This document shows, piece after piece, positions 1 to 64,000 of a DNA stretch of 64,000 bases. The stretch covers positions 2,480,001 to 2,544,000 of the forward strand of contig NZ_CP014223.1 in the NCBI RefSeq assembly GCF_001561955.1, written 5' to 3'. Every line of letters begins with the position of its first letter. The stretch's first letter is position 1. The position numbers and the translations under genes were made by a program. This DNA comes from Anaerotignum propionicum DSM 1682 (GTDB taxonomy: Bacteria > Bacillota > Clostridia > Lachnospirales > Anaerotignaceae). The notes beneath the pieces were generated by a model, which saw nothing but the letters and a program-made list of their open reading frames with translations, ran no database searches and had not been told where the DNA came from.

Positions 1-183
1 AAACATACCAACTTATTAATTGTAGCAAAAACAGATAAATAAATCTTGGTATATTATTTTCCAATACTTATTCTGCACTACTGTCACTTTGCAACCAAGG
101 GAAAGAATCATTTTTTACATCATTTGAATGCTTTTCAATTTCGACTGTTTTTACTCTCCCCATTTATCATATTCTTTTTCATG

Positions 184-213
184 AAAAAGGTCATACCAAA
201 TAGGTACGACCTT
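184..213 (-). terminator. Rho-independent terminator of pyk
   Basis: Read on the minus strand, AAGGTCGTACC pairs with GGTATGACCTT across a 4-nt TATT loop (11 bp, one G-U wobble), and the stem is followed by a T run. It lies 10 bp past the pyk stop and probably ends the dnaE-mtrB-pfkA-pyk transcript. I see no gene in the 183 bases to its left. Confidence 0.85.
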
Positions 214-223
214 CATTTCACTA

Positions 224-1993
224 TCAATCTTTTTGTTTGTCTCCAGGCAATCCTGCATACACAAAACCTGTTGCCGCATCAACTGAAATCAAAGCATCAC
301 AAGGAATAAAATCTGTAACCTTTGCATTACAAATAATTACGGGAATATTCAATGCTCTTCCTGCAATCTCCGCATGGCAGTTTTCACTATGGTCTAAAGG
401 TCCAACAATAATCGCAGATGCCTTTTGAATATATGGCATAAAATCATTATCCGTAGAAGTTGCAACTAAGATATCACCCTTTTGAAAGTTGCGCTCTATA
501 TCTTCCCGAACCTTAATAACTCTTGCTCTGCCGCTGGCCTTTTTGTTTCCCACACCAATTCCTTTGCACAGCACATCCCCTACAATGTCAACTCGAAGGG
601 TGTTGGTAGCGCCGCTTACGCCTAATGGCATACCAAGTGCCATTACAACGGTATCACCGTTTTTCACCAATCCGCTGGCTTGAATGATATTCATACCGGT
701 GTCGAAAACTCTTCCCTGTGGAAGCTTATCTTTATGCAACATTGGTTTACAGCCCCATACCAGATTAAGCTGACGCCAAACCCGTTCTGCCATCGTTGCC
801 GCAACAATAGGGCAAACAGGTCTATGTTTGGATATCATTCTGGCTGTGAAGCCCGATTGTGTAATGGTACATATACACGCAGTGTTCAATTCAGCCGCAG
901 TACTGCAAGCTGCAAAGCTAATGGCATTGGTGATATTCGTAGTTACACCATCTGGCTGTCTGGTTAGTAACTTACTGTAATTAATACTGCTTTCTGTTTT
1001 TTCTGCAATACGAGCCATGGTTGCGACTGCTTCAAGGGGATAATTTCCCGCTGCGGTTTCCCCAGAAAGCATAATGGAATCACTTCCGTCAAAAATAGCA
1101 TTGGCAACATCATTTGCTTCTGCTCGAGTAGGTCTTGGGCTATTCACCATGCTTTCCAGCATTTGTGTAGCAGTGATAACCGGTTTACTACGCTGGTTTG
1201 CCTTTGCAATCAGTTGCTTTTGAACCAAGGGTACTTCTTCAGGGTGAATTTCCACACCCAAGTCACCTCTGGCAACCATAATACCATCAGAAACCTCTAA
1301 AATTTCATCAATATTATCCACGCCTTCTTGGTTCTCAATTTTTGCAATAATATGGATACCGTCGCCGCCATTTTTCTCCAACACTCTTCTAATTCTTGTC
1401 ACATCGGCAGCAGAGCGAATAAAGGATGCTGCTACTATATCAAATCCGTTTTTAATACCGAATTTTAAGTCTTCTATGTCTTTCTCTGTTAAAGCAGGCA
1501 AATTCACTCTTATTCCTGGCAGATTTACACCTTTTTTGGAACCAACCTTGCCACCGTTTATAACGGAACATTGCACCTCAGGTCCTACGATGCGATCAAC
1601 CTTAAGCTCAATCAAACCGTCATCAATTAGGATACGAGAACCAACCTGCACATCTTTAGGCAAATCTAAATAGGTTACAGATACCTTTTCTTTGGTTCCT
1701 TCTATATCCTCCGTGGTAAGCGTAAATTTGTCTCCCTGCTCCAGAATAATTTTACCCTCGGCAAAGGTTTTAATTCTGATTTCAGGGCCTTTTGTGTCCA
1801 GTATCAAGGGAATGGGTACACCCAATTCCTCTCTAGCCTGCTTTAGTTTTTTAATCATCTCCCCATGAGATTCATAAGTCCCATGAGAAAAATTCACACG
1901 AGCGGCGTCTAACCCATTTTGAATTAAACTTTTCATAATCTCAACACTATCCGTTGCCGGCCCCAGTGTGCATACAATTTTTGTCCTGCGCAT
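224..1993 (-). CDS. pyk: Pyruvate kinase with C-terminal PEP-utiliser-like domain
   Basis: This enzyme converts phosphoenolpyruvate and ADP to pyruvate and ATP, the last step of glycolysis, in the cytoplasm. The 589-residue protein carries the catalytic-barrel motifs RVNFSHG, DTKGPEIRI, KIENQEG, ARGDLGVE and a PRPTRAEANDVANA stretch. The extra ~100 residues after the usual ~475 form the phosphohistidine-type domain seen in long Bacillus and clostridial pyruvate kinases (GDILVATST, GRALNIPVII). The start is the ATG at 1993, because AGGAGG lies 7 nt upstream; a longer in-frame reading to 2035 would swallow this site. It is the last gene of the run dnaE, mtrB, pfkA, pyk. About 170 bp, including an inverted repeat, separate it from pfkA. 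Confidence 0.97.
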   Translation of the reverse strand: MRRTKIVCTLGPATDSVEIMKSLIQNGLDAARVNFSHGTYESHGEMIKKLKQAREELGVPIPLILDTKGPEIRIKTFAEGKIILEQGDKFTLTTEDIEGTKEKVSVTYLDLPKDVQVGSRILIDDGLIELKVDRIVGPEVQCSVINGGKVGSKKGVNLPGIRVNLPALTEKDIEDLKFGIKNGFDIVAASFIRSAADVTRIRRVLEKNGGDGIHIIAKIENQEGVDNIDEILEVSDGIMVARGDLGVEIHPEEVPLVQKQLIAKANQRSKPVITATQMLESMVNSPRPTRAEANDVANAIFDGSDSIMLSGETAAGNYPLEAVATMARIAEKTESSINYSKLLTRQPDGVTTNITNAISFAACSTAAELNTACICTITQSGFTARMISKHRPVCPIVAATMAERVWRQLNLVWGCKPMLHKDKLPQGRVFDTGMNIIQASGLVKNGDTVVMALGMPLGVSGATNTLRVDIVGDVLCKGIGVGNKKASGRARVIKVREDIERNFQKGDILVATSTDNDFMPYIQKASAIIVGPLDHSENCHAEIAGRALNIPVIICNAKVTDFIPCDALISVDAATGFVYAGLPGDKQKD

Positions 1994-2050
1994 TGCAGTA
2001 CCTCCTCTTTCTGTACAATTAATAATATAAAACAATTAAAATCCTTGGAT

Positions 2051-2094
2051 AAAAGAACCCTTTGTCTGCAAATTCCTTTACAGTGGGTTCTTTT
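2051..2094 (-). terminator. Inverted repeat between pfkA and pyk, possible attenuator
   Basis: AAAAGAACCC at 2051-2060 is matched by GGGTTCTTTT at 2085-2094, a 10-bp perfect stem with a 24-nt loop. It could be a weak terminator or processing hairpin in the pfkA-pyk spacer, which is long compared with the other junctions of this operon. The T run is short on the minus strand and better on the plus strand, so the direction is uncertain. Confidence 0.4.
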
Positions 2095-2185
2095 TTCATT
2101 TATCCCAGAGGAAATATATCCCCTCCATTCATCGCTTTCCAATTTCTCTTGATGAACCGATAAAATAGACAAGCAAGAATTTTAA

Positions 2186-3166
2186 TTATATAGCAAGAAT
2201 TTTAATTACGTTATATATATCCTGATCTAAAGTTTTCTCCATCCCCAAAGATTCCTCAAGACCTATAATTTCATATTTCCCCTTGTTAAAGCAAATAACT
2301 TGATTCTCTTTCCCTTCCAAAATGGCCTTTACGGCGTGATAACCCATCATGGAAGCATGCATACGGTCAATTGCTGTGGGGCTACCGCCTCTTTGCAAAT
2401 GACCTAGTATGGTCGCTCTGGTCTGAATGCCCGTGATATCCTGAATATCCTTAGCCAGTTTCTGGGTACCACCAACACCTTCTGCAACCACAATTAAATT
2501 GTGCCTTTTACCAATGCTTCTGTTCTCCAAAATTTGCTGAATCACCTTTTGGCTATCGATAACACCCTTCGCCTCTGGAAACATTACATCTTCGGCACCG
2601 CCAACCATACCGCACCATACCGCGATATACCCGGCATCACGACCCATAACTTCAACCACAGAACAGCGCTCGTGGGAACTGGATGTATCTCTCAACTTGT
2701 TTAAAGCATCCATTCCGGTATTTACAGCTGTATCAAAACCAATGGAATATTCCGTGCTGTTCATATCCAAATCAATGGTTGCTGGAATCCCAATGCAGTT
2801 TACACCAAGCTTTGCCAGCTCTGCCATGCCTCTGTAAGAGCCATCCCCACCAATAACTACCAAAGCATCTAAACCTAAAATTTTGTATATTGCTGCGGCT
2901 TTATTCAGTCCTTCTTGAGTCATCATTTCAGGGCAGCGCGCCGTATGCAAAATAGTACCGCCTAAGTTCATTACATTAGATACATCCTTGCTGTACATCT
3001 CCTTGATTTCGCCATTTAAGAGTCCGTTATAACCTTTGCGAATGCCAATCACCTGAATATCATGAAAGAGTGCTGTTCTTACAACTGCACGGATCGCAGC
3101 GTTCATACCGGGAGCATCCCCCCCGCTGGTCAATACACCAATTTTGCGAATCTTTTTCTGCTCCAT
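2186..3166 (-). CDS. pfkA: ATP-dependent 6-phosphofructokinase, variant active site
   Basis: The enzyme phosphorylates fructose 6-phosphate to fructose 1,6-bisphosphate, the committed step of glycolysis. The 326-residue protein aligns by eye along its whole length with Bacillus PfkA (319 residues). Visible motifs are TSGGDAPGMNA, VIGGDGSY with the glycine typical of ATP users, EVMGRDAG and GHLQRGGSPTA. The catalytic loop is unusual: PATIDLD replaces the near-universal PGTIDND, although both aspartates are kept. The start is the ATG at 3166, with GGAGG 8 nt upstream. It is 23 bp from mtrB and in the same operon as pyk. A bona fide but altered PFK is most likely; reduced or regulated activity cannot be excluded. 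Confidence 0.93.
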   Translation of the reverse strand: MEQKKIRKIGVLTSGGDAPGMNAAIRAVVRTALFHDIQVIGIRKGYNGLLNGEIKEMYSKDVSNVMNLGGTILHTARCPEMMTQEGLNKAAAIYKILGLDALVVIGGDGSYRGMAELAKLGVNCIGIPATIDLDMNSTEYSIGFDTAVNTGMDALNKLRDTSSSHERCSVVEVMGRDAGYIAVWCGMVGGAEDVMFPEAKGVIDSQKVIQQILENRSIGKRHNLIVVAEGVGGTQKLAKDIQDITGIQTRATILGHLQRGGSPTAIDRMHASMMGYHAVKAILEGKENQVICFNKGKYEIIGLEESLGMEKTLDQDIYNVIKILAI

Positions 3167-3189
3167 CACATTTTCCTCCAATCCCAAAA

Positions 3190-3432
3190 TTATTCCTTCT
3201 CAAAATTTTCTGACTGAATCACCCCAAATTGGGTATAAATCTCCGCCTCACCTCTTATTTTAATGGCAGACGTATTCGTGGTGAACTGGGCAATTAAAAC
3301 CTCACCCTTGTCAAGTTTTTCCGTATGATGAATTTTTGTAACCTCGCCGCGGGTTACTCCAATAATACTTACGCCCTTTTCTAAGGCTTTCACGCATATA
3401 TATGGCGTATTTTCCATGTTCTTTTCATTCAT
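3190..3432 (-). CDS. mtrB: trp RNA-binding attenuation protein (TRAP)
   Basis: TRAP forms an 11-subunit ring that binds tryptophan and then wraps NAG-repeat RNA to shut down tryptophan biosynthesis genes. The 80-residue protein is strikingly like Bacillus subtilis MtrB. It has GVTRG, IHHTEKLDKGEV, IAQFT and TSAIKIRGEA, which keep the three RNA-contacting residues (Lys of DKGE, then Lys and Arg of AIKIRG) and the tryptophan-pocket threonines. The start is the ATG at 3432, with AGGAGG 8 nt upstream; a TTG two codons earlier is less likely. It sits between dnaE (12 bp) and pfkA (23 bp), not beside folE or trp genes as in Bacillus. No trp genes or clear NAG arrays are in this window. Confidence 0.92.
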   Translation of the reverse strand: MNEKNMENTPYICVKALEKGVSIIGVTRGEVTKIHHTEKLDKGEVLIAQFTTNTSAIKIRGEAEIYTQFGVIQSENFEKE

Positions 3433-3444
3433 ACGCAATCCCTC

Positions 3445-6400
3445 CTAACCGTCCTTCATCACCACATTACCCTCACCTAGTAGAAGCTTTAACTCCTCCT
3501 GCAAATCAAAGGAACCATCCACCCAATTTTTTTTATCCGCTTTTCTTTTTTCCTTTGTACTTTCTTGATAAATATAAACAGGTATTTCTCCACGATAACG
3601 GCCTAAGATCGCCGTTATCTGCTGTAAAGGAACCTCTCTATTCTGTGCAATTTTCAGCCATACCGAGGCAGTGGTTTTCTCATTCTCCGCTGGCTTTGTC
3701 TCCTCCAAATGTAAGATCTGCATTTGAGATGCAATTACCTTTGCCTCTCCATCAGCCGATACGTTTGAACGACCTTTCACTAAAATGACTGCTTCTTCTA
3801 ATAAAAGCTCAGAATATTGTTGATATACTTTTGGGAATACAACAATCTCCATTGTGCCTTGAAAATCTTCAAGGGTCAGAAAAGCCATTTTATCATTGTT
3901 TCTTGTATATTTCACCGAAACACTAGCAATCATACCACCAACAATCACCTTGGTTTCATCTGGGATTTGTTGGCGTTCTTCCTCTTCTTCCCTAGGCAAA
4001 AAATCAATACTGCTATGGCTTATTTTTCTTCTTAATCTATCTTCATATTCCGCCAATGGATGTCCACTTACATAAATACCCAAAACCTCTTTTTCCATGG
4101 CCAGCTTATCTCTGGGTACAAACTCAGCCACATTGGGCAAATCGTCTTGCATCTGATAGTTTCCTTCACCCATATCTAATTCAAACAAATTTAATTGTCC
4201 TTCAATATTATTCTTTCTAGCCTGACCAATTCCATCCAAAATACTTTTGTAAATCGCCATATATTGACTTCTGGCACCACCTAAGGAATCCATTGCACCC
4301 GCTTTAATCAGGCTTTCAAAACTTCTCTTATTCATTTCACCTGTTTCCATACGGTTACAGAATTCAGTCATGGACTGAAATAAACCTTCCCTGTCACGCT
4401 CGGCAACCAAAGCATTGACAACACCCCGACCTACATTTTTAATGGCGGCAAGTCCAAATCTTATTTTTCCATCGGAAACAGAAAAATGCGCATACCCCTC
4501 GTTAATGTCAGGAGGCAGTAAAGCAATGCCCATTTTTTTGCATTCTTCAATATAGCTTGAAACTTTGCCTGCGTTATCCATAACACTGGTCATTAAAGCC
4601 GCCATAAATTCTACAGGATAATGAGCCTTTAACCATGCTGTTTGATATCCAACAACGGCATAGCAAGCTGCATGGCTCTTATTAAAGGCATACTTAGCAA
4701 AGTCTGTCATCTCGTCAAAGATTTTTTCCGCAACCTCCGCTGGTATTCCATTTTTCACACATCCGGGAACTTCATCCCCAACGCCATAAACGAAATTTTT
4801 TCTCTCCTCTGCCATTACTGATGCTTTTTTCTTACTCATGGCACGCCGTACCAAATCGCTTCGCCCAAGGCTGTAGCCCGCCAAGTCCCGCACGATCTGC
4901 ATAACCTGCTCTTGATAAACAATGCAGCCATAGGTATTTTTTAATATAGGCTCAAGACTTTTATGGGTATATTGAATATTTTCAGGGTTATTTTTACCCT
5001 TCACATATTTCGGAATAAAATCCATAGGACCCGGGCGATATAATGAAATTCCTGCAATCAAATCCTCCAGCCTCTTTGGCTGAAGCTCCCGCATAAACTG
5101 CTTCATCCCTGCACTTTCCAGCTGAAAAACACCCTCTGTTTTCCCCTGACTGATAAGCTGGTAGACCGCCTCATCGTCATCAGGGATATTGTCTATATTA
5201 ATCTTTATCTCGTGAATACGTTCCACTTCCTGCACAGCATTTTGAATCACTGTAAGGGTTCTGAGACCCAGGAAATCCATTTTTAGAATGCCCAGCTCTT
5301 CTAAAAGGGTCATGGTGTACTGAGTATTTACCTGGCCTTCATTTGCACTCAATGGCACATATTCCACAACAGGTTTTTTACAAATCACAACCCCCGCAGC
5401 ATGGGTGGAAGAATGCCTTGGCAGTCCTTCCAAACGCAAGGAGGTGTCAATCAAACGATGGGTGTCTTCCTCTGTTTCATATGCCTTTTGTAGGTCAGGA
5501 TTCATAGCTAGGGCTTTTTTAATGGTAATTCCCAGCTCCGTAGGTATCATTTTGGAAATACGATCCACATCGGCATAAGGCATAGCCAAAGCACGGCCTA
5601 CGTCCTTAATTGCCGCTCTAGCCGCCATAGTTCCAAATGTGATAATTTGGGCGACATGATCCTCCCCATATTTACGGATTACATAGTCTATCACTTCTTG
5701 CCGTCGCTCATAACAAAAATCGATATCAATATCAGGCATACTGACACGTTCAGGATTCAAAAATCGTTCAAAAATCAAGTCATATTTTAATGGGTCAATG
5801 GTAGTAATGGATAAACAATAAGAAACCATACTCCCCGCCGCAGAACCTCTTCCTGGTCCAACAATGATTCCGTTGTCCTTGGCATATTTAATAAAATCCC
5901 ATACAATCAGGAAATAATCCACATACCCCATATTTTCTATGGTAGAAAGTTCATATTCCAATCTTTCTTTCCATTCTTTTTTGCCTTCAGGATATTTTTC
6001 TCGAAACCCTGACTCACAAACCTCTCTTAGGTATTGATTGGCTGTTTTTCCTTGGGGCACATCAAACTGCGGTAATTTAAGTTCGTGAAATTGAAAGGAA
6101 ACATTGCATCTTTCTGCAATCTTTGCTGTATTCTCCAACGCTTCAGGGGCATAGGAAAATAAATCGTACATCTCTTCAGGGCTTTTTACATAAAACTGCC
6201 CGCCTTCATAACGCATACGATCTTCATCCAAAATCGTTTTTGCCGTTTGAATGCATAGCAAAATATCATGAGGCTCTGCATCCTCTTTATAAATATAATG
6301 ACTATCATTTGTAGCAATAAGAGGAATGCCTGTTTCCTCACTCATGCGAACCAAAGCCATATTCACTTGCTTTTGCTCCCGCATACCGTGGTCTTGCAAC

Positions 6401-6945
6401 TCAAGAAAGAAGTTTCCTTCACCAAAAATATCTAAATACTCCAATGCTGCTTCCTTTGCTTTTTCATAGGAAACATTAATAATATTTCTGGCCACTTCTC
6501 CTGCCAAACAAGCACTGGAAGCAATCAGTCCCTTATGGTGCTTTCGCAAAAGCTCCTTATCAATACGTGGTTTATAATAAAAACCATCTATAAATCCATA
6601 AGAAACCAGCTTTATTAAATTCTGATAGCCCTCGTCATTCTCAGCCAAAAGCACAAGATGATAATTGCCACCGTTTTTTGCATCCTTCATAAGTCGGGAC
6701 TCCGGGGCTACATAAACCTCGCAACCAATAATGGGTTTTATGCCTGACTCTAATGCCGCCTTATAAAATTCTACGGCTCCATACATGGCACCGTGATCTG
6801 TTATGGCAATGCTGTCCATACCTAGTTCTTTTGCTCGAAGAACCAATTCCTTTATCTTAGCAGAACCGTCTAAAAGGCTATATTCTGTATGAACGTGCAG
6901 GTGCACAAAGGGTTTTATTTCACTCATATTTTCTTTAAACTCCAT
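3445..6945 (-). CDS. dnaE: DNA polymerase III subunit alpha, DnaE type
   Basis: This is a replicative family-C DNA polymerase. In Firmicutes it works beside PolC, mainly extending primers. The 1,166-residue protein opens with a PHP domain (HLHVHTEYSLLDGS near residue 15). The polymerase active site follows, with PDIDIDF near residue 403, and an OB-fold region lies near the C terminus (MAFLTLEDFQGTMEI). There is no embedded exonuclease insertion, which separates DnaE from PolC. The start is the ATG at 6945, with GGGAGGT 6 nt upstream; the longer reading to 6975 lacks a ribosome site. It heads the operon with mtrB, pfkA and pyk. A TATAAT-like box lies around 6985-6990 on the minus strand, but I found no good -35. 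Confidence 0.97.
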   Translation of the reverse strand: MEFKENMSEIKPFVHLHVHTEYSLLDGSAKIKELVLRAKELGMDSIAITDHGAMYGAVEFYKAALESGIKPIIGCEVYVAPESRLMKDAKNGGNYHLVLLAENDEGYQNLIKLVSYGFIDGFYYKPRIDKELLRKHHKGLIASSACLAGEVARNIINVSYEKAKEAALEYLDIFGEGNFFLELQDHGMREQKQVNMALVRMSEETGIPLIATNDSHYIYKEDAEPHDILLCIQTAKTILDEDRMRYEGGQFYVKSPEEMYDLFSYAPEALENTAKIAERCNVSFQFHELKLPQFDVPQGKTANQYLREVCESGFREKYPEGKKEWKERLEYELSTIENMGYVDYFLIVWDFIKYAKDNGIIVGPGRGSAAGSMVSYCLSITTIDPLKYDLIFERFLNPERVSMPDIDIDFCYERRQEVIDYVIRKYGEDHVAQIITFGTMAARAAIKDVGRALAMPYADVDRISKMIPTELGITIKKALAMNPDLQKAYETEEDTHRLIDTSLRLEGLPRHSSTHAAGVVICKKPVVEYVPLSANEGQVNTQYTMTLLEELGILKMDFLGLRTLTVIQNAVQEVERIHEIKINIDNIPDDDEAVYQLISQGKTEGVFQLESAGMKQFMRELQPKRLEDLIAGISLYRPGPMDFIPKYVKGKNNPENIQYTHKSLEPILKNTYGCIVYQEQVMQIVRDLAGYSLGRSDLVRRAMSKKKASVMAEERKNFVYGVGDEVPGCVKNGIPAEVAEKIFDEMTDFAKYAFNKSHAACYAVVGYQTAWLKAHYPVEFMAALMTSVMDNAGKVSSYIEECKKMGIALLPPDINEGYAHFSVSDGKIRFGLAAIKNVGRGVVNALVAERDREGLFQSMTEFCNRMETGEMNKRSFESLIKAGAMDSLGGARSQYMAIYKSILDGIGQARKNNIEGQLNLFELDMGEGNYQMQDDLPNVAEFVPRDKLAMEKEVLGIYVSGHPLAEYEDRLRRKISHSSIDFLPREEEEERQQIPDETKVIVGGMIASVSVKYTRNNDKMAFLTLEDFQGTMEIVVFPKVYQQYSELLLEEAVILVKGRSNVSADGEAKVIASQMQILHLEETKPAENEKTTASVWLKIAQNREVPLQQITAILGRYRGEIPVYIYQESTKEKRKADKKNWVDGSFDLQEELKLLLGEGNVVMKDG

Positions 6946-7310
6946 TTTGCACCTCCCATAATGCAATCTTTGCAAATTATGTTATATTATATCATATTTT
7001 CTTTCCAGAAAAAAGAGAAAATATAAACTTGTCCCAACTGGCTATAAACTGTCCCATATAGTAAAATTATAAGGAATCACCAATCAAACATACATTTCAT
7101 AGTACCTTTTAAATTTTCCTAAGATAATATTTATTCTTTGCCACATACGCCTTAAAAATAAGTATTCATTTTATGTAAAATCTCCTTGGCTAAATCAAAA
7201 ATTTTTAGAGCATTCGCATCCTTGTACTGATTGTTTAACTTCAGATCTATTCAAAATGCATTTTTTATAAGAAAATCTTGTTCTAATTTATTATGATTAA
7301 AAATCTCACA
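6946..7310. other. Gene-free spacer upstream of dnaE
   Basis: These 365 AT-rich bases should hold the dnaE promoter near their left end. On the minus strand, roughly 7150-7250, about 30 codons stay open without an ATG (reading ...KIFDLAKEILHKMNTYF then stop). This could be the tail of a decayed gene. I see no RNA gene. Confidence 0.5.
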
Positions 7311-7341
7311 AAAAAACAGTGTACGATTTGCACACTGTTTT
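7311..7341 (-). terminator. Terminator of the MacAB-like operon
   Basis: On the minus strand AACAGTGT pairs with ACACTGTT across a 9-nt loop, followed by a run of seven T. It lies just past the stop of the permease gene. Confidence 0.85.
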
Positions 7342-7350
7342 AAAGTCCTA

Positions 7351-8556
7351 TTATTCATATCTCAAAGCTTCAACTGGATCTTTTTTCGCCGCTTTGTTGG
7401 CAGGGTACAAACCAAAGCCCAAACCTACAACAGCAGAAAAGACAACTGCTATCAATACCACTGTAGGCTTAACAACAACTCCGACCCCCACTATCATACC
7501 ACCAATTGCAACAATAGAGATTCCTAAAATGGTACCAATAATACCGCCCGCCGCAGAAATTGCAGCAGCTTCAATCAAAAACTGAATCATAATATCCTTT
7601 GTCCTTGCACCAAGGGCTTTTCTGATACCGATCTCTCTTGTTCTCTCCGTTACGGAAACCAGCATGATATTCATAATTCCAATACCACCAACAACCAGTG
7701 AAATGGCTGCAATGGCACCAACCACCGCAGAAAGAGAACTAAGTACACCATCTACGCTTTTCATCTCTTCCTTTGCGGAGTAACAGGTCACATTTTCAAT
7801 AGGTTGATTTTTCATTCGGGCAATATACGCACGTATCTCATTTTGCAACTGAGTCATATCATAGTCTTGTGACATCCAGAAAGAAAGTCCCCACTGCCCT
7901 TCATCGGGACTTACCAGAATGCTTTCAGGAATATATGCATTGGCAAATGAACCACCCTGCATTAACTTCATAAGTGCAGAATCGGTATTTTCAAATACAC
8001 CTATAATCAAAAGCTCTTCTGCCTGATTATTTATGGTAGTTTTCAATGATTTTCCCACAACATTTTCCTGACCAAAAAGATTAGCCGCAGTTGTCTTATC
8101 CAACACAACAAACTTTTTCTTGCCTATAATATCTTTATTGTTTAGCATACGCCCATATACAATTTTCGGATTTTTTATGACGGTAGGGTTTTCTGCCAAA
8201 CCATTTAAGGTAACCATCTCTTTTTTTCTTCCTGCTTTTACATCAGCTCTTGTTGAGCTTCGAAAACCAACGCAGGTTACTTTTCCATCCATGGCATCCA
8301 TCAACTGATCCGCATCATCCTTTGTAAACATCTGCTCCATTGAGTAATAACCATCAGGAGAATCAATGTATGCAACAACCAAACCGGAACCAAAGTTTTC
8401 ATATTCACCTGCTACAACGCTACGCATGGTATCCCCCAACGAAACGATGGCAATAACCGAGCTAATACCAATAATCATGCCCAGCATGGTCAAAAAGGAA
8501 CGCATTTTATTGGCACGAATAGAGAACATTGCCAATTTGATATTTTCGAATATCAC
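7351..8556 (-). CDS. MacB-like ABC transporter permease (FtsX family)
   Basis: This is the membrane subunit of a MacAB-type exporter for peptides, antibiotics or lipids. The 401-residue protein has the family layout: an N-terminal membrane segment after NKMRSFLTMLG (about residues 17-40), a ~230-residue extracytoplasmic MacB_PCD domain, then three membrane segments with the FtsX signature ERTREIGIRKALGA. It ends in DPVEALRYE, typical of MacB permeases. The start is GTG, overlapping the ATPase stop as GTGA. AAGGAGG sits only 2 nt from this GTG, unusually close, but no better start exists. It is the last gene of the adaptor-ATPase-permease operon. The substrate cannot be told from the sequence. 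Confidence 0.93.
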   Translation of the reverse strand: MIFENIKLAMFSIRANKMRSFLTMLGMIIGISSVIAIVSLGDTMRSVVAGEYENFGSGLVVAYIDSPDGYYSMEQMFTKDDADQLMDAMDGKVTCVGFRSSTRADVKAGRKKEMVTLNGLAENPTVIKNPKIVYGRMLNNKDIIGKKKFVVLDKTTAANLFGQENVVGKSLKTTINNQAEELLIIGVFENTDSALMKLMQGGSFANAYIPESILVSPDEGQWGLSFWMSQDYDMTQLQNEIRAYIARMKNQPIENVTCYSAKEEMKSVDGVLSSLSAVVGAIAAISLVVGGIGIMNIMLVSVTERTREIGIRKALGARTKDIMIQFLIEAAAISAAGGIIGTILGISIVAIGGMIVGVGVVVKPTVVLIAVVFSAVVGLGFGLYPANKAAKKDPVEALRYE

Positions 8557-9248
8557 CCCTCCTTCACCACCTTTTCATCGCTCACAATCTGCCCGTCTTG
8601 GAAACGGATTATCCGCTTTGTGCACTGGGCAATATCTTCTTCATGGGTAACTACAACAACCGTTGCACCCTCATCGTTCAGCTTTGTGAAAAAACCCATA
8701 ATTTCATGGGACGACCGGCTGTCCAAGTTACCTGTTGGTTCATCCGCAAGAATCAATGCAGGATCATTGGCCAATGCTCTGGCAATGGCAACTCTTTGCT
8801 TCTGTCCACCTGAAAGCTCGTTTGGCAAATGATGCACACGGCCTTCCAGTCCAACCTTATGTAACAAACTCTCCGCCTTTGCTCTTCTCGCCTCGGCTTT
8901 CATACCTCCGTATATCATAGGAATTTCTACATTTTTCAAGGCTGATGTTCTAGGAATTAACTGGAACGCCTGAAACACAAAACCAATTTTTTTATTTCGA
9001 ATTGTTGAAAGCTCATCTTCACTTTGCTTTACAATAGGAATGCCATCTAATAAATAGGTTCCCTGAAAATTTCTGTCCATGCAACCTAAAATATTCATAA
9101 GGGTGGATTTACCCGAACCGGATTGCCCCATAATTGCTACATACTCCCCCTCTTCAATAGTGAGGGAAACATTTTGCAGTGCATGTACTTGAATCGCACC
9201 TGTATCATAAATCTTGTTTAATTCTTCGATTTTAATTACTTCCTTCAT
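8553..9248 (-). CDS. MacB/LolD-type ABC transporter ATP-binding protein
   Basis: This is the cytoplasmic ATPase that drives the adjoining permease. The 231-residue protein has the Walker A motif GQSGSGKST, the signature LSGGQKQRVAIARAL, Walker B LILADEPTGNLDS and the H-loop VVTHE. Length and signature match the lipoprotein/macrolide exporter subfamily, in which ATPase and permease are separate in Gram-positive bacteria. The start ATG at 9248 is preceded by GGAGGT. Its end overlaps the permease start by 4 nt, pointing to translational coupling. Confidence 0.95.
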   Translation of the reverse strand: MKEVIKIEELNKIYDTGAIQVHALQNVSLTIEEGEYVAIMGQSGSGKSTLMNILGCMDRNFQGTYLLDGIPIVKQSEDELSTIRNKKIGFVFQAFQLIPRTSALKNVEIPMIYGGMKAEARRAKAESLLHKVGLEGRVHHLPNELSGGQKQRVAIARALANDPALILADEPTGNLDSRSSHEIMGFFTKLNDEGATVVVVTHEEDIAQCTKRIIRFQDGQIVSDEKVVKEG

Positions 9249-9258
9249 CCTGCACCTC

Positions 9259-10440
9259 CTACTGAGGGATAACGGTCATTCCTTCCGTCAGCGCAAGGCT
9301 GGGGCTCAGAACAATCTGCTGTCCTTCGGTTAATCCATCTCCCTGAACTTCAATCAGCAGATCTGTCTCTAACCCAATTTTTACAGGTATGATATGAATT
9401 GTATTATCTTCTTTTACAGTATAAACAACAGTAGAACCATCCTCAAGCTCACTTACAGCCTCATAAGGAACAGTTAAAACCTGCTCCGACTTTGCAATAT
9501 GGATAGTGGCCTTAGCAGTAATACCTGCAATCAACTTATCATTTGTGCCAATAACATCTATGTAAACAGGTACTACTCTTTCCGTGGAGTTTGCATCCTT
9601 ATTTTCCCCTGTAGGAGAGATACGTGATACAACACCCTCTACATTTTCCCCATTTAAAATATCTGCTGTGATATCTACCTTCTGTCCAAGCTTAATTTTG
9701 GCAATATCCGTCTCTTTTACTAAAACCTTCATTTGCAATTTATCTATATTCTCAATTACAAACATTGGCTTGTCATTCTCTGTATCATTGGCAAATCGTC
9801 CAACCTTTGTATTCACACGGGTAATGGTACCGTCAATCATACTGGTGATTCTACAATCCTTTAATGTATCCGCTTCAACACTTATCTTTCGACTCATATT
9901 TTCTAATGTTTGTTTTTCTGAATCTGTTAAAACAGCTACACCATTTTTCGCAGAAACCTCATCTAGCTTTCTTTTCGCTTCATCCACTTCACTTTGGCTA
10001 GCAGCATCAACATCTAACAATGCCTTCACATTGTCATAATCTTTTTTCAACTTGTCATATTCATCCTGTCTTTTTTCCAGTGTTTCATTTTGCTGCATTT
10101 GCAATAAAGATAATTCCCCTTTACTTAAACTCATCTGCTTCACAAGCTCAGAACTATCTAAAACAGCCAGTAACTGACCTTTTTTTACCTTGTCGCCTTC
10201 TTTAACCAATAGTTCCTTTACTTCATAGCGTAATTTTGATACTACTTCCGTACTTTCTGTGCCTTCTAAAACTGCTTTTAACTTTAATACCTCTTCTACA
10301 TCCTGTTTCTCTACAAGAGAGGTACTAACCATTGTGCCTTCGGGGGTTTTATTTCCTCCAAAAGCAACCTTTGCGCCCACTGCTACTACAATTAAGCCTG
10401 CAACAGCTATTAGTATTTTCTTCTTTTTAGATAAAGCCAT
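9259..10440 (-). CDS. MacA-like periplasmic adaptor (HlyD/RND family)
   Basis: The adaptor links the MacB-like permease to substrate outside the membrane. The 393-residue protein has an N-terminal membrane anchor of about 20 residues after a KKKK stretch, which holds the rest outside the cell. A biotinyl-lipoyl-like half motif (VKEGDKVKKGQLLAVLD) follows, then a coiled-coil hairpin (about residues 105-195), a second lipoyl half (DGTITRVNTKVG) and a beta-barrel region. The start ATG has AGGAGG 8 nt upstream. It is first in the adaptor-ATPase-permease operon, only 10 bp from the ATPase gene. A TATAAT lies about 35 bp upstream of the start without a convincing -35. Confidence 0.92.
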   Translation of the reverse strand: MALSKKKKILIAVAGLIVVAVGAKVAFGGNKTPEGTMVSTSLVEKQDVEEVLKLKAVLEGTESTEVVSKLRYEVKELLVKEGDKVKKGQLLAVLDSSELVKQMSLSKGELSLLQMQQNETLEKRQDEYDKLKKDYDNVKALLDVDAASQSEVDEAKRKLDEVSAKNGVAVLTDSEKQTLENMSRKISVEADTLKDCRITSMIDGTITRVNTKVGRFANDTENDKPMFVIENIDKLQMKVLVKETDIAKIKLGQKVDITADILNGENVEGVVSRISPTGENKDANSTERVVPVYIDVIGTNDKLIAGITAKATIHIAKSEQVLTVPYEAVSELEDGSTVVYTVKEDNTIHIIPVKIGLETDLLIEVQGDGLTEGQQIVLSPSLALTEGMTVIPQ

Positions 10441-10582
10441 GTAATTGCCTCCTCAGTTTTTCTTATGTCCTTTATTATAGAAGATAAATTCTAAGAAGTC
10501 TCTCAATATTTCTTAATATTCTTTTAATTTATAAAATTTTCCAATATATGAGTGCTATTCTCTGATTTTATGATTTCTACAT

Positions 10583-10610
10583 AAAAAAACGGGAAGCAAA
10601 GCTTCCCGCT
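10583..10610 (-). terminator. Terminator of nifJ
   Basis: On the minus strand CGGGAAGC pairs perfectly with GCTTCCCG across a 3-nt loop, followed by seven T. It lies about 20 bp past the nifJ stop. Confidence 0.9.
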
Positions 10611-10630
10611 AAAATTAACCTATTTTAGAA

Positions 10631-13600
10631 TTACTGGTTTGCCAATCTCTTGTAGTTTTCCAGTCTTTCTTTTGCATTTTTCTCAGATTCCACGAAGAGA
10701 GCCTCTGCTGCTTCAGGGAATGTTCTCTGCAAGGAGCTGTAACGAACTTCGCTTAACAAGAAGTCCTTGAAGCTTGCTGTAGGTTCTTTGGAATCCAATG
10801 TAAACGGATTCTTTCCTTCTTCTTTCATAGTAGGATTGAATCTGTACATGTGCCAGTAACCAGCTTCTACTGCACGCTTGATCTCAGGCTGAGCACCGCT
10901 CATACCACCCTTCATACCATGGTTGATACAAGGAGCGTAAGCAATAATCAAGGAAGGTCCATCGTATTTTTCAGCTTCCAGCATAGCCTTAACTACCTGG
11001 TTCTTATCAGCGCCCATAGCAACCTGAGCAACATATACATAACCATAGCTCATAGCCATCATACCAAGGTCTTTCTTTTTAATTCTCTTACCTGATGCAG
11101 CAAACTGCGCAACTGCACCAACAGGTGTAGCCTTGGAAGCCTGACCGCCAGTGTTGGAGTAAACTTCGGTATCAAATACGAAAACGTTAACGTCTTCGCC
11201 AGAAGCCAATACATGATCTAAACCGCCGTAACCGATATCGTACGCCCAACCGTCACCACCAAAGATCCACTGAGATTTCTTAACCAACTGGTCTTTGTTT
11301 TCAAGCACATAAGCAATGATTGTCTTAACTTCTGCATCAGCGCCCTTGTAAGCTTCCAATGCAGAAATCAAAGCGTCAGAAGCAACTCTAGACTTTTCGC
11401 CATCTTTCATTGTTGCAATCCATTCATCAGCAACTGCTGCGAAGGAAGCATCCAAAGATTTCAAAGTTTCAAGTCTGCTCTTGATACCTTCTCTCATCTG
11501 CTTAACTGCTGTTGCCATACCCAAACCAAACTCCGCATTGTCTTCAAACAGAGAGTTTGCCCAAGCAGGACCACGGCCATCTTTATTTGTTGTATATGGC
11601 ATAGAAGGTGCGGAACCACCCCAGATAGAGGAGCAGCCTGTTGCATTTGCAACATACATTCTATCACCAAATAACTGTGTAATCAATTTTGCATAAGGTG
11701 TTTCACCACAACCTGCACAAGCACCGGAGAACTCAAGCAGAGGCTGTTCAAACTGGCTGCCCTTTACAGACTCTTTGCCCATAGGGTTTGCCTTAGGGGA
11801 TACTTCTTCAATTGCAAAATCCCAGTTTGCAATTTCAGCTTCCTGTGTAGCCATAGGCTGCATCACCAAAGCTTTCTTAGGAGCAGGGCAAACTACAGCA
11901 CAGCTGCCGCAACCCATACAATCCAAAGGAGAAACCTGCATTCTGTATTTCAATTCCCCAAAGCCTGCGCCCTTAGCAGCAACTGCTGTAAAGCCTGCAG
12001 GAGCCTTTGCCAATTCCGCATCAGTAACCAATACAGGTCTGATTGTAGCATGAGGACATACAAAAGAGCACTGGTTACACTGGATACAGTTTTCAGGAAT
12101 CCATTGAGGAACATCAACTGCAACACCGCGTTTTTCATAAGCAGATGTACCACAAGGGAATGTGCCATCTTCTCTGCCGGAGAAAGCGGAAACAGGCAGA
12201 TTATCGCCTTCCTGCGCATTCATAGGTTGAACGATATTCTTAACGAATTCTGTTGCTTTTCTTGCTTCTTTCGCATCAGCATCAACAGCATTTGCCCAAT
12301 CAGCAGGAATTTCAACCTTAACCATACCTTCTACACCTTTATCAACAGCGGCGTAGTTCATGTTCAGGATTGTATCGCCCTTCTTACCGTAGGACTTCTT
12401 GATTGCGCTCTTCATGTATTCAACAGCTTGTTCAATAGGAATGATGTTTGCAAGCTTGAAGAAAGAAGACTGAAGAACAGTATTTACTCTGTTACCCAAA
12501 CCAATTTCCTTTGCAATTGCAGTACCATCAATAATATAGAATTTCGCATTCTTTTCTGCCAGCTGTCTTTTTAATTTTGCAGGAAGCTTTTCATTTAATT
12601 CTTCCTTTGTCCATTCGGTATTCAATAAGAATGTACCACCATCATTCAATTCTGTAACCATATCATACAGATTTACATATTCCTGCTTATGGCAAGCTAC
12701 AAAATCAGCTGTCTTAACTAAGTATGTAGAACGAATAGGCTTTTTACCAAAACGTAAGTGAGATTGTGTAATACCACCGGATTTTTTGGAGTCATAGCTG
12801 AAATATGCCTGAGCATACATGTCTGTATGGTCACCAATAATCTTGATGGAGTTTTTGTTTGCACCAACGGTACCGTCAGCACCAAGACCCCAGAATTTGC
12901 AGCTGATTGTGCCGTCGCCTTCTGTTACGCTGATTTCCTTGCCAACTTCTAAGGAGTGGCCTGTCACGTCGTCATTGATACCAATTGTGAAGTGGTTCTT
13001 AGGTTTATCCTGTGTTAGGTTTGCATAAACAGCGATAAACTGTGCAGGTGTAACGTCCTTGGAACCTAAACCGTAACGTCCGCCAACAACAACGGGAGCT
13101 TGATCTGCTTCAAACATTGCTGTACAAACATCCATGTATAAAGGTTCGCCCTGAGAGCCGGGTTCTTTTGTTCTATCCAAAACAGCGATTTTCTTAACTG
13201 TCTTAGGAAGAACTTCTAACATCTTTGCAGCAACGAAAGGTCTGAACAGGTGAACCTTAACCAAACCAACTTTTTCGCCTTTTGCTGTCATGTAATCAAT
13301 TGTTTCTTCAATTGCTTCACAAGCAGAACCCATAGCTACAATAACTCTGTCCGCATCGGGAGCGCCATAGTAGTTGAATAATTTGTAATCTCTGCCTGTA
13401 ATTCTGTTGATCTCGCCCAAATATTCTTCTACAACTGCAGGAAGTGCATCATAGAATTTATTTGCTGCTTCACGAGCCTGGAAGTAAATATCAGGATTCT
13501 GTGCTGTACCTCTGATAACAGGATGCTCAGGGTTTAAAGCGTTTCTCTTGAATGTATTTACAGCATCCATATCAACGATTTTTGCCAATTCATCATAATC

Positions 13601-14158
13601 AACACATTCGATTTTCTGAATTTCATGGCTGGTTCTAAAACCATCAAAGAAATGCAAGAAAGGAACTCTGCCTTTGATTGCAGCCAAATGAGCAACGCAA
13701 CCCAAATCCATAACTTCCTGAACGCTGTTGGATGCAAGCATCGCAAAACCTGTCTGACGGCAAGCCATAACGTCGGAGTGATCACCGAAGATGGATAATG
13801 CCTGTGCAGCCAAAGCACGAGCTGTTACATGGAATACGCCGGGAAGCAATTCACCGGAGATTTTGTACATATTTGGAATCATTAACAACAAACCCTGAGA
13901 TGCAGTGTATGTTGTTGTCAACGCACCTGCTGCCAAAGAGCCGTGTACAGTACCGGAAGCGCCTGCTTCAGATTGCATTTCTACAACCTTTACAGTCTGG
14001 CCAAAAAGATTCTTTTTGCCATTTGCTGCCCAATCGTCTGTTTTTTCAGCCATTGGAGAAGATGGTGTGATGGGGAAAATGCCAGCTACTTCAGTAAACG
14101 CATAGGAAGCGTATGCAGCAGCTTCGTTACCGTCCATTGTTTTCATTACTTTAGACAT
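10631..14158 (-). CDS. nifJ: Pyruvate:ferredoxin (flavodoxin) oxidoreductase
   Basis: This cytoplasmic enzyme oxidises pyruvate with CoA to acetyl-CoA and CO2 and reduces ferredoxin, the central pyruvate reaction in anaerobes. The single 1,175-residue chain has all expected domains in order. These are an N-terminal domain (GIFPITPSSPMAE), a transketolase-C-like and a gamma-like region, and two [4Fe-4S] motifs (CIQCNQCSFVCP near residue 693, CMGCGSCAVVCP near 746). The TPP-binding domain follows (GDGWAYDIGYGG near 973, ending DTEVYSNTGGQ). The length is normal for the one-piece enzyme. The start ATG has GGAGG 8 nt upstream. It is monocistronic, with its own promoter and terminator; its strongly biased codon use suggests high expression. 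Confidence 0.97.
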   Translation of the reverse strand: MSKVMKTMDGNEAAAYASYAFTEVAGIFPITPSSPMAEKTDDWAANGKKNLFGQTVKVVEMQSEAGASGTVHGSLAAGALTTTYTASQGLLLMIPNMYKISGELLPGVFHVTARALAAQALSIFGDHSDVMACRQTGFAMLASNSVQEVMDLGCVAHLAAIKGRVPFLHFFDGFRTSHEIQKIECVDYDELAKIVDMDAVNTFKRNALNPEHPVIRGTAQNPDIYFQAREAANKFYDALPAVVEEYLGEINRITGRDYKLFNYYGAPDADRVIVAMGSACEAIEETIDYMTAKGEKVGLVKVHLFRPFVAAKMLEVLPKTVKKIAVLDRTKEPGSQGEPLYMDVCTAMFEADQAPVVVGGRYGLGSKDVTPAQFIAVYANLTQDKPKNHFTIGINDDVTGHSLEVGKEISVTEGDGTISCKFWGLGADGTVGANKNSIKIIGDHTDMYAQAYFSYDSKKSGGITQSHLRFGKKPIRSTYLVKTADFVACHKQEYVNLYDMVTELNDGGTFLLNTEWTKEELNEKLPAKLKRQLAEKNAKFYIIDGTAIAKEIGLGNRVNTVLQSSFFKLANIIPIEQAVEYMKSAIKKSYGKKGDTILNMNYAAVDKGVEGMVKVEIPADWANAVDADAKEARKATEFVKNIVQPMNAQEGDNLPVSAFSGREDGTFPCGTSAYEKRGVAVDVPQWIPENCIQCNQCSFVCPHATIRPVLVTDAELAKAPAGFTAVAAKGAGFGELKYRMQVSPLDCMGCGSCAVVCPAPKKALVMQPMATQEAEIANWDFAIEEVSPKANPMGKESVKGSQFEQPLLEFSGACAGCGETPYAKLITQLFGDRMYVANATGCSSIWGGSAPSMPYTTNKDGRGPAWANSLFEDNAEFGLGMATAVKQMREGIKSRLETLKSLDASFAAVADEWIATMKDGEKSRVASDALISALEAYKGADAEVKTIIAYVLENKDQLVKKSQWIFGGDGWAYDIGYGGLDHVLASGEDVNVFVFDTEVYSNTGGQASKATPVGAVAQFAASGKRIKKKDLGMMAMSYGYVYVAQVAMGADKNQVVKAMLEAEKYDGPSLIIAYAPCINHGMKGGMSGAQPEIKRAVEAGYWHMYRFNPTMKEEGKNPFTLDSKEPTASFKDFLLSEVRYSSLQRTFPEAAEALFVESEKNAKERLENYKRLANQ

Positions 14159-14335
14159 TCGTACTTCCTCCTTACAAATTATAAATATAGTCTGTTTTTG
14201 TCTTGGAAAACCAGTCTGCCGTTCTCAGAACAAGTTCCCTCCGTTTCATTTAAAAATGGCAGATATTTGTCACAGTGATTGTCAGACAATTATCAATCTC
14301 CAATTCCATAAAAACGGTTGTTTTTTTACTCGTTC

Positions 14336-14364
14336 ATTATACAATCAAACCTTTGTCTTTTCAA
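14336..14364 (-). promoter_or_regulatory. Predicted sigma-A promoter of nifJ
   Basis: On the minus strand, TTGAAA (14359-14364) is followed after exactly 17 nt by TATAAT (14336-14341). Transcription would start near 14329, leaving a leader of about 170 nt. The leader holds two short palindromes, ATTGTCAGACAAT at 14278-14290 and GTTCTCAGAAC at 14221-14231. Confidence 0.65.
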
Positions 14365-14824
14365 CTATTAAAATAATTTTCAGCGTTATGTTTCTAACAA
14401 AAGGTTTTTTGGCGTCTTTGCTTAATACTTTCTACCAAAAAAAAATTTATTTATGCATTTTTCCAAAAAAGTGAAGAAATGGCGCCTTTTTTCTGTCGGA
14501 CAAGGCTTTTTTGTTTTCTGTAATAACAACAATGAAAACGTCGAATTAACATTAGATTGATAATGTAATGTCAATAATATTTTTTTATTTTTTTCATTTA
14601 TAAAACTAATTGATTCAATCTTATAATTTTAAAAATTTTGAACTATAAATATTTAATTTTGAATTCTATACTATTAATAATTGTCGCTTTTTTAGGTTTA
14701 TTAACATTTTTTGTAGTTTAATACTTAACTGTTTAATATTTGGCTTATATTTCTACAATTCTTATTTCCATACTATTTTCTATAAAAACAACTTATAGGA
14801 AGAATTAATAAATAAAAATTCGTT
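14365..14824. other. AT-rich gene-free spacer
   Basis: About 460 very AT-rich bases lie between the nifJ promoter and the end of the next minus-strand gene. A second TGTC-N-GACA palindrome (TGTCGGACA) lies near 14495, echoing one in the nifJ leader. I see no gene, RNA or convincing terminator. Confidence 0.5.
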
Positions 14825-15841
14825 CTACATTGCTGATGCAGATATGAAATCCGCATATTTTGTTTGCCATTGCCCTTTTAATACGTCTCCATTCCCGGGA
14901 AATAATACGACAGCCTGTTCCTGTTTCCCAGAATCAATCAAAGCAAGTTCTTTTTGTTCAGTTATATAAAAAAGTTGGTTCTCTGCAAAGGGCACCTGAG
15001 CCTTCACATTAGCAATACCCTTTTCTGTAAGCATATCCGTTAAAAGTTTGGTTTTTTGTTCCCTTAAGTCAATATTTATAGTTTTATAAATAGTTTGCTC
15101 ATCTTTTTTACCACTCCAGCAAAGAGAAAGAAAATCCCCGTTCACCAAACCTTTTTCCAGCTGAAGATGAAAGTTACCGTCCCCATCGCCCAGCATAAAT
15201 TCATCAACTAAGCCTTGTATCTCCTGCATAATCTCTTTATTCAATCCTTTTTCATAACTACCATCATTTAAACCCATAATGACGGGAATTTCTAAACTGT
15301 ACTCTTTCCCTTGACTTTTTCCAACTAAGAAATCAGATGCAATAATAGGAATAACCCCTTCTTTGGATTTAAGAGAAATCTGTTTCTTAGCACTGTCCCA
15401 TCGAACTTCAGTAGAAAAGAAATCAGAAAGAATAGATGCTTCCCCATAAAGGCATCCATTTATCGACTGTGGCGGCGTATGTAGAGTGATATGGTATCCA
15501 CACATTTGGGCACTGCTATTGCCTGCCTCAAATAAAAGCTTCTTTCCTTTGTACGTTACGGCGACACTTTTTGTTGTCTTTTCCCAAGTAACAGTTCCAC
15601 CTAGTCCTTGTGCTACATTTCTTATGGGCAAAAGCAGTATATCCTCTTCATCGTAATATAGGGGCATATTCTCCCCCCCATTATAAATCTTTGTTTGTTC
15701 TTGGGCTGCAATGTCTTGTTGGGGCTTCGAGACCTCCATCTCCAGCTCCTTTGCCTCAGTAAGACGCATGGAAAGTCTTATTGCGCCGCATATCATCGCA
15801 GCGGAAACGCATATAATAACAGCAGTCTTTTTCATATACAT
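14825..15841 (-). CDS. Secreted protein with copper amine oxidase N-terminal-like domain
   Basis: The 338-residue protein begins MKKTAVIICVSAAMICGA, a signal peptide or membrane anchor, so it should act outside the membrane. Residues about 55-155 look like the copper amine oxidase N-terminal domain used by clostridial surface proteins as a stalk or wall-binding module (LLPIRNVAQGLGGTVTW, then a second repeat ending VRWDSAKKQISLKS). The remainder resembles the DUF4163/RsiV-like extracellular region (EIPVIMGLNDGSYEKGLN), but that is a weaker call. The start is one of two close ATGs (15841 or 15835); the ribosome site is weak. It stands alone between nifJ and smpB. No enzyme function can be assigned. 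Confidence 0.75.
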   Translation of the reverse strand: MYMKKTAVIICVSAAMICGAIRLSMRLTEAKELEMEVSKPQQDIAAQEQTKIYNGGENMPLYYDEEDILLLPIRNVAQGLGGTVTWEKTTKSVAVTYKGKKLLFEAGNSSAQMCGYHITLHTPPQSINGCLYGEASILSDFFSTEVRWDSAKKQISLKSKEGVIPIIASDFLVGKSQGKEYSLEIPVIMGLNDGSYEKGLNKEIMQEIQGLVDEFMLGDGDGNFHLQLEKGLVNGDFLSLCWSGKKDEQTIYKTINIDLREQKTKLLTDMLTEKGIANVKAQVPFAENQLFYITEQKELALIDSGKQEQAVVLFPGNGDVLKGQWQTKYADFISASAM

Positions 15842-16241
15842 AATTTTTCTTCATTCCCTCTCATATTAATTCAAACACTCTTCCTATTTAAATGTTAATC
15901 AATTTTTACTCTGATCATTATTAATTACGCAAGCAGATTTTTTTCTGTACATTTCATTTTACACCTACCCGCAAAAATAATTTTAAAATTTAATTTTATA
16001 GGGTAACATGAAGTTACACTCGAATTATTATATTTCTTTTTCGGATAAAAAGAAAGAATTTTAAAAATCTTTTAAGAAATGTTATAATCCTGTATATTTA
16101 AATGAAAAATGACACAAAATTTCCATGATTACTAAATTTTGTAATATGATTGTCATTTGCCTTTTTCACAAATATATGATATCATACTTTTGAGAGATTT
16201 CTCACACAAGTATTGATTCGAGGGAGAGAGCAGGTTTTTTT
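15842..16241. other. Divergent promoter region before smpB
   Basis: These 400 AT-rich bases separate the secreted-protein gene (minus) from smpB (plus). On the plus strand TTGCCT, 17 nt and TATCAT near 16158-16186 form a plausible but weak smpB promoter. I see no other gene. Confidence 0.4.
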
Positions 16242-16715
16242 ATGGCTAAGGGAAACGGTACAAAGCTTATTGCTCAAAATAAAAAAGCATACCATGATTA
16301 CTTTATTGAAGAAGTATTTCAAGCTGGTATTTCTTTGGTTGGTACAGAGGTAAAAAGTCTGCGTGCCGGCAAATGCAGCTTAAAGGAAAGCTTCATTCGC
16401 ATTGAAAATGAAGAGGCTTTTATTTACAATATGCATATCAGCCCATATGAGCAGGGAAATATTTTTAATAAAGATCCTCTGCGGGTAAGACGTCTTTTAC
16501 TTCATAAAAATCAAATACGAAAGATTTCGCAAGAAAGTCAAATAGCAGGATATACCATTGTACCTCTTAAGGTATATCTTGACCGTAGTCTGGTTAAAAT
16601 TGATATAGCTTTAGCAAAGGGTAAAAAGCTATATGATAAAAGAGAAACCATCTCAAAAAATGATCAAAAGCGTCAGGCCGAAAAAGAATTTAAGATACGC
16701 AATCTAACCTTATAA
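16242..16715 (+). CDS. smpB: SsrA-binding protein SmpB
   Basis: SmpB binds the tRNA-like part of tmRNA and delivers it to stalled ribosomes for trans-translation. The 157-residue protein has the family length and motifs: [41 protein letters not shown], the [10 protein letters not shown] block, and a basic tail with [12 protein letters not shown] and a terminal KIRNLTL. A purine-rich GGGAGAG lies upstream of the ATG. It is 25 bp from ssrA on the same strand, so the protein and its RNA partner are probably co-transcribed. Confidence 0.97.
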
Positions 16716-16740
16716 TCAGTATTAAACTTATTTATAATAC

Positions 16741-17093
16741 GGGGATGTAATGGTTTCGACGGGAGTCTTGAAAATAGGGATAGCCATCCGCAGGCCGGTT
16801 AACTGCGTCATCAAGCCGGAAACTTTTAAAAAGAAAAGACAATAATAATTTAGCAATCGCTGCCTAATTGCGGCAGCCGTCGGCCTTTGATCACTCGCTG
16901 TCAAAGATCCCGGCGTCGACTAGGCGAGGCACTTTTTCGCTTAAGCTTTGCGGCGTAAAAAGACTTATGAAGCTACCAAGGGATATAGCCTGTCAATCGG
17001 CGATATTCTAAGGGAATGTTAAAAGACTGACTGTGATGGGAGAAGTTCTTATGGATGGGTTTTCGGACAGGGGTTCGATTCCCCTCATCTCCA
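16741..17093 (+). ncRNA. ssrA: Transfer-messenger RNA (tmRNA)
   Basis: tmRNA rescues stalled ribosomes and tags the unfinished protein. The 5' end GGGGATG pairs with CATCTCC at 17086-17092 to form the acceptor stem; the T-arm GGGTTCGATTCCC is intact and A17093 is the discriminator. CCA is not encoded. The tag frame ends in stop TAA at 16865-16867, and DNNNLAIAA (16838-16864) is its most likely core, close to known clostridial tags; the exact resume codon is inferred. The last bases of the gene form the left attachment site of the prophage, so the 3' end is intact, but the DNA beyond 17095 is phage. Confidence 0.95.
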
Positions 17094-17095
17094 TT
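17070..17095 (+). repeat. attL: 26-bp direct repeat at the ssrA 3' end
   Basis: The 26 bp starting GGGGTTCGATTCCCC and ending CATCTCCATT covers the T-arm and acceptor end of ssrA. The same 26 bp occurs in the same orientation at 57261-57286, next to an integrase gene. This is the signature of site-specific insertion into tmRNA. The core crossover lies somewhere inside it. Confidence 0.93.
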
Positions 17096-17198
17096 CTTTT
17101 CTAGGTATTAAACAAAGCCTAGAAACCGGGGAAAACGTTGAAATATCAGCGTTTTGAAGCATTTTATTAAATGTGTTCTGTGATACAAATAGTTGCTC

Positions 17199-17252
17199 CG
17201 TGACATAAAAAATGGCTTAAAAAAGCACAAATATGTCACGAAATATGTCACG
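17199..17252. repeat. Putative integrase arm sites, left end
   Basis: TATGTCACG occurs at 17232-17240 and 17244-17252, 12 bp apart, and in inverted form (CGTGACATA) at 17199-17207. The same 12-bp-spaced pair recurs at the right end near 57195-57215. Location, spacing and presence at both ends suggest arm-type binding sites for the integrase or an excisionase. Confidence 0.6.
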
Positions 17253-17260
17253 AAAACAGT

Positions 17261-17291
17261 AAAACAACCTCTTTTATAAGGGGTTGTTTTT
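17261..17291 (+). terminator. Bidirectional terminator at the prophage left end
   Basis: AAAACAACC and GGTTGTTTT form a stem with a T run on the plus strand and a shorter T run on the minus strand. On the plus strand it may end ssrA transcripts now cut off from the native terminator. On the minus strand it would end the accessory gene at 17314. Confidence 0.7.
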
Positions 17292-17313
17292 ATTTTGTAT
17301 GTTATATGTATGC

Positions 17314-17958
17314 CTATATTGTCAAACCAATACGTTTTCGATATTCTATAGCGTTTCTACAATTCGGATTAATACCAGAGTATCGGTTATCACAATACGG
17401 AATCATTAAACAATCATCGCTACCGCACGCCCCAATTTTCAAAAAAGCCTCGAAAAAAGTATTGAAGTCTTTACCTAATATGTATCCATGTCCTTTACAA
17501 CCGTCATGGCTAAGGTATACAACCGGTGGATTAATCTTATCTATCCCAATGTCCAATGCTATAACGTCGCCTTCGTTATATATAATTCCCAACTTATTAT
17601 GCCAAACTTTATCATAAGAATTATTATTGTCTGGAAAACATTCCTCTTGCCAATCTTTTCGATTATTTTCTGCATGTATGACTCCATCAGTAGAAATTGT
17701 AAAGCTCATATAAGGAAATTCGTCCTCCCCCTGAGAATCTTTTTGTTTAGACAAAAAAACACAAAAATCACAATATCCAGAAAAATTAAGAAAAAAATTT
17801 TTTAGCTGCATTGGAAGTTCCATGCCAATTTCATTTTCCAATCTTAAAATTTCATCTTTTGTAGCAGGTTCTCCAATTTCTAATTCCACCTTATCATATA
17901 ATTCTCTATACACATCAACCAATTTATTTAATTGACACTCTATCCATTGATAATCCAT
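17314..17958 (-). CDS. SUKH (SMI1/KNR4) family protein, putative immunity protein
   Basis: The 214-residue protein has the usual SUKH features. A start motif reads ATKDEILRLENEIGMELP at residues about 33-50. The core GDVIALDIG, NPPVVYLSHDG and a closing FNTFFEAFLK follow. SUKH proteins are commonly immunity proteins against polymorphic toxins, but many in phages have no known role. It continues 50 residues past the domain. The start ATG has AAGGAG upstream. No toxin gene is next to it; the neighbour at 18033 is unrecognised. Regional DNA is AT-rich, like the other accessory genes. The fold is fairly certain, the function is not. Confidence 0.75.
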   Translation of the reverse strand: MDYQWIECQLNKLVDVYRELYDKVELEIGEPATKDEILRLENEIGMELPMQLKNFFLNFSGYCDFCVFLSKQKDSQGEDEFPYMSFTISTDGVIHAENNRKDWQEECFPDNNNSYDKVWHNKLGIIYNEGDVIALDIGIDKINPPVVYLSHDGCKGHGYILGKDFNTFFEAFLKIGACGSDDCLMIPYCDNRYSGINPNCRNAIEYRKRIGLTI

Positions 17959-18032
17959 ACTTTTTGCGCTCCTTTAGAATTTACTATTAGCCTTTCTATT
18001 CTTACTTTTTCAATTATAATCCAAATCTAAAT

Positions 18033-18476
18033 CTACTTGAAATTATTTATCATTTTATCCCATTCAGCTAAATACTTTTCTTTCCGGACTCTAAACCATA
18101 TATGAAATTCCGTACAACAGGGATCATCCCCTTGCATGATATAAACATAGTCCCTCTTTTCCCAAATAAGTATTTGCCAAGACTGTTCGCCATCGATAAA
18201 AGGGTTTCTAAGTGTGCCTAAAGGAATATCAGATATACACATTATGCTAATATCTTTATCAGCATTATCCCACCATGGAAACGAAGCTATCTTTCTATTT
18301 AAACTTTGGCTAAAATAATAGAGATGCATACCCAAATTACCTCGTCCTATCAAAGTGATCTGGAAATCATCTATGAGAGGAAAAGCACTTAAATCTAGTG
18401 AAGGAAGTTGCTCCGAATAGTTATTATCTCTTAGCCTTATTGACCTGTCATTCTTATAAAGCTTTCTCTTTCCCAT
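18033..18476 (-). CDS. Unrecognised 147-residue protein beside SUKH gene
   Basis: I do not recognise this family. The protein is soluble, with no membrane segment or signal peptide. It is basic at the N terminus (MGKRKLYKNDRS) and rich in aromatic residues later (FPWWDN, SWQILIWEKRDYVYIM), with a CC pair and an EFHIWFRVRKEKY stretch. GAGG lies 9 nt upstream of the ATG. It is 74 bp from the SUKH gene and 138 bp past herA, all on the minus strand. It could be a further immunity-type protein or an accessory factor of the SIR2-HerA pair; the sequence alone does not decide. Confidence 0.6.
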   Translation of the reverse strand: MGKRKLYKNDRSIRLRDNNYSEQLPSLDLSAFPLIDDFQITLIGRGNLGMHLYYFSQSLNRKIASFPWWDNADKDISIMCISDIPLGTLRNPFIDGEQSWQILIWEKRDYVYIMQGDDPCCTEFHIWFRVRKEKYLAEWDKMINNFK

Positions 18477-18614
18477 TTTTTATACCTCATTAATAATATA
18501 AAATAAACACTTGTAACTGCATGCTTTTGCTATATCTATATTCAAATTGTAAGAACTTTTGGCTTGTCCAGTATAAACATAATGGGCAATTGAACTAGAG
18601 TGTTATTATTATAA

Positions 18615-20471
18615 TTATTCTGTCCAGGATGCATGCAAATCTATTGTATTGCTCTTTGGTCGTTTTTTATCATTCAAAATATCAACTTGAACTATTACTG
18701 GAAAATTACAAGCAGTACCAGTAACTACACAAGCTCCTTGTTGTAAAATTGGAATCATTTCAAAAGATGCTGCATCTAAAAATGACACCGTTTTTCCAAT
18801 TGCTTTAATATCTTCACTGTTCACTAATCTATGCAAAAAATAATTATGTAACTGTGATATTATAGTGTCTGAGATATCAGATGGCCTTTGACTAGCAATT
18901 GTAAGAAAAACTCCAAACTTTCTACCTTCTTTTATTATTTCTTCAAAAACTTCTATTCGGTAATCTTTCCATGCACTACTTTCTCTTTCCGATTCTTTTG
19001 ATAAAATATTATGAGCTTCATCAACAATAATATATAACGCCTTATTTCTTCTATGTAAGTTTTGTTTTTTGTGCTTATCATATTCTTTTTTACAAATAAG
19101 CATAGGAACAATTTTTCTCATATAAATATTGACATCAATCAATGACACAATACTTATATTATTGGGGTTATTATTATTTTCATTTATTGAGAAAACCTTA
19201 TTCATGTCATCTAATCTAGTATCCAATCTTCTAATTATTGGGGCAATATGCTCTTCGTTTACATAACCTCTCTGAACATCATACACATATTGATACTTCA
19301 TAGCAAATTCAAAGATAGCCCAATAGTCTGCTTTATCCCCTATATGAATTTTACATTCATCTAACTTCAATTTCTCTATTAATTTAATAAAAGCTGGATT
19401 TTCCTTAAACTCTTCCTCTGTATTTCTATATTCTTTAGTCCCAAATAAACCTATGTTATACCAACTTCCAGTTGTAGCATTAAACGTTATATTGTTGAAA
19501 AAGGCATCTCTTGGTTCATCTATGTCATGATAACTAACATTTATTATTTCTTCATAATATCTTTTTACAGAATTATATTTATATCCAAAATCAAACAAAC
19601 CCTGTACTAATTCAATTGTTTTTTCTTGAATTACATTATTTGTATTGGTTGCATTAACTGAATGTCTAATTAAATATTTATATTGGTTTATCGCTCTTTT
19701 TAAAAAAGGTTGTTGTGTCTTTTCTGTCGCTTCTAGTATAATTGACCAAAACTCCAAATCTTGAATATCACTTTCATCAAGATTATATGTATCTTTCTTT
19801 TCCCTAGTAGATAATAATATCACATTCTTGTTTTCAGTAATGGTTTCAGCATATTCTCCGTTAAAATCTATCAGAACAAATTTACTATTTTTTTTGAAAG
19901 CTTCTATTTCACCATACATATTAAATAATTCCGTATATATTTTAGCTAATGTATTAGATTTTCCACTTCCTGTATTTCCAAAAATCCCAATATGACTTCC
20001 AAATAACGACTGTACTCCAAGTAATAATTTATATTGCTCATAAGCACTAATATCCCCAAGTTCAATAACCGGAGCATTTTCAGAAACAAATGAAAATATT
20101 TTCTGAACTTCACTATCTTTTAAAATATATACATAATTTGAAATTAACGGTAATTCCGAAAGTCCTCTTTTAAATGTTCCTATATCTTCAATTCTACCAA
20201 CTATGCTAATTTCAATAACCCTATTAATTGAATTATTTTTTTCTGCATACTCTTCTTTAACCGTTTTATCGTTAACATATTCTCCTTCAACTTTACCGAT
20301 TATATCTAAAAAATTTTTTCTTATTTTTACAAAGCTGCCAACAGATATATTCTTTATTATTTTTCCTTTATAATTAAGGGTAGACGTGTTCTTGTCTTGA
20401 TACACTTTTGCTCTTACTTTTTGTCCTTTTACCTCTATTACTTCTCCTATTTTCAAAATATTTTCATTCAT
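18615..20471 (-). CDS. HerA-like DNA-translocating ATPase of a SIR2-HerA system
   Basis: This FtsK/HerA-type hexameric ATPase pairs with a SIR2 NADase in an anti-phage system. The 618-residue protein has an N-terminal HAS-barrel-like region, Walker A GNTGSGKS near residue 167, Walker B LYIIVDEAHN near 483 and the HerA/VirB4-like ASQRPSD near 527. The start is taken as the ATG at 20471, with GGAGA upstream. It then overlaps the SIR2 stop by 8 nt (ATGAATGA), a coupled pair. Family knowledge: Sir2-HerA complexes degrade NAD+ on phage infection. Here it sits in the prophage's left-end accessory region. HerA also works with NurA in other systems, but no NurA is present. Confidence 0.88.
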   Translation of the reverse strand: MNENILKIGEVIEVKGQKVRAKVYQDKNTSTLNYKGKIIKNISVGSFVKIRKNFLDIIGKVEGEYVNDKTVKEEYAEKNNSINRVIEISIVGRIEDIGTFKRGLSELPLISNYVYILKDSEVQKIFSFVSENAPVIELGDISAYEQYKLLLGVQSLFGSHIGIFGNTGSGKSNTLAKIYTELFNMYGEIEAFKKNSKFVLIDFNGEYAETITENKNVILLSTREKKDTYNLDESDIQDLEFWSIILEATEKTQQPFLKRAINQYKYLIRHSVNATNTNNVIQEKTIELVQGLFDFGYKYNSVKRYYEEIINVSYHDIDEPRDAFFNNITFNATTGSWYNIGLFGTKEYRNTEEEFKENPAFIKLIEKLKLDECKIHIGDKADYWAIFEFAMKYQYVYDVQRGYVNEEHIAPIIRRLDTRLDDMNKVFSINENNNNPNNISIVSLIDVNIYMRKIVPMLICKKEYDKHKKQNLHRRNKALYIIVDEAHNILSKESERESSAWKDYRIEVFEEIIKEGRKFGVFLTIASQRPSDISDTIISQLHNYFLHRLVNSEDIKAIGKTVSFLDAASFEMIPILQQGACVVTGTACNFPVIVQVDILNDKKRPKSNTIDLHASWTE

Positions 20472-21642
20472 CTTTAAATTCTCCAAATAAATCCTCTAAC
20501 TCTTTGTTCAGAAATGGTAAATCCAATAAATGTTCTCTTTTACCACCCTTAATCTCATCTTCACTTGGCTTATCCGTCTTTACAACCCAAACATTTTGAA
20601 ATTTTTCAAACTTCTCGCAATAATTATCAATATCATCTTTTCTAAATGCAAATATTATTACCATTAACGACGGATTACCCAATGCCCTCATTGTTATTTC
20701 TTGAATGTGCTCATCTTCAAATGAAAATCCTTGTGTTATCAACACAGTATTATTTTTCTCAAGCTCATTACTATAAATTCTCATTAACTCATAATAATTC
20801 TTATCCATCAAAGTATCGCTGAATTTTTGTTTTGTTGGGTTTACAATTTTAAAACTATCTTTGAAATTTTTTACGAAATCAATATATGTGTCTTTAATTC
20901 CATCAAATTTTTCAGGTAAAATTTCATCTAAAACCTTTTCATCACATTTACACCAATCATCAACACCTAAAATTTTCTCTTCTGTTTCTGTAAAATCCGT
21001 AAATAATTTACAAAAACAAGTATAAAAAACCTCAATGCTCTTTATGTATTCATTATAAACAATTCTTCTTTGTTTTCCTTCTTCAATTTTCCAAGTCACT
21101 GATCCATGTAACTTCATTAAATTAAATATTGGTACTTCTACACTTCTATTTGTAAATATTGCTCTTTCAAAATAAAGTCTATTAAAATTAGCAGTTGAAA
21201 AATATGGATTTATTCTTCCCTTAAATCCATCATTATAATCAATAAAGTTACTTTCTAAAGCATATTCTAATACAACATCATAATTAGTTGTAAAAATATT
21301 CGCCTGCTTATTAATAACAGCTGACTCCCTTGCGTTTAAAATATTCCTCCAAAGCCTTATAAATTCGATTTGATTTTTTATATTAAGTTCATTAATCTTA
21401 TGGCATAAAGGATAAATAGATTTTTCGAAAAACTTCCAAAATATAAAAGCTTCAATTACAGTATATTTATCATCCCTATTATTTTTATTAATTACTTCTA
21501 AAATTTTTTCCGTATCACCCAACGTATCAACAATACCATGTGCAAATCCAGCTCCCAATAACAAATTAATGTTACTAGATTCAATCATTTTCTTAAATTC
21601 GCTCTTAAATTCCTTTGAATTAATAATTTTAACTTTTGCCAT
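20464..21642 (-). CDS. SIR2-family NAD-hydrolysing defence protein
   Basis: The 392-residue protein has the SIR2 nucleotide pocket: LLLGAGFA near residue 27, FTTNYDVVLEYAL near 119, LMKLHGSVTW near 177, and a GFSFEDEHI motif near 304 typical of the SIR2_2 defence type. Such proteins hydrolyse NAD+ during phage infection and stop the cell. The start ATG at 21642 has GGAGG 5 nt upstream; the longer reading to 21675 lacks one. It overlaps the HerA gene, so the two are probably made together. A TATAAT lies near 21690 on the minus strand without a clear -35. The AT-rich sequence suggests a separate origin from the phage core. Confidence 0.9.
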   Translation of the reverse strand: MAKVKIINSKEFKSEFKKMIESSNINLLLGAGFAHGIVDTLGDTEKILEVINKNNRDDKYTVIEAFIFWKFFEKSIYPLCHKINELNIKNQIEFIRLWRNILNARESAVINKQANIFTTNYDVVLEYALESNFIDYNDGFKGRINPYFSTANFNRLYFERAIFTNRSVEVPIFNLMKLHGSVTWKIEEGKQRRIVYNEYIKSIEVFYTCFCKLFTDFTETEEKILGVDDWCKCDEKVLDEILPEKFDGIKDTYIDFVKNFKDSFKIVNPTKQKFSDTLMDKNYYELMRIYSNELEKNNTVLITQGFSFEDEHIQEITMRALGNPSLMVIIFAFRKDDIDNYCEKFEKFQNVWVVKTDKPSEDEIKGGKREHLLDLPFLNKELEDLFGEFKDE

Positions 21643-21828
21643 TAGTTCCTCCGCACCTCTTTTATTAGAACACACTTACTTAAAAAGCATAGCATTATAA
21701 ACAAAACCTAGCTTTGCTGAAATCCCGCATACTTTCTCTAAAATACCGCTAACCATGCTACCAATTATGGTACAACTGTGTCTATTTCTTTTGAATATTG
21801 TCAAGACTTCAACCAAGGAGTGATAATC

Positions 21829-22761
21829 ATGCAATCAAACAAAACTTGCACCATCGTAGAACAATATCTTGCCTACCTGATAACCGTCAAAGGCCGAAGC
21901 CAAAATACTATTTCGGAATACCGATTAGATCTGCTGCAATTCTTTCGGTTATTGCAAATTCAAAAGGACTTATCTGCCCCGACTTTAGCTTTGCAATCTT
22001 GGAATTCATCGAATCCATACAACTCGCCGATATTTATGCCTTCTTGGCTTATTGCCAAGTGACGTTAAATACAGCTCCTGGTACCAGATACCGAAAAATT
22101 GTTTCCATCCGTCAGTTCTGGAAGTACCTCAAAACAAAGGCACACTTGCTTGACAATAACATTACCGAAGAATTAGAAACACCAAAGCTACCAAAGCGGA
22201 GTGCACGGGTTTTGACATTAGAGGAATCTGTTCGTCTACTAATTCAAGCTAAGTCTTGCTCCGCTCGTGACGATTGCATTATTACCATCTTTCTAAACTG
22301 TGCTCTTCGCTTGTCCGAGTTAGCTTCATTAAATATAGAACAAGTTGAATCCGATATAATTTCCATTATTGGCAAAGGAAACAAAGAGAGAAAAATATTT
22401 TTGACCCCAGCAGCAAAACATTCTCTATCAAAATGGCTTGCAATTCGTAGTACATTACAAATTGACAATAATGCTTTGTTTATCTCTAGGAATAAAGGCA
22501 GGCTCACAACACGTTCCATACAAAACGTCGTAAAGAAGCATATTGTTGCTGCCGGTATCAACCCAAAAGGTTTGTCCACACACAAACTGCGCCACACTGC
22601 TGCCACACTTATGTACAAATATGGGCATGTAGATATCCGATCTCTTCAACAAATTCTTGGGCACGAAAGCATCGCTACTGCGGAAATTTACACTTCATGT
22701 GGATGAGCGTCAGTTACAAACGGCTGTAAATGCCAACCCTTTGGCCATGATGTTCACTTGA
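21829..22761 (+). pseudogene. Decayed XerC/D-like tyrosine recombinase
   Basis: The start ATG (AAGGAG 8 nt upstream) opens a normal SAM-like N-terminal domain (VEQYLAYLITVKGRSQNT). The frame must shift by one near 21960-22010 to keep reading LEFIESIQLADIYAFLAYCQ. The catalytic domain is then intact in the new frame: LNCALRLSELASLN, HKLRHTAATLMYK and LGHESIATAEIYT. At 22694 a second frameshift replaces the expected YTHVDERQL tail with a stop, although those codons continue in another frame to TGA at 22761. Two frameshifts make it inactive unless both are sequencing errors. It runs opposite to its neighbours and differs from the phage integrase, so it is probably a relic of an earlier element. 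Confidence 0.85.
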
Positions 22762-22859
22762 GCAGCATGGCTTAAGCAAAATCGGAAGTTCACTTTACTA
22801 ATACTGCAACTACATTATTCCTCATTAAGTAAAACTATCTCCATTTAAAAACATAATGT

Positions 22860-23720
22860 TTAGCTAAATCTATTGTAATAATTGTCACTTATATTTCTAT
22901 AATTACTTCGATTAAGTAGTTTTCTTTGTATATACTTTTTGATTTCTGGAACGACAATTCCATCTTCATCGCACAATCCATATTCTAAAGCATAACGATA
23001 AGTTCTGTTTGTGTTTTGCAATTTGTCGTTATTTAGAAAATATTTTATGTCTTTAGGTGACAATGACAACATAAATTTTTCTAAATTTTCACTGAAGTTA
23101 TTCATAAAAATATATGATCTCATATTTTGAGACTCACTTTTTATTTCACTTAAATCATTTCTTAATTTTTTATATTCACTGTTCTTTTGCTCTAATCGAG
23201 TTTTATAAGTTTCTAGTTTCTCTTTCGTTATTTCATTCTCTTGTGATAATTGTGCGATTGCTTCATTTAAGGTCATGCTGATTTCATCCTGTGTAACATC
23301 TATTTTTTCTTCAGTGGAAATTTTCTTTGTCTCCAAATGATCAAATCTAGAAATTAAGCTTTCAAACTTTTCCCCAAATCGCTCTTCAATCCTACCGAGA
23401 ACATTAGATTGGTCTTTCATAAAATTATAGGAACTATCGTAGAATTTATTACTTGTCTCATCAGCTTTAAAATAAAAAAAGATTGATATAAATATTGAAA
23501 AGAATGCTAATAAAATTGACAAAACACTTTCGGTTGATAAACTATTTTTATAAATTACCAAACAAATTAGCGCCGTAATAATTACAGTAATAAATGATAC
23601 TGCAATTGTAAATATAATTTTAATAATATCTTTTGTAGCCTTTTGTCCGTTAACCTTTTCAAGTTTATCTAATATTTCCTTAATGTCTTGCAATTCCATT
23701 TTATCTCCTACAGATTTCAT
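22860..23720 (-). CDS. Membrane-anchored coiled-coil protein, possible defence partner
   Basis: This 286-residue protein is not recognised as a named family. Residues about 30-85 hold two membrane segments (FTIAVSFITVIITALICLVIY and a nearby ILLAFFSIFISIFFYF). A long charged coiled coil follows (about 95-200), then a compact C-terminal region of about 80 residues. The start may be the ATG at 23720 or the one at residue 8. It lies 110 bp downstream of the McrB-N/DUF3883 nuclease on the same strand, so the two may form one operon. Membrane-plus-coiled-coil partners are common in abortive defence systems, but a role here is inference from location only. Confidence 0.7.
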   Translation of the reverse strand: MKSVGDKMELQDIKEILDKLEKVNGQKATKDIIKIIFTIAVSFITVIITALICLVIYKNSLSTESVLSILLAFFSIFISIFFYFKADETSNKFYDSSYNFMKDQSNVLGRIEERFGEKFESLISRFDHLETKKISTEEKIDVTQDEISMTLNEAIAQLSQENEITKEKLETYKTRLEQKNSEYKKLRNDLSEIKSESQNMRSYIFMNNFSENLEKFMLSLSPKDIKYFLNNDKLQNTNRTYRYALEYGLCDEDGIVVPEIKKYIQRKLLNRSNYRNISDNYYNRFS

Positions 23721-23830
23721 TAGCTACTTCTCCTTTTTAAAATTTATATAAGTATTAAATTTTTTCGCTACTGTGAATATAATCAAAAAAATATAATGGG
23801 AAACTTATCCATTCCTTTTCATACTTCAGT

Positions 23831-25021
23831 TTAAATAAATTCACTTGAGATATAATTTGTTGCTTTGAACCGAAATGTTTTTCTTAGATCACCATTTATA
23901 ATGTAAAGCAATCCCGCATTTGCTTTGGCGTTAAAATTGTAAACCCTGTATAGACTATAGCTCTCACTATTTAAAATTGAAAATTGAACTTCATTGTCTG
24001 AAATAAGAAACGGGGTATCTTTGTCACCAGAAGTTGTTTTGACTTCTATGTATCTTTTATTTCCATTTTTATCAAAAGATACAATGTCATAACCCGTTCC
24101 ATCACCTATCTTTTGAGAAGTATGTTCAATACTTTTTATCAAGTCAACTCGCCCCTCATCGGTTAGTCGTTTCTTTTCATATTCAATAACCATTTTCTCG
24201 CCGGCCAACCCAATTTTCATGTCGTGAATCTGCTTATTAATGTGATTTACCTTACGACCATCACAACAATACGGTCCATTTTTCTGTAAAACATTCGGAG
24301 GTTTCTGCAGTGTAAGTGAAAAACTAACTGGATTAATAATTACTCTATTCAGTTCATCATTACGGTCATCAATATAAAAAACATCTGCTTGGGCCCCAGC
24401 CAAAATGTAATTGTTTGTTTTCTCTGTCGAACAATTATGCATTCTGCCTTTAAGCTCACGGTAAACAGACAACATTTTTCTTAAGTCATCTACTAAAACT
24501 TGGTTACAGGGTAACGCATGAGCATCATAATATTTACCGCAAATATGACCTAATTCATATCCTCGAGGTAGGTCTGAATGTTTACCTTGGGCTTTTAAAT
24601 CAATTGGGTCAAAGGTAAAGTCATTTAGGGTTGTTGCCAATATTTTTTGCCATATAGTCGCTACTTTTTGAATATTCAACTTACCCTCTTTAGCTTTAAA
24701 TGTTTCTCTAAAATATGTCCATCCTTGATTTAATGAAAGATAAACTCCACTCATATCGGCTTTGAAAAGGTACACAACATCATACCCTTTGGTTGCTGTG
24801 TTAGTAATATCTATATCAAATATACCAATCCAAGGTACTGCAGCCCAATTTCCATTACCCGGTGATGCAGTAATTTTAAATTGATTACTATTAAGTTGTA
24901 ATTCTGACAATATATTTTTAGGTATGTCATTACGAATATAGTTTGCAAGTGGGTTTTTTTCAAGATTATTCCTTGATTCATTACTGTAATTCTGAAGAAC
25001 CTTTTCAAGTATATCTTTCAA
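23831..25021 (-). CDS. McrB-N (DUF3578) and DUF3883 nuclease-domain protein
   Basis: The 396-residue protein joins two domains. Residues about 1-210 match the McrB N-terminal DUF3578 type (SPGNGNWAAVPWIGIF, YLFKADMSGVYLSLNQGW), thought to bind modified DNA. Residues about 270-370 match DUF3883, a PD-(D/E)xK-like nuclease fold, with GTGYDIVSFD and RYIEVKTTSG giving the Asp, Glu and Lys positions. Together they suggest a single-chain type IV (modification-dependent) restriction enzyme, with no GTPase domain. The start ATG is 396 codons up with AGGGAGG near it. It lies beyond the late-operon terminator at 25158, so it is not part of the lysis operon. Substrate specificity is unknown. Confidence 0.82.
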   Translation of the reverse strand: MKDILEKVLQNYSNESRNNLEKNPLANYIRNDIPKNILSELQLNSNQFKITASPGNGNWAAVPWIGIFDIDITNTATKGYDVVYLFKADMSGVYLSLNQGWTYFRETFKAKEGKLNIQKVATIWQKILATTLNDFTFDPIDLKAQGKHSDLPRGYELGHICGKYYDAHALPCNQVLVDDLRKMLSVYRELKGRMHNCSTEKTNNYILAGAQADVFYIDDRNDELNRVIINPVSFSLTLQKPPNVLQKNGPYCCDGRKVNHINKQIHDMKIGLAGEKMVIEYEKKRLTDEGRVDLIKSIEHTSQKIGDGTGYDIVSFDKNGNKRYIEVKTTSGDKDTPFLISDNEVQFSILNSESYSLYRVYNFNAKANAGLLYIINGDLRKTFRFKATNYISSEFI

Positions 25022-25157
25022 GCGATATCCTCCCTAATGAAAAAATTTGATATCTGGAACTTCGTATAATTGCTAAAACACGAATTTAACTTTAACTTTT
25101 AAACGCCAAATTATTTTAAAATTATTATAACTCATTATTCAAAATATTTCCACAAAT

Positions 25158-25205
25158 ACAAAAAAATGCTACAATCGGCTTTAATATCACCAATTATAGC
25201 ATTTT
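25158..25205 (-). terminator. Strong terminator ending the phage late operon
   Basis: On the minus strand AAATGCTATAATTGG pairs with CCGATTGTAGCATTT (15 bp with two G-U pairs) and is followed by seven T. It separates the lysis/Dam genes from the accessory genes to the left. Confidence 0.85.
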
Positions 25206-25296
25206 ACGCGTTCTATCCTTTATTATTATTATAAGATCATAATCAATACAGTTCATCGTAGAACTGCTTTTTAGTTCCCCTTAAACATATATTTAA

Positions 25297-26058
25297 TCAG
25301 AAGTTTCTGATAATTAACTCTTTGTATCTACTACCCAAATCACCCATTGCCATTTTTAAATTATGAGACCGCTCAACTTCTTCAATTACAAAATCCTTAT
25401 AAATCTCTATGATAAATTCATCATCATTATATGATAAAACAAAATTCCCTTTAATGCCTCTTAGTGTATCCCTCAATAAAATATGCATTTCTTCCCCAAA
25501 ACTATCCTCGCCTGTATCATAATATTTTTCCGTATTATGATAGGGTGGATCACAATAAAAGAGAGTCCCCACTCCGTCCTGGGCAGTAATCAGCTTTGCA
25601 AAACTTTTATTTTCAATTAGTACACCATCAAGCCGTCTTTTTACCTGCAGTAAAGCATCCATATCAATAGTATTTCTAGCTCTACACCCAAAGGAACGTA
25701 CCGTGGCACCATAAGACAATTTTATCAAATATAAATATCTGGCCGCTCTCTGGATCTCCGTCATTTGACCAACATCTGCCGCCTTGAATTTTTCAAATAT
25801 TTCTCTTGAACTAACTGTTAGCTCAAGCTCTTTTGCCACTGCTTCTGGATGATATTTTACATTACGAAACAAATTCACCAATTCAGAATTTACGTCATTA
25901 TAAACCTCTTTTTCTGCGTGTTTATCTTTATAGAATAATACCCATCCGGCGCCGCCGAATACTTCCACATATTTCTTAACGCCTTCTTCCGGAAATCTAT
26001 TCACGATTTCCTTTCTTAATAATTTCTTTCCGCCTACCCATGCAATAAAACTATCCAT
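25297..26058 (-). CDS. Dam-like D12-class DNA adenine N6-methyltransferase
   Basis: The enzyme transfers a methyl group from S-adenosylmethionine to adenine N6 in DNA. The 253-residue protein has the D12-class arrangement: an N-terminal AWVGGKKLLRKEI, the VEVFGGAGWVLF SAM-binding region near residue 30, and the catalytic FYCDPPYHNTE near 169. No partner restriction gene is adjacent, so it is an orphan phage methylase, perhaps protecting phage DNA from host restriction. The start ATG at 26058 has AGGAGG 4 nt upstream; a longer reading to 26115 is not supported. It is the last gene of the late operon, after endolysin. The recognition site cannot be read from the sequence. Confidence 0.92.
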   Translation of the reverse strand: MDSFIAWVGGKKLLRKEIVNRFPEEGVKKYVEVFGGAGWVLFYKDKHAEKEVYNDVNSELVNLFRNVKYHPEAVAKELELTVSSREIFEKFKAADVGQMTEIQRAARYLYLIKLSYGATVRSFGCRARNTIDMDALLQVKRRLDGVLIENKSFAKLITAQDGVGTLFYCDPPYHNTEKYYDTGEDSFGEEMHILLRDTLRGIKGNFVLSYNDDEFIIEIYKDFVIEEVERSHNLKMAMGDLGSRYKELIIRNF

Positions 26059-26106
26059 TCTACCTCCTATATTTTTTTCACTTCTATACTCATGTTCTTT
26101 TATAGT

Positions 26107-26125
26107 GCCCCTCAAAAAGAGGGGC
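26107..26125 (-). repeat. GCCCCTC/GAGGGGC stem-loop between endolysin and dam
   Basis: A 7-bp perfect stem encloses a 5-nt loop, without a T run on the minus strand. The same stem sequence recurs at 49450-49473 and 50113-50142. It may be a processing or translation-control hairpin of the phage transcripts. Confidence 0.45.
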
Positions 26126-26156
26126 TTGACTTTCTAAAACTATAAATCTTATCTTC

Positions 26157-26870
26157 TTATTTCTTTTTATCTAAATACCGTGTGACCAAAGCCATGGCAC
26201 GAAGCATATCATCAGAGAGATCCATCTTGTTTTTGTCAGAAAAACAACCGGTATCCTGCATATCTTTGACCATAGGTTTTGCCCAGCTTGGTACTTCATT
26301 TAATGTGTTATATCTTTTCATATTCTCATCCTCCTTAAATTCATCCGGTACCTTTACCACCCAATAAAATTTCACCTGACTTTTGAACAAATTGTAATCT
26401 GCATTTATCTGTGCCGACTTATTGGACCAGGGATCATTGATTTGTACCTTTCCTCCTTCCAAACCGTACCACAACACATAGTGGCCGCTGGTTGTCCAAT
26501 TCCCCTTGCCCATGCAAGTGATAACCAAATCGCCCCGCTCAATTGCCTCCCTTGCCAACTCGTGATACTTAGAAGCAGGAGAACCATAAATATTTGCACT
26601 GTTTAGCATGGTAATATCAATGCCATACGCCGCTCCCTGGGGTTTGAAATAGGAATAATATGTACCCTGCCCTTTTGCTTTATATCCATGTTTCTTGGAC
26701 CATTCCGCCGTAGTAATGGGAGTAACAGTCTTGTCGGCCAGGGTTGCAATGACCATCGCCGCACAAGTAATACCACACCCCTCCGCCTTAATCGTGGTCT
26801 TTTCTCCCGGTGCAGAATAATCATGACTTGCCCATTTCGGATCATTCTGCATATACAAAATTGGTTTCAT
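26157..26870 (-). CDS. Phage endolysin, C39-like cysteine peptidase
   Basis: This lysis enzyme cuts peptidoglycan at the end of infection. The 237-residue protein has a peptidase_C39-like domain with the catalytic Cys in EGCGITCAAMV (near residue 32), His in SGHYVLWYG (near 128) and Asp in INDPWS (near 146). A ~45-residue C-terminal module (RYNTLNEVPSWAKPMV to the end) is the short domain often found on clostridial phage lysins. It has no signal peptide, so release depends on the holin. Its start overlaps the holin stop by 1 nt, giving TAATG-type coupling. The cut bond is not predictable. Confidence 0.85.
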   Translation of the reverse strand: MKPILYMQNDPKWASHDYSAPGEKTTIKAEGCGITCAAMVIATLADKTVTPITTAEWSKKHGYKAKGQGTYYSYFKPQGAAYGIDITMLNSANIYGSPASKYHELAREAIERGDLVITCMGKGNWTTSGHYVLWYGLEGGKVQINDPWSNKSAQINADYNLFKSQVKFYWVVKVPDEFKEDENMKRYNTLNEVPSWAKPMVKDMQDTGCFSDKNKMDLSDDMLRAMALVTRYLDKKK

Positions 26871-27124
26871 TATTCCTCACCTCCGTTATTTTTCTGATAC
26901 TGGGTACCAAAGTAAAAGGCAATCACCACGCTGAAAATAGTTAAAAACTGCTCTCCACTAATCCGGCCAACAATGGCCAAATAGGAGAATACTGCCGTCA
27001 GCAATATTGTAACGATGGATTTCACAGTCAAAAGATTCTGAATGGTTACCTTTGTGCTTTCCCTTAAGATTGCTGCCCCTTGTTGTAACTTACCCTGCGC
27101 TTTGTTCGTTTCGTTTTCGTTCAT
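26870..27124 (-). CDS. Phage holin
   Basis: The 84-residue protein has a soluble, charged N terminus, two membrane segments (about 33-50 and 57-73) and a short hydrophilic tail (YQKNNGGEE), the layout of a small holin that lets the endolysin out. Its start ATG has GGGAGG upstream and lies inside the end of the preceding membrane protein gene (35-nt overlap). The endolysin follows directly. Family naming within holins is uncertain. Confidence 0.75.
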   Translation of the reverse strand: MNENETNKAQGKLQQGAAILRESTKVTIQNLLTVKSIVTILLTAVFSYLAIVGRISGEQFLTIFSVVIAFYFGTQYQKNNGGEE

Positions 27125-27401
27125 TCTCCGCTTCCTCCCGTCTCATTCTTCTTTCCTGCCGTTTCTCCGCTTGCTTGTCCTGCCTATCTGCCCAGCGGTT
27201 AAATATAGTCATAACGCCACAAATACCTAATTCCGTACCAAATACCGTTAGGGCATTCCCTACAATGGCAGAAACGTCCACTCCGAAGAAAGCTAAAACC
27301 ATACCCGCTACCACCACCGCTACACAGAAAAGCAAAGACAACACCACAATGGTTGTCATGGTATCATCATTAATCCGCAGACGCCTGCGTTTTTCCTTCA
27401 A
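27090..27401 (-). CDS. Small phage membrane protein of the lysis module
   Basis: The start is a TTG at 27401 with GGGAGG upstream; it overlaps the XhlA-like stop as TTGA, so the frame is translationally coupled. The 103-residue product begins with a basic stretch (MKEKRRRLRIND) and has two membrane segments (about 17-38 and 45-62). It ends in a long charged helix (RQDKQAEKRQERRMRREE). It could be a second holin or an antiholin; I cannot assign a family. Confidence 0.7.
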   Translation of the reverse strand: MKEKRRRLRINDDTMTTIVVLSLLFCVAVVVAGMVLAFFGVDVSAIVGNALTVFGTELGICGVMTIFNRWADRQDKQAEKRQERRMRREEAENERKRNEQSAG

Positions 27402-27697
27402 GGCAACCTCCCCCCTGAAAGGAAATACCCAACCACCGCACCTACCACAACAGTAATTACCCGCTCCACAATGCTCTCCCAACGCTTTGCGGGTTTCTCG
27501 GCCAGAGACTTTACATCAGCTTTAATCTCTCCCACGTCCTCTTTTATGTACTCCTGTTCTTTTTGCATCACAGAAAAAGCGTTGGTGAGCTGTTCCAAAT
27601 TGTCCTGGCGTTTCTCCATGGAATCCAACCTGTATTTATTGCTTTTGCTCCGCTGGTCAACCTCAATTAGCTTTTCTGAAATTTCATCCTGATTCAT
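27398..27697 (-). CDS. XhlA-like haemolysin/holin accessory protein
   Basis: The 99-residue protein has a long N-terminal coiled coil (about 1-70) and one C-terminal membrane segment (ERVITVVVGAVVGYFLSGG). This is the pattern of XhlA, which helps holins in Bacillus PBSX-type phages. The ATG has AAGGGGG upstream. It follows the tail fibre genes and starts the lysis group of XhlA, membrane protein, holin and endolysin. Confidence 0.78.
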   Translation of the reverse strand: MNQDEISEKLIEVDQRSKSNKYRLDSMEKRQDNLEQLTNAFSVMQKEQEYIKEDVGEIKADVKSLAEKPAKRWESIVERVITVVVGAVVGYFLSGGRLP

Positions 27698-27709
27698 AAG
27701 TTTGCCCCC

Positions 27710-28966
27710 TTATACTCTGTTGCCATTTGTATCTAAAATCGTTTTATAGGTACCGTTTATCCCATTGCTGCTAAACCTTAACCCACTGCTGCCAAAGTGA
27801 TATATCTTTGTTGCCGTATCTATGGAATTGGTATCTATACAGATATAAAGACCCTGACTTGTTATAGTAGCAACTCCATTTACTAAATTAAATACTTGTT
27901 TTACCTCAGTAGATGCACTTACAGCTGTTAAAAAACTCTTTTCCCCGCTGGTTACGGAGGATGTCAAGTCAGCTACAAAGTCTCCCAATTCCACCTCATT
28001 GTATTGTTCAAGTAAGCAATCCCATTTATAGGAAATGACTTTCGCTTTTTTGTGGAATCCCATTTTGACATTAGAAACCGTCACCACATCCCCCAGCTGA
28101 ACTTCTTCCAAAACAGCATACTCCTTGTATTCCTCTGTTTGGGTAAGCATCTGGAAATTGGCCTTTATATTCACTTTGGGCAAATCGCATCCCTCAGCAA
28201 ATAAATTTTGTACTGCATCAGGTAATTCATAATAGGCTAAACTGCTATCCTCGAATACATGGATCTTCGGGTAAAGGTAACTATTAATGTATGGACTATC
28301 CCGATACCCGCCCGACATTGCAACCCCATCTTTTCCATAGGCGTAAATTCTAGTGGCCACCTCTGATATATCTTCGCTAATTTCAAGTCCTACAAGATTT
28401 TTGCCGTACCGAATGGCAACGCCCCGATCCTGACCAATAGAAGTTTTCATAGAAACATTGAAGCCATCCCGCAGGATTTCCCCGCCAAAGACCTTCACAA
28501 AACTGCTTGCATCTTCATCATCACTGAGCAATGCGGCAATGGGGTTTACTTTGCTTGCAGAGACCGAACCAGTCCCCGACATATTGGTTGTAAAAGCAAA
28601 AGGCATGGAATAGGCAAAGGCATTTTTGATACCATTTAGCACATTTTGCGCTGTGCCTGAAACGCTGATATTTAAACAGAGATTGTCCAGCAAATCATAA
28701 AAGATATGTCGGGCATTTACTTGAATTCCATTCATATCTGGTTTGATGTGATAAATGCGAAAGGGCTGTTTTCCACAGGGTGTGGATGCAACAAGAATTC
28801 GCTCCTTTTCAATGTCCTCCCATTTCCCCCACTCATCATAAGGGTGTTCCATTTCCAGCTCATACAATCCGTTTAATTCCTCTTTTACAGTACAAAGGCT
28901 CGGAAGCAACGCCCCCAAGCCCAAAGTATCAAATGTTGTGCTATTCTTTTCATGTATGGTAATCAT
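27710..28966 (-). CDS. Phage tail protein, prophage endopeptidase/minor structural family
   Basis: The 418-residue protein begins like the N-terminal domain of siphovirus tail-associated (Tal/gp37-like) proteins: TFDTLGLGALLPSLC, then LYELEMEHPYDEWGKWEDI and QPFRIYHIKP. Such proteins cap the tail tip and often carry peptidoglycan-cutting domains; here the C-terminal end is short with no visible lysozyme motif. The start overlaps the XkdX-like stop (TAATG). It precedes the lysis genes. Tail-tip placement is well supported, enzymatic activity is not. Confidence 0.82.
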   Translation of the reverse strand: MITIHEKNSTTFDTLGLGALLPSLCTVKEELNGLYELEMEHPYDEWGKWEDIEKERILVASTPCGKQPFRIYHIKPDMNGIQVNARHIFYDLLDNLCLNISVSGTAQNVLNGIKNAFAYSMPFAFTTNMSGTGSVSASKVNPIAALLSDDEDASSFVKVFGGEILRDGFNVSMKTSIGQDRGVAIRYGKNLVGLEISEDISEVATRIYAYGKDGVAMSGGYRDSPYINSYLYPKIHVFEDSSLAYYELPDAVQNLFAEGCDLPKVNIKANFQMLTQTEEYKEYAVLEEVQLGDVVTVSNVKMGFHKKAKVISYKWDCLLEQYNEVELGDFVADLTSSVTSGEKSFLTAVSASTEVKQVFNLVNGVATITSQGLYICIDTNSIDTATKIYHFGSSGLRFSSNGINGTYKTILDTNGNRV

Positions 28967-29103
28967 TAAACCACCTCATACTCCTGCCCTGTGATTTCTG
29001 CAAACTGCTCTGCTGTGATTTTGCCACTTTTTACGAACATGCCTACATTCTCAGCAGAATAAATCTGAGAATCAAAATACCGCTTTACAATTTTATAAAT
29101 CAT
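28966..29103 (-). CDS. XkdX family small phage protein
   Basis: This 45-residue product starts MIYKIVKRYFDSQIYSAE and ends QEYEVV, matching the short XkdX family found after baseplate genes in PBSX-like phages. It contains the typical VGMFVKSGKITAEQF core. Its start overlaps the upstream stop (ATGA), and its stop overlaps the start of the tail endopeptidase gene. Function unknown. Confidence 0.8.
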   Translation of the reverse strand: MIYKIVKRYFDSQIYSAENVGMFVKSGKITAEQFAEITGQEYEVV

Positions 29104-29402
29104 CTCACCACCCCCTGTTGATTCAGCAATAATTCGGCTAATGTCATATCAATCTCTGTCTGTTTGCTTAGAATCATCTGCTGATTTAATAGCATTTCAG
29201 CTTGTAGGATTTCATCCTCTGTGGATTTGGGAATGGAATCTTGTAGTTCAACTTCTTCCCATTCACCATTGTTATACCGTTTTCCTAAAATAGATATATC
29301 CTCGTTGTCCAAAGAAATATAATTGTGAAGTTCTATCTCTTCATGCACCCCTCTTATTTCTGCACAAATAGAATCCTCCTTCAAAACTGCATAATATCGC
29401 AT
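29100..29402 (-). CDS. Small phage tail-region protein
   Basis: The 100-residue acidic protein has no membrane segment and is not in a family I can name. It ends with two similar helices containing AEMLLNQQ and AELLLNQQ, which suggests an internal repeat or oligomerisation helix. GAGGGG precedes the ATG. It lies between the BppU-like gene and XkdX, a place where siphophages encode small tail-fibre-associated proteins. Confidence 0.7.
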   Translation of the reverse strand: MRYYAVLKEDSICAEIRGVHEEIELHNYISLDNEDISILGKRYNNGEWEEVELQDSIPKSTEDEILQAEMLLNQQMILSKQTEIDMTLAELLLNQQGVVR

Positions 29403-29404
29403 GG

Positions 29405-30592
29405 TTATCCCCTCACTTTTGTCATCTCATTGTAGTAAACATCTACTCTTACATTACATGTTCCTGTAATGGGTGGGTCAGTAATGGCATTCCTGTGATA
29501 CCAATTCAATGCCTCTACTTTTTTTATGTAAGCAGTCTTAAAGTTGGGTACAGAAGCCGTTATCAATGCTCCCGATAAAGCACTTGAGCCATACATATGA
29601 TAAGCAAAGCCAAAAACCGCACCCAGATATAAATAATAAGTGTAATTCCAATTACTATAAACCAAGCTGATTACTTGTGTTGTATTATCATAATAAGTAA
29701 GCCTGATATTTCCTGTAATTCCAGACCTGTCACCATAACCACTGGGAACACTTAAGATATTTATTTTTATATAATCCAATGGAACAGGCGTATCAAACTC
29801 AATACCAAAACTAACCGTTCCTTGGGTACCGCTGGCTACCGGTGCAGGAATTGTTGTAACAGCACTGCTTTTTACTCTCTGAATCATTTGATAATTCAAG
29901 TTAAAATCTGTTAATGCGTTCAGCTTCCCCATTACCGTCCCCGTCGTTGCCGTTGCCCCTGTATCCGCAGTATTTCCTAACCTCTGCACAACCCCATCCA
30001 CAGAGTTGTTATTGATTGCATTCTGTAGCAGTGTGGTTAAATCCTCGGAAACATAGTTGCATAGATACTCCCAAGCATCCCACATGGTATCAATGGTAAG
30101 CTGATTCGCAATCTCCCCAGGAACACCGATATTTTGCACCATGGTAGTCATTAAGTCATGGGCTTCGTAAAGGTTTTGATATAGCACCACCAATGCGCCA
30201 TATTCGTTACTACTTTGTACTGCATTTTTGGAAAACAAACTTTTAACTACATGTATTTTAAACTCCATGGTTTGCAAAATTTGTACGTTTTGGTAGTAAA
30301 TAATAATCTGTGCTTCCACATATCCCACTTTTGCAAGGGTCTGGTCTGTTAGAGGGAATTGACACCTGCCGTTAGCCGCCTCCGTAATCACACCGTTATT
30401 GTAAATCTCGCCACCGTCCTCGGGCTTCCTACAATAAAGTCGTACCTCATGACCTGATAGATTAATAGGCAATCCGTTGTCCTTCAAATAAACATCTAAA
30501 AAACGGCTGTTAGAGTCGTTCTGCACAGCCGTAATAATGCTATCTCTCTTTACTTTCACATCAACAATAACCTTGTCATAAACTTGAGCCAT
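29405..30592 (-). CDS. Baseplate upper protein (BppU-like N terminus)
   Basis: The 395-residue protein starts at the ATG at 30592, with GGAGG upstream and overlapping the distal tail stop as TAATG. The first ~130 residues match the BppU N-terminal domain, with VDVKVKRDSIITAVQNDSN, GHEVRLYCRKPEDG and FPLTDQTLAKVG, which plugs receptor-binding proteins into the baseplate. The C-terminal half is unlike this, has low-complexity Ser/Thr/Tyr content, and may bind the host surface. The gene follows the distal tail gene, as in lactococcal and clostridial siphophages. Confidence 0.85.
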   Translation of the reverse strand: MAQVYDKVIVDVKVKRDSIITAVQNDSNSRFLDVYLKDNGLPINLSGHEVRLYCRKPEDGGEIYNNGVITEAANGRCQFPLTDQTLAKVGYVEAQIIIYYQNVQILQTMEFKIHVVKSLFSKNAVQSSNEYGALVVLYQNLYEAHDLMTTMVQNIGVPGEIANQLTIDTMWDAWEYLCNYVSEDLTTLLQNAINNNSVDGVVQRLGNTADTGATATTGTVMGKLNALTDFNLNYQMIQRVKSSAVTTIPAPVASGTQGTVSFGIEFDTPVPLDYIKINILSVPSGYGDRSGITGNIRLTYYDNTTQVISLVYSNWNYTYYLYLGAVFGFAYHMYGSSALSGALITASVPNFKTAYIKKVEALNWYHRNAITDPPITGTCNVRVDVYYNEMTKVRG

Positions 30593-31299
30593 TATAACCA
30601 CCTCCATTTCGGTTCCACTTCTATTTTTGTGACACTTCCTGTCCAACTGATACTATTTTCCCCTACCTGAAACCGAGGAAAATCCAAAGCAGAGTATTTG
30701 TTGTTTGCATTAGTGACGTCTTTATAAACTTCCATCATCTCACTATTAATGGTTACACTGCCATTTATACCATTCAATCCATAATTCGTGCCGTTTACGG
30801 TTAAAATGATGTTGCCATTCCCATAAACCGTGATAGTTGGTTCTGCATAAACATTTCCATTGTTGGTAATGGTCTTGGGTGTAGTCAGAATAAAATGATC
30901 TGCGAAAGCATTCACAGCATATTTAAAAGGAAAGGTATCAAATTGTATCAGGAATTTCGAGAAACTATTTAAAACTCCGTTCATATCCATTTGATTTTTC
31001 ACCATGACACGATAGCTTTTATCCGGTTCATTGGAAAAAATAATTTCTCCATACCCATCCAGCCACGCATTGATTTTTTCCGCATACTGAGGTACATCTT
31101 TCCTCTTGTTTTTAATGGCACACTCCACTTCTTTTGTATAATTTAGATAGGTCCCTTCGTCGTTATGTAGTACACCGTTTCTTCCCGGAATCTTGATTTC
31201 TGAAACCGTTCGCTCCGGTTTCGTGATAGGAGGAACCTTTGTCACGATAATACCCATGTCAGTGCTTCTTATCCCTTTAAATGTGAAATAAGGCTGCAT
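30592..31299 (-). CDS. Distal tail protein (Dit)
   Basis: Dit forms the hexameric hub at the end of the tail tube. The 235-residue protein opens with the family pattern of a FKGIRSTDMGI strand, then KIPGRNGVLHNDEGTY, and has the mid-region LNSFSKFLIQFDTFPFKY. Length is typical. It lies directly after the tape measure gene (2 bp), and the BppU-like gene overlaps its stop. This order, tape measure then Dit then tail tip, is the normal siphovirus one. Confidence 0.88.
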   Translation of the reverse strand: MQPYFTFKGIRSTDMGIIVTKVPPITKPERTVSEIKIPGRNGVLHNDEGTYLNYTKEVECAIKNKRKDVPQYAEKINAWLDGYGEIIFSNEPDKSYRVMVKNQMDMNGVLNSFSKFLIQFDTFPFKYAVNAFADHFILTTPKTITNNGNVYAEPTITVYGNGNIILTVNGTNYGLNGINGSVTINSEMMEVYKDVTNANNKYSALDFPRFQVGENSISWTGSVTKIEVEPKWRWL

Positions 31300-31301
31300 G
31301 A

Positions 31302-34300
31302 TTATTTCCCTCCTCTTGCCGAACTGCGCTGCTTTCTCATGAACTCACCTACTCGCCAGAGGTCTGATACATCCCGATCACTCCCATTATTTACATTTGC
31401 AATCTGTAAAACTAAATCGCCCTCGTTGATTGTAGTGGCACTTGAGGTATTGGTAATCTGTTGCCTAGCAATATCCACCCCAGCTCTTAGGGTATCACGT
31501 ATGGATTGCTCTACATCTGCAGCACGGCCTTTCCATGGTTTGATATATCCATCCACAGAATAATCGCCAATCTCTTCAAACTCACGGGAAGGTGAATGGA
31601 TATCCAATTCATCCCTAGCCGCTTCGATAGCAGCTCTCACAGTTCTTGTAATTGCCTTTACAACTTCTGATTCCCCCTGCTCAATGCCCTTTGCCATACC
31701 TAACATACTTTGATAGCCTATTTCAATGGACGCATCCTCTAATACACTGATTTTCTCAATCAACATATCCGTGTAAGTTTGCATCTGCTCTTGAATCAAA
31801 GCCTGGTCAGCTTCCCATTTTGCGAGGACTGCTTTCATTCCGTCGCCGCTTCCCCCTTCACTCTTTCCTTTGGGGGCTTTTTCATCTCCTTGGCCTTGGC
31901 TTTGATAGCCTCCCCCATCCACAATTCCTTTGGTCACGTTTTCCGCAATATTCTTACCCGCATCATATGCCTCTGTTTCCAAACCATTGAGATCAGATAT
32001 CAACTCATCTAAATAGTTGGTTTTCAGATCATCTTTCTGATCTTTATAAAACTTATCTGCAATTTCCTGAGCCTTTTGCTGTTTCTCTTCCCAATCTTCG
32101 ATATATTTTTGAAAAGAAGCATCACTTTTACCAAGAAGCTTTTGTGCGACGTCCGCCCCATCCTCAACGCCCATTCCAGCAATTTCATTGAGTAACCCAT
32201 CGGAAATGCCCTTTCCTTTTAAATCGTCCAGAGCCTTTTCATACTTTTCTAATGCATCAATCTGTTTTTCAATATTTTCAAGCTGAACCTTGCCATCATC
32301 GTCTCGAGAGAATAACTCTCCATAATCCGCCAAATTGTCAGCCATTTTCTGTTGCTCTGATACAATATCATTGTAAATGGAAATTACCTCGTCAAACATT
32401 TCCTGAGTAGAACCCACCCAAGCTTCTTTATTTCCCTGTAAATACTTGTCTCTCTCTTTTTTCGTATTGGTAATATAGGTTTTTAAGTCAATGAACCCAT
32501 TTTCATATCTTTTTGATATTGCTTCGCTCATTGATTTGTAGGAATCCTCTAAATTTTTAGCGGCTTTTTCCGCTTCTTTTTCCAATTCCTCCGCCTGTTT
32601 TTGTTTCCATTTGTAAAGCTCAACATTAACACTTTTCCATTCATCGCTGGTTTCCTTGAGATACTTTTTTTGAACGCCTTGCAGCTGGTTATAGAATTTC
32701 TTTTCTTCCATAACTCCGGTATCTCGTAAATACTCAAGTTCCTTGCGGGCGTTTTTATAGGCTTCCACATTTTTATCAACAGCCTGTTTACTGCTTCTTG
32801 CGGCCTTAGTCGTAGACTTAGATGCGGCCGTGGTCTTTGAAGAAACCGCCCCAAGATTTTTCTGCAAGTTTTTTAAACTATTAATCTGGGCTTCTACACT
32901 TGCCAAACTAGCGGTATCCGCTTCATTGGCCATAGCTTTGGAAAAGGCAAGAGCTGTAAAGCTTCCTGCAGCATCCACTGCCGCTCCCGATTCTTTATTC
33001 AATTTGTCCACAAGACTTGTTTTTTGAGCTTCCAAATCCGCAATTTGATTTTGTATTTTCTGCTCGATTAAGTCTTTATAGGCCTGTTCATTGATGGTGA
33101 TTGCTCCTGTTTCTTCATCAACGGCAAGGGCCATTCCATATCCGGCATCAATCAATTTTGCCGCTGTTGCATGGGAGATTTCTCCTGCTTCTGCCTGTTC
33201 TTTTAGGGCATTGGTTGCCAAATCTACGCTTGCATTTACTGCATTGGTGGCATTGCTTAATTGTTCAAAGGCAACTTTATTGTTTTGTGCTTGCGCAGCA
33301 ACTGCGCTAATGGCTTCCCCTGTTTTATCAATCTGCCGTTGCAAGGCGTCATATTTACCTTGAGAAGATTCTATTTCTTTGCTTAAGGCAATCTTAGAAT
33401 TTCGAAGCTCCAGATTCTTTTGTTCCAAAGCATAGGTGCTATCCCCAACCTCACGCAATGAAGCAATCTCTTTGGCATTTGCCGCAATCAGGGCGTCCGC
33501 TTCTTCAATCATTGCCTTTGTATCCTGAATCTTTTTTTGTTCCGCTTGCTGTTCGGCAATCAGGCGTTTCATTTCCTCCTCTTGCCGTAACTTTTCTATG
33601 TAGGCCTCCATATTATCAGCAAGGACAATATAACTACCACTTTCACTGTCAAGAATTAAGACCTGTTCCCCCAACAAAGTATTGATTTCTTCCGCCCTGG
33701 TTGCCAGTTCCGCCTGTTGCCCTGCGGTTTTCTCGGTGATAGCATTTAGCTCCTGAAATCTGGCAATGGCGCTTTCCGCCGTGGTCAAATCATACATGCG
33801 ATTCTCTGAATCCCCTTGAATGGTTTTCATGGTTTCGCTGTATTCTTCACCGATAGCAGTAACACTGTCTTTGAATTCCTCCGCCGCTTCCTTACCTGTC
33901 AGCATATTTGCAATAAAGGATCCCGCAATCACACTGGCCAAGGCTGCAATGGCGGTGGCAGCCAAACCAATGGGGGTTATGTTTAATGCTGTGGTAAATG
34001 CAACCGTTGCCGCAGTTCCTGCCGCTGTTGCTGTTCGATAGGCAGAAACCGCAGTGGATAAAGCGCTAATCCCAATTGCCGCTTTTCCGGTTAAAGTCAT
34101 CATAGGGCCAATGGCTGCAGTAATGGCTAATATCTTGATAATGTTTTCTTTTTCCGTTTCATTCAGGTTAGAGAACCATTTACCCAAATTTTCAACGCCC
34201 TCTATTGCGTTATTCACCATTGGTAAGAACTCACTACCCATGGTAATAGCAATATCATTTAAGGTATTCTTTGCAATTTGAATCTGACTGGCTGTGGTCG

Positions 34301-35687
34301 CATAGCGTTTTTCTGCTTCTGTAGCCAGAGCGGTATTATCAATCCACGCCTGATTTGCCATATCCAGATTTTTTGTTAAAAGTCCGTTGGATGTGGCCAT
34401 TGCCGCCACCGCATTAGACAGACGAATTTCTGTAATGCCCAAATCATCTAGGGTTGCAACAACACTGCCACCGGAACGCTTAATCTGTCCTAATCCATCG
34501 ATAAACGCCGCCAATGCCTTCGAGGGATCATGTTTCCATATTGCAGAAAACTGCTCCGCCGTTAAATTTGCAACCTTAGCAAAATCCCCTAATCCTTCAG
34601 AACCTGTTGCGACCATAACTTCAAACTGCTTTACCAACTTAGAAATGGCACTGCCTCCGGCTTCCGCTTCAATGCCAAGGGAAGAGATTGTCGTAGCAAT
34701 AGCCAATATCTGTGGTTCTGTGAATCCAACCAAATCCCCCGCCGCCGCCAACCTCGAGGACATTTCCACAATTTCTGATTCAGTGGTAGCGGCATTGTTT
34801 CCCAGCTCAACGATGGTAGACCCTAACCGCTCATAATTGGCAGGATCAAGCCCTGTAATATTCGCCAATCTGGCCAAGCTATCCGCCGCTTGATTTGCAG
34901 ATAAGTTTGTACTCTCACCTAAGTCAATCATTACTTTTGTAAAAGATAGTACATTTTCTTTTTCAATACCAAGCTGTCCAGCCTGTTCCGCTACGCTGGC
35001 GATGTCATTTGCAGTAGCAGGGATATCCTTTGACATTACTCTGATTCCATCAGAAATCTTTCCCAACTCTTCCACGGTTCCGTCTACCGTTTTTTCTACT
35101 CCGGCAAATGCGCTTTCATAGTCAATTAAGGCTTTAGCAGAGTATGCCGCACCCGCTGTAATCGCTGCAGAAAGTACCGTCATTTTTCTTCCTGCACTTT
35201 CTAAATGTTCACCAGCGTCTTTTGCATCATCTGCTAATTGTTGAAGCCTAGCAGATTTAATATTTCCCATTTCTGCATTCATTCTATTCAAATTGCTTGT
35301 AACCGTGTGAATGTTGGCAGAGATAGCATTTAAAGTATTGGCTTGCTTATTGTACGCCACCTGCGCCTTAGTGGCTTCCTTGGATCCCTCTCCAAATCGA
35401 GCATTGGCATCTTTTAGTGCTTTTTCTAACACATCTAACTTTGCCTTTTGCTTCTCATATTGCTGGGTAAGGAGAGACATCTTTCCTTTTTGATTCTCAA
35501 TCTGTTTTGTTAAAACCATAGATTGGTCTTTTAGCTTACTTGCGCTCTTGTCATTTTCATCATAAGCCGAAGTCACACTTTTCATTTCGGCATTCAGTGC
35601 TTTCATTTCGCTATTAATTTTCTTAACAGATTCCCGAAATTCAGCTTCACCCGCAATTGATATACGAGGGCCAATATCATAAGACAT
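31302..35687 (-). CDS. Phage tail tape measure protein
   Basis: The 1,461-residue protein sets tail length. It starts at the ATG at 35687, with AGGAGG 7 nt upstream. It has a coiled-coil N terminus (KINSEMKALNAEMK). The conserved TMP domain follows, with DYESAFAGVEKTVDGT, then membrane-like hydrophobic stretches around residues 525-600 (AAIGPMMTLTGKAAIGIS). Long helices run from about 690 to 1250, and the C-terminal LDIHSPSREFEEIGDYS motif is typical of Gram-positive siphophages. From its length, a tail of roughly 200 nm is expected by the usual ~1.5 Å per residue rule. Confidence 0.93.
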   Translation of the reverse strand: MSYDIGPRISIAGEAEFRESVKKINSEMKALNAEMKSVTSAYDENDKSASKLKDQSMVLTKQIENQKGKMSLLTQQYEKQKAKLDVLEKALKDANARFGEGSKEATKAQVAYNKQANTLNAISANIHTVTSNLNRMNAEMGNIKSARLQQLADDAKDAGEHLESAGRKMTVLSAAITAGAAYSAKALIDYESAFAGVEKTVDGTVEELGKISDGIRVMSKDIPATANDIASVAEQAGQLGIEKENVLSFTKVMIDLGESTNLSANQAADSLARLANITGLDPANYERLGSTIVELGNNAATTESEIVEMSSRLAAAGDLVGFTEPQILAIATTISSLGIEAEAGGSAISKLVKQFEVMVATGSEGLGDFAKVANLTAEQFSAIWKHDPSKALAAFIDGLGQIKRSGGSVVATLDDLGITEIRLSNAVAAMATSNGLLTKNLDMANQAWIDNTALATEAEKRYATTASQIQIAKNTLNDIAITMGSEFLPMVNNAIEGVENLGKWFSNLNETEKENIIKILAITAAIGPMMTLTGKAAIGISALSTAVSAYRTATAAGTAATVAFTTALNITPIGLAATAIAALASVIAGSFIANMLTGKEAAEEFKDSVTAIGEEYSETMKTIQGDSENRMYDLTTAESAIARFQELNAITEKTAGQQAELATRAEEINTLLGEQVLILDSESGSYIVLADNMEAYIEKLRQEEEMKRLIAEQQAEQKKIQDTKAMIEEADALIAANAKEIASLREVGDSTYALEQKNLELRNSKIALSKEIESSQGKYDALQRQIDKTGEAISAVAAQAQNNKVAFEQLSNATNAVNASVDLATNALKEQAEAGEISHATAAKLIDAGYGMALAVDEETGAITINEQAYKDLIEQKIQNQIADLEAQKTSLVDKLNKESGAAVDAAGSFTALAFSKAMANEADTASLASVEAQINSLKNLQKNLGAVSSKTTAASKSTTKAARSSKQAVDKNVEAYKNARKELEYLRDTGVMEEKKFYNQLQGVQKKYLKETSDEWKSVNVELYKWKQKQAEELEKEAEKAAKNLEDSYKSMSEAISKRYENGFIDLKTYITNTKKERDKYLQGNKEAWVGSTQEMFDEVISIYNDIVSEQQKMADNLADYGELFSRDDDGKVQLENIEKQIDALEKYEKALDDLKGKGISDGLLNEIAGMGVEDGADVAQKLLGKSDASFQKYIEDWEEKQQKAQEIADKFYKDQKDDLKTNYLDELISDLNGLETEAYDAGKNIAENVTKGIVDGGGYQSQGQGDEKAPKGKSEGGSGDGMKAVLAKWEADQALIQEQMQTYTDMLIEKISVLEDASIEIGYQSMLGMAKGIEQGESEVVKAITRTVRAAIEAARDELDIHSPSREFEEIGDYSVDGYIKPWKGRAADVEQSIRDTLRAGVDIARQQITNTSSATTINEGDLVLQIANVNNGSDRDVSDLWRVGEFMRKQRSSARGGK

Positions 35688-35736
35688 AAATTCACCTCCT
35701 AAAAATAAACATGAAAAAAGCACCCTTTAAGGATGC

Positions 35737-35764
35737 TTTACAAATCTAAATCATATGCTATAAT
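35737..35764 (+). promoter_or_regulatory. Promoter of the antisense RNA antitoxin
   Basis: TTTACA (35737-35742), a 16-nt spacer and TATAAT (35759-35764) face right, opposite to every tail gene nearby. Transcription would start near 35771 and run into a terminator at 35812-35852. Confidence 0.7.
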
Positions 35765-35770
35765 AGAACT

Positions 35771-35852
35771 AAGTAGGAAACCGCCACTAGGTGGTTGACC
35801 TCAGTAGAGCAAAGCTACCCTAACCGGCCAAAGTTATGTGGGTAGCTTTTTT
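35771..35852 (+). ncRNA. Putative antisense RNA antitoxin of a type I system
   Basis: A short RNA is predicted from the promoter at 35737-35764 to the hairpin made by AAGCTACCC (35812-35820) and GGGTAGCTT (35840-35848), followed by T residues. It is convergent with the toxin gene at 35851-35937 and overlaps its 3' untranslated mRNA, as in TxpA-RatA. Its 5' region (GGAAACCG, then GGTTGACCTC) is repeated, inverted, in the toxin leader. Ends are predicted, not measured. Confidence 0.65.
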
Positions 35853-35993
35853 ATTTTCTCTTATCTATGTAAGAGAGAAGTGCTATCAAAAATAAGCCAA
35901 ATGTAAGCATTATCATAAATACTTCATATGTACCCATAGCACCACCCCCAATCCTTAGTTAAAATTGGAGGTCAACTACCCAACACGGTTTCC
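35776..35993. repeat. Inverted repeat bounding the toxin-antitoxin locus
   Basis: GGAAACCG plus, some bases on, GTTGACCTC at 35776-35802 (plus strand) recurs at 35968-35993 on the minus strand. Both convergent RNAs therefore begin with a similar sequence and the locus is framed by the pair. This resembles the shared repeats of par/Fst-type loci, although here the two RNAs carry the same rather than the complementary strand. Confidence 0.6.
35851..35937 (-). CDS. Hol_Tox-like type I toxin peptide
   Basis: The 28-residue peptide starts MGTYEVFMIML, has one hydrophobic segment (LTFGLFLIALLSYI) and ends DKRK. It matches the pattern of the putative holin-like toxin family (short N-terminal TYE, one membrane helix, basic tail) whose members are type I toxins in Bacillus and Enterococcus. 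The ATG is preceded by GGGGGTGG. Its own promoter is predicted at 36002-36030 and its stop overlaps the terminator tail of the convergent RNA. It lies between the tape measure and tail chaperone genes, like txpA in other prophages. Toxicity is inferred. Confidence 0.75.
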   Translation of the reverse strand: MGTYEVFMIMLTFGLFLIALLSYIDKRK

Positions 35994-36001
35994 ATTTCTT
36001 C

Positions 36002-36030
36002 ATTTTACCATATTTTTCAAAACCATTCAA
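36002..36030 (-). promoter_or_regulatory. Promoter of the toxin mRNA
   Basis: On the minus strand TTGAAT (36025-36030), a 17-nt spacer and TAAAAT (36002-36007) give a start near 35995 and a ~58-nt leader. The leader includes the repeat shared with the antisense RNA. Confidence 0.6.
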
Positions 36031-36054
36031 CTTATGAATATCCACTTTGAAAGA

Positions 36055-36617
36055 TTATAACAAATCCGGAATCAAATCATCATCCGTGACAATCTCTTTC
36101 ATTTTTGCGCCTTGGCTGATTTGATGACAAGCAATCAAATCACTCAAAAGTCCGATAGGCGTAGCCATTACTTCATAAGTCTGCATATTAAAAAACCTGC
36201 CGTAATAGAGAAACCACGCAAGCGTTAATTCGTCTGCGTGGTTTCTGCGTTTTTTGTATCTGCCTCTACTTCTACCTCTCTTTTTAAACCAATCGCAATT
36301 GCCTCCATAACCGCAATTTTCATCTCCGTACATTCATAAGGCCCCATGGAAGCCTCCGCCACCTCTCGTGACAACAAATTCCCTTCTTCCCCAAACAATA
36401 GGCGTTTATACTTGACTCCCCATTCATTGAGTAGGAAAAATAACCACATAATGTTATGGATTGCATCCGGCGTTATATCCATATCCATGGCAGTAGTTGT
36501 ATGTTTCAGTTCTCCAAACTTTGCATGGCACTCTGCATAAGCTTGCAGGGAAAAAGCAAGGGGGTAGGTTTTACCCCCCACCTCCCGCTCAATCATTCTA
36601 ACGCTTTCATTTTTCAT
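36055..36617 (-). CDS. Tail assembly chaperone GT, -1 frameshift product
   Basis: This is the long form of the tail chaperone. Ribosomes read the G frame from 36617 to the heptamer A AAA AAC at 36249-36255, slip back one base and continue in the second frame to the stop at 36055 (about 187 residues, as in phage lambda gpGT). The extension reads RRNHADELTLAWFLYYGRFF and ends DLIPDLL. It has no start codon of its own where expected. The product helps load the tail tube protein on the tape measure. The heptamer, the frame and the position before the tape measure gene all fit. Confidence 0.82.
36225..36617 (-). CDS. Tail assembly chaperone G
   Basis: The 130-residue protein is made when the ribosome does not slip. 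It begins MKNESVRMIEREVGGKTYPL and ends in an acidic stretch before the stop at 36225. It lies between the major tail protein and the toxin-antitoxin locus, the usual place of the G/GT pair. The slippery site is 8 codons before its stop. It has no membrane segment. Function is inferred from order and frameshift. Confidence 0.8.
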   Translation of the reverse strand: MKNESVRMIEREVGGKTYPLAFSLQAYAECHAKFGELKHTTTAMDMDITPDAIHNIMWLFFLLNEWGVKYKRLLFGEEGNLLSREVAEASMGPYECTEMKIAVMEAIAIGLKREVEVEADTKNAETTQTN

Positions 36618-36631
36618 CTAAATACCTCCCC

Positions 36632-37222
36632 TTATGCAGATTTCTCACCAAGGATAGCCTTAATATAGGCTCTAGCCTCACCCTCTGTGTCAAAAGTTGC
36701 TTCCCTCTTCCATGCATGATTTGCACTTTCGTCACGCATAATCGTTGCGGCAATTTCAGAGGTTTGCCATTCAATGGTACCTCCTTGTGTAGTAGCAGCC
36801 TCATCAAAGATAGAAAATTTAATCTTTGTAAACACCAGTGCTCGCCATTTTGGAGCACCATCTTTCTTCTTTTTGATAATAAACCCAAACCCTAAGTAGG
36901 GGGGATTCATATTATCATCATAGATCAATTCATTAACGGTTTCCTCACCAATTGCGAGTTTTTTTGGTGTAATACCCATAATTAATGCACTCGATTCTTG
37001 CATTAAATCATCCGTTGTCACGGATAACTCTCCACCACCAAAGGTGCTGTCTGTTTCAGCAACGCCATTATCAGCATAAAGATTATTATCCTTTCCCGCT
37101 TCAATGGAAGTGGACATTTCAACCGCCTTTGCCAATACTTGTCCTTGGGTATATGTAACAACCCCATCCTCTGTGGCATTATATTTTGCAACATAGGGAT
37201 AACTCAAACCAATCTTTGCCAT
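36632..37222 (-). CDS. Major tail (tube) protein
   Basis: The 196-residue protein has the look of the phi13-type major tail family: MAKIGLSYPYVAKYN, an AVEMSTSIEAGKDNNLYADNG block, FGGGELSVTTDDL, and a C-terminal AYIKAILGE. It polymerises into the tail tube. The ATG has a GGAGTG upstream. It sits between the connector genes and the tail chaperones, as expected. Confidence 0.9.
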   Translation of the reverse strand: MAKIGLSYPYVAKYNATEDGVVTYTQGQVLAKAVEMSTSIEAGKDNNLYADNGVAETDSTFGGGELSVTTDDLMQESSALIMGITPKKLAIGEETVNELIYDDNMNPPYLGFGFIIKKKKDGAPKWRALVFTKIKFSIFDEAATTQGGTIEWQTSEIAATIMRDESANHAWKREATFDTEGEARAYIKAILGEKSA

Positions 37223-37237
37223 AATTTCAACACTCCT

Positions 37238-37720
37238 TTATACTTTTTTACACTCTCGCTCAATCACTTCTTGCATCTTGCGAATTGCTTCATTTTTCTT
37301 CCCCTGGACAGCCGGCTCCACAAAGGGTGTTGCGTTCCTTACGCTGGATCCACTCTCTATGGAACGTGCCAAAAGTTGGTTGGGAAGTCCGTTGGGATAT
37401 TTTTGCGTTGGATAACTGCCATAACCATCAAATCCAATTTTTGTACCGTAGATTCCTGGACTTTCTTCTCCAATGGGTGCTATTCCCAAGGAATCCAATA
37501 AGTCCTGTTTTTGAACCCTTGGCACACCCATAAATTGCTCCCCTGCTCCCAACATTCTGAATTTATCCTCCGGCAGAGCTTCTAGATTATTTCTGATTTC
37601 ATCCGCTACCAATCCTGCCGCTTCATAAACAGCCTTTTCAGCAATTGCTTGCGTATTTGCTTCCATTCTGGATAGCATTAACATAAATTCATTCGTGCCC
37701 TTAAAAGCAATCTTGGCCAT
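37238..37720 (-). CDS. HK97 gp10-like tail-completion protein
   Basis: The ~160-residue protein starts MAKIAFKGTNEFMLML, has an Ala-rich helix (IAEKAVYEAAGLVADEIRNN) and ends with KNEAIRKMQEVIEREC, the HK97-gp10 pattern. These proteins join head and tail. The start is uncertain: ATG at 37720 is favoured by GGGGTG 6 nt upstream, but 37723 or 37738 is possible. It overlaps the upstream gene. Confidence 0.85.
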   Translation of the reverse strand: MAKIAFKGTNEFMLMLSRMEANTQAIAEKAVYEAAGLVADEIRNNLEALPEDKFRMLGAGEQFMGVPRVQKQDLLDSLGIAPIGEESPGIYGTKIGFDGYGSYPTQKYPNGLPNQLLARSIESGSSVRNATPFVEPAVQGKKNEAIRKMQEVIERECKKV

Positions 37721-38054
37721 CATCCTCACCCCACTCATAATCTACATCCACATACCACTCATAGTGAATAAACCCAGTATCCTCTTCATACTGCACAGAA
37801 TTTAACCTCCATGAAATTTCTGCATCATCGAACTTTCTTTGGATCCTGAAGAAATCATGATCAAATTCATCCTTGGTGAAGAAATGTACTGCACAGCGGA
37901 TAGCCTGATGCGTGGTCTTATTATCAGCGTGTCTTGCGCCACTTTGGCTGATTTCGCTCCAAACAATATATTTATTGCCGGGCTTTAGGGGTTTGTAGTG
38001 AAAAATACTTTCAGTAATGGTAAGCAGAGTATCCCTCAACTCAATCATTGTCAT
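37701..38054 (-). CDS. Tail terminator-like protein
   Basis: The 117-residue protein (MTMIELRDTLLTITESIF to DDGQDCF) has the length and position of the phage tail terminator/minor tail family, between head closure and gp10-like genes. A YIVWSE strand and an acidic tail with YEWYVDVDYEW are visible. GGAGAG precedes the ATG. The call rests mainly on gene order. Confidence 0.7.
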   Translation of the reverse strand: MTMIELRDTLLTITESIFHYKPLKPGNKYIVWSEISQSGARHADNKTTHQAIRCAVHFFTKDEFDHDFFRIQRKFDDAEISWRLNSVQYEEDTGFIHYEWYVDVDYEWGEDDGQDCF

Positions 38055-38397
38055 AGTTGCTCTCCACCCTTTCCAGTAATAATTCCATTTCCTTAGGTTT
38101 GGTATTTTCTATGTAAACAACCTTTTTTACTTCATATTTCTCTTTGCTACCCAGAAAAACCGCTTTATCTTGAGCACTTACCTCAGTCCGATAAGGGCAT
38201 CTCACAATTTCATCTATCTTAATATTCTGCTGCAAAGATTCATGAAACCGTGTGTGGCCTATAGTCCGCCGCCGAAATCTTAGACGCACTTTTTCCACAA
38301 TACCCTCTTTGGGCATATTACCCGGTTCTGCGATATTTCCTACTGTGTATATTGTGATCACACCATCATTGTACATCTGCATTTTTTTCTGCTTCAT
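38041..38397 (-). CDS. Head-tail adaptor (head closure) protein
   Basis: The 118-residue protein has a beta-rich pattern with GVITIYTVGNI, KVRLRFRRRTIG and FLGSKEKYEVKKVVY, like the SPP1 gp16/head-closure family. It lies between the connector and the tail terminator and overlaps both. GAGGTG precedes the ATG. Gene order supports the role; sequence similarity is moderate. Confidence 0.75.
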   Translation of the reverse strand: MKQKKMQMYNDGVITIYTVGNIAEPGNMPKEGIVEKVRLRFRRRTIGHTRFHESLQQNIKIDEIVRCPYRTEVSAQDKAVFLGSKEKYEVKKVVYIENTKPKEMELLLERVESNYDND

Positions 38398-38671
38398 AAT
38401 TCTTCACCTCCTGATGGATTTGCAGCATCATCAATTCATGAAGGTAATTCTGTTGGAACTCATTTAAGGCACCGCTATTAACATACATAGCATACTCAAA
38501 AAGGAGGGCTCTGGCTTGCCCCTCCTTTTCATAATCTTGTTTCCCACCCGCTGCATGATTCAGATACTCCATGCCTCGTGTTACGATACCTTTTATTTTT
38601 TTATTGGTATCAGCATCATCCCATGTAATATCAAGATAATTTTTCACAGCCTCTAATAATTCTTCCATCAT
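38366..38671 (-). CDS. Head-tail connector protein (gp6/gp15-like)
   Basis: The 101-residue helical protein (MMEELLEAVKNYLDITW, IVTRGMEYLNHAAGG, ALLFEYAMYVNSGALNEF) matches the phage DNA-packaging connector family, which forms a ring below the portal. It overlaps the stop of the small gene at 38668 and the start of the head-closure gene. The order after the capsid is canonical. Confidence 0.85.
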   Translation of the reverse strand: MMEELLEAVKNYLDITWDDADTNKKIKGIVTRGMEYLNHAAGGKQDYEKEGQARALLFEYAMYVNSGALNEFQQNYLHELMMLQIHQEVKNYEAEKNADVQ

Positions 38672-38817
38672 CCTGTCACCGCCTCTATGGCTGCCAAAAT
38701 ATCTCCTTTTAAATTGCGACTACTTAGCCCGGTAATACCGAGGGATTCCGCATATTCCAACAGTTCCGTTTTGTTCATACCCTCGGTATTGCGGGTGGAT
38801 GTGCTAAGCGTCGCCAT
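38668..38817 (-). CDS. Small HeH/Rho-N-like protein after capsid
   Basis: This 49-residue protein starts MATLSTSTRN. Its TELLEYAESLGI and RNLKGDILAAIE form a two-helix HeH/Rho-N-like motif often seen in short phage proteins after the capsid gene. Start and stop overlap the neighbours (TAATG upstream, GGATGATG downstream), which supports translation. Its role is unknown; a head-decoration or assembly role is possible. Confidence 0.75.
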   Translation of the reverse strand: MATLSTSTRNTEGMNKTELLEYAESLGITGLSSRNLKGDILAAIEAVTG

Positions 38818-40103
38818 TAAGGGTTTTCAGGTTCACCTTCACCTTGGGAAGTACCACCCTCACCGTTAGTGATTACCTCATTTGTCTGTCTAAGCTCCGA
38901 TGTACTGGTTACCTTTACCTCCAGCACGTAGTTTTCTAAATCTTCAATATTCAGATAAACAAAGGCGTTTTCGTCTTTTGGCCTACCATTGCCATACAGT
39001 TTTGCACGGTATAATCTTTTATCTTCTTTAAACATTGCATGGTCGGAATGCTCAATCTTTCCCCCTTTCCCTGTTCCTAGACCCATGAAGTATTGCTTAC
39101 CCAAGCCAATCACCGCCCGCCCCACAGGCACCGCTGTAGACTGAATTGTTTTTGTTGGATAAGGAAATACATCACTTCTAAAAGTCCCATCTGTTGCTCT
39201 TACCGTAGTAGCAGGGAAAACTTTTGTGAAATAGTCTGTAGGATTTACCACCAAAAGTACAGAGGGAATGGGACGTCTTTTATTATTTGGTGCCTTGGAT
39301 AACGTATCCAGCAAACCACCATAGGTAGGTGCATCCAACTTTGTAATTGCCACCGCTGTTTTATGGGGGTGCACACCATCCACTGCACCGCTTAATGCCC
39401 TTGTCATGCCCAAGGGTTTTTCATTCCCATCCCCATCCACGATAGCAGTTTCCAAACCAACGGCGATGGCCTCGGCCAGAACTGTTCTCACATAACGATC
39501 CAACCATGCGGGACCTAAATCGAGCATGGCATTGCATACGGGAATATACGCAGAAAGTTTTGTGCTGCCCAATTCCAAAATAGAGAAGGTTGCAGACAAT
39601 TCATCCACAATTTCTCCACACAATTCACCCCACCCTGCGGTGCCGGATGTGGCAGAAAGAAGCCACTTTGTAACCGCTCCCGTGTTCTGAAAATCCACCT
39701 CATTCAACAAGGGATGATTCTCCTGCAAATATGTAAAGATTTCATCAATAACAGTGGTGGGCATCACATCATCAATCAAAGTAATTGCTTGCTTTGGATC
39801 CACGGACTTCATAGCATCAATGACCTTTTGATAGTATACATTTTCTTGACTGGTAAGCTGTCTTACACCCCTTTGGGCTAAAATACACGAATCTGCACCC
39901 TGCACCGCTTGCTCATATTCCTGCATAACCGCTTCCTGAACATTGTTGGCCAAGTCCTTAAAGGCTTGGTTAAACTGCTCAGGGTTATCCTCTGTAATTG
40001 CCGAGTTCATTCTTTGCAAAATGACGTTCCTTTCCTCCTGAATTAGATCAAGACTTTTCATAGCAAAAAACTGTAAATCCATTTTCATTTTCATTTTTTT
40101 CAT
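38817..40103 (-). CDS. HK97-type major capsid protein
   Basis: The 428-residue protein begins with a helical delta-like region (to about residue 110: MNSAITEDNPEQFNQAF, NVQEAVMQEYEQAVQ), which is normally cut off during assembly. The HK97 fold follows, with TVIDEIFTYLQENHPLL, a WLLSATSGTAGWGEL stretch and GRAVIGLGKQYFMGLG. It is preceded by a ClpP-like protease that would perform the cut. GAGAGGAAGAG lies upstream of the ATG. The ending, rich in Gly and Glu, is probably flexible. Confidence 0.93.
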   Translation of the reverse strand: MKKMKMKMDLQFFAMKSLDLIQEERNVILQRMNSAITEDNPEQFNQAFKDLANNVQEAVMQEYEQAVQGADSCILAQRGVRQLTSQENVYYQKVIDAMKSVDPKQAITLIDDVMPTTVIDEIFTYLQENHPLLNEVDFQNTGAVTKWLLSATSGTAGWGELCGEIVDELSATFSILELGSTKLSAYIPVCNAMLDLGPAWLDRYVRTVLAEAIAVGLETAIVDGDGNEKPLGMTRALSGAVDGVHPHKTAVAITKLDAPTYGGLLDTLSKAPNNKRRPIPSVLLVVNPTDYFTKVFPATTVRATDGTFRSDVFPYPTKTIQSTAVPVGRAVIGLGKQYFMGLGTGKGGKIEHSDHAMFKEDKRLYRAKLYGNGRPKDENAFVYLNIEDLENYVLEVKVTSTSELRQTNEVITNGEGGTSQGEGEPENP

Positions 40104-40130
40104 GTAATCTCTTCCTCTCTAGAAATAAAA

Positions 40131-40892
40131 TTAACATCCTTTTACGGATGTCATAAACTTTTGTAATCTATTCTGTTGTGGTTCCGCCGGAGGCTGTGGG
40201 GTTGGTTCCTTGGGTGGTGTGGCCAACTGCTTTAATTTTGCAACCAGCTCCAAGTTTTTTCGTTGCAATGCCTCATGACTCTCTTTCAGTGCTTCCGCCG
40301 CTTTTGCCATATCCACTTGCCGCTCCCCGATTTCATCACATAGACCATACTCAAAGCACTGGGTGGCAGTCAACCACGTTTCAGCCGCCATAATTTCTAT
40401 AAGCTGCTCCTCGTTTAATTTACCGTTAGACTTATCCAAGTAAGCTTGACGATTGCCTTTCATGATAGCGTCTAAATCCTCGGCATTTTTACGATGTTCT
40501 CTGGCATTGCCTATAGACATATTCCACATATCGTGCAACATTTGCATGGTGGGGCTGGCCATTACTACTTTGTCACAGGCCGTTAATATGTAGGATGCCG
40601 CCGAAGCTGCAAACCCGTCCACATAACCGGTAACACAGGCTTGATGTCTTTTTAATTGGCTATGAATACCCATAGCCTCTTTCACATCTCCGCCATAACT
40701 ATTGACATATAGATTGATAAACTTTGCATTTGGGTATTTTGCAAGTTCTTCCCTGAAATGATTTGCCGATGTTTCGCTTGTAATCACCTCGTCATTCCAC
40801 CAGTCATAACTATCAGGCCTAATGCTTTCATAGATATACATTTCCAGAGTATCCGGCGATACAGATTGTTCAAGTTTCCAAATTGTCCTCAT
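40131..40892 (-). CDS. ClpP-like prohead maturation protease
   Basis: This serine protease trims capsid and scaffold during head assembly. The 253-residue protein has the ClpP fold with FINLYVNSYGGDVKEA, the nucleophile region GFAASAASYIL near residue 96 and the histidine in QMLHDMW near 118. The C terminus is a proline-rich linker. The start is the ATG at 40892 with GGGAGG upstream. It overlaps the portal stop and lies before the capsid gene, the standard order. Confidence 0.92.
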   Translation of the reverse strand: MRTIWKLEQSVSPDTLEMYIYESIRPDSYDWWNDEVITSETSANHFREELAKYPNAKFINLYVNSYGGDVKEAMGIHSQLKRHQACVTGYVDGFAASAASYILTACDKVVMASPTMQMLHDMWNMSIGNAREHRKNAEDLDAIMKGNRQAYLDKSNGKLNEEQLIEIMAAETWLTATQCFEYGLCDEIGERQVDMAKAAEALKESHEALQRKNLELVAKLKQLATPPKEPTPQPPAEPQQNRLQKFMTSVKGC

Positions 40893-42057
40893 TTTTCTCA
40901 CCTCCCTTCATTGCCCGCAAGGCATCCTCTACCAACTCATAATTTTTTGTAATGAAGTGCTGTTTTGCCCAAGGTTCATCTATGGGATTTTCACCGCATA
41001 ATTGCAAAATATCATTCACGCAGAAAACACCCGAGCCAATTAATTTATCAATGGACGTAGAAATACTAAACAAATCAATATGCTTAATGACACGTGTATC
41101 AATTTTCAGATACGTCCCTTCCGAAAATGCTTTAAACCCATAACGCTTGCGAATGATTTCCTCCTGTATCATATCCACCAAAGGATCCACAGCAAATGTT
41201 AGTGTGAAGTCTAGTGCATCCTTGGTACCTTGCACATCCCCACGCAAAAGAGATGGATGAATACCAAAGCCCTTGGCAGTAAAATCAGAAATATCATCAA
41301 TCATTGCTCTGATATCCCTAGTGGTTTCAGCCGCATAGGTTTTTTGAGCGGTTTCATCCACTTTTTGACCTTTGCCCAAGGGTAGAACCGCATTATCCGA
41401 TTCAATAAATTTTTTAAACTTATTCTTTATCAAATCATCAAAATTCTTTCTTTCTTCACTTCCGGCAACGGGCAACGTATCATACTCAAATAGGAATTTT
41501 CTTCCCCTTGATTTTTGATAGGCACTTATGCTGTACTGAATCAGTTTTTCATACTCGCCATATAAATCATTAACCACCTGCCGCATGTTTTTATTATTTA
41601 ATTCAAAAAACAAAACGTCTGACTGATAAAAAGTCTTTTGAAATGAAAAATCGCCCACAGTTACCTCCGTGAACGTATTTTCAAATAAAACCTTTTCATT
41701 TTTTGTGTAACTATCCGCAACCAGCAATTGTTCCCCTATACAAATTACAAGACACTCATTATCTCTGCACAGTTTTGCAATTAATTTGTGTAAAAATACG
41801 CTTGAATTTTGATTCTTATTTGGTTCGTAATTCCACAAATAATACTCACTGCCCTTTTTTTCTTCCCCCTTCACATAGGTTTTAAACTCGCACTTGCTTA
41901 AGGCATTGGCCAGAATATTGGCAGCCGTCCAAAACGCCGCTTCCCTGATGCAAATAGTGGAGGTATACTCTTGCAAAATATCGTCTATTTCATCACCGGA
42001 AATAGAAACACTTTTTCCCCCACCCACTTTACTACTTAGCCATTCTAAAAAGCCCAA
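40870..42057 (-). CDS. Phage portal protein (HK97 family)
   Basis: The portal is the dodecameric ring through which DNA enters the head. The 395-residue protein has the HK97 portal look: an IREAAFWTAANILANALSKCEF start region, a KEYE-less LIQYSISAYQKSRG helix, PLGKGQKVDE and HPSLLRGDVQGTKD. It starts with TTG at 42057, with GGGGG upstream. It follows the large terminase (12 bp) and overlaps the protease by 23 nt. Confidence 0.92.
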   Translation of the reverse strand: MGFLEWLSSKVGGGKSVSISGDEIDDILQEYTSTICIREAAFWTAANILANALSKCEFKTYVKGEEKKGSEYYLWNYEPNKNQNSSVFLHKLIAKLCRDNECLVICIGEQLLVADSYTKNEKVLFENTFTEVTVGDFSFQKTFYQSDVLFFELNNKNMRQVVNDLYGEYEKLIQYSISAYQKSRGRKFLFEYDTLPVAGSEERKNFDDLIKNKFKKFIESDNAVLPLGKGQKVDETAQKTYAAETTRDIRAMIDDISDFTAKGFGIHPSLLRGDVQGTKDALDFTLTFAVDPLVDMIQEEIIRKRYGFKAFSEGTYLKIDTRVIKHIDLFSISTSIDKLIGSGVFCVNDILQLCGENPIDEPWAKQHFITKNYELVEDALRAMKGGEKNEDNLET

Positions 42058-42069
42058 CTTATCACCCCC

Positions 42070-43746
42070 TTAACAAGTAATGACTGGTATATCATCAAAG
42101 CTGCAAGCAGCCTCTTCCAGTTCTTCTTCCCCAATCATGGAGTGCACTACAGCCATAAATGGATCCGTTTTTCTGCTTTTCGGTTCAATTTTTCCATAAT
42201 AGAAATTTCCCGTTTCTTCTCCTTTGCTTTTTCCTGCTGATATTAATTTTGTGTTATTTACCGCCCACCGCAATGGAGGGTTGTCACCCCAGGTAAACAA
42301 ATGACGGATAAAAACATCATCTATGACCTTCTGCACCTTGTATATATCATTCGGCCTTACCAATTTAACATTTTTATACTCTTTTGCATCAAACCCAATT
42401 TTTCTTAATTCGCTTGCTACAAGAGCATATTTGTTGTTATCCAATAAGATCAGCTTGATATTATATTTCTGCGCCATTGTTGCGATATAATCACATAATA
42501 GCCTTGGGTGAATGGTAACATCATCCACAAGTGTCAAAAGTTCCTCATCTGCCCAGGCCTTCCATGGTGCCTGAATCCTGTCTAAATCTTTGGAATTTAA
42601 ACACAACCATGAATGATTGATATCATACCTTTCCTCGCCTTTCGTGAAATGAAAATTTACACTTGCCAAGTCGTTAATGGCAGCATAGTCAATCCCAACA
42701 GTACAGCTCCAACCGGACATATCCGGCAACGGCCTATTGGTTGGAATAACATTTTCCTCAAAGTCTGTTACTGCCAACTCCCGATTGGATCTGGGGAAAT
42801 TCATTCTTTTTGTATAAAACTCCGTCTTGATTTCTTCGGAATATTTCATCTTCCCAAACTCTTTTTCCATGGTGTCTTGCAAAATAGGCAAATATTTCAA
42901 AGAAGGATTTGCTTTGTGCCACATTTTCGGATTGTATATTTCTTTTTCATCATTAATTTTATAAAGCAAAGGAAGGGTTTTGGAATTCTGTATTACACCA
43001 TTCAAAATGTCATAACATACTCTCAATTCATTATCCAAAACCCCCTCCCTCACATGACCGTTTGTTGTGATTTTAAAAATACGAGAATGTTTGCGCTTAC
43101 CAAAACCACTGGTAAAAACGTTGATAATCTCATAACTCATGTACTCGTGGATCTCATCAAAAATCAGGCACGCAGAACGTTTACCATCTTTTGTCCTGGC
43201 ATTGGAGGTATGATATTTGATCACGGAGCCAGTCTTTAAATTCCTGATTAGTTCTTTGCTTTTGTAAAAAAACTTTTTAAGCTTTTTCCAATGCCGCTCC
43301 AACACATCATAAATATCATTGAAAGAAGTTTCTGCTTGGTCCTCTGAATTTGCTATGATTTCTATGTTGTATCCTTTTACACCATGATAGTGGGTGCTTA
43401 GGTACCAGCTCACTGGAGAAATAAATCCATTTTTACCGTTTCCTCTGCCCATCATGATGATATATTCATCAAAAACAACAGTGTCATTGTCCAAATTATA
43501 GCAGTGAATCAATGCAAATAAAAAAAGCTCCCAATCAAAGAGCTGTAACTCAAAATATTTTTCTGTTAATTCTACAGCCTTGTTTATCTTGTCCACGTCA
43601 ATAAACACATTGGGTTTATTTAACCCTTCTTCAACAATGCCCAGGGCCATAAATATTTCATCCCCGACAATAATTTCACCGCTGTACACACCGTCAATGT
43701 AATCATCAATATAGGGGTGATAGGATTTTTTTCTACATCTCTTCAT
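42070..43746 (-). CDS. Terminase large subunit
   Basis: This motor packages DNA into the head and cuts it. The ~558-residue protein has a Walker A variant GRGNGKN near residue 102, Walker B SACLIFDEIHEYMSYE near 196, and the nuclease aspartates in TVGIDYAAIND and LILLDNNKYAL. The exact start is unclear among three nearby codons at 43746-43758; the ATG at 43746 is given. It overlaps the P27-type small subunit stop slightly. Its class is that of the HK97-like, cohesive-end terminases. Confidence 0.92.
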   Translation of the reverse strand: MKRCRKKSYHPYIDDYIDGVYSGEIIVGDEIFMALGIVEEGLNKPNVFIDVDKINKAVELTEKYFELQLFDWELFLFALIHCYNLDNDTVVFDEYIIMMGRGNGKNGFISPVSWYLSTHYHGVKGYNIEIIANSEDQAETSFNDIYDVLERHWKKLKKFFYKSKELIRNLKTGSVIKYHTSNARTKDGKRSACLIFDEIHEYMSYEIINVFTSGFGKRKHSRIFKITTNGHVREGVLDNELRVCYDILNGVIQNSKTLPLLYKINDEKEIYNPKMWHKANPSLKYLPILQDTMEKEFGKMKYSEEIKTEFYTKRMNFPRSNRELAVTDFEENVIPTNRPLPDMSGWSCTVGIDYAAINDLASVNFHFTKGEERYDINHSWLCLNSKDLDRIQAPWKAWADEELLTLVDDVTIHPRLLCDYIATMAQKYNIKLILLDNNKYALVASELRKIGFDAKEYKNVKLVRPNDIYKVQKVIDDVFIRHLFTWGDNPPLRWAVNNTKLISAGKSKGEETGNFYYGKIEPKSRKTDPFMAVVHSMIGEEELEEAACSFDDIPVITC

Positions 43747-44050
43747 CAGTATCATCACCCACCTGACAAGATGGTTTTAGCGCTAAATAATCCAAAATAC
43801 ATAGCATTTGTTTATTAACTTTCAATAATTGTTCCACACTTTCGTTCTTTTTTATGCCCGCTTGGCCTCCTCCATTATTATATTTTACCGTTACACCTCT
43901 GCCTTTTATATCTGCTAACAATGCATTTTTTGTATCCCACAATTCTAGATAATCCCGCACTAAATCAAGATAATATTTGCCTAACGAGCCATTCCGCTCT
44001 AGCTGGTCGACCAGATCTTTTTCCAGTCCTTTTCTTGTAATTTGCTTCAT
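43733..44050 (-). CDS. Terminase small subunit (P27 family)
   Basis: The 105-residue protein (KDLVDQLERNGSLGKYYLD, DYLELWDTKNALLADI, SVEQLLKVNKQM) has the helical pattern of the P27 small terminase, which recognises the packaging site. It follows the HNH gene and overlaps the large subunit, a canonical order. GAGGGGGG precedes the ATG. Confidence 0.88.
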   Translation of the reverse strand: MKQITRKGLEKDLVDQLERNGSLGKYYLDLVRDYLELWDTKNALLADIKGRGVTVKYNNGGGQAGIKKNESVEQLLKVNKQMLCILDYLALKPSCQVGDDTDEEM

Positions 44051-44151
44051 ACCCCCACCCCCCTCACGTGTGAAATGAATATTTCTGAATTGTCTCGACC
44101 CACCTGAGTAACAACGAAAATCTTAAACTGCGTTTTTTTCGACCGGGGGTA
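44051..44151. other. Possible packaging (cos) region
   Basis: These 101 bp between HNH and small terminase are where HK97-like cohesive-end phages carry cos. It contains C-runs and G-runs (CCCCCACCCCCC near its left end, ACCGGGGGT near its right end). No direct evidence of cutting is available. Confidence 0.3.
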
Positions 44152-44502
44152 TCACCATTTTTCCTCGGTCAACGGCTTCTTTTTTTCGTACTTTCCCATC
44201 CGCTCCGGATGGCATTCTGTTTCATGGCAATACTTGCACACGCTGATAAGGTTTCGTTCTTTCCTCCCACTTTCATTTGTGTAATAACTGCTTAAGCATA
44301 GCAAAGGAAACTGCCTCAACTCTTTCACATGATGTACTGTTGTTGCCTTCGTGTATCTCTTATATTTATTTTTGCATACTTGGCATTCAAAATGGTCTCG
44401 TTCAAAGATCTCCCGCCTTTTTCTTCTCCATTCGGGCGAAGTATAAAACTTATGTACATCGCCGCTTCGAATCAACGCAATTAATTCAGTCAACCTCTTC
44501 AT
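44152..44502 (-). CDS. HNH endonuclease of the terminase module
   Basis: HNH proteins beside the small terminase assist cos cleavage in HK97-like phages. The 116-residue protein has a start helix (MKRLTELIALIRSG), SPEWRRKRREIFERD, a CQVC pair, the TTVHHVKELRQFP catalytic His pair and CKYCHETECHPE. The start ATG at 44502 has GAGGGG upstream; a longer reading to 44649 runs into the neighbouring gene and lacks a ribosome site. Confidence 0.9.
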   Translation of the reverse strand: MKRLTELIALIRSGDVHKFYTSPEWRRKRREIFERDHFECQVCKNKYKRYTKATTVHHVKELRQFPLLCLSSYYTNESGRKERNLISVCKYCHETECHPERMGKYEKKKPLTEEKW

Positions 44503-44560
44503 TGCTTCCCCTCTTTCTTGCAATAAAAAAGGACACCCATAGGTATCCTTAATCAAATAT

Positions 44561-44833
44561 CTATTTATCATACACAAATGGTTTGCCACACTTTTTGCAA
44601 TGCTTGGTTCCGTTCTTCCACCATTGGAGTGGTGCAGTACCTTTTCCACAATTGGGACATCTTTGATAAATTAAACTAATAATTAATATAATAACCGTAA
44701 GCCCCACTGCCGTATAAGCCCAGAACAAATAAATTTCTGGTGAACCAGCATACAAAACACGTGGAATTATCAAACAAAAAACAGCCAAGATATCAACAAC
44801 AATACACATTCTAGCTTTATTTCTACTTAGCAT
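44561..44833 (-). CDS. Zinc-ribbon membrane protein, array copy A
   Basis: This is one of four tandem paralogs. The 90-residue protein has two membrane segments (about residues 10-27 and 37-54, ILAVFCLIIPRVLY and FWAYTAVGLTVIILIIS), a basic RC step and a zinc-ribbon tail (CPNCGKG, then CKKCGKPF). PLQWWKNGTKHC and the terminal VYDK are shared with the others. GGGGGAATCTT precedes the ATG. Copy A is the most diverged at the N terminus. The family is unknown to me. It lies just upstream (in transcription terms) of the HNH gene. Confidence 0.72.
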   Translation of the reverse strand: MLSRNKARMCIVVDILAVFCLIIPRVLYAGSPEIYLFWAYTAVGLTVIILIISLIYQRCPNCGKGTAPLQWWKNGTKHCKKCGKPFVYDK

Positions 44834-44885
44834 AAGATTCCCCCTAACTTAAATTGATTAAGGACTGCCCCAAACATTCACATAT

Positions 44886-45155
44886 CTATTTATCATACTC
44901 AAACACTTTTCCACAATTAATGCATTCCTGTGTTCCACTCTCTGACCACTGCGGCTCAACAGTTAACTTTCTACAATATGGGCATCTAAGATATTTAAGT
45001 CTAATAATAAGCACAGCAATCCAAAGAACCGGCAACGTCCACGAGAGAATTTCTCGTAATACAGATTGCCCTTCAATAAAAAAAGTAATGCAAAAAATAA
45101 CAATAACTAAATAGTACAACACAATATATGCTCTTGCATATGGTCTTTTCAGCAC
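44886..45155 (-). CDS. Zinc-ribbon membrane protein, array copy B
   Basis: The 89-residue protein begins MLKRPYARAYIVLYYL, has two membrane segments (about 10-27 and 36-52), then CPYCRKL, QWSESGTQEC and INCGKVFEYDK. It has a GTG start at 45155, preceded by a G-rich stretch (GGGGGATGG). It shares the N- and C-terminal ends with copies C and D; the middle is more variable. The repeat unit is about 300 bp. Confidence 0.72.
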   Translation of the reverse strand: MLKRPYARAYIVLYYLVIVIFCITFFIEGQSVLREILSWTLPVLWIAVLIIRLKYLRCPYCRKLTVEPQWSESGTQECINCGKVFEYDK

Positions 45156-45188
45156 ATTTCCATCCCCCAGGTTTCTTTAATCATATAT

Positions 45189-45458
45189 CTATTTGTCGTA
45201 TTCAAATACCTTATAACAATTACTGCACTTCCGCGTTCCATTCTTTGACCACTGCGGCACAACTGTTAACTTTTTACAATACGGGCATCTAAGGTACTTA
45301 AGCTTAATGATAAACGAAACACCCCAAAGTCCACAATCTGTCCATAAAAGAATTTCCCATAATGTAGATCCACGATGCATAAAAGAAATAATTATAAACA
45401 TAACAAAAGCTATAGAACTCATCACGATATATACTCTAGCATACGACCTTTTTAGCAC
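45189..45458 (-). CDS. Zinc-ribbon membrane protein, array copy C
   Basis: The 89-residue protein begins MLKRSYARVYIVMSS, has two membrane segments and the ribbon CPYCKKL, QWSKNGTRKC, SNCYKVFEYDK. One position differs from the others: Tyr replaces Gly after the last Cys pair (CYK instead of CGK). The GTG start has GGAGTGGGG upstream. It is closest to copy B. Confidence 0.72.
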   Translation of the reverse strand: MLKRSYARVYIVMSSIAFVMFIIISFMHRGSTLWEILLWTDCGLWGVSFIIKLKYLRCPYCKKLTVVPQWSKNGTRKCSNCYKVFEYDK

Positions 45459-45490
45459 GTCCCCACTCCCAGTTATCCTGAATCACATAT

Positions 45491-45763
45491 CTATCTATCA
45501 TACTCAAATGGTTTCCCACACTTTTTACAATACTTGGTATCATTCTTCGACCATTGTAGTGGAACACCACTATATCCGCAATGTGGACATTTTAAATACT
45601 TATCTCTGATAAATATTGCAACACCTTGAAAACCGTATCCTATCATATAACCAGTGTATCCATGTATCCAGCTGCTTCTATCGCTAAAATATGCAATAGA
45701 GAAAATAACAATAGATAACAAATACAACATAATAACTGCTCTACCATACGACCTCTTCAGCAT
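45491..45763 (-). CDS. Zinc-ribbon membrane protein, array copy D
   Basis: The 90-residue protein begins MLKRSYGRAVIMLYLL, has two membrane segments and the ribbon CPHCGYS, QWSKNDTKYC, KKCGKPFEYDR. The ATG start is preceded by GGGGGTAGGG. It is the first intact copy in the direction of transcription, directly after a decayed fifth copy. Confidence 0.72.
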   Translation of the reverse strand: MLKRSYGRAVIMLYLLSIVIFSIAYFSDRSSWIHGYTGYMIGYGFQGVAIFIRDKYLKCPHCGYSGVPLQWSKNDTKYCKKCGKPFEYDR

Positions 45764-45794
45764 GCATGACCCTACCCCCAGTTAAACACACTTC

Positions 45795-46062
45795 ACACAA
45801 AACGTGATGCCATTCTTCGACCATTGTAACGGCATAAACCAGTTATCGAAGTGGTTTCAATTTATTTTTTTAACAATAACATTGCTAGAGCAGAAAACAA
45901 AAAAGAAGTTATAAGCAATATTTCAGTCATGTTATCAAATAGTACTTTTTGTATATAAAATTATATATACTATTTAAAAAATAATTTTCTTTGTTTGATA
46001 TTTCATTTCTTTGTACCTACCCTTTTAACAAAATTTAACCATAAGACCTTTTCTAGCATATC
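45795..46062 (-). pseudogene. Decayed fifth copy of the zinc-ribbon array
   Basis: CATTCTTCGACCATTGTA, shared with copy D (the QWSKN region), recurs near 45810-45830. A match to the copies' start, including the G-rich ribosome site and the first codons (ATGCTAGAAAAGGTC), recurs near 46040-46065. The frame breaks after a few codons and the membrane part has drifted. The remaining ~140 bp up to 46199 hold no gene I can see. Confidence 0.6.
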
Positions 46063-46199
46063 CCCACTCCTTTATAATCGCATATTATTATACCATATTT
46101 TTACAATTAAAACAAGAAATGTCCGGACAACCTAGTAAGTATTGGCCAAATATGTATGCTACCATAATAACTCAGAAGTAAATACATTTGGTGCCAACT

Positions 46200-46589
46200 T
46201 TATTTTTTTGTGGATAAAATCCCAAAGAATTTTAATTTCATTCTGAAAAAAGCTCTTCTGCTCATTGGTACTTCCAAATGTTCATACCTCACCCCATCCA
46301 CCACATTACTTAGTATGTACGGATAAAACTCACTCCCCGCTTCCATTGCCGACTGTTCTATGATCTCTAACTCCTTTTCAAGTTGCAGCCGCCTAAGTGC
46401 TGTATTCCCCGTCCTGTCAGATATTTTGTTTCCTCCTCCATTACTGTCAAAGCCCGGTGAAGAAAGCTCTGTAATAGAACGTAACTGAGACTGCTTTTCC
46501 CGATATTGCTTGCAAAAATATTTTAACTCCCGATAGCGGTAAGTAGAAATATTATAATTTTGCATTTTTAAATCTCTATCTTTCTTCAT
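46200..46589 (-). CDS. RinA/ArpU-like phage late regulator
   Basis: The 129-residue protein (YRYRELKYFCKQYREKQ, GNTALRRLQLEKELEIIE, VPMSRRAFFRMKLKF) has the layout of RinA/ArpU-type regulators. In these, a C-terminal sigma-4-like helix-turn-helix (VPMSRRAFFR) reads late promoters. The start ATG at 46589 has GGAGAGG 9 nt upstream. It sits ahead of the late genes, as in staphylococcal phages. It probably turns on terminase-to-lysis transcription. Confidence 0.75.
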   Translation of the reverse strand: MKKDRDLKMQNYNISTYRYRELKYFCKQYREKQSQLRSITELSSPGFDSNGGGNKISDRTGNTALRRLQLEKELEIIEQSAMEAGSEFYPYILSNVVDGVRYEHLEVPMSRRAFFRMKLKFFGILSTKK

Positions 46590-46758
46590 CGTCCACCACC
46601 TCTCCTTTAACTTGTCCACATCGCTGTGGATTGTTTAAGCAATGGTTTTTACATTTCGCTTTGTTAATGCAATCCGTACAGCAGATATTTCCCCGCATAT
46701 GGTCGCAATTAAATATTTGGCAAGCTCTATACTTTTTGTTTTTCACTGTTGCTTTCAT
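46576..46758 (-). CDS. Small cysteine-rich phage protein
   Basis: The 60-residue protein holds nine cysteines (CQIFNCDHMRGNICCTDC, CKNHC, RC), so it probably binds zinc. AAGGGGG precedes the ATG. Its end overlaps the start of the RinA-like gene by 14 nt. Such proteins are common in Gram-positive phage late-control regions but have no known role. Confidence 0.75.
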   Translation of the reverse strand: MKATVKNKKYRACQIFNCDHMRGNICCTDCINKAKCKNHCLNNPQRCGQVKGEVVDDEER

Positions 46759-46794
46759 TCTGCACCCCCTTTTAAAGTTATCTCGTCTTGATTC

Positions 46795-47325
46795 TCACCC
46801 TTCTTGCAACTTATTGCAATAATCCAAAAACAAAACAGATCCATTAAACTTAACCTGGTATTCCTCAACATCATTTGCAGTAATATACTTACGTCCATAA
46901 TTCTCTTTCATATCCCGCCAGATCTTCCAAGGGATGAAGAAAAACTCATCTTCAAGCCCAACGCATACTGCCGCTACTGCACCCAAATTCATATGGCTTT
47001 CTAAAGCCTTTTGTTGGTCTGTCGTTAGCACGTCTCGATTCATCCGGTCGGAAGTTGTGGTCTTTGCTTCAAATACGATAGACCGTCCATTGTCAAGGGT
47101 TCCTTGAAAATCTGGTTGGGCATGAGCTGTAAACCTCCCCATAAACATTCCATCATTGCTTTTATTCAAAACCCGAAAAGGTTCAGGTGTTTTATTAATA
47201 TCTGCCCGACCGTTTTCTCTGTATGTATTGCACCCCGCCAGAATTGCAATTTCAAATAAATGCCCTAGAGCATTATTCGTTGCGTTTTGGTGTTGCCGCT
47301 TCGCAGCTTGCTGATTGTAAGCCAT
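46795..47325 (-). CDS. RecU-like Holliday junction resolvase
   Basis: RecU-type nucleases cut four-way junctions made during phage recombination. The 176-residue protein has RecU features: GHLFEIAILAGC near residue 20, AQPDFQGTLD and IVFEAKTTTSDR near 72-90 (the Asp and Glu-x-Lys metal site), and FFFIPWKIW later. GGTGGG precedes the ATG. It lies among replication and recombination genes. Confidence 0.85.
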   Translation of the reverse strand: MAYNQQAAKRQHQNATNNALGHLFEIAILAGCNTYRENGRADINKTPEPFRVLNKSNDGMFMGRFTAHAQPDFQGTLDNGRSIVFEAKTTTSDRMNRDVLTTDQQKALESHMNLGAVAAVCVGLEDEFFFIPWKIWRDMKENYGRKYITANDVEEYQVKFNGSVLFLDYCNKLQEG

Positions 47326-47348
47326 TACTTATCCCACCTTTCTCATAT

Positions 47349-48341
47349 CTAGTATTTGATTCCTACATAGTCCAACACTGGTTTCATTCCCAACCCACCT
47401 TCATTCCAAGATTTTAAACAATAACGATAAACAGGCGGATGGGTTATTTTCATTCTTTGAAAGCGGTTAGGTTCTTGCTCCAAGTGGTCACCAAACATAC
47501 AGAACATGCATCCTGTACGACTAACTCCTGTTGTACGATACTTTGGCGGAACATATCCATCCAACCACATTTGTCCATCCATTTCACAATCGGGAATCAC
47601 TTCCCCATATACAGATGAAATTTGGATATCATTTTTCACTATGTATTCAAGCACATCATTCTCAACCCATAATGACATTGGGTTACTGATAGGAAATTTT
47701 GAATCATACAAATTACAGCCGCCATTAATCCACTTTTGCGTTCTTAACTTACTTTCATCTGCCATTTGCCCTGTGATTGGCACCTTACCAGTTTTTCTAT
47801 AAAATTTATGTAGCGGCCTTTTCTTCATAACATCACAACACAGATTACTTACACCAAACGGTGCATCCAATAAAAAGTACCACTTGCTTTGATTGTATTG
47901 TGATTTCTTGCCCTCAAATTCCAGTTCACCACAAAGTTTTTTCACATAAACATTTTCAGGATCATTTGTTCTGCGTGCATAGTAAACACACTTTGATACT
48001 TCTTTGCTGATCACAGGGTAACCGTACTTTTCAATGACCTGCCTAAAACTCATATCAGGCCTTAAAATTGTTACATTATCGAAAGCTTTTACAAACTCTT
48101 TTATTTCCGGATATTCTAGTCCGGTATTTACGAAAACCGCTTCAATATCCGGATACATTTCTCTGACTATATGTAATAAGACTGTGCTGTCTTTTCCACC
48201 TGAAAATGAAATATATACACCGTTTGGTCCATAACCGTCTACCCATTCTCTAATTCTCTGGCGTGTCATTCCCAGTTTTAAATGCATTGGGAGGGATTGC
48301 ATTTGTTTTAATTCTTGCATCGTTCTTTTGGCTTCATCCAA
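47349..48341 (-). CDS. PAPS-reductase-family enzyme of unknown substrate
   Basis: The 330-residue protein has the PP-loop SGGKDSTVLLHIV near residue 48, a paired-Cys NLCCDVMKKRP region near 165 and a zinc-type cluster TGCMFCMFGDHL near 275. The fold belongs to the phosphoadenosine phosphosulfate reductase/ATP-PPi lyase group. Phage members are common and untested; DNA phosphorothioation (DndC) and nucleotide or tRNA sulfur chemistry are options. The start is TTG at 48341, with GAGGG upstream. No dnd partner genes are present. It lies next to small Cys-rich and HUH Rep genes, so a role in DNA or nucleotide modification is possible. Confidence 0.8.
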   Translation of the reverse strand: MDEAKRTMQELKQMQSLPMHLKLGMTRQRIREWVDGYGPNGVYISFSGGKDSTVLLHIVREMYPDIEAVFVNTGLEYPEIKEFVKAFDNVTILRPDMSFRQVIEKYGYPVISKEVSKCVYYARRTNDPENVYVKKLCGELEFEGKKSQYNQSKWYFLLDAPFGVSNLCCDVMKKRPLHKFYRKTGKVPITGQMADESKLRTQKWINGGCNLYDSKFPISNPMSLWVENDVLEYIVKNDIQISSVYGEVIPDCEMDGQMWLDGYVPPKYRTTGVSRTGCMFCMFGDHLEQEPNRFQRMKITHPPVYRYCLKSWNEGGLGMKPVLDYVGIKY

Positions 48342-48392
48342 ACTAATCCCTCTTTTCCTTGGACTTGAAACTAAGTTATATGCTAATTCCGT

Positions 48393-48554
48393 TTACTCCC
48401 TCCCAATAAAATCACAATCCATCAAACACCAAACCTTATTGGTACCTCCGTTTTCCTTGCACCTTTCACAATTCATGCAAGTACCATCTTCGCTACTGAA
48501 ACACCTCCGACACAAGCATTTCTCACAATTCGGTTTTCTCTTTTCCCGTTCCAT
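48393..48554 (-). CDS. Short cysteine-rich phage protein
   Basis: This 53-residue protein starts MEREKRKPNCEKC and has nine cysteines in clustered CxxC-like pairs (CEKCLCRRC, CMNCERC, WCLMDC). It overlaps the end of the Rep-like gene. No family is assigned; zinc binding is likely. The start at the ATG at 48554 is preferred over 48560. Confidence 0.65.
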   Translation of the reverse strand: MEREKRKPNCEKCLCRRCFSSEDGTCMNCERCKENGGTNKVWCLMDCDFIGRE

Positions 48555-49251
48555 AATCATCACCGCCTAATCTAATCGCTTTTAAATATCTTATAGGGCC
48601 AATTTCCTCTGAAAAGTATTCACTGCTTTCCACAACCAGATACCCCTTGGGAGGTTTGGGCTTCTTTTTCGGGTTAGCTGAATTTATTTTTTTTACAACA
48701 ACTTTTGGTTGTACCAAGTTTCTACTTGTGGTCCATCTTTTTTCATACTCTTTTATATTTTCCTTGGTTATGTATCTGGCCAGACCTGTATAATCTCCGC
48801 CTGGCTCTAATTGGGAAATCATAACTCTTCCGTTTCCCCACAGCTCCGTTAATTCCTTAAGGGTAATATCCATGGCATTTACCAAAAGATGATGATGCTC
48901 ACGACCACTTTCCGATTCTGTCACAACGATGTATTTCACAGACGAAAGACCTTTTTTCTTTCTCCACCGTCTCAAGCGGCTCAAAAAGTTCCGCAGCTCC
49001 CTTTTGATTTCTTCTCTGGATAATCGTTTACGATATGTAAGAGTAATAAACAAATCCCCCAGCCTGAAATTCGCATTTATCAATCTGGATAATTTCCTTC
49101 TAGCTAATTTCAAATTTCGTTCTTTCTGTTCTTCCGAAGTCAGTAGTTCATTTTGTCCTCTGTTATATTTTTTTCCAATGGCTCTTGGGGAGTAATACTC
49201 CTCACACTCATATACGTCTCCTGCCCATATATGTTTTCTATATCTTGGCAT
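48523..49251 (-). CDS. HUH-type replication-associated protein (Rep/G2P-like)
   Basis: The 242-residue protein shows the HUH Rep motifs. Motif 1 is FITLTY near residue 66, motif 2 is REHHHLLVNA near 118 (two metal-binding histidines), and motif 3 is ARYITKENIKEY near 160 with Tyr and Lys. This pattern matches the ORF2/G2P-like group. Such enzymes nick one strand to start rolling-circle replication or to process DNA ends. The start ATG at 49251 has AAGGGG upstream. It is the only likely initiator in this prophage; no DnaB, DnaC or DnaD homologue is visible. Confidence 0.8.
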   Translation of the reverse strand: MPRYRKHIWAGDVYECEEYYSPRAIGKKYNRGQNELLTSEEQKERNLKLARRKLSRLINANFRLGDLFITLTYRKRLSREEIKRELRNFLSRLRRWRKKKGLSSVKYIVVTESESGREHHHLLVNAMDITLKELTELWGNGRVMISQLEPGGDYTGLARYITKENIKEYEKRWTTSRNLVQPKVVVKKINSANPKKKPKPPKGYLVVESSEYFSEEIGPIRYLKAIRLGGDDYGTGKEKTEL

Positions 49252-49392
49252 TGCTTTACCCCTTTCTATAAATAACCATAGCCCTAATGTTAATCTTATT
49301 ATCGAGGAGTTAAAGGGCAACTCTGCCCCTAAAGTCCTAGGTTTTAGAAACAGGCTTTTTCATGGAAAGCAACCCAAAACACTTGTGAAACA

Positions 49393-49422
49393 AAGTACTA
49401 TGTTGTATAATATAAGTACTAT
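49393..49422. repeat. Paired AAGTACTAT repeats at an early promoter
   Basis: AAGTACTAT occurs at 49393-49401 and 49414-49422, exactly 21 bp apart (two helix turns). On the minus strand a weak promoter (TTGATA, 18 nt, TATATT) overlaps the second copy and would serve the Rep gene. The pair could be an operator. Confidence 0.4.
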
Positions 49423-49449
49423 ATCTTGGGTTTATCAAAAGCCCCGCCC

Positions 49450-49473
49450 CTCTTCCTACGCCTATAGGAGAGG
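49450..49473 (-). repeat. GCCCCTCT/AGAGGGGC stem-loop before rep
   Basis: An 8-bp stem similar to those at 26107 and 50113 lies between the Rep gene and the upstream hypothetical gene. There is a short T run on the plus side only. Confidence 0.4.
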
Positions 49474-49510
49474 GGCATTTTCTTTATTCAATTTACCTAT
49501 TTGTCCCGCT

Positions 49511-50068
49511 TCATTTTTCTGCAGCGTCACGCCTTGCCTCAGCTCTGCATCGGTCGGCTAATGTATCTAAGGCTTCATAAAGGTCAGTTCCCCCTTGCCT
49601 ATACTCCATAATTACAGCAGACAGCACCATCCCATCTTTCACTGCAATGGCTCTTGCACCGCCACTTTTTCTAATAAAATATCGTATGTAACCAACTTCC
49701 TTTTTCACGGTCGGCGCCATTAGTTCTGTATTAATCCAAATAACACCATCAAATGTGTATATTGGCGTGAGCAAACTTCCCCCATAAATGACGGTAATCC
49801 CTGCATCCTCTGCGGTTACCTCCACCTCATCAGGTAAATCATTTTTCAGTATCCGTGAAGATTCCTCTTCACACCTTGCAAGCCACTTTTGCCTTTTATC
49901 ATCCGATATCCCCATTACTGTTAAAACGGTATTCTCATCCAATACAGGCATGTTTTCCAACCGATAGACAGCGCTGCCGATACTCAACCATTGTTGACCA
50001 TCATCATCCTTCATCAATACCGCCGTCTTATTTCTTTTTGCCAGTGATGTAATTTTAGAAAACTTCAT
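49511..50068 (-). CDS. Unrecognised phage early protein
   Basis: The 185-residue soluble protein has no family I can name. It starts MKFSKITSLAKRNKTAVLM, contains acidic middle stretches (DLPDEVEVTAEDAGIT) and a basic C terminus (ADRCRAEARRDAAEK). The region ELMAPTVKKEVGYIRYFIRK suggests a beta-rich core. AGGTG precedes the ATG. It sits among early genes. A DNA-binding role is possible but unsupported. Confidence 0.65.
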   Translation of the reverse strand: MKFSKITSLAKRNKTAVLMKDDDGQQWLSIGSAVYRLENMPVLDENTVLTVMGISDDKRQKWLARCEEESSRILKNDLPDEVEVTAEDAGITVIYGGSLLTPIYTFDGVIWINTELMAPTVKKEVGYIRYFIRKSGGARAIAVKDGMVLSAVIMEYRQGGTDLYEALDTLADRCRAEARRDAAEK

Positions 50069-50112
50069 ATTTTCACCTCACAAACCCATCTCGCTATTTT
50101 ATTTAAAACCTT

Positions 50113-50142
50113 GCCCCACCCTTGACACTGCAAGAGAGGGGC
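50113..50142 (-). repeat. GCCCC/GAGGGGC stem-loop after small zinc protein
   Basis: It resembles the hairpin at 49450 and has the same plus-side T run (ACATTTTTT). It lies between the small CxxC protein and the 49511 gene. Confidence 0.35.
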
Positions 50143-50153
50143 ACATTTTTTAC

Positions 50154-50282
50154 CTATTCTTTTTGTTCTTCCATAACACAAACATTCTGTGTTTCTTCCT
50201 TATTATAATCACCATTACAATCACAGGTTTCCCCATGGTCTAAGGACGCTCCACAAATGGGGCAAACACTAAATTTACTCAT
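50154..50282 (-). CDS. Small CxxC phage protein
   Basis: The 42-residue protein begins MSKFSVCPICGASL and continues with a CDC motif; the tail is acidic. AGGAGG lies 5 nt before the ATG, a strong site. It probably binds zinc. No function can be given. Confidence 0.72.
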   Translation of the reverse strand: MSKFSVCPICGASLDHGETCDCNGDYNKEETQNVCVMEEQKE

Positions 50283-50315
50283 ATAAACCTCCTATGTATT
50301 GAATATTAAAATCTC

Positions 50316-50344
50316 TTGTTTGAAAAATGAATTTATGCTATAAT
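50316..50344 (+). promoter_or_regulatory. Plus-strand promoter of a short RNA
   Basis: TTGTTT (50316-50321), a 17-nt spacer and TATAAT (50339-50344) face right, against the surrounding genes. A terminator follows within 40 nt. Confidence 0.55.
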
Positions 50345-50349
50345 AAATT

Positions 50350-50384
50350 TGTCGTTGGTGCTGGGTTTCCCAGTGCCTTTTTTA
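50350..50384 (+). ncRNA. Putative very short terminated RNA
   Basis: From the promoter at 50316-50344 a transcript would reach GGTGCTGGG paired with CCCAGTGCC (50357-50377, 3-nt loop, one G-U pair) and a T run, only about 35 nt. It runs antisense to the intergenic leader of the 50401 gene region. It may be a regulatory RNA or a decoy. It could also be an interrupted leader of a lost gene. Confidence 0.45.
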
Positions 50385-50400
50385 TTGCATAAATTCCTCA

Positions 50401-50682
50401 TTATCTCCTCCATGGCTTGTCCAGCCAAAGCCCAACCAAAACAATAACCAGTACAATAGCACAGCACTCAAAAATTAGGAGGGCTTTTTCCGGTGCCGAT
50501 TTTGAAAGGGATTCAAAAAATGTTGCTGAGATTACTGCTACAATCAAAATAAAAATACTTTTGAGTAGTTCCGATAGAATGCACTTACTACGCCTACGCT
50601 TTTGTAATTTCTTTATACGCTTTTGCTTACGTTGTCTTAAATCAAATATCCTCTCTACTTCTAATACCTCCCTTGGTCCCAT
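50401..50682 (-). CDS. Small membrane protein of the early region
   Basis: The 93-residue protein has a strongly basic coil at the N terminus (LRQRKQKRIKKLQKRRRSK), then two membrane segments (ILIVAVISATFF and FECCAIVLVIVLVGLW). The start ATG at 50682 has AGGAGG upstream. Its function is unknown. It could be a superinfection-exclusion or DNA-anchoring protein by shape only. Confidence 0.65.
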   Translation of the reverse strand: MGPREVLEVERIFDLRQRKQKRIKKLQKRRRSKCILSELLKSIFILIVAVISATFFESLSKSAPEKALLIFECCAIVLVIVLVGLWLDKPWRR

Positions 50683-50707
50683 TGCCTTTCCTCCTTTCTT
50701 AGGATAC

Positions 50708-50992
50708 TCATACCTTACAGATTTCAACCCGCTCCCCCTGCTCTCGTCTCCGCAGAAGGTTATACCGAAAGAACGTTTTATGGGTAGGAAGCTGAACCAC
50801 GAAACCATGATTTAATAATTGCACCACGGTACCTTCCCGCATTTTATATTTCCCTTTGTTCTGCACGTCTTGACTGACTTTGTACTGTCTTACTTTTGCA
50901 CCAATCTTTAATCCATAAGCCTCTGCCTTGGCACGAGTCATATTGTCAAAAACCGAAGCTTTAGGCGGTTGGCTTACTTCTGATCTTGCCAT
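50708..50992 (-). CDS. Small phage protein with KOW-like beta region
   Basis: The 94-residue basic protein has the beta-rich run IGAKVRQYKVS and TVVQLLNHGFVVQLP, which resembles a small SH3/KOW-like barrel. AAGGAGG precedes the ATG. Family unassigned; RNA or DNA binding is possible. Neighbouring genes are early-region small proteins. Confidence 0.65.
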   Translation of the reverse strand: MARSEVSQPPKASVFDNMTRAKAEAYGLKIGAKVRQYKVSQDVQNKGKYKMREGTVVQLLNHGFVVQLPTHKTFFRYNLLRRREQGERVEICKV

Positions 50993-51005
50993 AGTCCCCG
51001 CCTCC

Positions 51006-51221
51006 TTATAGCTCCATACAATTTAATATTTCTCTGAGAGCTTTTGCCTCATTTGTAGTTAAGACAATACCCTTACCGCATTTTGTATGGGTATCATTCC
51101 ACCCACGAATGTCAATCTTCTCTTTTCTGCCGTTCCAGCTAATTAGATTAACCTCTTTTTGAAAATCTCCCTCTGAAATAACCCCGAATGTTTTTGAAAT
51201 TTCAAACTCTTTTGCTGGCAT
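51006..51221 (-). CDS. YdbC/PC4-like single-strand-binding protein
   Basis: The 71-residue protein follows the PC4/YdbC pattern closely: ISKTFGVISEGDFQKEVNLI, SWNGRKEKIDIRGW, GKGIVLTTNEAKAL. PC4-like proteins bind single-stranded DNA and act as transcription or replication co-factors. AAGGAGG precedes the ATG. It fits an early phage DNA-metabolism gene. Confidence 0.85.
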   Translation of the reverse strand: MPAKEFEISKTFGVISEGDFQKEVNLISWNGRKEKIDIRGWNDTHTKCGKGIVLTTNEAKALREILNCMEL

Positions 51222-51234
51222 ATGTATTTCCTCC

Positions 51235-51522
51235 TTATTTTTTTTCTTTTCCAGACTTCATGATTTTTTCTATCTCTTCTATTTTCTTAAGTAAAATAGG
51301 TTTCATTTTGCCGCAATCCTCAAAAACTACTCTATCCTTCAGGCGGCTAGCCATAGTAAGCAAATCATCAACAGCGTCATACCGCTTCAGTATGATGGTA
51401 TCATCTTCTGTAAAAATTTCTAAAGTATCTCCAATGCCAATTCCCAAATTTCTTCTAAGCTCTATAGGCAAAACAATCCTCCCAAGCTCGTCCACTTTTC
51501 TTGTAATTCCTGTAGCTTTCAT
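51235..51522 (-). CDS. AbrB-family transcription regulator
   Basis: The 95-residue protein carries the AbrB swapped-hairpin DNA-binding motif (TGITRKVDELGRIVLPIELR, then LGIGIGDTLEIF) and a C-terminal coiled coil rich in Lys. The start ATG at 51522 has AAGGATG upstream. It probably binds promoter DNA as a dimer or tetramer. It sits in the early operon and may repress early or host genes. Confidence 0.85.
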   Translation of the reverse strand: MKATGITRKVDELGRIVLPIELRRNLGIGIGDTLEIFTEDDTIILKRYDAVDDLLTMASRLKDRVVFEDCGKMKPILLKKIEEIEKIMKSGKEKK

Positions 51523-51560
51523 AATTTCATCCTTTCTATATGTCATAAGAAATCAACTTT

Positions 51561-51785
51561 TTACAACATCGCCTCTGCCAGTACGTGAGGATCAAGCTTT
51601 AACTTATCCTTAAACACCCGCAAATTATTAACTGTAAATTCCTCTGGATAATGATTCATTCGGCGGTTATACGTTGAAACCGAAACATGTAAATAAACCG
51701 CCATTTCATCCCGGCTAATTCCGTTCTCAAACATAGCCGCCTTTATTAACGCTGGTAGTCGTTTATCTACCTTTTGCTTTTTCAA
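51561..51785 (-). CDS. Small helix-turn-helix phage protein
   Basis: The 74-residue protein begins LPALIKAAMFENGISRDEM and contains a helix-turn-helix (VYLHVSVSTYNRRM) typical of short phage regulators. It starts with TTG at 51785 after AGGAGGTG. It may control early transcription; its target is unknown. Confidence 0.72.
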   Translation of the reverse strand: MKKQKVDKRLPALIKAAMFENGISRDEMAVYLHVSVSTYNRRMNHYPEEFTVNNLRVFKDKLKLDPHVLAEAML

Positions 51786-51797
51786 TACTTACACCTC

Positions 51798-51962
51798 CTA
51801 CTCTCTGATTAGCTCAAGCAAGAGAATTGCTCTTTCATTCGCCTCGCACCATTCTCTTTCGTAACCCTTCTTGGGGCTACTCATAAGATAATTTGAGCTA
51901 TAAGCAAATACATTGTTCATTTCCATATCGTAATACTTTTGAAGCAATTCTTTTTTGTCCAT
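51798..51962 (-). CDS. Small unrecognised phage protein
   Basis: The 54-residue acidic protein starts MDKKELLQKYYDMEM at 51962, with AAGGAAT upstream. A Trp/Glu-rich second half (REWCEANERAILLLELI) suggests helices. It is the first gene of this leftward early operon. Function unknown. Confidence 0.6.
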   Translation of the reverse strand: MDKKELLQKYYDMEMNNVFAYSSNYLMSSPKKGYEREWCEANERAILLLELIRE

Positions 51963-52120
51963 TAAAAATTCCTTTCTCATCTTTACAAGATTTTTATTTT
52001 TCCTTTTGTGCTCACAACCAATCGTCATAAACAGACAGTGTATAGAATATTATGTAATTTCGTGTTATGCTTTCTTTATAGGCACTGCAATGCCAAGTGA
52101 TAAAGAAAGGAGGAAAGCCT

Positions 52121-52501
52121 ATGGATACCTATCAAGTAGTAAACCTAAAAACTTTGTTAAAGGAAATATCAAACATGGTGCAACTATCCTACTTTGATGC
52201 TAAACAAGCTCACGATTTAATTTCCGAGAAAGAAGATAATAAAAAAATCGGTGCTTTAGCTTATCTAAACAAAGCAACATCAAGTATGGTAGCAGCGAAA
52301 TGTCTGTGCTTCACACATTTTGATGAAATCTACTACACTAACGATATGAAGGAAGTATTTACCTCGTTCGATCTTTTTGCAAATGAGATTATTCAGCAGT
52401 TTACAAACATGCAACGTTATCAACAGGTAAATCATTACTTTCTTAAATTCAAAGAAACATTTGAAGATTCAATTTTCAATACAACTAATACTGATAATTG
52501 A
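52121..52501 (+). CDS. Unrecognised phage protein transcribed against its neighbours
   Basis: The 126-residue protein is encoded on the plus strand between two leftward gene runs. AAGAAAGGAGG precedes the ATG at 52121. The protein is helical, with YLNKATSSMVAAKCLCFTHFDE in the middle, and has no membrane segment. Its stop abuts the stop of the convergent gene (52502) with no gap, and a terminator for it lies inside that gene. Such isolated opposite genes are often regulators or antirepressors; this remains a guess. Confidence 0.7.
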   Translation: MDTYQVVNLKTLLKEISNMVQLSYFDAKQAHDLISEKEDNKKIGALAYLNKATSSMVAAKCLCFTHFDEIYYTNDMKEVFTSFDLFANEIIQQFTNMQRYQQVNHYFLKFKETFEDSIFNTTNTDN

Positions 52502-52858
52502 TTACTTCACGGGGCAGTTCTCTGCCTCTTTTTTTATTTCTTTCATCTCCTTATTTAACATGAGCATTTTGGTATACAAACTATTAAATTCTGAGACCAT
52601 CATATTCATATTCCTGTCCAATTTATGTAGCATCGCTGTTTGATATATAATTTCTTTTGCTATATAGCAATCTGGATTTATATTTACTTTCCATTTTTCT
52701 GATGATATAGCCTCACTAGCTCTTTCACGTTCTTCATTTAAGATTCTTAATGCTATTTTTTGACTTCTATCTTGTATTTCTGATTCTTTCACAGTCTTAA
52801 TTTTTTCTCTTTTTCTGGAGAATTCTTCTATCTCTTTTGGTGTTCCTATAATCTCCAT
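52502..52858 (-). CDS. Helical phage protein
   Basis: The 118-residue protein is mostly helical and highly charged (KEIEEFSRKREKIKTVKES). Its end resembles a coiled coil (LYTKMLMLNKEMKEIKKEAE). The start ATG at 52858 follows AAGGAG. It is convergent with the gene at 52121, and its 3' end carries that gene's terminator. No family known. Confidence 0.65.
   Translation of the reverse strand: MEIIGTPKEIEEFSRKREKIKTVKESEIQDRSQKIALRILNEERERASEAISSEKWKVNINPDCYIAKEIIYQTAMLHKLDRNMNMMVSEFNSLYTKMLMLNKEMKEIKKEAENCPVK
52511..52536 (+). terminator. Terminator of the plus-strand gene at 52121
   Basis: GGGGCAG pairs with CTGCCTC (one G-U) across a 4-nt loop, followed by seven T. It lies 10 bp past the stop and inside the convergent coding region. 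Confidence 0.75.
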
Positions 52859-52909
52859 TCCCACACTCCTTTCTGTTCTCATGGAATTGCTATTGTAAAA
52901 ATTTTATTT

Positions 52910-53113
52910 TTAGCAGATAGGGCATCTTTTAGCTCTTGTCAGAAGAAGCCGGCAAAGCTCCTCAACATCTTCACAATTTAAATTCTGATGTAAACATTTT
53001 TCATACACCTCGTCTGCTATTTTACATATAACGAGGTGCTTTTCTTTTCTCAATTCTCTTTCTAGTGATATCTGCTTTGCCCGCTCCATTATTGCTTTTT
53101 CTTCGTTGCCCAT
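52910..53113 (-). CDS. Small early phage protein
   Basis: The 67-residue protein (MGNEEKAIMERAKQIS to RCPIC) has a helical middle and a terminal CPIC. A GGGGGT precedes the ATG. It lies in the early leftward operon after the Cro-like gene. Function unknown. Confidence 0.6.
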   Translation of the reverse strand: MGNEEKAIMERAKQISLERELRKEKHLVICKIADEVYEKCLHQNLNCEDVEELCRLLLTRAKRCPIC

Positions 53114-53123
53114 TTCTTACCCC

Positions 53124-53203
53124 CTATTCCCCTAAAAAATATGTAACAGATACACCGAAATAATCGGCTATTTTTCAAATTATCCATCAAACCAGCTTCC
53201 ATT
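53124..53203 (-). pseudogene. Fragment of a second HTH repressor
   Basis: Reading leftwards with one base shift gives KIADYFGVSVTYFLGE then stop, the typical C-terminal part of an XRE-type helix-turn-helix protein. It follows directly after the Cro-like gene stop. A missing A near the NLK codons breaks it. It is a relic of a replaced repressor. Confidence 0.5.
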
Positions 53204-53386
53204 TCACTTCCTAATTAGCTCATCTATACTTAATCCTGTAATTTTAGACACAGCCATCAGGCTGTCAACTCTTGGAGTTGACTTTTCCCAACCACTAATA
53301 GTACCGTTACCTAAACCGCACATTTTTTCAAGTACTGATACCGGAGTATTATTTGCTTTACACCATTCCTTGATTTTTTCTAACAA
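53204..53386 (-). CDS. Cro-like HTH regulator
   Basis: The 60-residue protein is almost entirely a helix-turn-helix of the XRE type (CKANNTPVSVLEKMCGLG, ISGWEKSTPRVDSLMAVSK). It starts with TTG at 53386 after AAGGAGG and is divergent from the CI-like gene. Its promoter (53521-53549) overlaps operators. It probably represses lysogeny genes when lytic growth starts. Confidence 0.82.
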   Translation of the reverse strand: MLEKIKEWCKANNTPVSVLEKMCGLGNGTISGWEKSTPRVDSLMAVSKITGLSIDELIRK

Positions 53387-53424
53387 AAAAACACCTCCTT
53401 TTTAGATAAAAAACTAAAAATATA

Positions 53425-53453
53425 TTGACAATTATTAGAGAATAATCTAAAAT
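53425..53453 (+). promoter_or_regulatory. Rightward promoter toward the CI gene
   Basis: TTGACA (53425-53430), 17 nt and TAAAAT (53448-53453) face right. An operator palindrome covers the spacer. Transcription would start near 53460, giving a ~130-nt leader to the repressor gene. Confidence 0.6.
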
Positions 53454-53520
53454 AAAACCACCACAGACTATTTGAGACTATCCTCGAATTAAATTAGGTA
53501 ATTGCCTAATTCTTAATCCG

Positions 53521-53549
53521 ATTATATAGGGTATTCTCTATTTTGTCAA
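53521..53549 (-). promoter_or_regulatory. Leftward promoter of the Cro-like gene and early operon
   Basis: On the minus strand TTGACA (53544-53549), 17 nt and TATAAT (53521-53526) give a consensus promoter. An operator lies in its spacer. Its start near 53514 faces the rightward promoter, so the two transcripts overlap by about 55 nt. Confidence 0.75.
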
Positions 53550-53591
53550 CTACATTTTTAGGTTTTTACCTATTTTTTTGGAGGTTGCTCT

Positions 53592-54023
53592 ATGAATAGC
53601 GTTGAACGTGTTAAAGCGATATGTAAAGAGAGGAAAATACCAATATCCAAACTTGAAAAAGATTTAGGATTTGCAAACGGATACATTGGTCAACTTAAAA
53701 AAGGATCTTTTCCAGACGACAGACTATTAGCAATCGCAAGCCACCTTGGAGTAACAGTGGATTATTTGATGAACGGTGAAGAATCTAATCAGGCAGAAAA
53801 ATTTGCTTTAACTGACCGAGACAAAAAAGACATTGCTAAAGATATGGAAGCTATCAGAAAAAAATTAACTAGCAAAAGTGATGGTCCCGCTAGCTTTGAC
53901 GGTGAAGATATTGAAGAGGCCGAAGTGGAATTGGTTCTTGATAGCATTGAAATGATGCTAAAAAGACTGAAAAGAATAAACAAGGAAAAATACAACCCTA
54001 ATAAGAACAAAGATAAGAAGTAG
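53592..54023 (+). CDS. CI-like HTH repressor
   Basis: The 143-residue protein has an N-terminal XRE helix-turn-helix (CKERKIPISKLEKDLGFA, YIGQLKKG, IASHLGVTVDYLM) and a short charged C-terminal part without an autoprotease domain. The start ATG follows GGAGG. It would hold the lysogenic state by binding the TTAG operators. Because it has no peptidase, the adjacent ImmA-like protease probably cuts or removes it on induction, as in ICEBs1. Confidence 0.85.
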   Translation: MNSVERVKAICKERKIPISKLEKDLGFANGYIGQLKKGSFPDDRLLAIASHLGVTVDYLMNGEESNQAEKFALTDRDKKDIAKDMEAIRKKLTSKSDGPASFDGEDIEEAEVELVLDSIEMMLKRLKRINKEKYNPNKNKDKK

Positions 54024-54031
54024 GTGGATTA

Positions 54032-54460
54032 TTGAAGAGTATCAAACAAATTGCTGGCTACTACAAAAGAAAATTTGGAACTTCTAACCCATTTGAAATT
54101 GCTGAATTTTTAAACATTGAAGTGATATTTGATAACTTTGATAAATGCTCTGGCTGCTACCTATTTATGAAAAATCACAGATGCATTTTTATAAACAAAA
54201 ATCTTGAATACAGGGACAGGATGCTAGTTATGGCTCATGAGCTAGGCCATGCCATTCTTCACCGAAAAATGAATTGCTATTTTATTAGGAATAAAACATT
54301 TCTCCTTACATCAAAAATTGAAAGAGAAGCAAACCGCTTTGCTGTTGACTTATTAATTGATGATAAAGAATTAGAGGAGTATGAAGATAAGACCGTTGGA
54401 CAATTATCTGAAATATTCGGAATTGAACCAGCATTAATTGAATTGAGATTAAAAGAATAA
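54032..54460 (+). CDS. ImmA/IrrE-family metallopeptidase
   Basis: The 142-residue protein has the HExxH-type zinc site MAHELGHAILHRK near residue 68 and later EREANRFAVDLLI with the third ligand. ImmA enzymes cleave the phage or ICE repressor encoded next to them. It starts with TTG at 54032 after AGGTGG, 8 bp past the repressor stop, so the two are an operon. Confidence 0.92.
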   Translation: MKSIKQIAGYYKRKFGTSNPFEIAEFLNIEVIFDNFDKCSGCYLFMKNHRCIFINKNLEYRDRMLVMAHELGHAILHRKMNCYFIRNKTFLLTSKIEREANRFAVDLLIDDKELEEYEDKTVGQLSEIFGIEPALIELRLKE

Positions 54461-54466
54461 AAAATC

Positions 54467-54494
54467 CCTTACAGTACTACCAATACTGTAAAGG
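54467..54494 (-). terminator. Hairpin between immA and the next gene
   Basis: CCTTACAGTA pairs with TACTGTAAAGG (one bulge). T residues follow only on the minus side, so it would terminate leftward transcription, perhaps from the 55616 gene. It may alternatively be a leader structure. Confidence 0.4.
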
Positions 54495-54580
54495 AAAAAA
54501 CAGATTTGTCGGAAGAACAAACCCTTAATATTATTATAGACAACATGGTATATTTTGTCAAATTAAGGGGAGGCACTATA

Positions 54581-55660
54581 ATGGAGATTGCACCAAAAAA
54601 AATAAGCGACATATTCAATATACAAGAAGTTGGCGATAGAAATTACTGGTTTGTTCGAACTAGCAGTGGCAAGTTTTATCAAGATTTTGTCTTGCATGAT
54701 TATATAGCCATTGGATGGGATTTCATCTCGATAAGCGACTTTAACTCAACCAAAATTAACACTGTCAAAGCGATGATCAAGCAAAATTTAGCTTTAGATC
54801 CAGATAATGAAAATGTTACTGATACGAAGAAAAAAAAAGGCGAGATAACTGGCATTTATAATAAAATCAAACGCTTTATTAAAGAATTTACTTTAAACGA
54901 CGTTGTGGTAATACCTGATGTTAATTCAGAAAATTATTCGATTGGTATAATTACAAGTGATGTCTTTGAGGACTCTTCCTATATTAAAAAATACCTAGAT
55001 AACGATCCAGACACAGAAATGAACCTATGTCCATACGCAAAACGGAGAAGTGTAAAATGGTTAAAAACAATTTCGAAAAGAAATGCAGATATCTATCTAT
55101 TAAAGGCTCTCGGCTCACAGCATGCAGTTTCTGATGTAAAAGAATACGCACCCTATATCAATAGAAACTTATATGATATTTATTCTAGCGAAGGAAAACT
55201 TCATGCAATAATTAGAGCAGGCACAGATGAGAAAAGCATATCTTTTTCAGAACTAAAGCAATTGGTAGATTTAATAGAGAATGAGCTTAAACGTGCCGAC
55301 GCAAATTGTAATTTAGATGATCTAACGATGAAATTAAATATCCACAGTGCAGGTATTATTGAATTGATAGCAGGAGCTGGAGGATTAAGTTTAGTTTTGG
55401 GAACTGCTATGTTTTCTCTAAACCACTTAATTAATGGTGGAAAAACATCTATGGACTTTAAACTTGATGAAAATGGATTACCTCATTTCTCAGTTTCTTC
55501 AGAATCCCCAGGACTACGGGGAAGAGAGTTAGAAAAAATCAAACTAGAATATGAACACCAAGAAAAAATATTGAAACTATCTTCTTCACTAAACCTGCAG
55601 ATACCTCAAGTACAGTTAACGGACGAAATTGAAAATCCTGTGAAGGAAGATATTGAATAA
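54581..55660 (+). CDS. Membrane-anchored protein between immA and integrase, putative defence gene
   Basis: The 359-residue protein has no certain family. Its N terminus (DRNYWFVRTSSGKFYQDF, then DYIAIGWDFI) resembles the sensor-like N-terminal domain of some Mrr-type restriction proteins. About residues 250-275 form a membrane segment (GIIELIAGAGGLSLVLG). A charged tail follows. The start ATG at 54581 has GGGGAGG 7 nt upstream; a TTG at 54506 is less likely. The place between the repressor locus and int is a frequent site for lysogenic-conversion or defence genes. AT content exceeds that of the structural genes. Function is inferred. Confidence 0.7.
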   Translation: MEIAPKKISDIFNIQEVGDRNYWFVRTSSGKFYQDFVLHDYIAIGWDFISISDFNSTKINTVKAMIKQNLALDPDNENVTDTKKKKGEITGIYNKIKRFIKEFTLNDVVVIPDVNSENYSIGIITSDVFEDSSYIKKYLDNDPDTEMNLCPYAKRRSVKWLKTISKRNADIYLLKALGSQHAVSDVKEYAPYINRNLYDIYSSEGKLHAIIRAGTDEKSISFSELKQLVDLIENELKRADANCNLDDLTMKLNIHSAGIIELIAGAGGLSLVLGTAMFSLNHLINGGKTSMDFKLDENGLPHFSVSSESPGLRGRELEKIKLEYEHQEKILKLSSSLNLQIPQVQLTDEIENPVKEDIE

Positions 55661-55861
55661 TTGTACTCGTTTTTTGTCAAAAGCAAACTTACAAGTGCAA
55701 ATCAAAATTATAAGAGCTAATATGGGAGTTATTTTCTCAGTAAATACTAGCTGATATAACCAACAAATACCAGCGCTAGTCAATACACTTAGAGAAAGTA
55801 AAATAATAAAGCTACTTAAAATATCAATGCATTTATGATGTTTTAATAACCACTTTTTCAT
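55616..55861 (-). CDS. Small membrane protein overlapping the previous gene
   Basis: The 81-residue protein has a basic N terminus (MKKWLLKHHKC) and two membrane segments (LSSFIILLSLSVLTSAGICWL and ITPILALIILICTC). AGGAGG lies 7 nt before the ATG at 55861. It is convergent with, and overlaps by 45 nt, the putative defence gene. Its role is unknown; it might be a partner or a superinfection-exclusion protein. Confidence 0.6.
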   Translation of the reverse strand: MKKWLLKHHKCIDILSSFIILLSLSVLTSAGICWLYQLVFTEKITPILALIILICTCKFAFDKKRVQLFNIFLHRIFNFVR

Positions 55862-55989
55862 TTTCACCCCTCCTAATAATACTAAATTATATGTGGCAGT
55901 TTGAAAAAAATCAATAGTTTTTCTAATTGTTTTTCCAAAAATTTCTATATAAAATTTTCAACGCTACGTTTGTTTTCTTTTTTAATTAA

Positions 55990-56022
55990 AAATCCCCCAC
56001 TCCGCTACCAACGAAGTGAGGG
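55990..56022 (-). terminator. Hairpin before the integrase region
   Basis: On the minus strand CCCTCACTTCG and CGGAGTGGGGG form an imperfect 11-bp stem across a 7-nt loop, with ATTTTT after it. It would end leftward transcripts. Confidence 0.55.
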
Positions 56023-56025
56023 ACA

Positions 56026-56082
56026 AGCGGTCGCACCGTGGTACAATCGCCCCAAACAAGCTAATTGTATCACAGGACCGCT
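56026..56082 (+). promoter_or_regulatory. Long two-part hairpin in the int leader
   Basis: AGCGGTC pairs with GACCGCT and, inside it, GTGGTACAAT pairs with ATTGTATCAC (one G-U), with a 16-nt top loop. The structure ends 42 bp before the int start. It may be a leader RNA that controls integrase expression or a DNA structure. Confidence 0.5.
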
Positions 56083-56124
56083 TTATTTACCATACCAAAA
56101 TAAATAAAGGAGGTCTTATTTTTT

Positions 56125-57189
56125 ATGGCAACAGCTAAGAAATTGCCGTCCGGTTCCTGGACTTGCCGTGTGTATAGCCATACGGAAACCGTTGACGGAA
56201 AAGAAAAATCAGTCTACCAACGTTTTACTGCTCCCACCAAAAAAGAAGCAGAGTTTCGAGCTGCAGAATATGCCCTAAACAAAACCCGCAGAAGAAACCC
56301 TGCAAACTTGACCGTCAAAGAAGCGATAAGTGGTTATATTGATGCAAAAAGAAATATTCTATCGCCTTCCACAATTGTTGGTTATGTTTCTCTTGAAAAA
56401 AGAGCATTTAGTGAGATAGATATTACTATTGCAAAATTAAACAATGATATTCTCCAAAGATATTTCAATAAAATGTCTACGCAAGTTTCTCCTAAAACAC
56501 TACGTAATATGTCCGGATTACTGAGTGCATCTATCTACTATTATGCACCGGATTTTGTGTATCGTGTTTCCCTACCGGCGAAACGATCGTCAGAGATAGA
56601 AATACCTGAAGCCGATGAAATAAAAATGTTAATGGATGCCGCAAAGGGATATAGAATTTTACTTCCTGTCATGCTAGCATCGGGGATGGGCTTAAGACGA
56701 AGTGAGATATCAGGATTAACCGTGGGAGATGTCAACAAGAAGAAAAAAACGCTTTCCATCAATTCTGCTGTCGTCCAGAGTGAAAACAAGGAATGGGTTA
56801 CAAAGGGTACAAAAACAAATTCAGGAAAACGCACACTTTCTATACCTGAATATATTTATCCTACCATTCTGGATGCAACGAAAGACAAAAGTAAAGAGGA
56901 TAGCCTTACCGGTATGACTCCCTCTGCAATTTCCAGCGCATATAATAGGCTGCTTGAAAGTTCAGGGGTAACAAGGTATAATTTTCATTCTTTAAGACAC
57001 TACTATGCTTCTATGATGTTGGCCAATAATGTGCCTAGTAAATATGCAGTAAGGCGAATGGGACACGCCACCGATGACATGTTGAAAAGAGTATATCAGC
57101 ACATCATGAGTGAAAAAGACATTGAAGTTACGGACGTTATAAATGAGTATCTAAATAATGCATTTGGAGGGGACAAAAGTTATCGCTAA
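56125..57189 (+). CDS. Phage tyrosine integrase
   Basis: The enzyme inserts the prophage at the ssrA 3' end. The 354-residue protein has an arm-binding N terminus (SGSWTCRVYSHTE), a core-binding domain (ISGYIDAKRNILSPSTIVGY) and a catalytic domain. The Arg is in MGLRRSEISG near residue 190, HSLRHYYASMM near 289, MGHATDD near 312 and the nucleophile Tyr in VYQHIM near 323. GGAGG precedes the ATG by 12 nt. It ends 71 bp before attR and is transcribed toward the host DNA. Arm-type repeats occur at both ends. Confidence 0.96.
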   Translation: MATAKKLPSGSWTCRVYSHTETVDGKEKSVYQRFTAPTKKEAEFRAAEYALNKTRRRNPANLTVKEAISGYIDAKRNILSPSTIVGYVSLEKRAFSEIDITIAKLNNDILQRYFNKMSTQVSPKTLRNMSGLLSASIYYYAPDFVYRVSLPAKRSSEIEIPEADEIKMLMDAAKGYRILLPVMLASGMGLRRSEISGLTVGDVNKKKKTLSINSAVVQSENKEWVTKGTKTNSGKRTLSIPEYIYPTILDATKDKSKEDSLTGMTPSAISSAYNRLLESSGVTRYNFHSLRHYYASMMLANNVPSKYAVRRMGHATDDMLKRVYQHIMSEKDIEVTDVINEYLNNAFGGDKSYR

Positions 57190-57194
57190 AAACC

Positions 57195-57215
57195 CATGTC
57201 ACAAAATATGTCACG
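57195..57215. repeat. Putative integrase arm sites, right end
   Basis: CATGTCACA (57195) and TATGTCACG (57207) are spaced 12 bp apart, the same as at 17232 and 17244. They lie right after the integrase stop. Confidence 0.6.
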
Positions 57216-57260
57216 AGGTTAAGAAACGTTGATTTTCCGCCATTTGTAACGACCGATTTT

Positions 57261-57286
57261 GGGGTTCGATTCCCCTCATCTCCATT
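57261..57286 (+). repeat. attR: second copy of the ssrA 3' end
   Basis: It is identical over 26 bp to 17070-17095. It restores the T-arm and acceptor sequence of ssrA without the rest of the gene. Confidence 0.93.
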
Positions 57287-57336
57287 AAAAGAACCCTGGA
57301 ATTACCCCTATATAGGCTAATTCCAGGGTTCTTTTG
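57287..57336 (+). terminator. Original ssrA terminator, displaced by the prophage
   Basis: AAAAGAACCCTGGAATTA pairs with TAATTCCAGGGTTCTTTT, an 18-bp perfect stem. It is directly past attR, so in the uninserted chromosome it would follow ssrA by one or two bases. Confidence 0.85.
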
Positions 57337-57393
57337 TGCCTAAAAATACTTTTTTAGCGCTCCTTAACAGACTCATGACATATTTTTTCTTCA

Positions 57394-57436
57394 CAAAAAA
57401 TAGCCCCAGGCAAATTAAAATACACCTAGGGCTATA
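57394..57436 (-). terminator. Terminator of rubredoxin
   Basis: On the minus strand ATAGCCCTAGG pairs with CCTGGGGCTAT (one mismatch) followed by six T. It lies 23 bp past the rubredoxin stop. Confidence 0.85.
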
Positions 57437-57458
57437 AAATACTATTTTATAATATAAA

Positions 57459-57620
57459 TTACTCTTTTACTTCAAACTCTGATTTCCCAACACCACATAA
57501 GGGACACTCCCAATTTTCAGGCAAGCTTTCAAAGGGTGTGCCTGGAGCAATGCCGTGGTCAGGATCTCCAATTGCAGGATCATAAATATAACCACAAACT
57601 GTACATTCATACTTTTTCAT
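57459..57620 (-). CDS. Rubredoxin
   Basis: This small iron protein shuttles electrons. The 53-residue product has the two CxxCG pairs ([10 protein letters not shown] near residue 6 and [11 protein letters not shown] near 39) that bind one iron, the usual WECP and 53-residue length. AAGGAG precedes the ATG. It follows the flavodiiron and nitroreductase-like genes on the same strand and is the natural electron donor to the flavodiiron protein. Confidence 0.96.
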
Positions 57621-57741
57621 ATGATATCATCTCCTTCTCAAACATTAAATTTACCAATCCATTTTGGATATTGGCTTTTATTAAATCTAAAATTCTCTTT
57701 GAGATAATTCCCATTGAAGAAATTTCACTATTCAAAGAAAA

Positions 57742-58560
57742 TTATAAATTACAATAACCAACCACTTTAAAATCACCAGGAATTCCACCAGAAATTGCTG
57801 GTTCTTCCAAATGCCAGTTTAAGCGAAACAGTGTGCTGTCAATAATTGCTTGGAAGTATAGCATAATAACGCCTGCCGCAATTTTTTCCTCATAAGAATA
57901 AATTTCTTCCCCTTTTTTCACTGCCAAGATGACATTTTCCCCATGAATTAAAAATCTCCAAGGCTGTTTATTCCAAGCAGATGGGGCTAATCTTGCAAAT
58001 GCAAAAGCATCCAAAATACCTCTTTCTTCCAAAGTGGTATTGTCCGCACCTTTACCCCATTCGTTCAAATAAACAATTTCATCCAAACCAAGTCTATAAG
58101 CAGAATTTAGAGTAGTTTTTACAGCTTTTGCTTTATTATCTTCAAAGCCTAATGCGATAATTCCAACAACTTCTTTTTCAGAAACCAGATTCAACTTTTC
58201 TTTTACTGCTTTACTATCCGTAAACGTAACCCAGCAAGAATCTACGCCAATTTCTGTAGCTTTGAAAATCAATTCTTGTCCAATATATCCGGCATTTTGA
58301 ATGTAACCATCTGACACTGAAGATAACAGCACGATATAAGATGGTGCCTCGACCATATGCCCTTTGTATCCTGCAATTCCATCTAAGGTAAGATACACCT
58401 CACTGTTTGACATAATTCTAACTTCCAAATCAATAGAAGAAACCAGCCTTTTACAATCGTTTGCATAATCCTTAATTATTTTTAGATCTGCATTTTTTAC
58501 AACATCCTTTTTAAAGTCTCTTACAGACTTTGTGTTTAGAATAAGCGTTTGATAATTCAA
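57742..58560 (-). CDS. Nitroreductase-family flavoprotein
   Basis: The 272-residue protein has nitroreductase features: the N-terminal SVRDFKKD, a YIQNAGYIGQELIFKATEIG region, IIALGFEDNKAK and APSAWNKQPWRFLI. It binds FMN and would use NAD(P)H or ferredoxin. The start is taken as TTG at 58560, with GGGGAGG 7 nt upstream; the upstream ATG at 58581 puts the ribosome site inside the gene. It sits between the flavodiiron protein and rubredoxin, so a joint redox role is likely. Confidence 0.85.
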   Translation of the reverse strand: MNYQTLILNTKSVRDFKKDVVKNADLKIIKDYANDCKRLVSSIDLEVRIMSNSEVYLTLDGIAGYKGHMVEAPSYIVLLSSVSDGYIQNAGYIGQELIFKATEIGVDSCWVTFTDSKAVKEKLNLVSEKEVVGIIALGFEDNKAKAVKTTLNSAYRLGLDEIVYLNEWGKGADNTTLEERGILDAFAFARLAPSAWNKQPWRFLIHGENVILAVKKGEEIYSYEEKIAAGVIMLYFQAIIDSTLFRLNWHLEEPAISGGIPGDFKVVGYCNL

Positions 58561-58750
58561 ATCCAGCCCTCCCCATCTCATATTTTAGAATATGTTAAAT
58601 TCTGCTTTTAATATACCATATATAGCATTTTTTTACAAGAAATTTAGTAATTTGCTTTCATTTATATTTGCTAACAAAATAAAATTAAAGATGAGAATGA
58701 AGATTTAAAAATTTATCCAGCAGTAATAAATAAAAAATCATTACACCAAA

Positions 58751-59971
58751 TCATGAAGACTTTCTCGCTTTTTGTAACAAAGTCTCCGCTATAGTATCAA
58801 CCATTGCATCAATTTCTGATAATTGATTTTTTTTCAAAGTTGACTTAATACTTAGCTTATTCTCTAAAATATTCATATTCTTACATTTTTCTAACTCAGT
58901 TCGGATTAACTTACCACTGTTAGGTGCCCATGATCCATTCTCTATTACCGCTATCGTACGATTTTGCAGATTATGTGCAACAATATCAAATATCAGTGCT
59001 TCCATACTAACAAAAATCCCATTGTTATAGGTAGTCGAGGCAAATACCAAATGGCTGTAACGAAATGCTGCAGTTATAATATCCGATGCATGGGTAACTG
59101 ATACATCAAACATAATCGCCTTAATCCCTCTATCCCACAAACGAGATGCAAGTATTTCTGCTGCATTTTCTGTATTGCCATAGATAGAAGCATATGCAAT
59201 GACCACACCCTCTTCTTCTGGGGTATAGCTACTCCATCTATCATACTTTTCTAGGTATATTTCAATATCTTTTCTCCAAACAAACCCATGTAACGGACAT
59301 AATAAGCGAATTTCTAAAGGAACTATTTTCTTTAAAACTGCCTGAACCTGAGAACCGTATTTCCCAATGATGTTAGAATAATATCGCCTTGCTTCCTCCA
59401 TATAATTCTGCTGAAAATCCACCTCATCGGCAAAAATAGCACCATTTAACGCCCCAAAACAACCAAAAGCATCCGCAGAAAATAAAATACCATCGGTAGT
59501 ATCATACGTCATCATTACTTCAGGCCAATGTACCATAGGAGCCATATAAAATTTCAGCTGATGCTTGCCTGTGGAGAGTTCCTCTCCTTCTTTCACAATA
59601 ATGGCACGGGAATCAATATCAAAGTCAAAAAATTGCTTAATTATTGTTACAATCTTAGAATTACAGATAATCTTTAGATTCGGATAACGAAGTACCACCT
59701 CTTCCAATGTAAAAGAATGGTCAGGCTCCATGTGATGGACCACCAAATAATCCAAAGGTCTTTCTCCCAACACCTCAGTTAAATTTTCGAAAAAAACTTT
59801 GCTTACTGCCTTGTCTACAGTATCAAAAAGAACTGTTTTTTCATCCATCATCAGATAGGAATTATAAGAAACTCCATCCGGCACAGAATATACCCCTTCA
59901 AACATTGCCAAACGTCGGTCATTTCCTCCTACCCAAATCAAATCATCTGTTATTTTTTTCAAACAATACAT
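58751..59971 (-). CDS. Flavodiiron protein (FprA-type A-type flavoprotein)
   Basis: Flavodiiron proteins reduce O2 to water or NO to N2O in anaerobes. The 406-residue protein has a metallo-beta-lactamase-like diiron domain with HHMEPDH near residue 79, a further His in MVHWPEVMMTY, Asp in SADAFG and His in LLCPLHGFVW. A flavodoxin domain (VIAYASIYGNTENAAE from about 255, FASTTYNNGIFVSME) follows. Rubredoxin downstream is its usual electron donor. AAGGAG precedes the ATG. The likely role is O2 detoxification; NO use cannot be excluded. Confidence 0.96.
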   Translation of the reverse strand: MYCLKKITDDLIWVGGNDRRLAMFEGVYSVPDGVSYNSYLMMDEKTVLFDTVDKAVSKVFFENLTEVLGERPLDYLVVHHMEPDHSFTLEEVVLRYPNLKIICNSKIVTIIKQFFDFDIDSRAIIVKEGEELSTGKHQLKFYMAPMVHWPEVMMTYDTTDGILFSADAFGCFGALNGAIFADEVDFQQNYMEEARRYYSNIIGKYGSQVQAVLKKIVPLEIRLLCPLHGFVWRKDIEIYLEKYDRWSSYTPEEEGVVIAYASIYGNTENAAEILASRLWDRGIKAIMFDVSVTHASDIITAAFRYSHLVFASTTYNNGIFVSMEALIFDIVAHNLQNRTIAVIENGSWAPNSGKLIRTELEKCKNMNILENKLSIKSTLKKNQLSEIDAMVDTIAETLLQKARKSS

Positions 59972-60470
59972 ATGTCACGCTCCTTTCCATTTTAATAATC
60001 CAATTATTTGTACTTATAATAAACCAAAAAGATGAGTTTGTTAATATACTTTCCAATAATTGTTGTATTTAAGCAAAATTAACAGCTTGTTTGATTATAT
60101 TTTAATCTTACTCAGTGTAGTTTATATACCTGCAATAGAAGAACAACTCCCTCTTCAATGAGCAGCACAACTTTTTTTATAAATATAACATTATATAGGA
60201 AAAACCCTCTAAATAACTCTTACATTAGTCATTTTGAGAAGTTTTCAATTCAAGTCTACTTGTTAATCCTATTTATTCCATTTATAGGTCAAATCCTTGC
60301 TTTTCTTGTTTTTTTGTTGCTTTAGCATGAGTTCATAAATAGTGTTTTCCTCTGAGGCCTCCCATGCCCTTATTTTTTATTATGTGATACTGAACGTCTT
60401 CGTTAGGCTCCTCTGATGTTTTTTCAGTATACTGGATTTTCTGATGTCTCTTCTATCTGTTTTTACAACA
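59972..60470. other. Gene-poor spacer with possible degenerate remnants
   Basis: These 500 AT-rich bases lie between fprA and the rRNA operon. On the minus strand a short frame around 60280-60370 (ASEENTIYELMLKQQ) is open without a start, and may be a relic. I see no stable RNA. Confidence 0.4.
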
Positions 60471-60776
60471 CTACCTTTTGGGTTTATCTACTTCTTTCTC
60501 AATATCTTTCAATGACCCAGTGTTTTCTTCAGCTTGTAAATCGTTTGAAATTAAGCTATGTCCCACTAAGCCCTGTAAAGTTTCTTCTGTTTCTAACGCA
60601 ACATGAACTGCTAAATCGATATCTTGGATATACTGAATAACTTGTGATTTAAATAGATACATGTTGTCCATCAGTACGGCAAAAACCTCTGACTTAATCA
60701 CAAGAGTATAATTATTACTATAACTTGACGCTTTTATCTTTGCAATTTTTATCACTCTTTCATCAATAGATAACAT
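60471..60776 (-). pseudogene. Possible remnant coding region behind the rRNA operon
   Basis: The minus strand is open for 145 codons, but the first ~45 codons run through a clear terminator hairpin, so they are not a real start. The frame from the ATG at 60776 (MLSIDERVIKIAKIKASS) gives a ~101-residue helical product with no ribosome site. It may be an old transposase-like remnant. I do not regard it as a firm gene. Confidence 0.35.
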
Positions 60777-60843
60777 ATCGTCATTTTCAATATTGTTACT
60801 TTTTAAGCGTGTACCCTGGCATTTCTTTTTCTTATTAAAGAAA

Positions 60844-60885
60844 CCCTCGCAATAACCTTTATTTTGGTTGTTCCGAGGGCTTTTC
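60844..60885 (-). terminator. Second terminator after the rRNA operon
   Basis: CCCTCG plus eight bases pairs with a near-complement ending CGAGGG (14-bp stem, one mismatch, one G-U) across an 8-nt loop, with T-rich sequence on both sides. It lies about 110 bp beyond the 5S end. Confidence 0.75.
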
Positions 60886-60959
60886 TTTTTACTAATTAAA
60901 TCAAACATGTAAGATTCATATTACCGTCTTATGTTCAATTAGAAAATTTTAAAATATAA

Positions 60960-60987
60960 AAAAAGAACTGCCTCAGCAGTTCTTTTC
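60960..60987 (-). terminator. Terminator directly after 5S rRNA
   Basis: On the minus strand AAGAACTGC pairs with GCAGTTCTT across a 4-nt loop, followed by a run of T. It ends the rRNA transcript. Confidence 0.88.
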
Positions 60988-60997
60988 GAAATTGAAT

Positions 60998-61114
60998 TCT
61001 GGCAACCATCTACTTTCCCAGGCAGCTTCCCACCAAGTATCATCGACCGCTTAGGTCTTAACCGACGTGTTCGGAATGGGAACGGGTGTGTCCCCTAAGC
61101 GCATCATCACCAGA
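60998..61114 (-). rRNA. rrf: 5S ribosomal RNA
   Basis: The 117-nt gene read on the minus strand starts TCTGGTGATGATGCG and ends GGTTGCCAGA; the two ends pair. The conserved internal block CCCATTCCGAACACG is intact. It is the last gene of the rRNA operon. Ends are judged by pairing, so a few bases may be off. Confidence 0.93.
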
Positions 61115-61331
61115 AATATCAAGGACTTTGGCAAGCTTTCACTTCCTCTTTGTCCTTTCAGATGTATCTCTACACCTTCAAAACTGAATACAAGAATATT
61201 AGTGCTTTCCTAAGCGTTTACCAATCACCGACCAGACACCTAAGGTGTAAAGAGGTGATTGATGCGAAGGAAATATAGCGGTCTTTTCCGTTAGGAAAAG
61301 AAATTACCTCGCCTTTATCAATCGATTTATT
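61115..61331 (-). other. 23S-5S spacer
   Basis: The 217-bp spacer holds no tRNA gene. It carries T-rich blocks and short repeats that are probably rRNA-processing stems. Confidence 0.7.

Positions 61332-64000
<2,669 letters not shown>

What the first reader, a model, noticed from the sequence alone, without database searches (positions are those of the whole stretch)
44561..46062. Tandem array of paralogous membrane/zinc-ribbon proteins in a prophage
Four intact ~90-residue genes and one decayed copy lie in a row with the same layout: two membrane segments, then a CxxC...CxxC ribbon ending in FEYDK. They differ most in the membrane part and keep the ribbon and the G-rich ribosome site. Recent duplication and divergence in phage DNA hints at selection for diversity, for example in superinfection exclusion. 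No known system with this layout comes to mind.
Basis: partly seen in the sequence, partly recalled or inferred. Interest (0 to 1): 0.75.

Follow-up and report, generated by a model that had tools for sequence, protein, structure and literature searches.

The report
Shuffling membrane gene array in prophage
A bacterial virus lying dormant in an Anaerotignum genome carries a row of small, related membrane proteins whose set differs between closely related viruses and whose halves have been recombined; they are probably cargo that protects the infected cell against rival viruses or toxins, but this has not been tested.

Summary
Four intact 89-90-residue genes and one decayed copy lie in tandem on the minus strand of an Anaerotignum prophage. 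Each encodes a predicted two-helix membrane hairpin followed by a cytoplasmic C4 zinc ribbon (AlphaFold mean pLDDT 85, one copy modelled). No Pfam or NCBIfam cut-off is reached; the best PHROG match is E 4e-4. Recent in-place duplication is not supported: the copies are 38-61% identical, and two have closer relatives (80-85%) in other prophages. The family was found at six loci (1-4 intact copies each), each time in a slot upstream of terminase genes. Prophage V, with flanks 88-99.7% identical to the window's, holds a non-orthologous set. Copies share conserved ends (start, ribbon, stop, spacer), and some membrane halves and ribbons have recombined separately. A promoter-like site directly precedes the array in two of six loci; a terminator follows it in five of six. 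The same slot in a sister-genus prophage holds a candidate anti-phage pair, and the window prophage region carries SIR2-HerA and other defence-like genes. Best reading: exchangeable cargo acting in superinfection exclusion or phage defence; main rival: a toxin-immunity array. Positive selection is not shown. Function is untested.

The parts
44561..44833 (-). array copy c1, 90 aa, two-TM hairpin + C4 zinc ribbon (no close ortholog found)
44886..45155 (-). array copy c2, 89 aa (type shared with MAG CSMAG_115, 85% aa)
45189..45458 (-). array copy c3, 89 aa (type shared with MB30-C6, 80% aa); structure modelled
45491..45763 (-). array copy c4, 90 aa (no close ortholog found)
45782..46070 (-). decayed fifth copy: ribosome site and first codons kept, part of ribbon kept, middle lost
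46087..46115 (-). candidate promoter TTGTTT-17-TATAAT of the array; a 36-nt block around it is shared with an otherwise different prophage (L055)
44529..44550 (-). intrinsic terminator closing the array; same hairpin and T run in 5 of 6 loci
44551..44575 (-). gene-end repeat (end of ORF + spacer) after c1
44876..44900 (-). gene-end repeat after c2
45179..45203 (-). gene-end repeat after c3
45481..45505 (-). gene-end repeat after c4
46200..46619 (-). left border of the slot: putative late transcription activator (phrog_11237, unknown function, 3.6e-24; weak phrog_248 transcriptional activator, 0.0083)
44152..44505 (-). right border of the slot: HNH endonuclease
43733..44050 (-). terminase small subunit
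42070..43758 (-). terminase large subunit
18615..21675 (-). context: SIR2 + HerA anti-phage pair in the prophage region
23831..25021 (-). context: MrcB_N/NOV_C protein (PADLOC PDC-S36, PD-T4-1-like)
54506..55660 (+). context: PDC-S02-like candidate defence gene beside the putative repressor; replaced by other genes in prophage V

Best explanation
The array is moron-type cargo in a turnover slot between a putative late-activator gene and the packaging genes of related tailed-phage prophages of Anaerotignum. Each protein is an inner-membrane helical hairpin (both ends inside) with a C4 zinc ribbon in the cytoplasm. In the lysogen the proteins are made from the array's own promoter (or that of a preceding cargo gene) and transcription stops at the array's terminator. 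They most likely block genome entry or early development of competing phages (superinfection exclusion or phage defence). The variable hairpin would contact the incoming phage's injection machinery or a membrane partner, and the conserved ribbon would bind a common cytoplasmic partner or hold an oligomer. The repertoire changes by homologous recombination between conserved gene ends (ribbon + stop + spacer + start), which adds, deletes, replaces and re-pairs hairpins with ribbons. Shown: slot, turnover, conserved end blocks, discordant halves in some pairs, terminator sequence; anatomy by prediction. Inferred: expression in the lysogen, exclusion function, roles of hairpin and ribbon.
For: Slot and turnover: prophage V has flanks 99.7%, 88% and about 94% identical to W yet carries two copies only 38-45% identical to W's four. 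Six loci with 4, 2, 3, 1, 1, 1 intact copies; terminase genes follow by HMM in all six, with terminase small subunit alone and weak (3e-5) in the remnant C (V and N carry near-identical copies of W's terminase). Recombination: of 12 pairs tested, 2 survive correction (c2 vs C_a p 0.0005; M_b vs Y_a p 0.001), breakpoints at codons 64 and 70. Unit: promoter block shared by W and Y (0 of 1000 shuffles reach the score), terminator in 5 of 6 loci. Defence context: the same slot in G053 (L105) holds PDC-M67A/B (8.4e-18, 5.3e-6); SIR2-HerA, PDC-S36/PD-T4-1-like and PDC-S02-like genes lie in the prophage region. V and W have nearly the same putative repressor (2 of 143 residues differ) and integrase (4 of 354), yet differ at the array and at the PDC-S02 locus. 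Topology: N-terminal charge +3 in 12 of 12 members, positive after the second segment in 11 of 12.
Against: No homolog of tested function: Foldseek found nothing at E 0.001 or better in viral or PDB libraries; PADLOC gave only E 0.018 or worse for the 7 of 12 members scanned. No expression data. Close pairs have dN/dS below 1. Only W and Y have a good promoter match directly before the array; in W it precedes the decayed copy; N has none and M only 9/12; a general promoter scan found no excess over shuffles (17 against 13.1, sd 3.6). Three of six loci have one copy, so an array is not obligatory. P22 SieA types under 30% identical showed no difference in target specificity (PMC10883804, passages), so diversity need not mean target diversity. 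Only one clear anti-phage pair was found in the slot in other phages. The position next to a putative late activator also fits lytic expression.
Confidence: 0.5

Rival explanations
1. A toxin-immunity array: membrane proteins that neutralise membrane-active bacteriocins or secreted toxins of competing bacteria, collected as orphan immunities by the phage.
For: The evolutionary pattern (non-identical tandem paralogs, conserved 5' and 3' blocks plus spacer, recombination) is that reported for esaG and tipC immunity genes (PMC9484751, abstract and passages); TsaI there is a membrane immunity protein with many tandem copies, though with little evidence of recombination. A SUKH-1 family gene (E 9.4e-11), often an immunity family (recalled), lies at 17314-17958 near the prophage edge.
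Against: No toxin gene was noticed beside the array in the loci read (by eye, no toxin models run on them). All six loci are phage or prophage-remnant slots beside packaging genes. The one clearly assignable cargo pair in the slot elsewhere is a candidate anti-phage pair.
Confidence: 0.2
2. Other lysogenic-conversion membrane proteins (surface or stress traits) unrelated to conflict.
For: Slot neighbours in other phages include a protein with a copper-amine-oxidase-N domain and an apparent signal peptide and proteins of 144-146 and 167-169 aa with hydrophobic segments by eye and no assignment.
Against: Replacement between near-identical phages, and defence-type cargo in the same slot and prophage region, point to conflict.
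Confidence: 0.15
3. Lytic-phase proteins expressed late (for example delaying lysis or blocking superinfection of the producing cell).
For: The array follows the putative late activator gene and precedes HNH-terminase on the same strand.
Against: A terminator separates it from the terminase genes in W, V and N, and from the terminase-small-subunit genes of C and Y; a sigma-A-type promoter match directly precedes it in W and Y; related prophages L097, L099 and L106 show no array in the slot.
Confidence: 0.1
4. No selected function: a recombination-prone, decaying gene family.
For: Decayed or truncated copies in W, V and M.
Against: Ribbon dN/dS 0.04, 0.05 and 0.21 in the three closest pairs; 12 members with open frames and G-rich ribosome sites read by eye.
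Confidence: 0.05

Closest known systems
EsaG/TipC/TsaI tandem immunity gene arrays of firmicute T7SS (PMC9484751)
   Same: Non-identical tandem paralogs; for esaG and tipC, conserved blocks at gene ends (for esaG also the spacer) with copy gain, loss and mosaics by homologous recombination
   Different: Those immunities have known toxins and, for esaG and tsaI, lie at the toxin or secretion loci; here the unit is phage-borne beside packaging genes, no toxin was noticed, and the protein is a 2-TM zinc ribbon without a named family
[quoted passage not shown]
   Same: Small high-turnover slot between two conserved phage genes, next to packaging functions (cos site there, HNH-terminase here)
   Different: There the hotspots hold diverse unrelated systems, several tested; here the slot repeatedly holds members of one shuffling family, untested; different phage group and host
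Prophage inner-membrane superinfection-exclusion proteins (P22 SieA, lactococcal Sie2009; T4 Imm seen only in a review passage, HK97 gp15 recalled)
   Same: Small inner-membrane phage proteins; divergent types in related phages (SieA)
   Different: No sequence or fold match found; no zinc ribbon mentioned in the passages read (a separate zinc-motif partner protein is described for SieF7/2AB); Sie2009-type genes lie in the lysogeny module (PMC7693887 passages)
Small chromosomal 2-TM + zinc-ribbon proteins of related Clostridia (e.g. L006, L013, L018)
   Same: Same gross layout by eye; weak profile similarity (E 1.6e-6 to 7.8e-4)
   Different: Without the MLKR start, the PQWS ribbon signature or the phage slot in the loci read

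Membership tests
Moron / prophage cargo element | Extra gene(s) inserted between conserved phage genes, absent or different in close relatives | tested here: met
   Different sets in W, V and N with near-identical flanks; no array in the slot of L094, L097, L099, L105, L106
Moron / prophage cargo element | Own promoter and terminator | tested here: inconclusive
   Terminator in 5 of 6 loci; good promoter match directly before the array in 2 of 6; V has a 10/12 match before the preceding cargo gene, C a weaker candidate read by eye, M 9/12 and N none
Moron / prophage cargo element | Expression in the lysogen | not testable with these tools
   No transcript data available
Superinfection exclusion protein | Small membrane protein encoded by a prophage | tested here: met
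   Two hydrophobic segments in 12 of 12 by hydropathy; AlphaFold helices 4-25 and 32-55 in c3. Prediction only
Superinfection exclusion protein | Blocks infection by other phages | not testable with these tools
   Needs phage challenge
Superinfection exclusion protein | Homology to a known exclusion protein | tested here: not met
   No Pfam, NCBIfam, PHROG, PADLOC, PDB-sequence or fold match naming one; not a required feature of the functional class
Recombining tandem immunity array (esaG/tipC type) | Conserved blocks at gene ends and spacer with variable middle, and recombination between paralogs | tested here: met
   Mean pairwise nt identity 76% (codon columns 1-9), 37-41% (28-45), 74% (82-90); 2 of 12 chosen pairs pass correction for a breakpoint
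Recombining tandem immunity array (esaG/tipC type) | Association with a cognate toxin gene | tested here: inconclusive
   None noticed by eye beside the array; no toxin models run there and no genome-wide search made; orphan immunities need no linked toxin
Defence hotspot of prophages | Slot holding known or candidate anti-phage systems in related phages | tested here: met
   PDC-M67A/B in L105; a weak SLATT-like membrane protein in L031 (E 0.0055 Pfam below cut-off, 0.0014 PADLOC). One clear case only; slots of L023, L055 (248 aa) and L024 cargo gave no PADLOC match

The most novel reading that the evidence does not exclude
A phage-borne, shufflable library of exclusion proteins: a common cytoplasmic zinc-ribbon docking module joined to interchangeable membrane hairpins that set target specificity, refreshed by recombination between phages through built-in homology blocks, comparable in logic to recombining immunity arrays but aimed at other phages.
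Probability: 0.25. Interest if true: 0.75.

Novelty: new variant of a known kind. Interest (0 to 1): 0.52.

Why it matters
If the array excludes phages, it would be a compact system in which target range is changed by swapping membrane hairpins on a fixed zinc ribbon, and the conserved blocks make the natural variants directly comparable. It would also mark the activator-terminase interval of this prophage group as a defence hotspot worth mining. If it is instead a toxin-immunity array, it would be a case of such an array moved by phages.

Tried and rejected
Tried without gain: profile scans in Pfam, PHROGs, NCBIfam and PADLOC gave only sub-threshold, mostly zinc-ribbon or membrane-segment matches. 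tblastn of c3 in the phage and plasmid collections gave 2 and 1 records with partial matches at E 0.3-0.9. PDB profile search gave two weak ribosomal proteins (E 0.61 and 0.73). Foldseek matches (best E 0.4 viral, 2.3 PDB) are unspecific. Literature: no paper in the library holds the four terms superinfection exclusion, zinc ribbon, prophage and membrane protein together. I make no wider claim that this is unpublished.

Rejected: recent in-place duplication (orthologous types elsewhere are closer); holin (not excluded by test; a small phage gene of unknown function, phrog_13256, lies at 26870-27124, far from the array); housekeeping gene (strong hits in 3 of 195 relatives and 3 of 392 order genomes, the same three, own included, all in one genus); membership in a named Sie family (no similarity found).

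Weak points: the 12 pairs of the recombination test were chosen by me, and one of the five with p below 0.05 (M_a-Y_a, p 0.008) has its breakpoint at codon 11, at the conserved start, not at the ribbon. The ribbon has few synonymous sites. The slot comparison (array in 5 of the 14 loci where I read both a candidate activator and terminase genes: W, V, N, M, Y against L027, L028, L029, L031, L094, L097, L099, L105, L106) rests partly on reading by eye and was partly found through the array or the terminase itself, so it is not a prevalence estimate. The sixth array locus, C, is a prophage remnant without the activator in view. Of 14 regions taken one (L098) was too short, L095 and L102 had other arrangements, and six (L093, L096, L100, L101, L103, L104) were not in a phage late region; these were left out of the 14. 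Prophage boundaries were not determined.

Full report
Observation. The window (2,480,001-2,544,000 of a 3.12 Mb genome) is from a genome whose relatives with this family include two named Anaerotignum records. The region 44561-46062 lies in a prophage, between a putative late activator gene (46200-46619; phrog_11237 of unknown function at 3.6e-24, weak phrog_248 'transcriptional activator' at 0.0083) and HNH-terminase genes. Four minus-strand ORFs of 89-90 aa are intact and one upstream copy is decayed. Identity among the four is 38-61% overall, 23-52% before the ribbon and 48-76% in the ribbon. Fourteen columns are invariant across 12 members, including the four ribbon cysteines, W70, Y87, D88 and R4/R8 at the start.

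Anatomy. Hydropathy gives two hydrophobic segments with a short loop in all 12 members; the weakest is the second segment of c4 (mean 0.72). Charge is +3 before the first segment in 12 of 12, and positive after the second in 11 of 12. By the positive-inside rule (recalled) both ends are cytoplasmic. AlphaFold2 on the 12-sequence alignment gives helices 4-25 and 32-55 and a two-stranded ribbon, mean pLDDT 85, pTM 0.65. Foldseek finds no match at E 0.001 or better in viral or PDB libraries.

Distribution. One search found matches at E 0.001 or better in 10 of 195 relatives, and at E 1e-6 or better in 4 of 392 order genomes. Strong matches (E below 1e-20) occur in the same three genomes in both: the window's own, G002 = MAG CSMAG_115 and G004 = MB30-C6, all one genus (identified through). 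Three viral contigs also hold them. Six loci result: W (window, 4 + 1 decayed), V (L022, 2 + a remnant), M (L023, 3 + a truncated start), C (L024, 1, in a prophage remnant), N (L025, 1), Y (L055, 1). The weak hits that I read are mostly small chromosomal 2-TM zinc-ribbon proteins. In the own genome there is one such distant gene (L006, E 8.6e-6), two chance-level hits and no second array.

Slot. Terminase genes downstream are supported by PHROG matches in W, M, Y (small subunit; its partial large-subunit frame gave none) and C (small subunit only, 3e-5), and by near-identity to W's terminase in V and N. In Y a 248-aa gene lies between the array and the terminase gene. The upstream regulator of Y is of another family (phrog_36, 2.6e-17).

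Not a recent duplication. c2 is 85% identical to the C copy and c3 is 80% identical to an M copy. C shares with W only the array, and M shares an upstream 2.1 kb (76% nt) and the activator gene but not the terminase region. V and W have near-identical flanks: 99.7% over 3.2 kb upstream, 88% across the activator gene, about 94% downstream in an alignment that starts inside the array. Yet V's two copies are 38-45% identical to W's four. N has flanks 81-96% identical to W and one copy of V's second type (96-97% nt). The slot content is therefore replaced while the flanks stay.

Recombination. Gene ends are conserved at DNA level: mean pairwise identity of the 12 members is 76% in codon columns 1-9, 37-41% in 28-45 and 74% in 82-90. 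The block runs on through the stop codon and spacer into the next start, least well at the c2-c1 junction. Synonymous divergence differs sharply between halves of orthologous copies: c2-C_a dS 0.14 before the ribbon and about 2 in it; c3-M_c 0.33 and 1.7. A maximum chi-square test on third positions of 12 chosen pairs gave p below 0.05 in five. Two survive correction for 12 tests (c2-C_a 0.0005; M_b-Y_a 0.001), with breakpoints at codons 64 and 70; seven pairs gave no signal. So hairpins and ribbons have been re-paired in at least some lineages. Selection: overall dN/dS is 0.22 (c2-C_a), 0.16 (c3-M_c) and 0.29 (V_b-N_a); before the ribbon 0.66, 0.29, 0.37; ribbon 0.04, 0.05, 0.21. In 5 of 55 pairs the ratio before the ribbon exceeds 1 (up to 1.41), in distant pairs near saturation. 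Constraint is strong on the ribbon and weaker on the hairpin; positive selection is not shown.

Transcription signals. A hairpin with a T run closes the array in W, V, N, C and Y, not in M, where a truncated copy follows. TTGTTT-17-TATAAT precedes the first (decayed) copy in W, and TTGATA-16-TATAAT precedes the copy in Y. The 36 nt around them align at a score reached by 0 of 1000 shuffles. In V, C, N and M another cargo gene precedes the array. V has a 10/12 promoter match before that gene, M 9/12, N none, and C a weak candidate (TCGGCA-16-TATTTT, read by eye, where the scan listed a different 9/12 hit). The general scan of 43700-47000 found 17 promoter-like sites against 13.1 in shuffles and 3 terminator-like sites against 1.4, so single matches carry little weight; conservation across loci is the argument.

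Context. The same slot holds other cargo elsewhere: unassigned genes of 144-146 aa (V, C) and 167-169 aa (N, M), a copper-amine-oxidase-N-domain protein (Y), a membrane protein with weak SLATT similarity (L031), and in the sister-genus genome G053 the PADLOC candidate pair PDC-M67A/B upstream of a terminase small subunit. In L097 and L099 I saw no forward cargo gene in the slot, and in L106 only a doubtful 99-aa frame. The window prophage region also has SIR2-HerA, an MrcB_N/NOV_C protein, a PDC-S02-like gene by the putative repressor, a D12 methyltransferase and a SUKH-1 gene. V and W have putative repressors differing at 2 of 143 residues and integrases at 4 of 354, but V has two other genes at the PDC-S02 locus. 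That the two phages are homoimmune is inferred.

Literature. PMC9484751 (abstract and passages) describes tandem esaG and tipC immunity genes evolving by recombination between conserved blocks (for esaG including the spacer), and tsaI without clear recombination. PMC9122126 (passages) describes defence hotspots beside the cos site of P2-like phages. PMC10883804 (passages) reports SieA types under 30% identical with no difference in target specificity between two of them, a caution against reading diversity as specificity. PMC7693887 (passages) describes small membrane Sie proteins in lactococcal lysogeny modules. T4 Imm was seen in a review passage (PMC11436027); details of HK97 gp15 are recalled.

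Verdict. The 'recent duplication' reading is replaced by exchange of old types in a cargo slot. The exclusion/defence reading is the best supported (0.5), with a toxin-immunity array as the main rival (0.2).

Noticed in passing
window 18615-21675: SIR2 and HerA anti-phage pair (PADLOC HerA 7.3e-173, SIR2 1.9e-57) in the prophage region near the tmRNA gene.
   Followed up: partly
window 17314-17958: SUKH-1 (SMI1/KNR4) family gene, often a toxin-immunity family (recalled), near the prophage edge.
   Followed up: no
window 16741-17093: tmRNA gene beside an smpB-like gene; the prophage may be integrated at or near ssrA, with the integrase at the far end (56125-57189). Att sites were not determined.
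   Followed up: no
window 54506-55660 against L092 4422-5651: PDC-S02-like gene between putative repressor and integrase is replaced by two other genes in the near-identical prophage V: a second turnover slot.
   Followed up: partly
L022 4028, L024 4326, L055 7923, L031 6454: Hairpin with a GNRA-type tetraloop (TTGGCG-N-AAGC-N-GGTG) upstream of slot cargo in four loci; absent by this pattern in the window, L023 and L025; function unknown.
   Followed up: partly
L022 4057-4093, L055 8337-8373, L024 ~4350-4388: TTCGACA...TGTCGAA inverted repeat overlapping a promoter-like site before a cargo gene (one arm altered in L024); possible operator shared by different cargo genes.
   Followed up: no
L093, L096, L100, L101, L103, L104: A relative of the phage activator gene sits beside an antiporter-like membrane gene (five of six also near a leuB-like gene) in Anaerotignum-group chromosomes, the window's own included: possibly a domesticated or remnant phage gene. 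Gene names by eye.
   Followed up: no
L105 1986-3590 (minus strand): Candidate defence pair PDC-M67A/B in the activator-terminase slot of a sister-genus prophage.
   Followed up: partly
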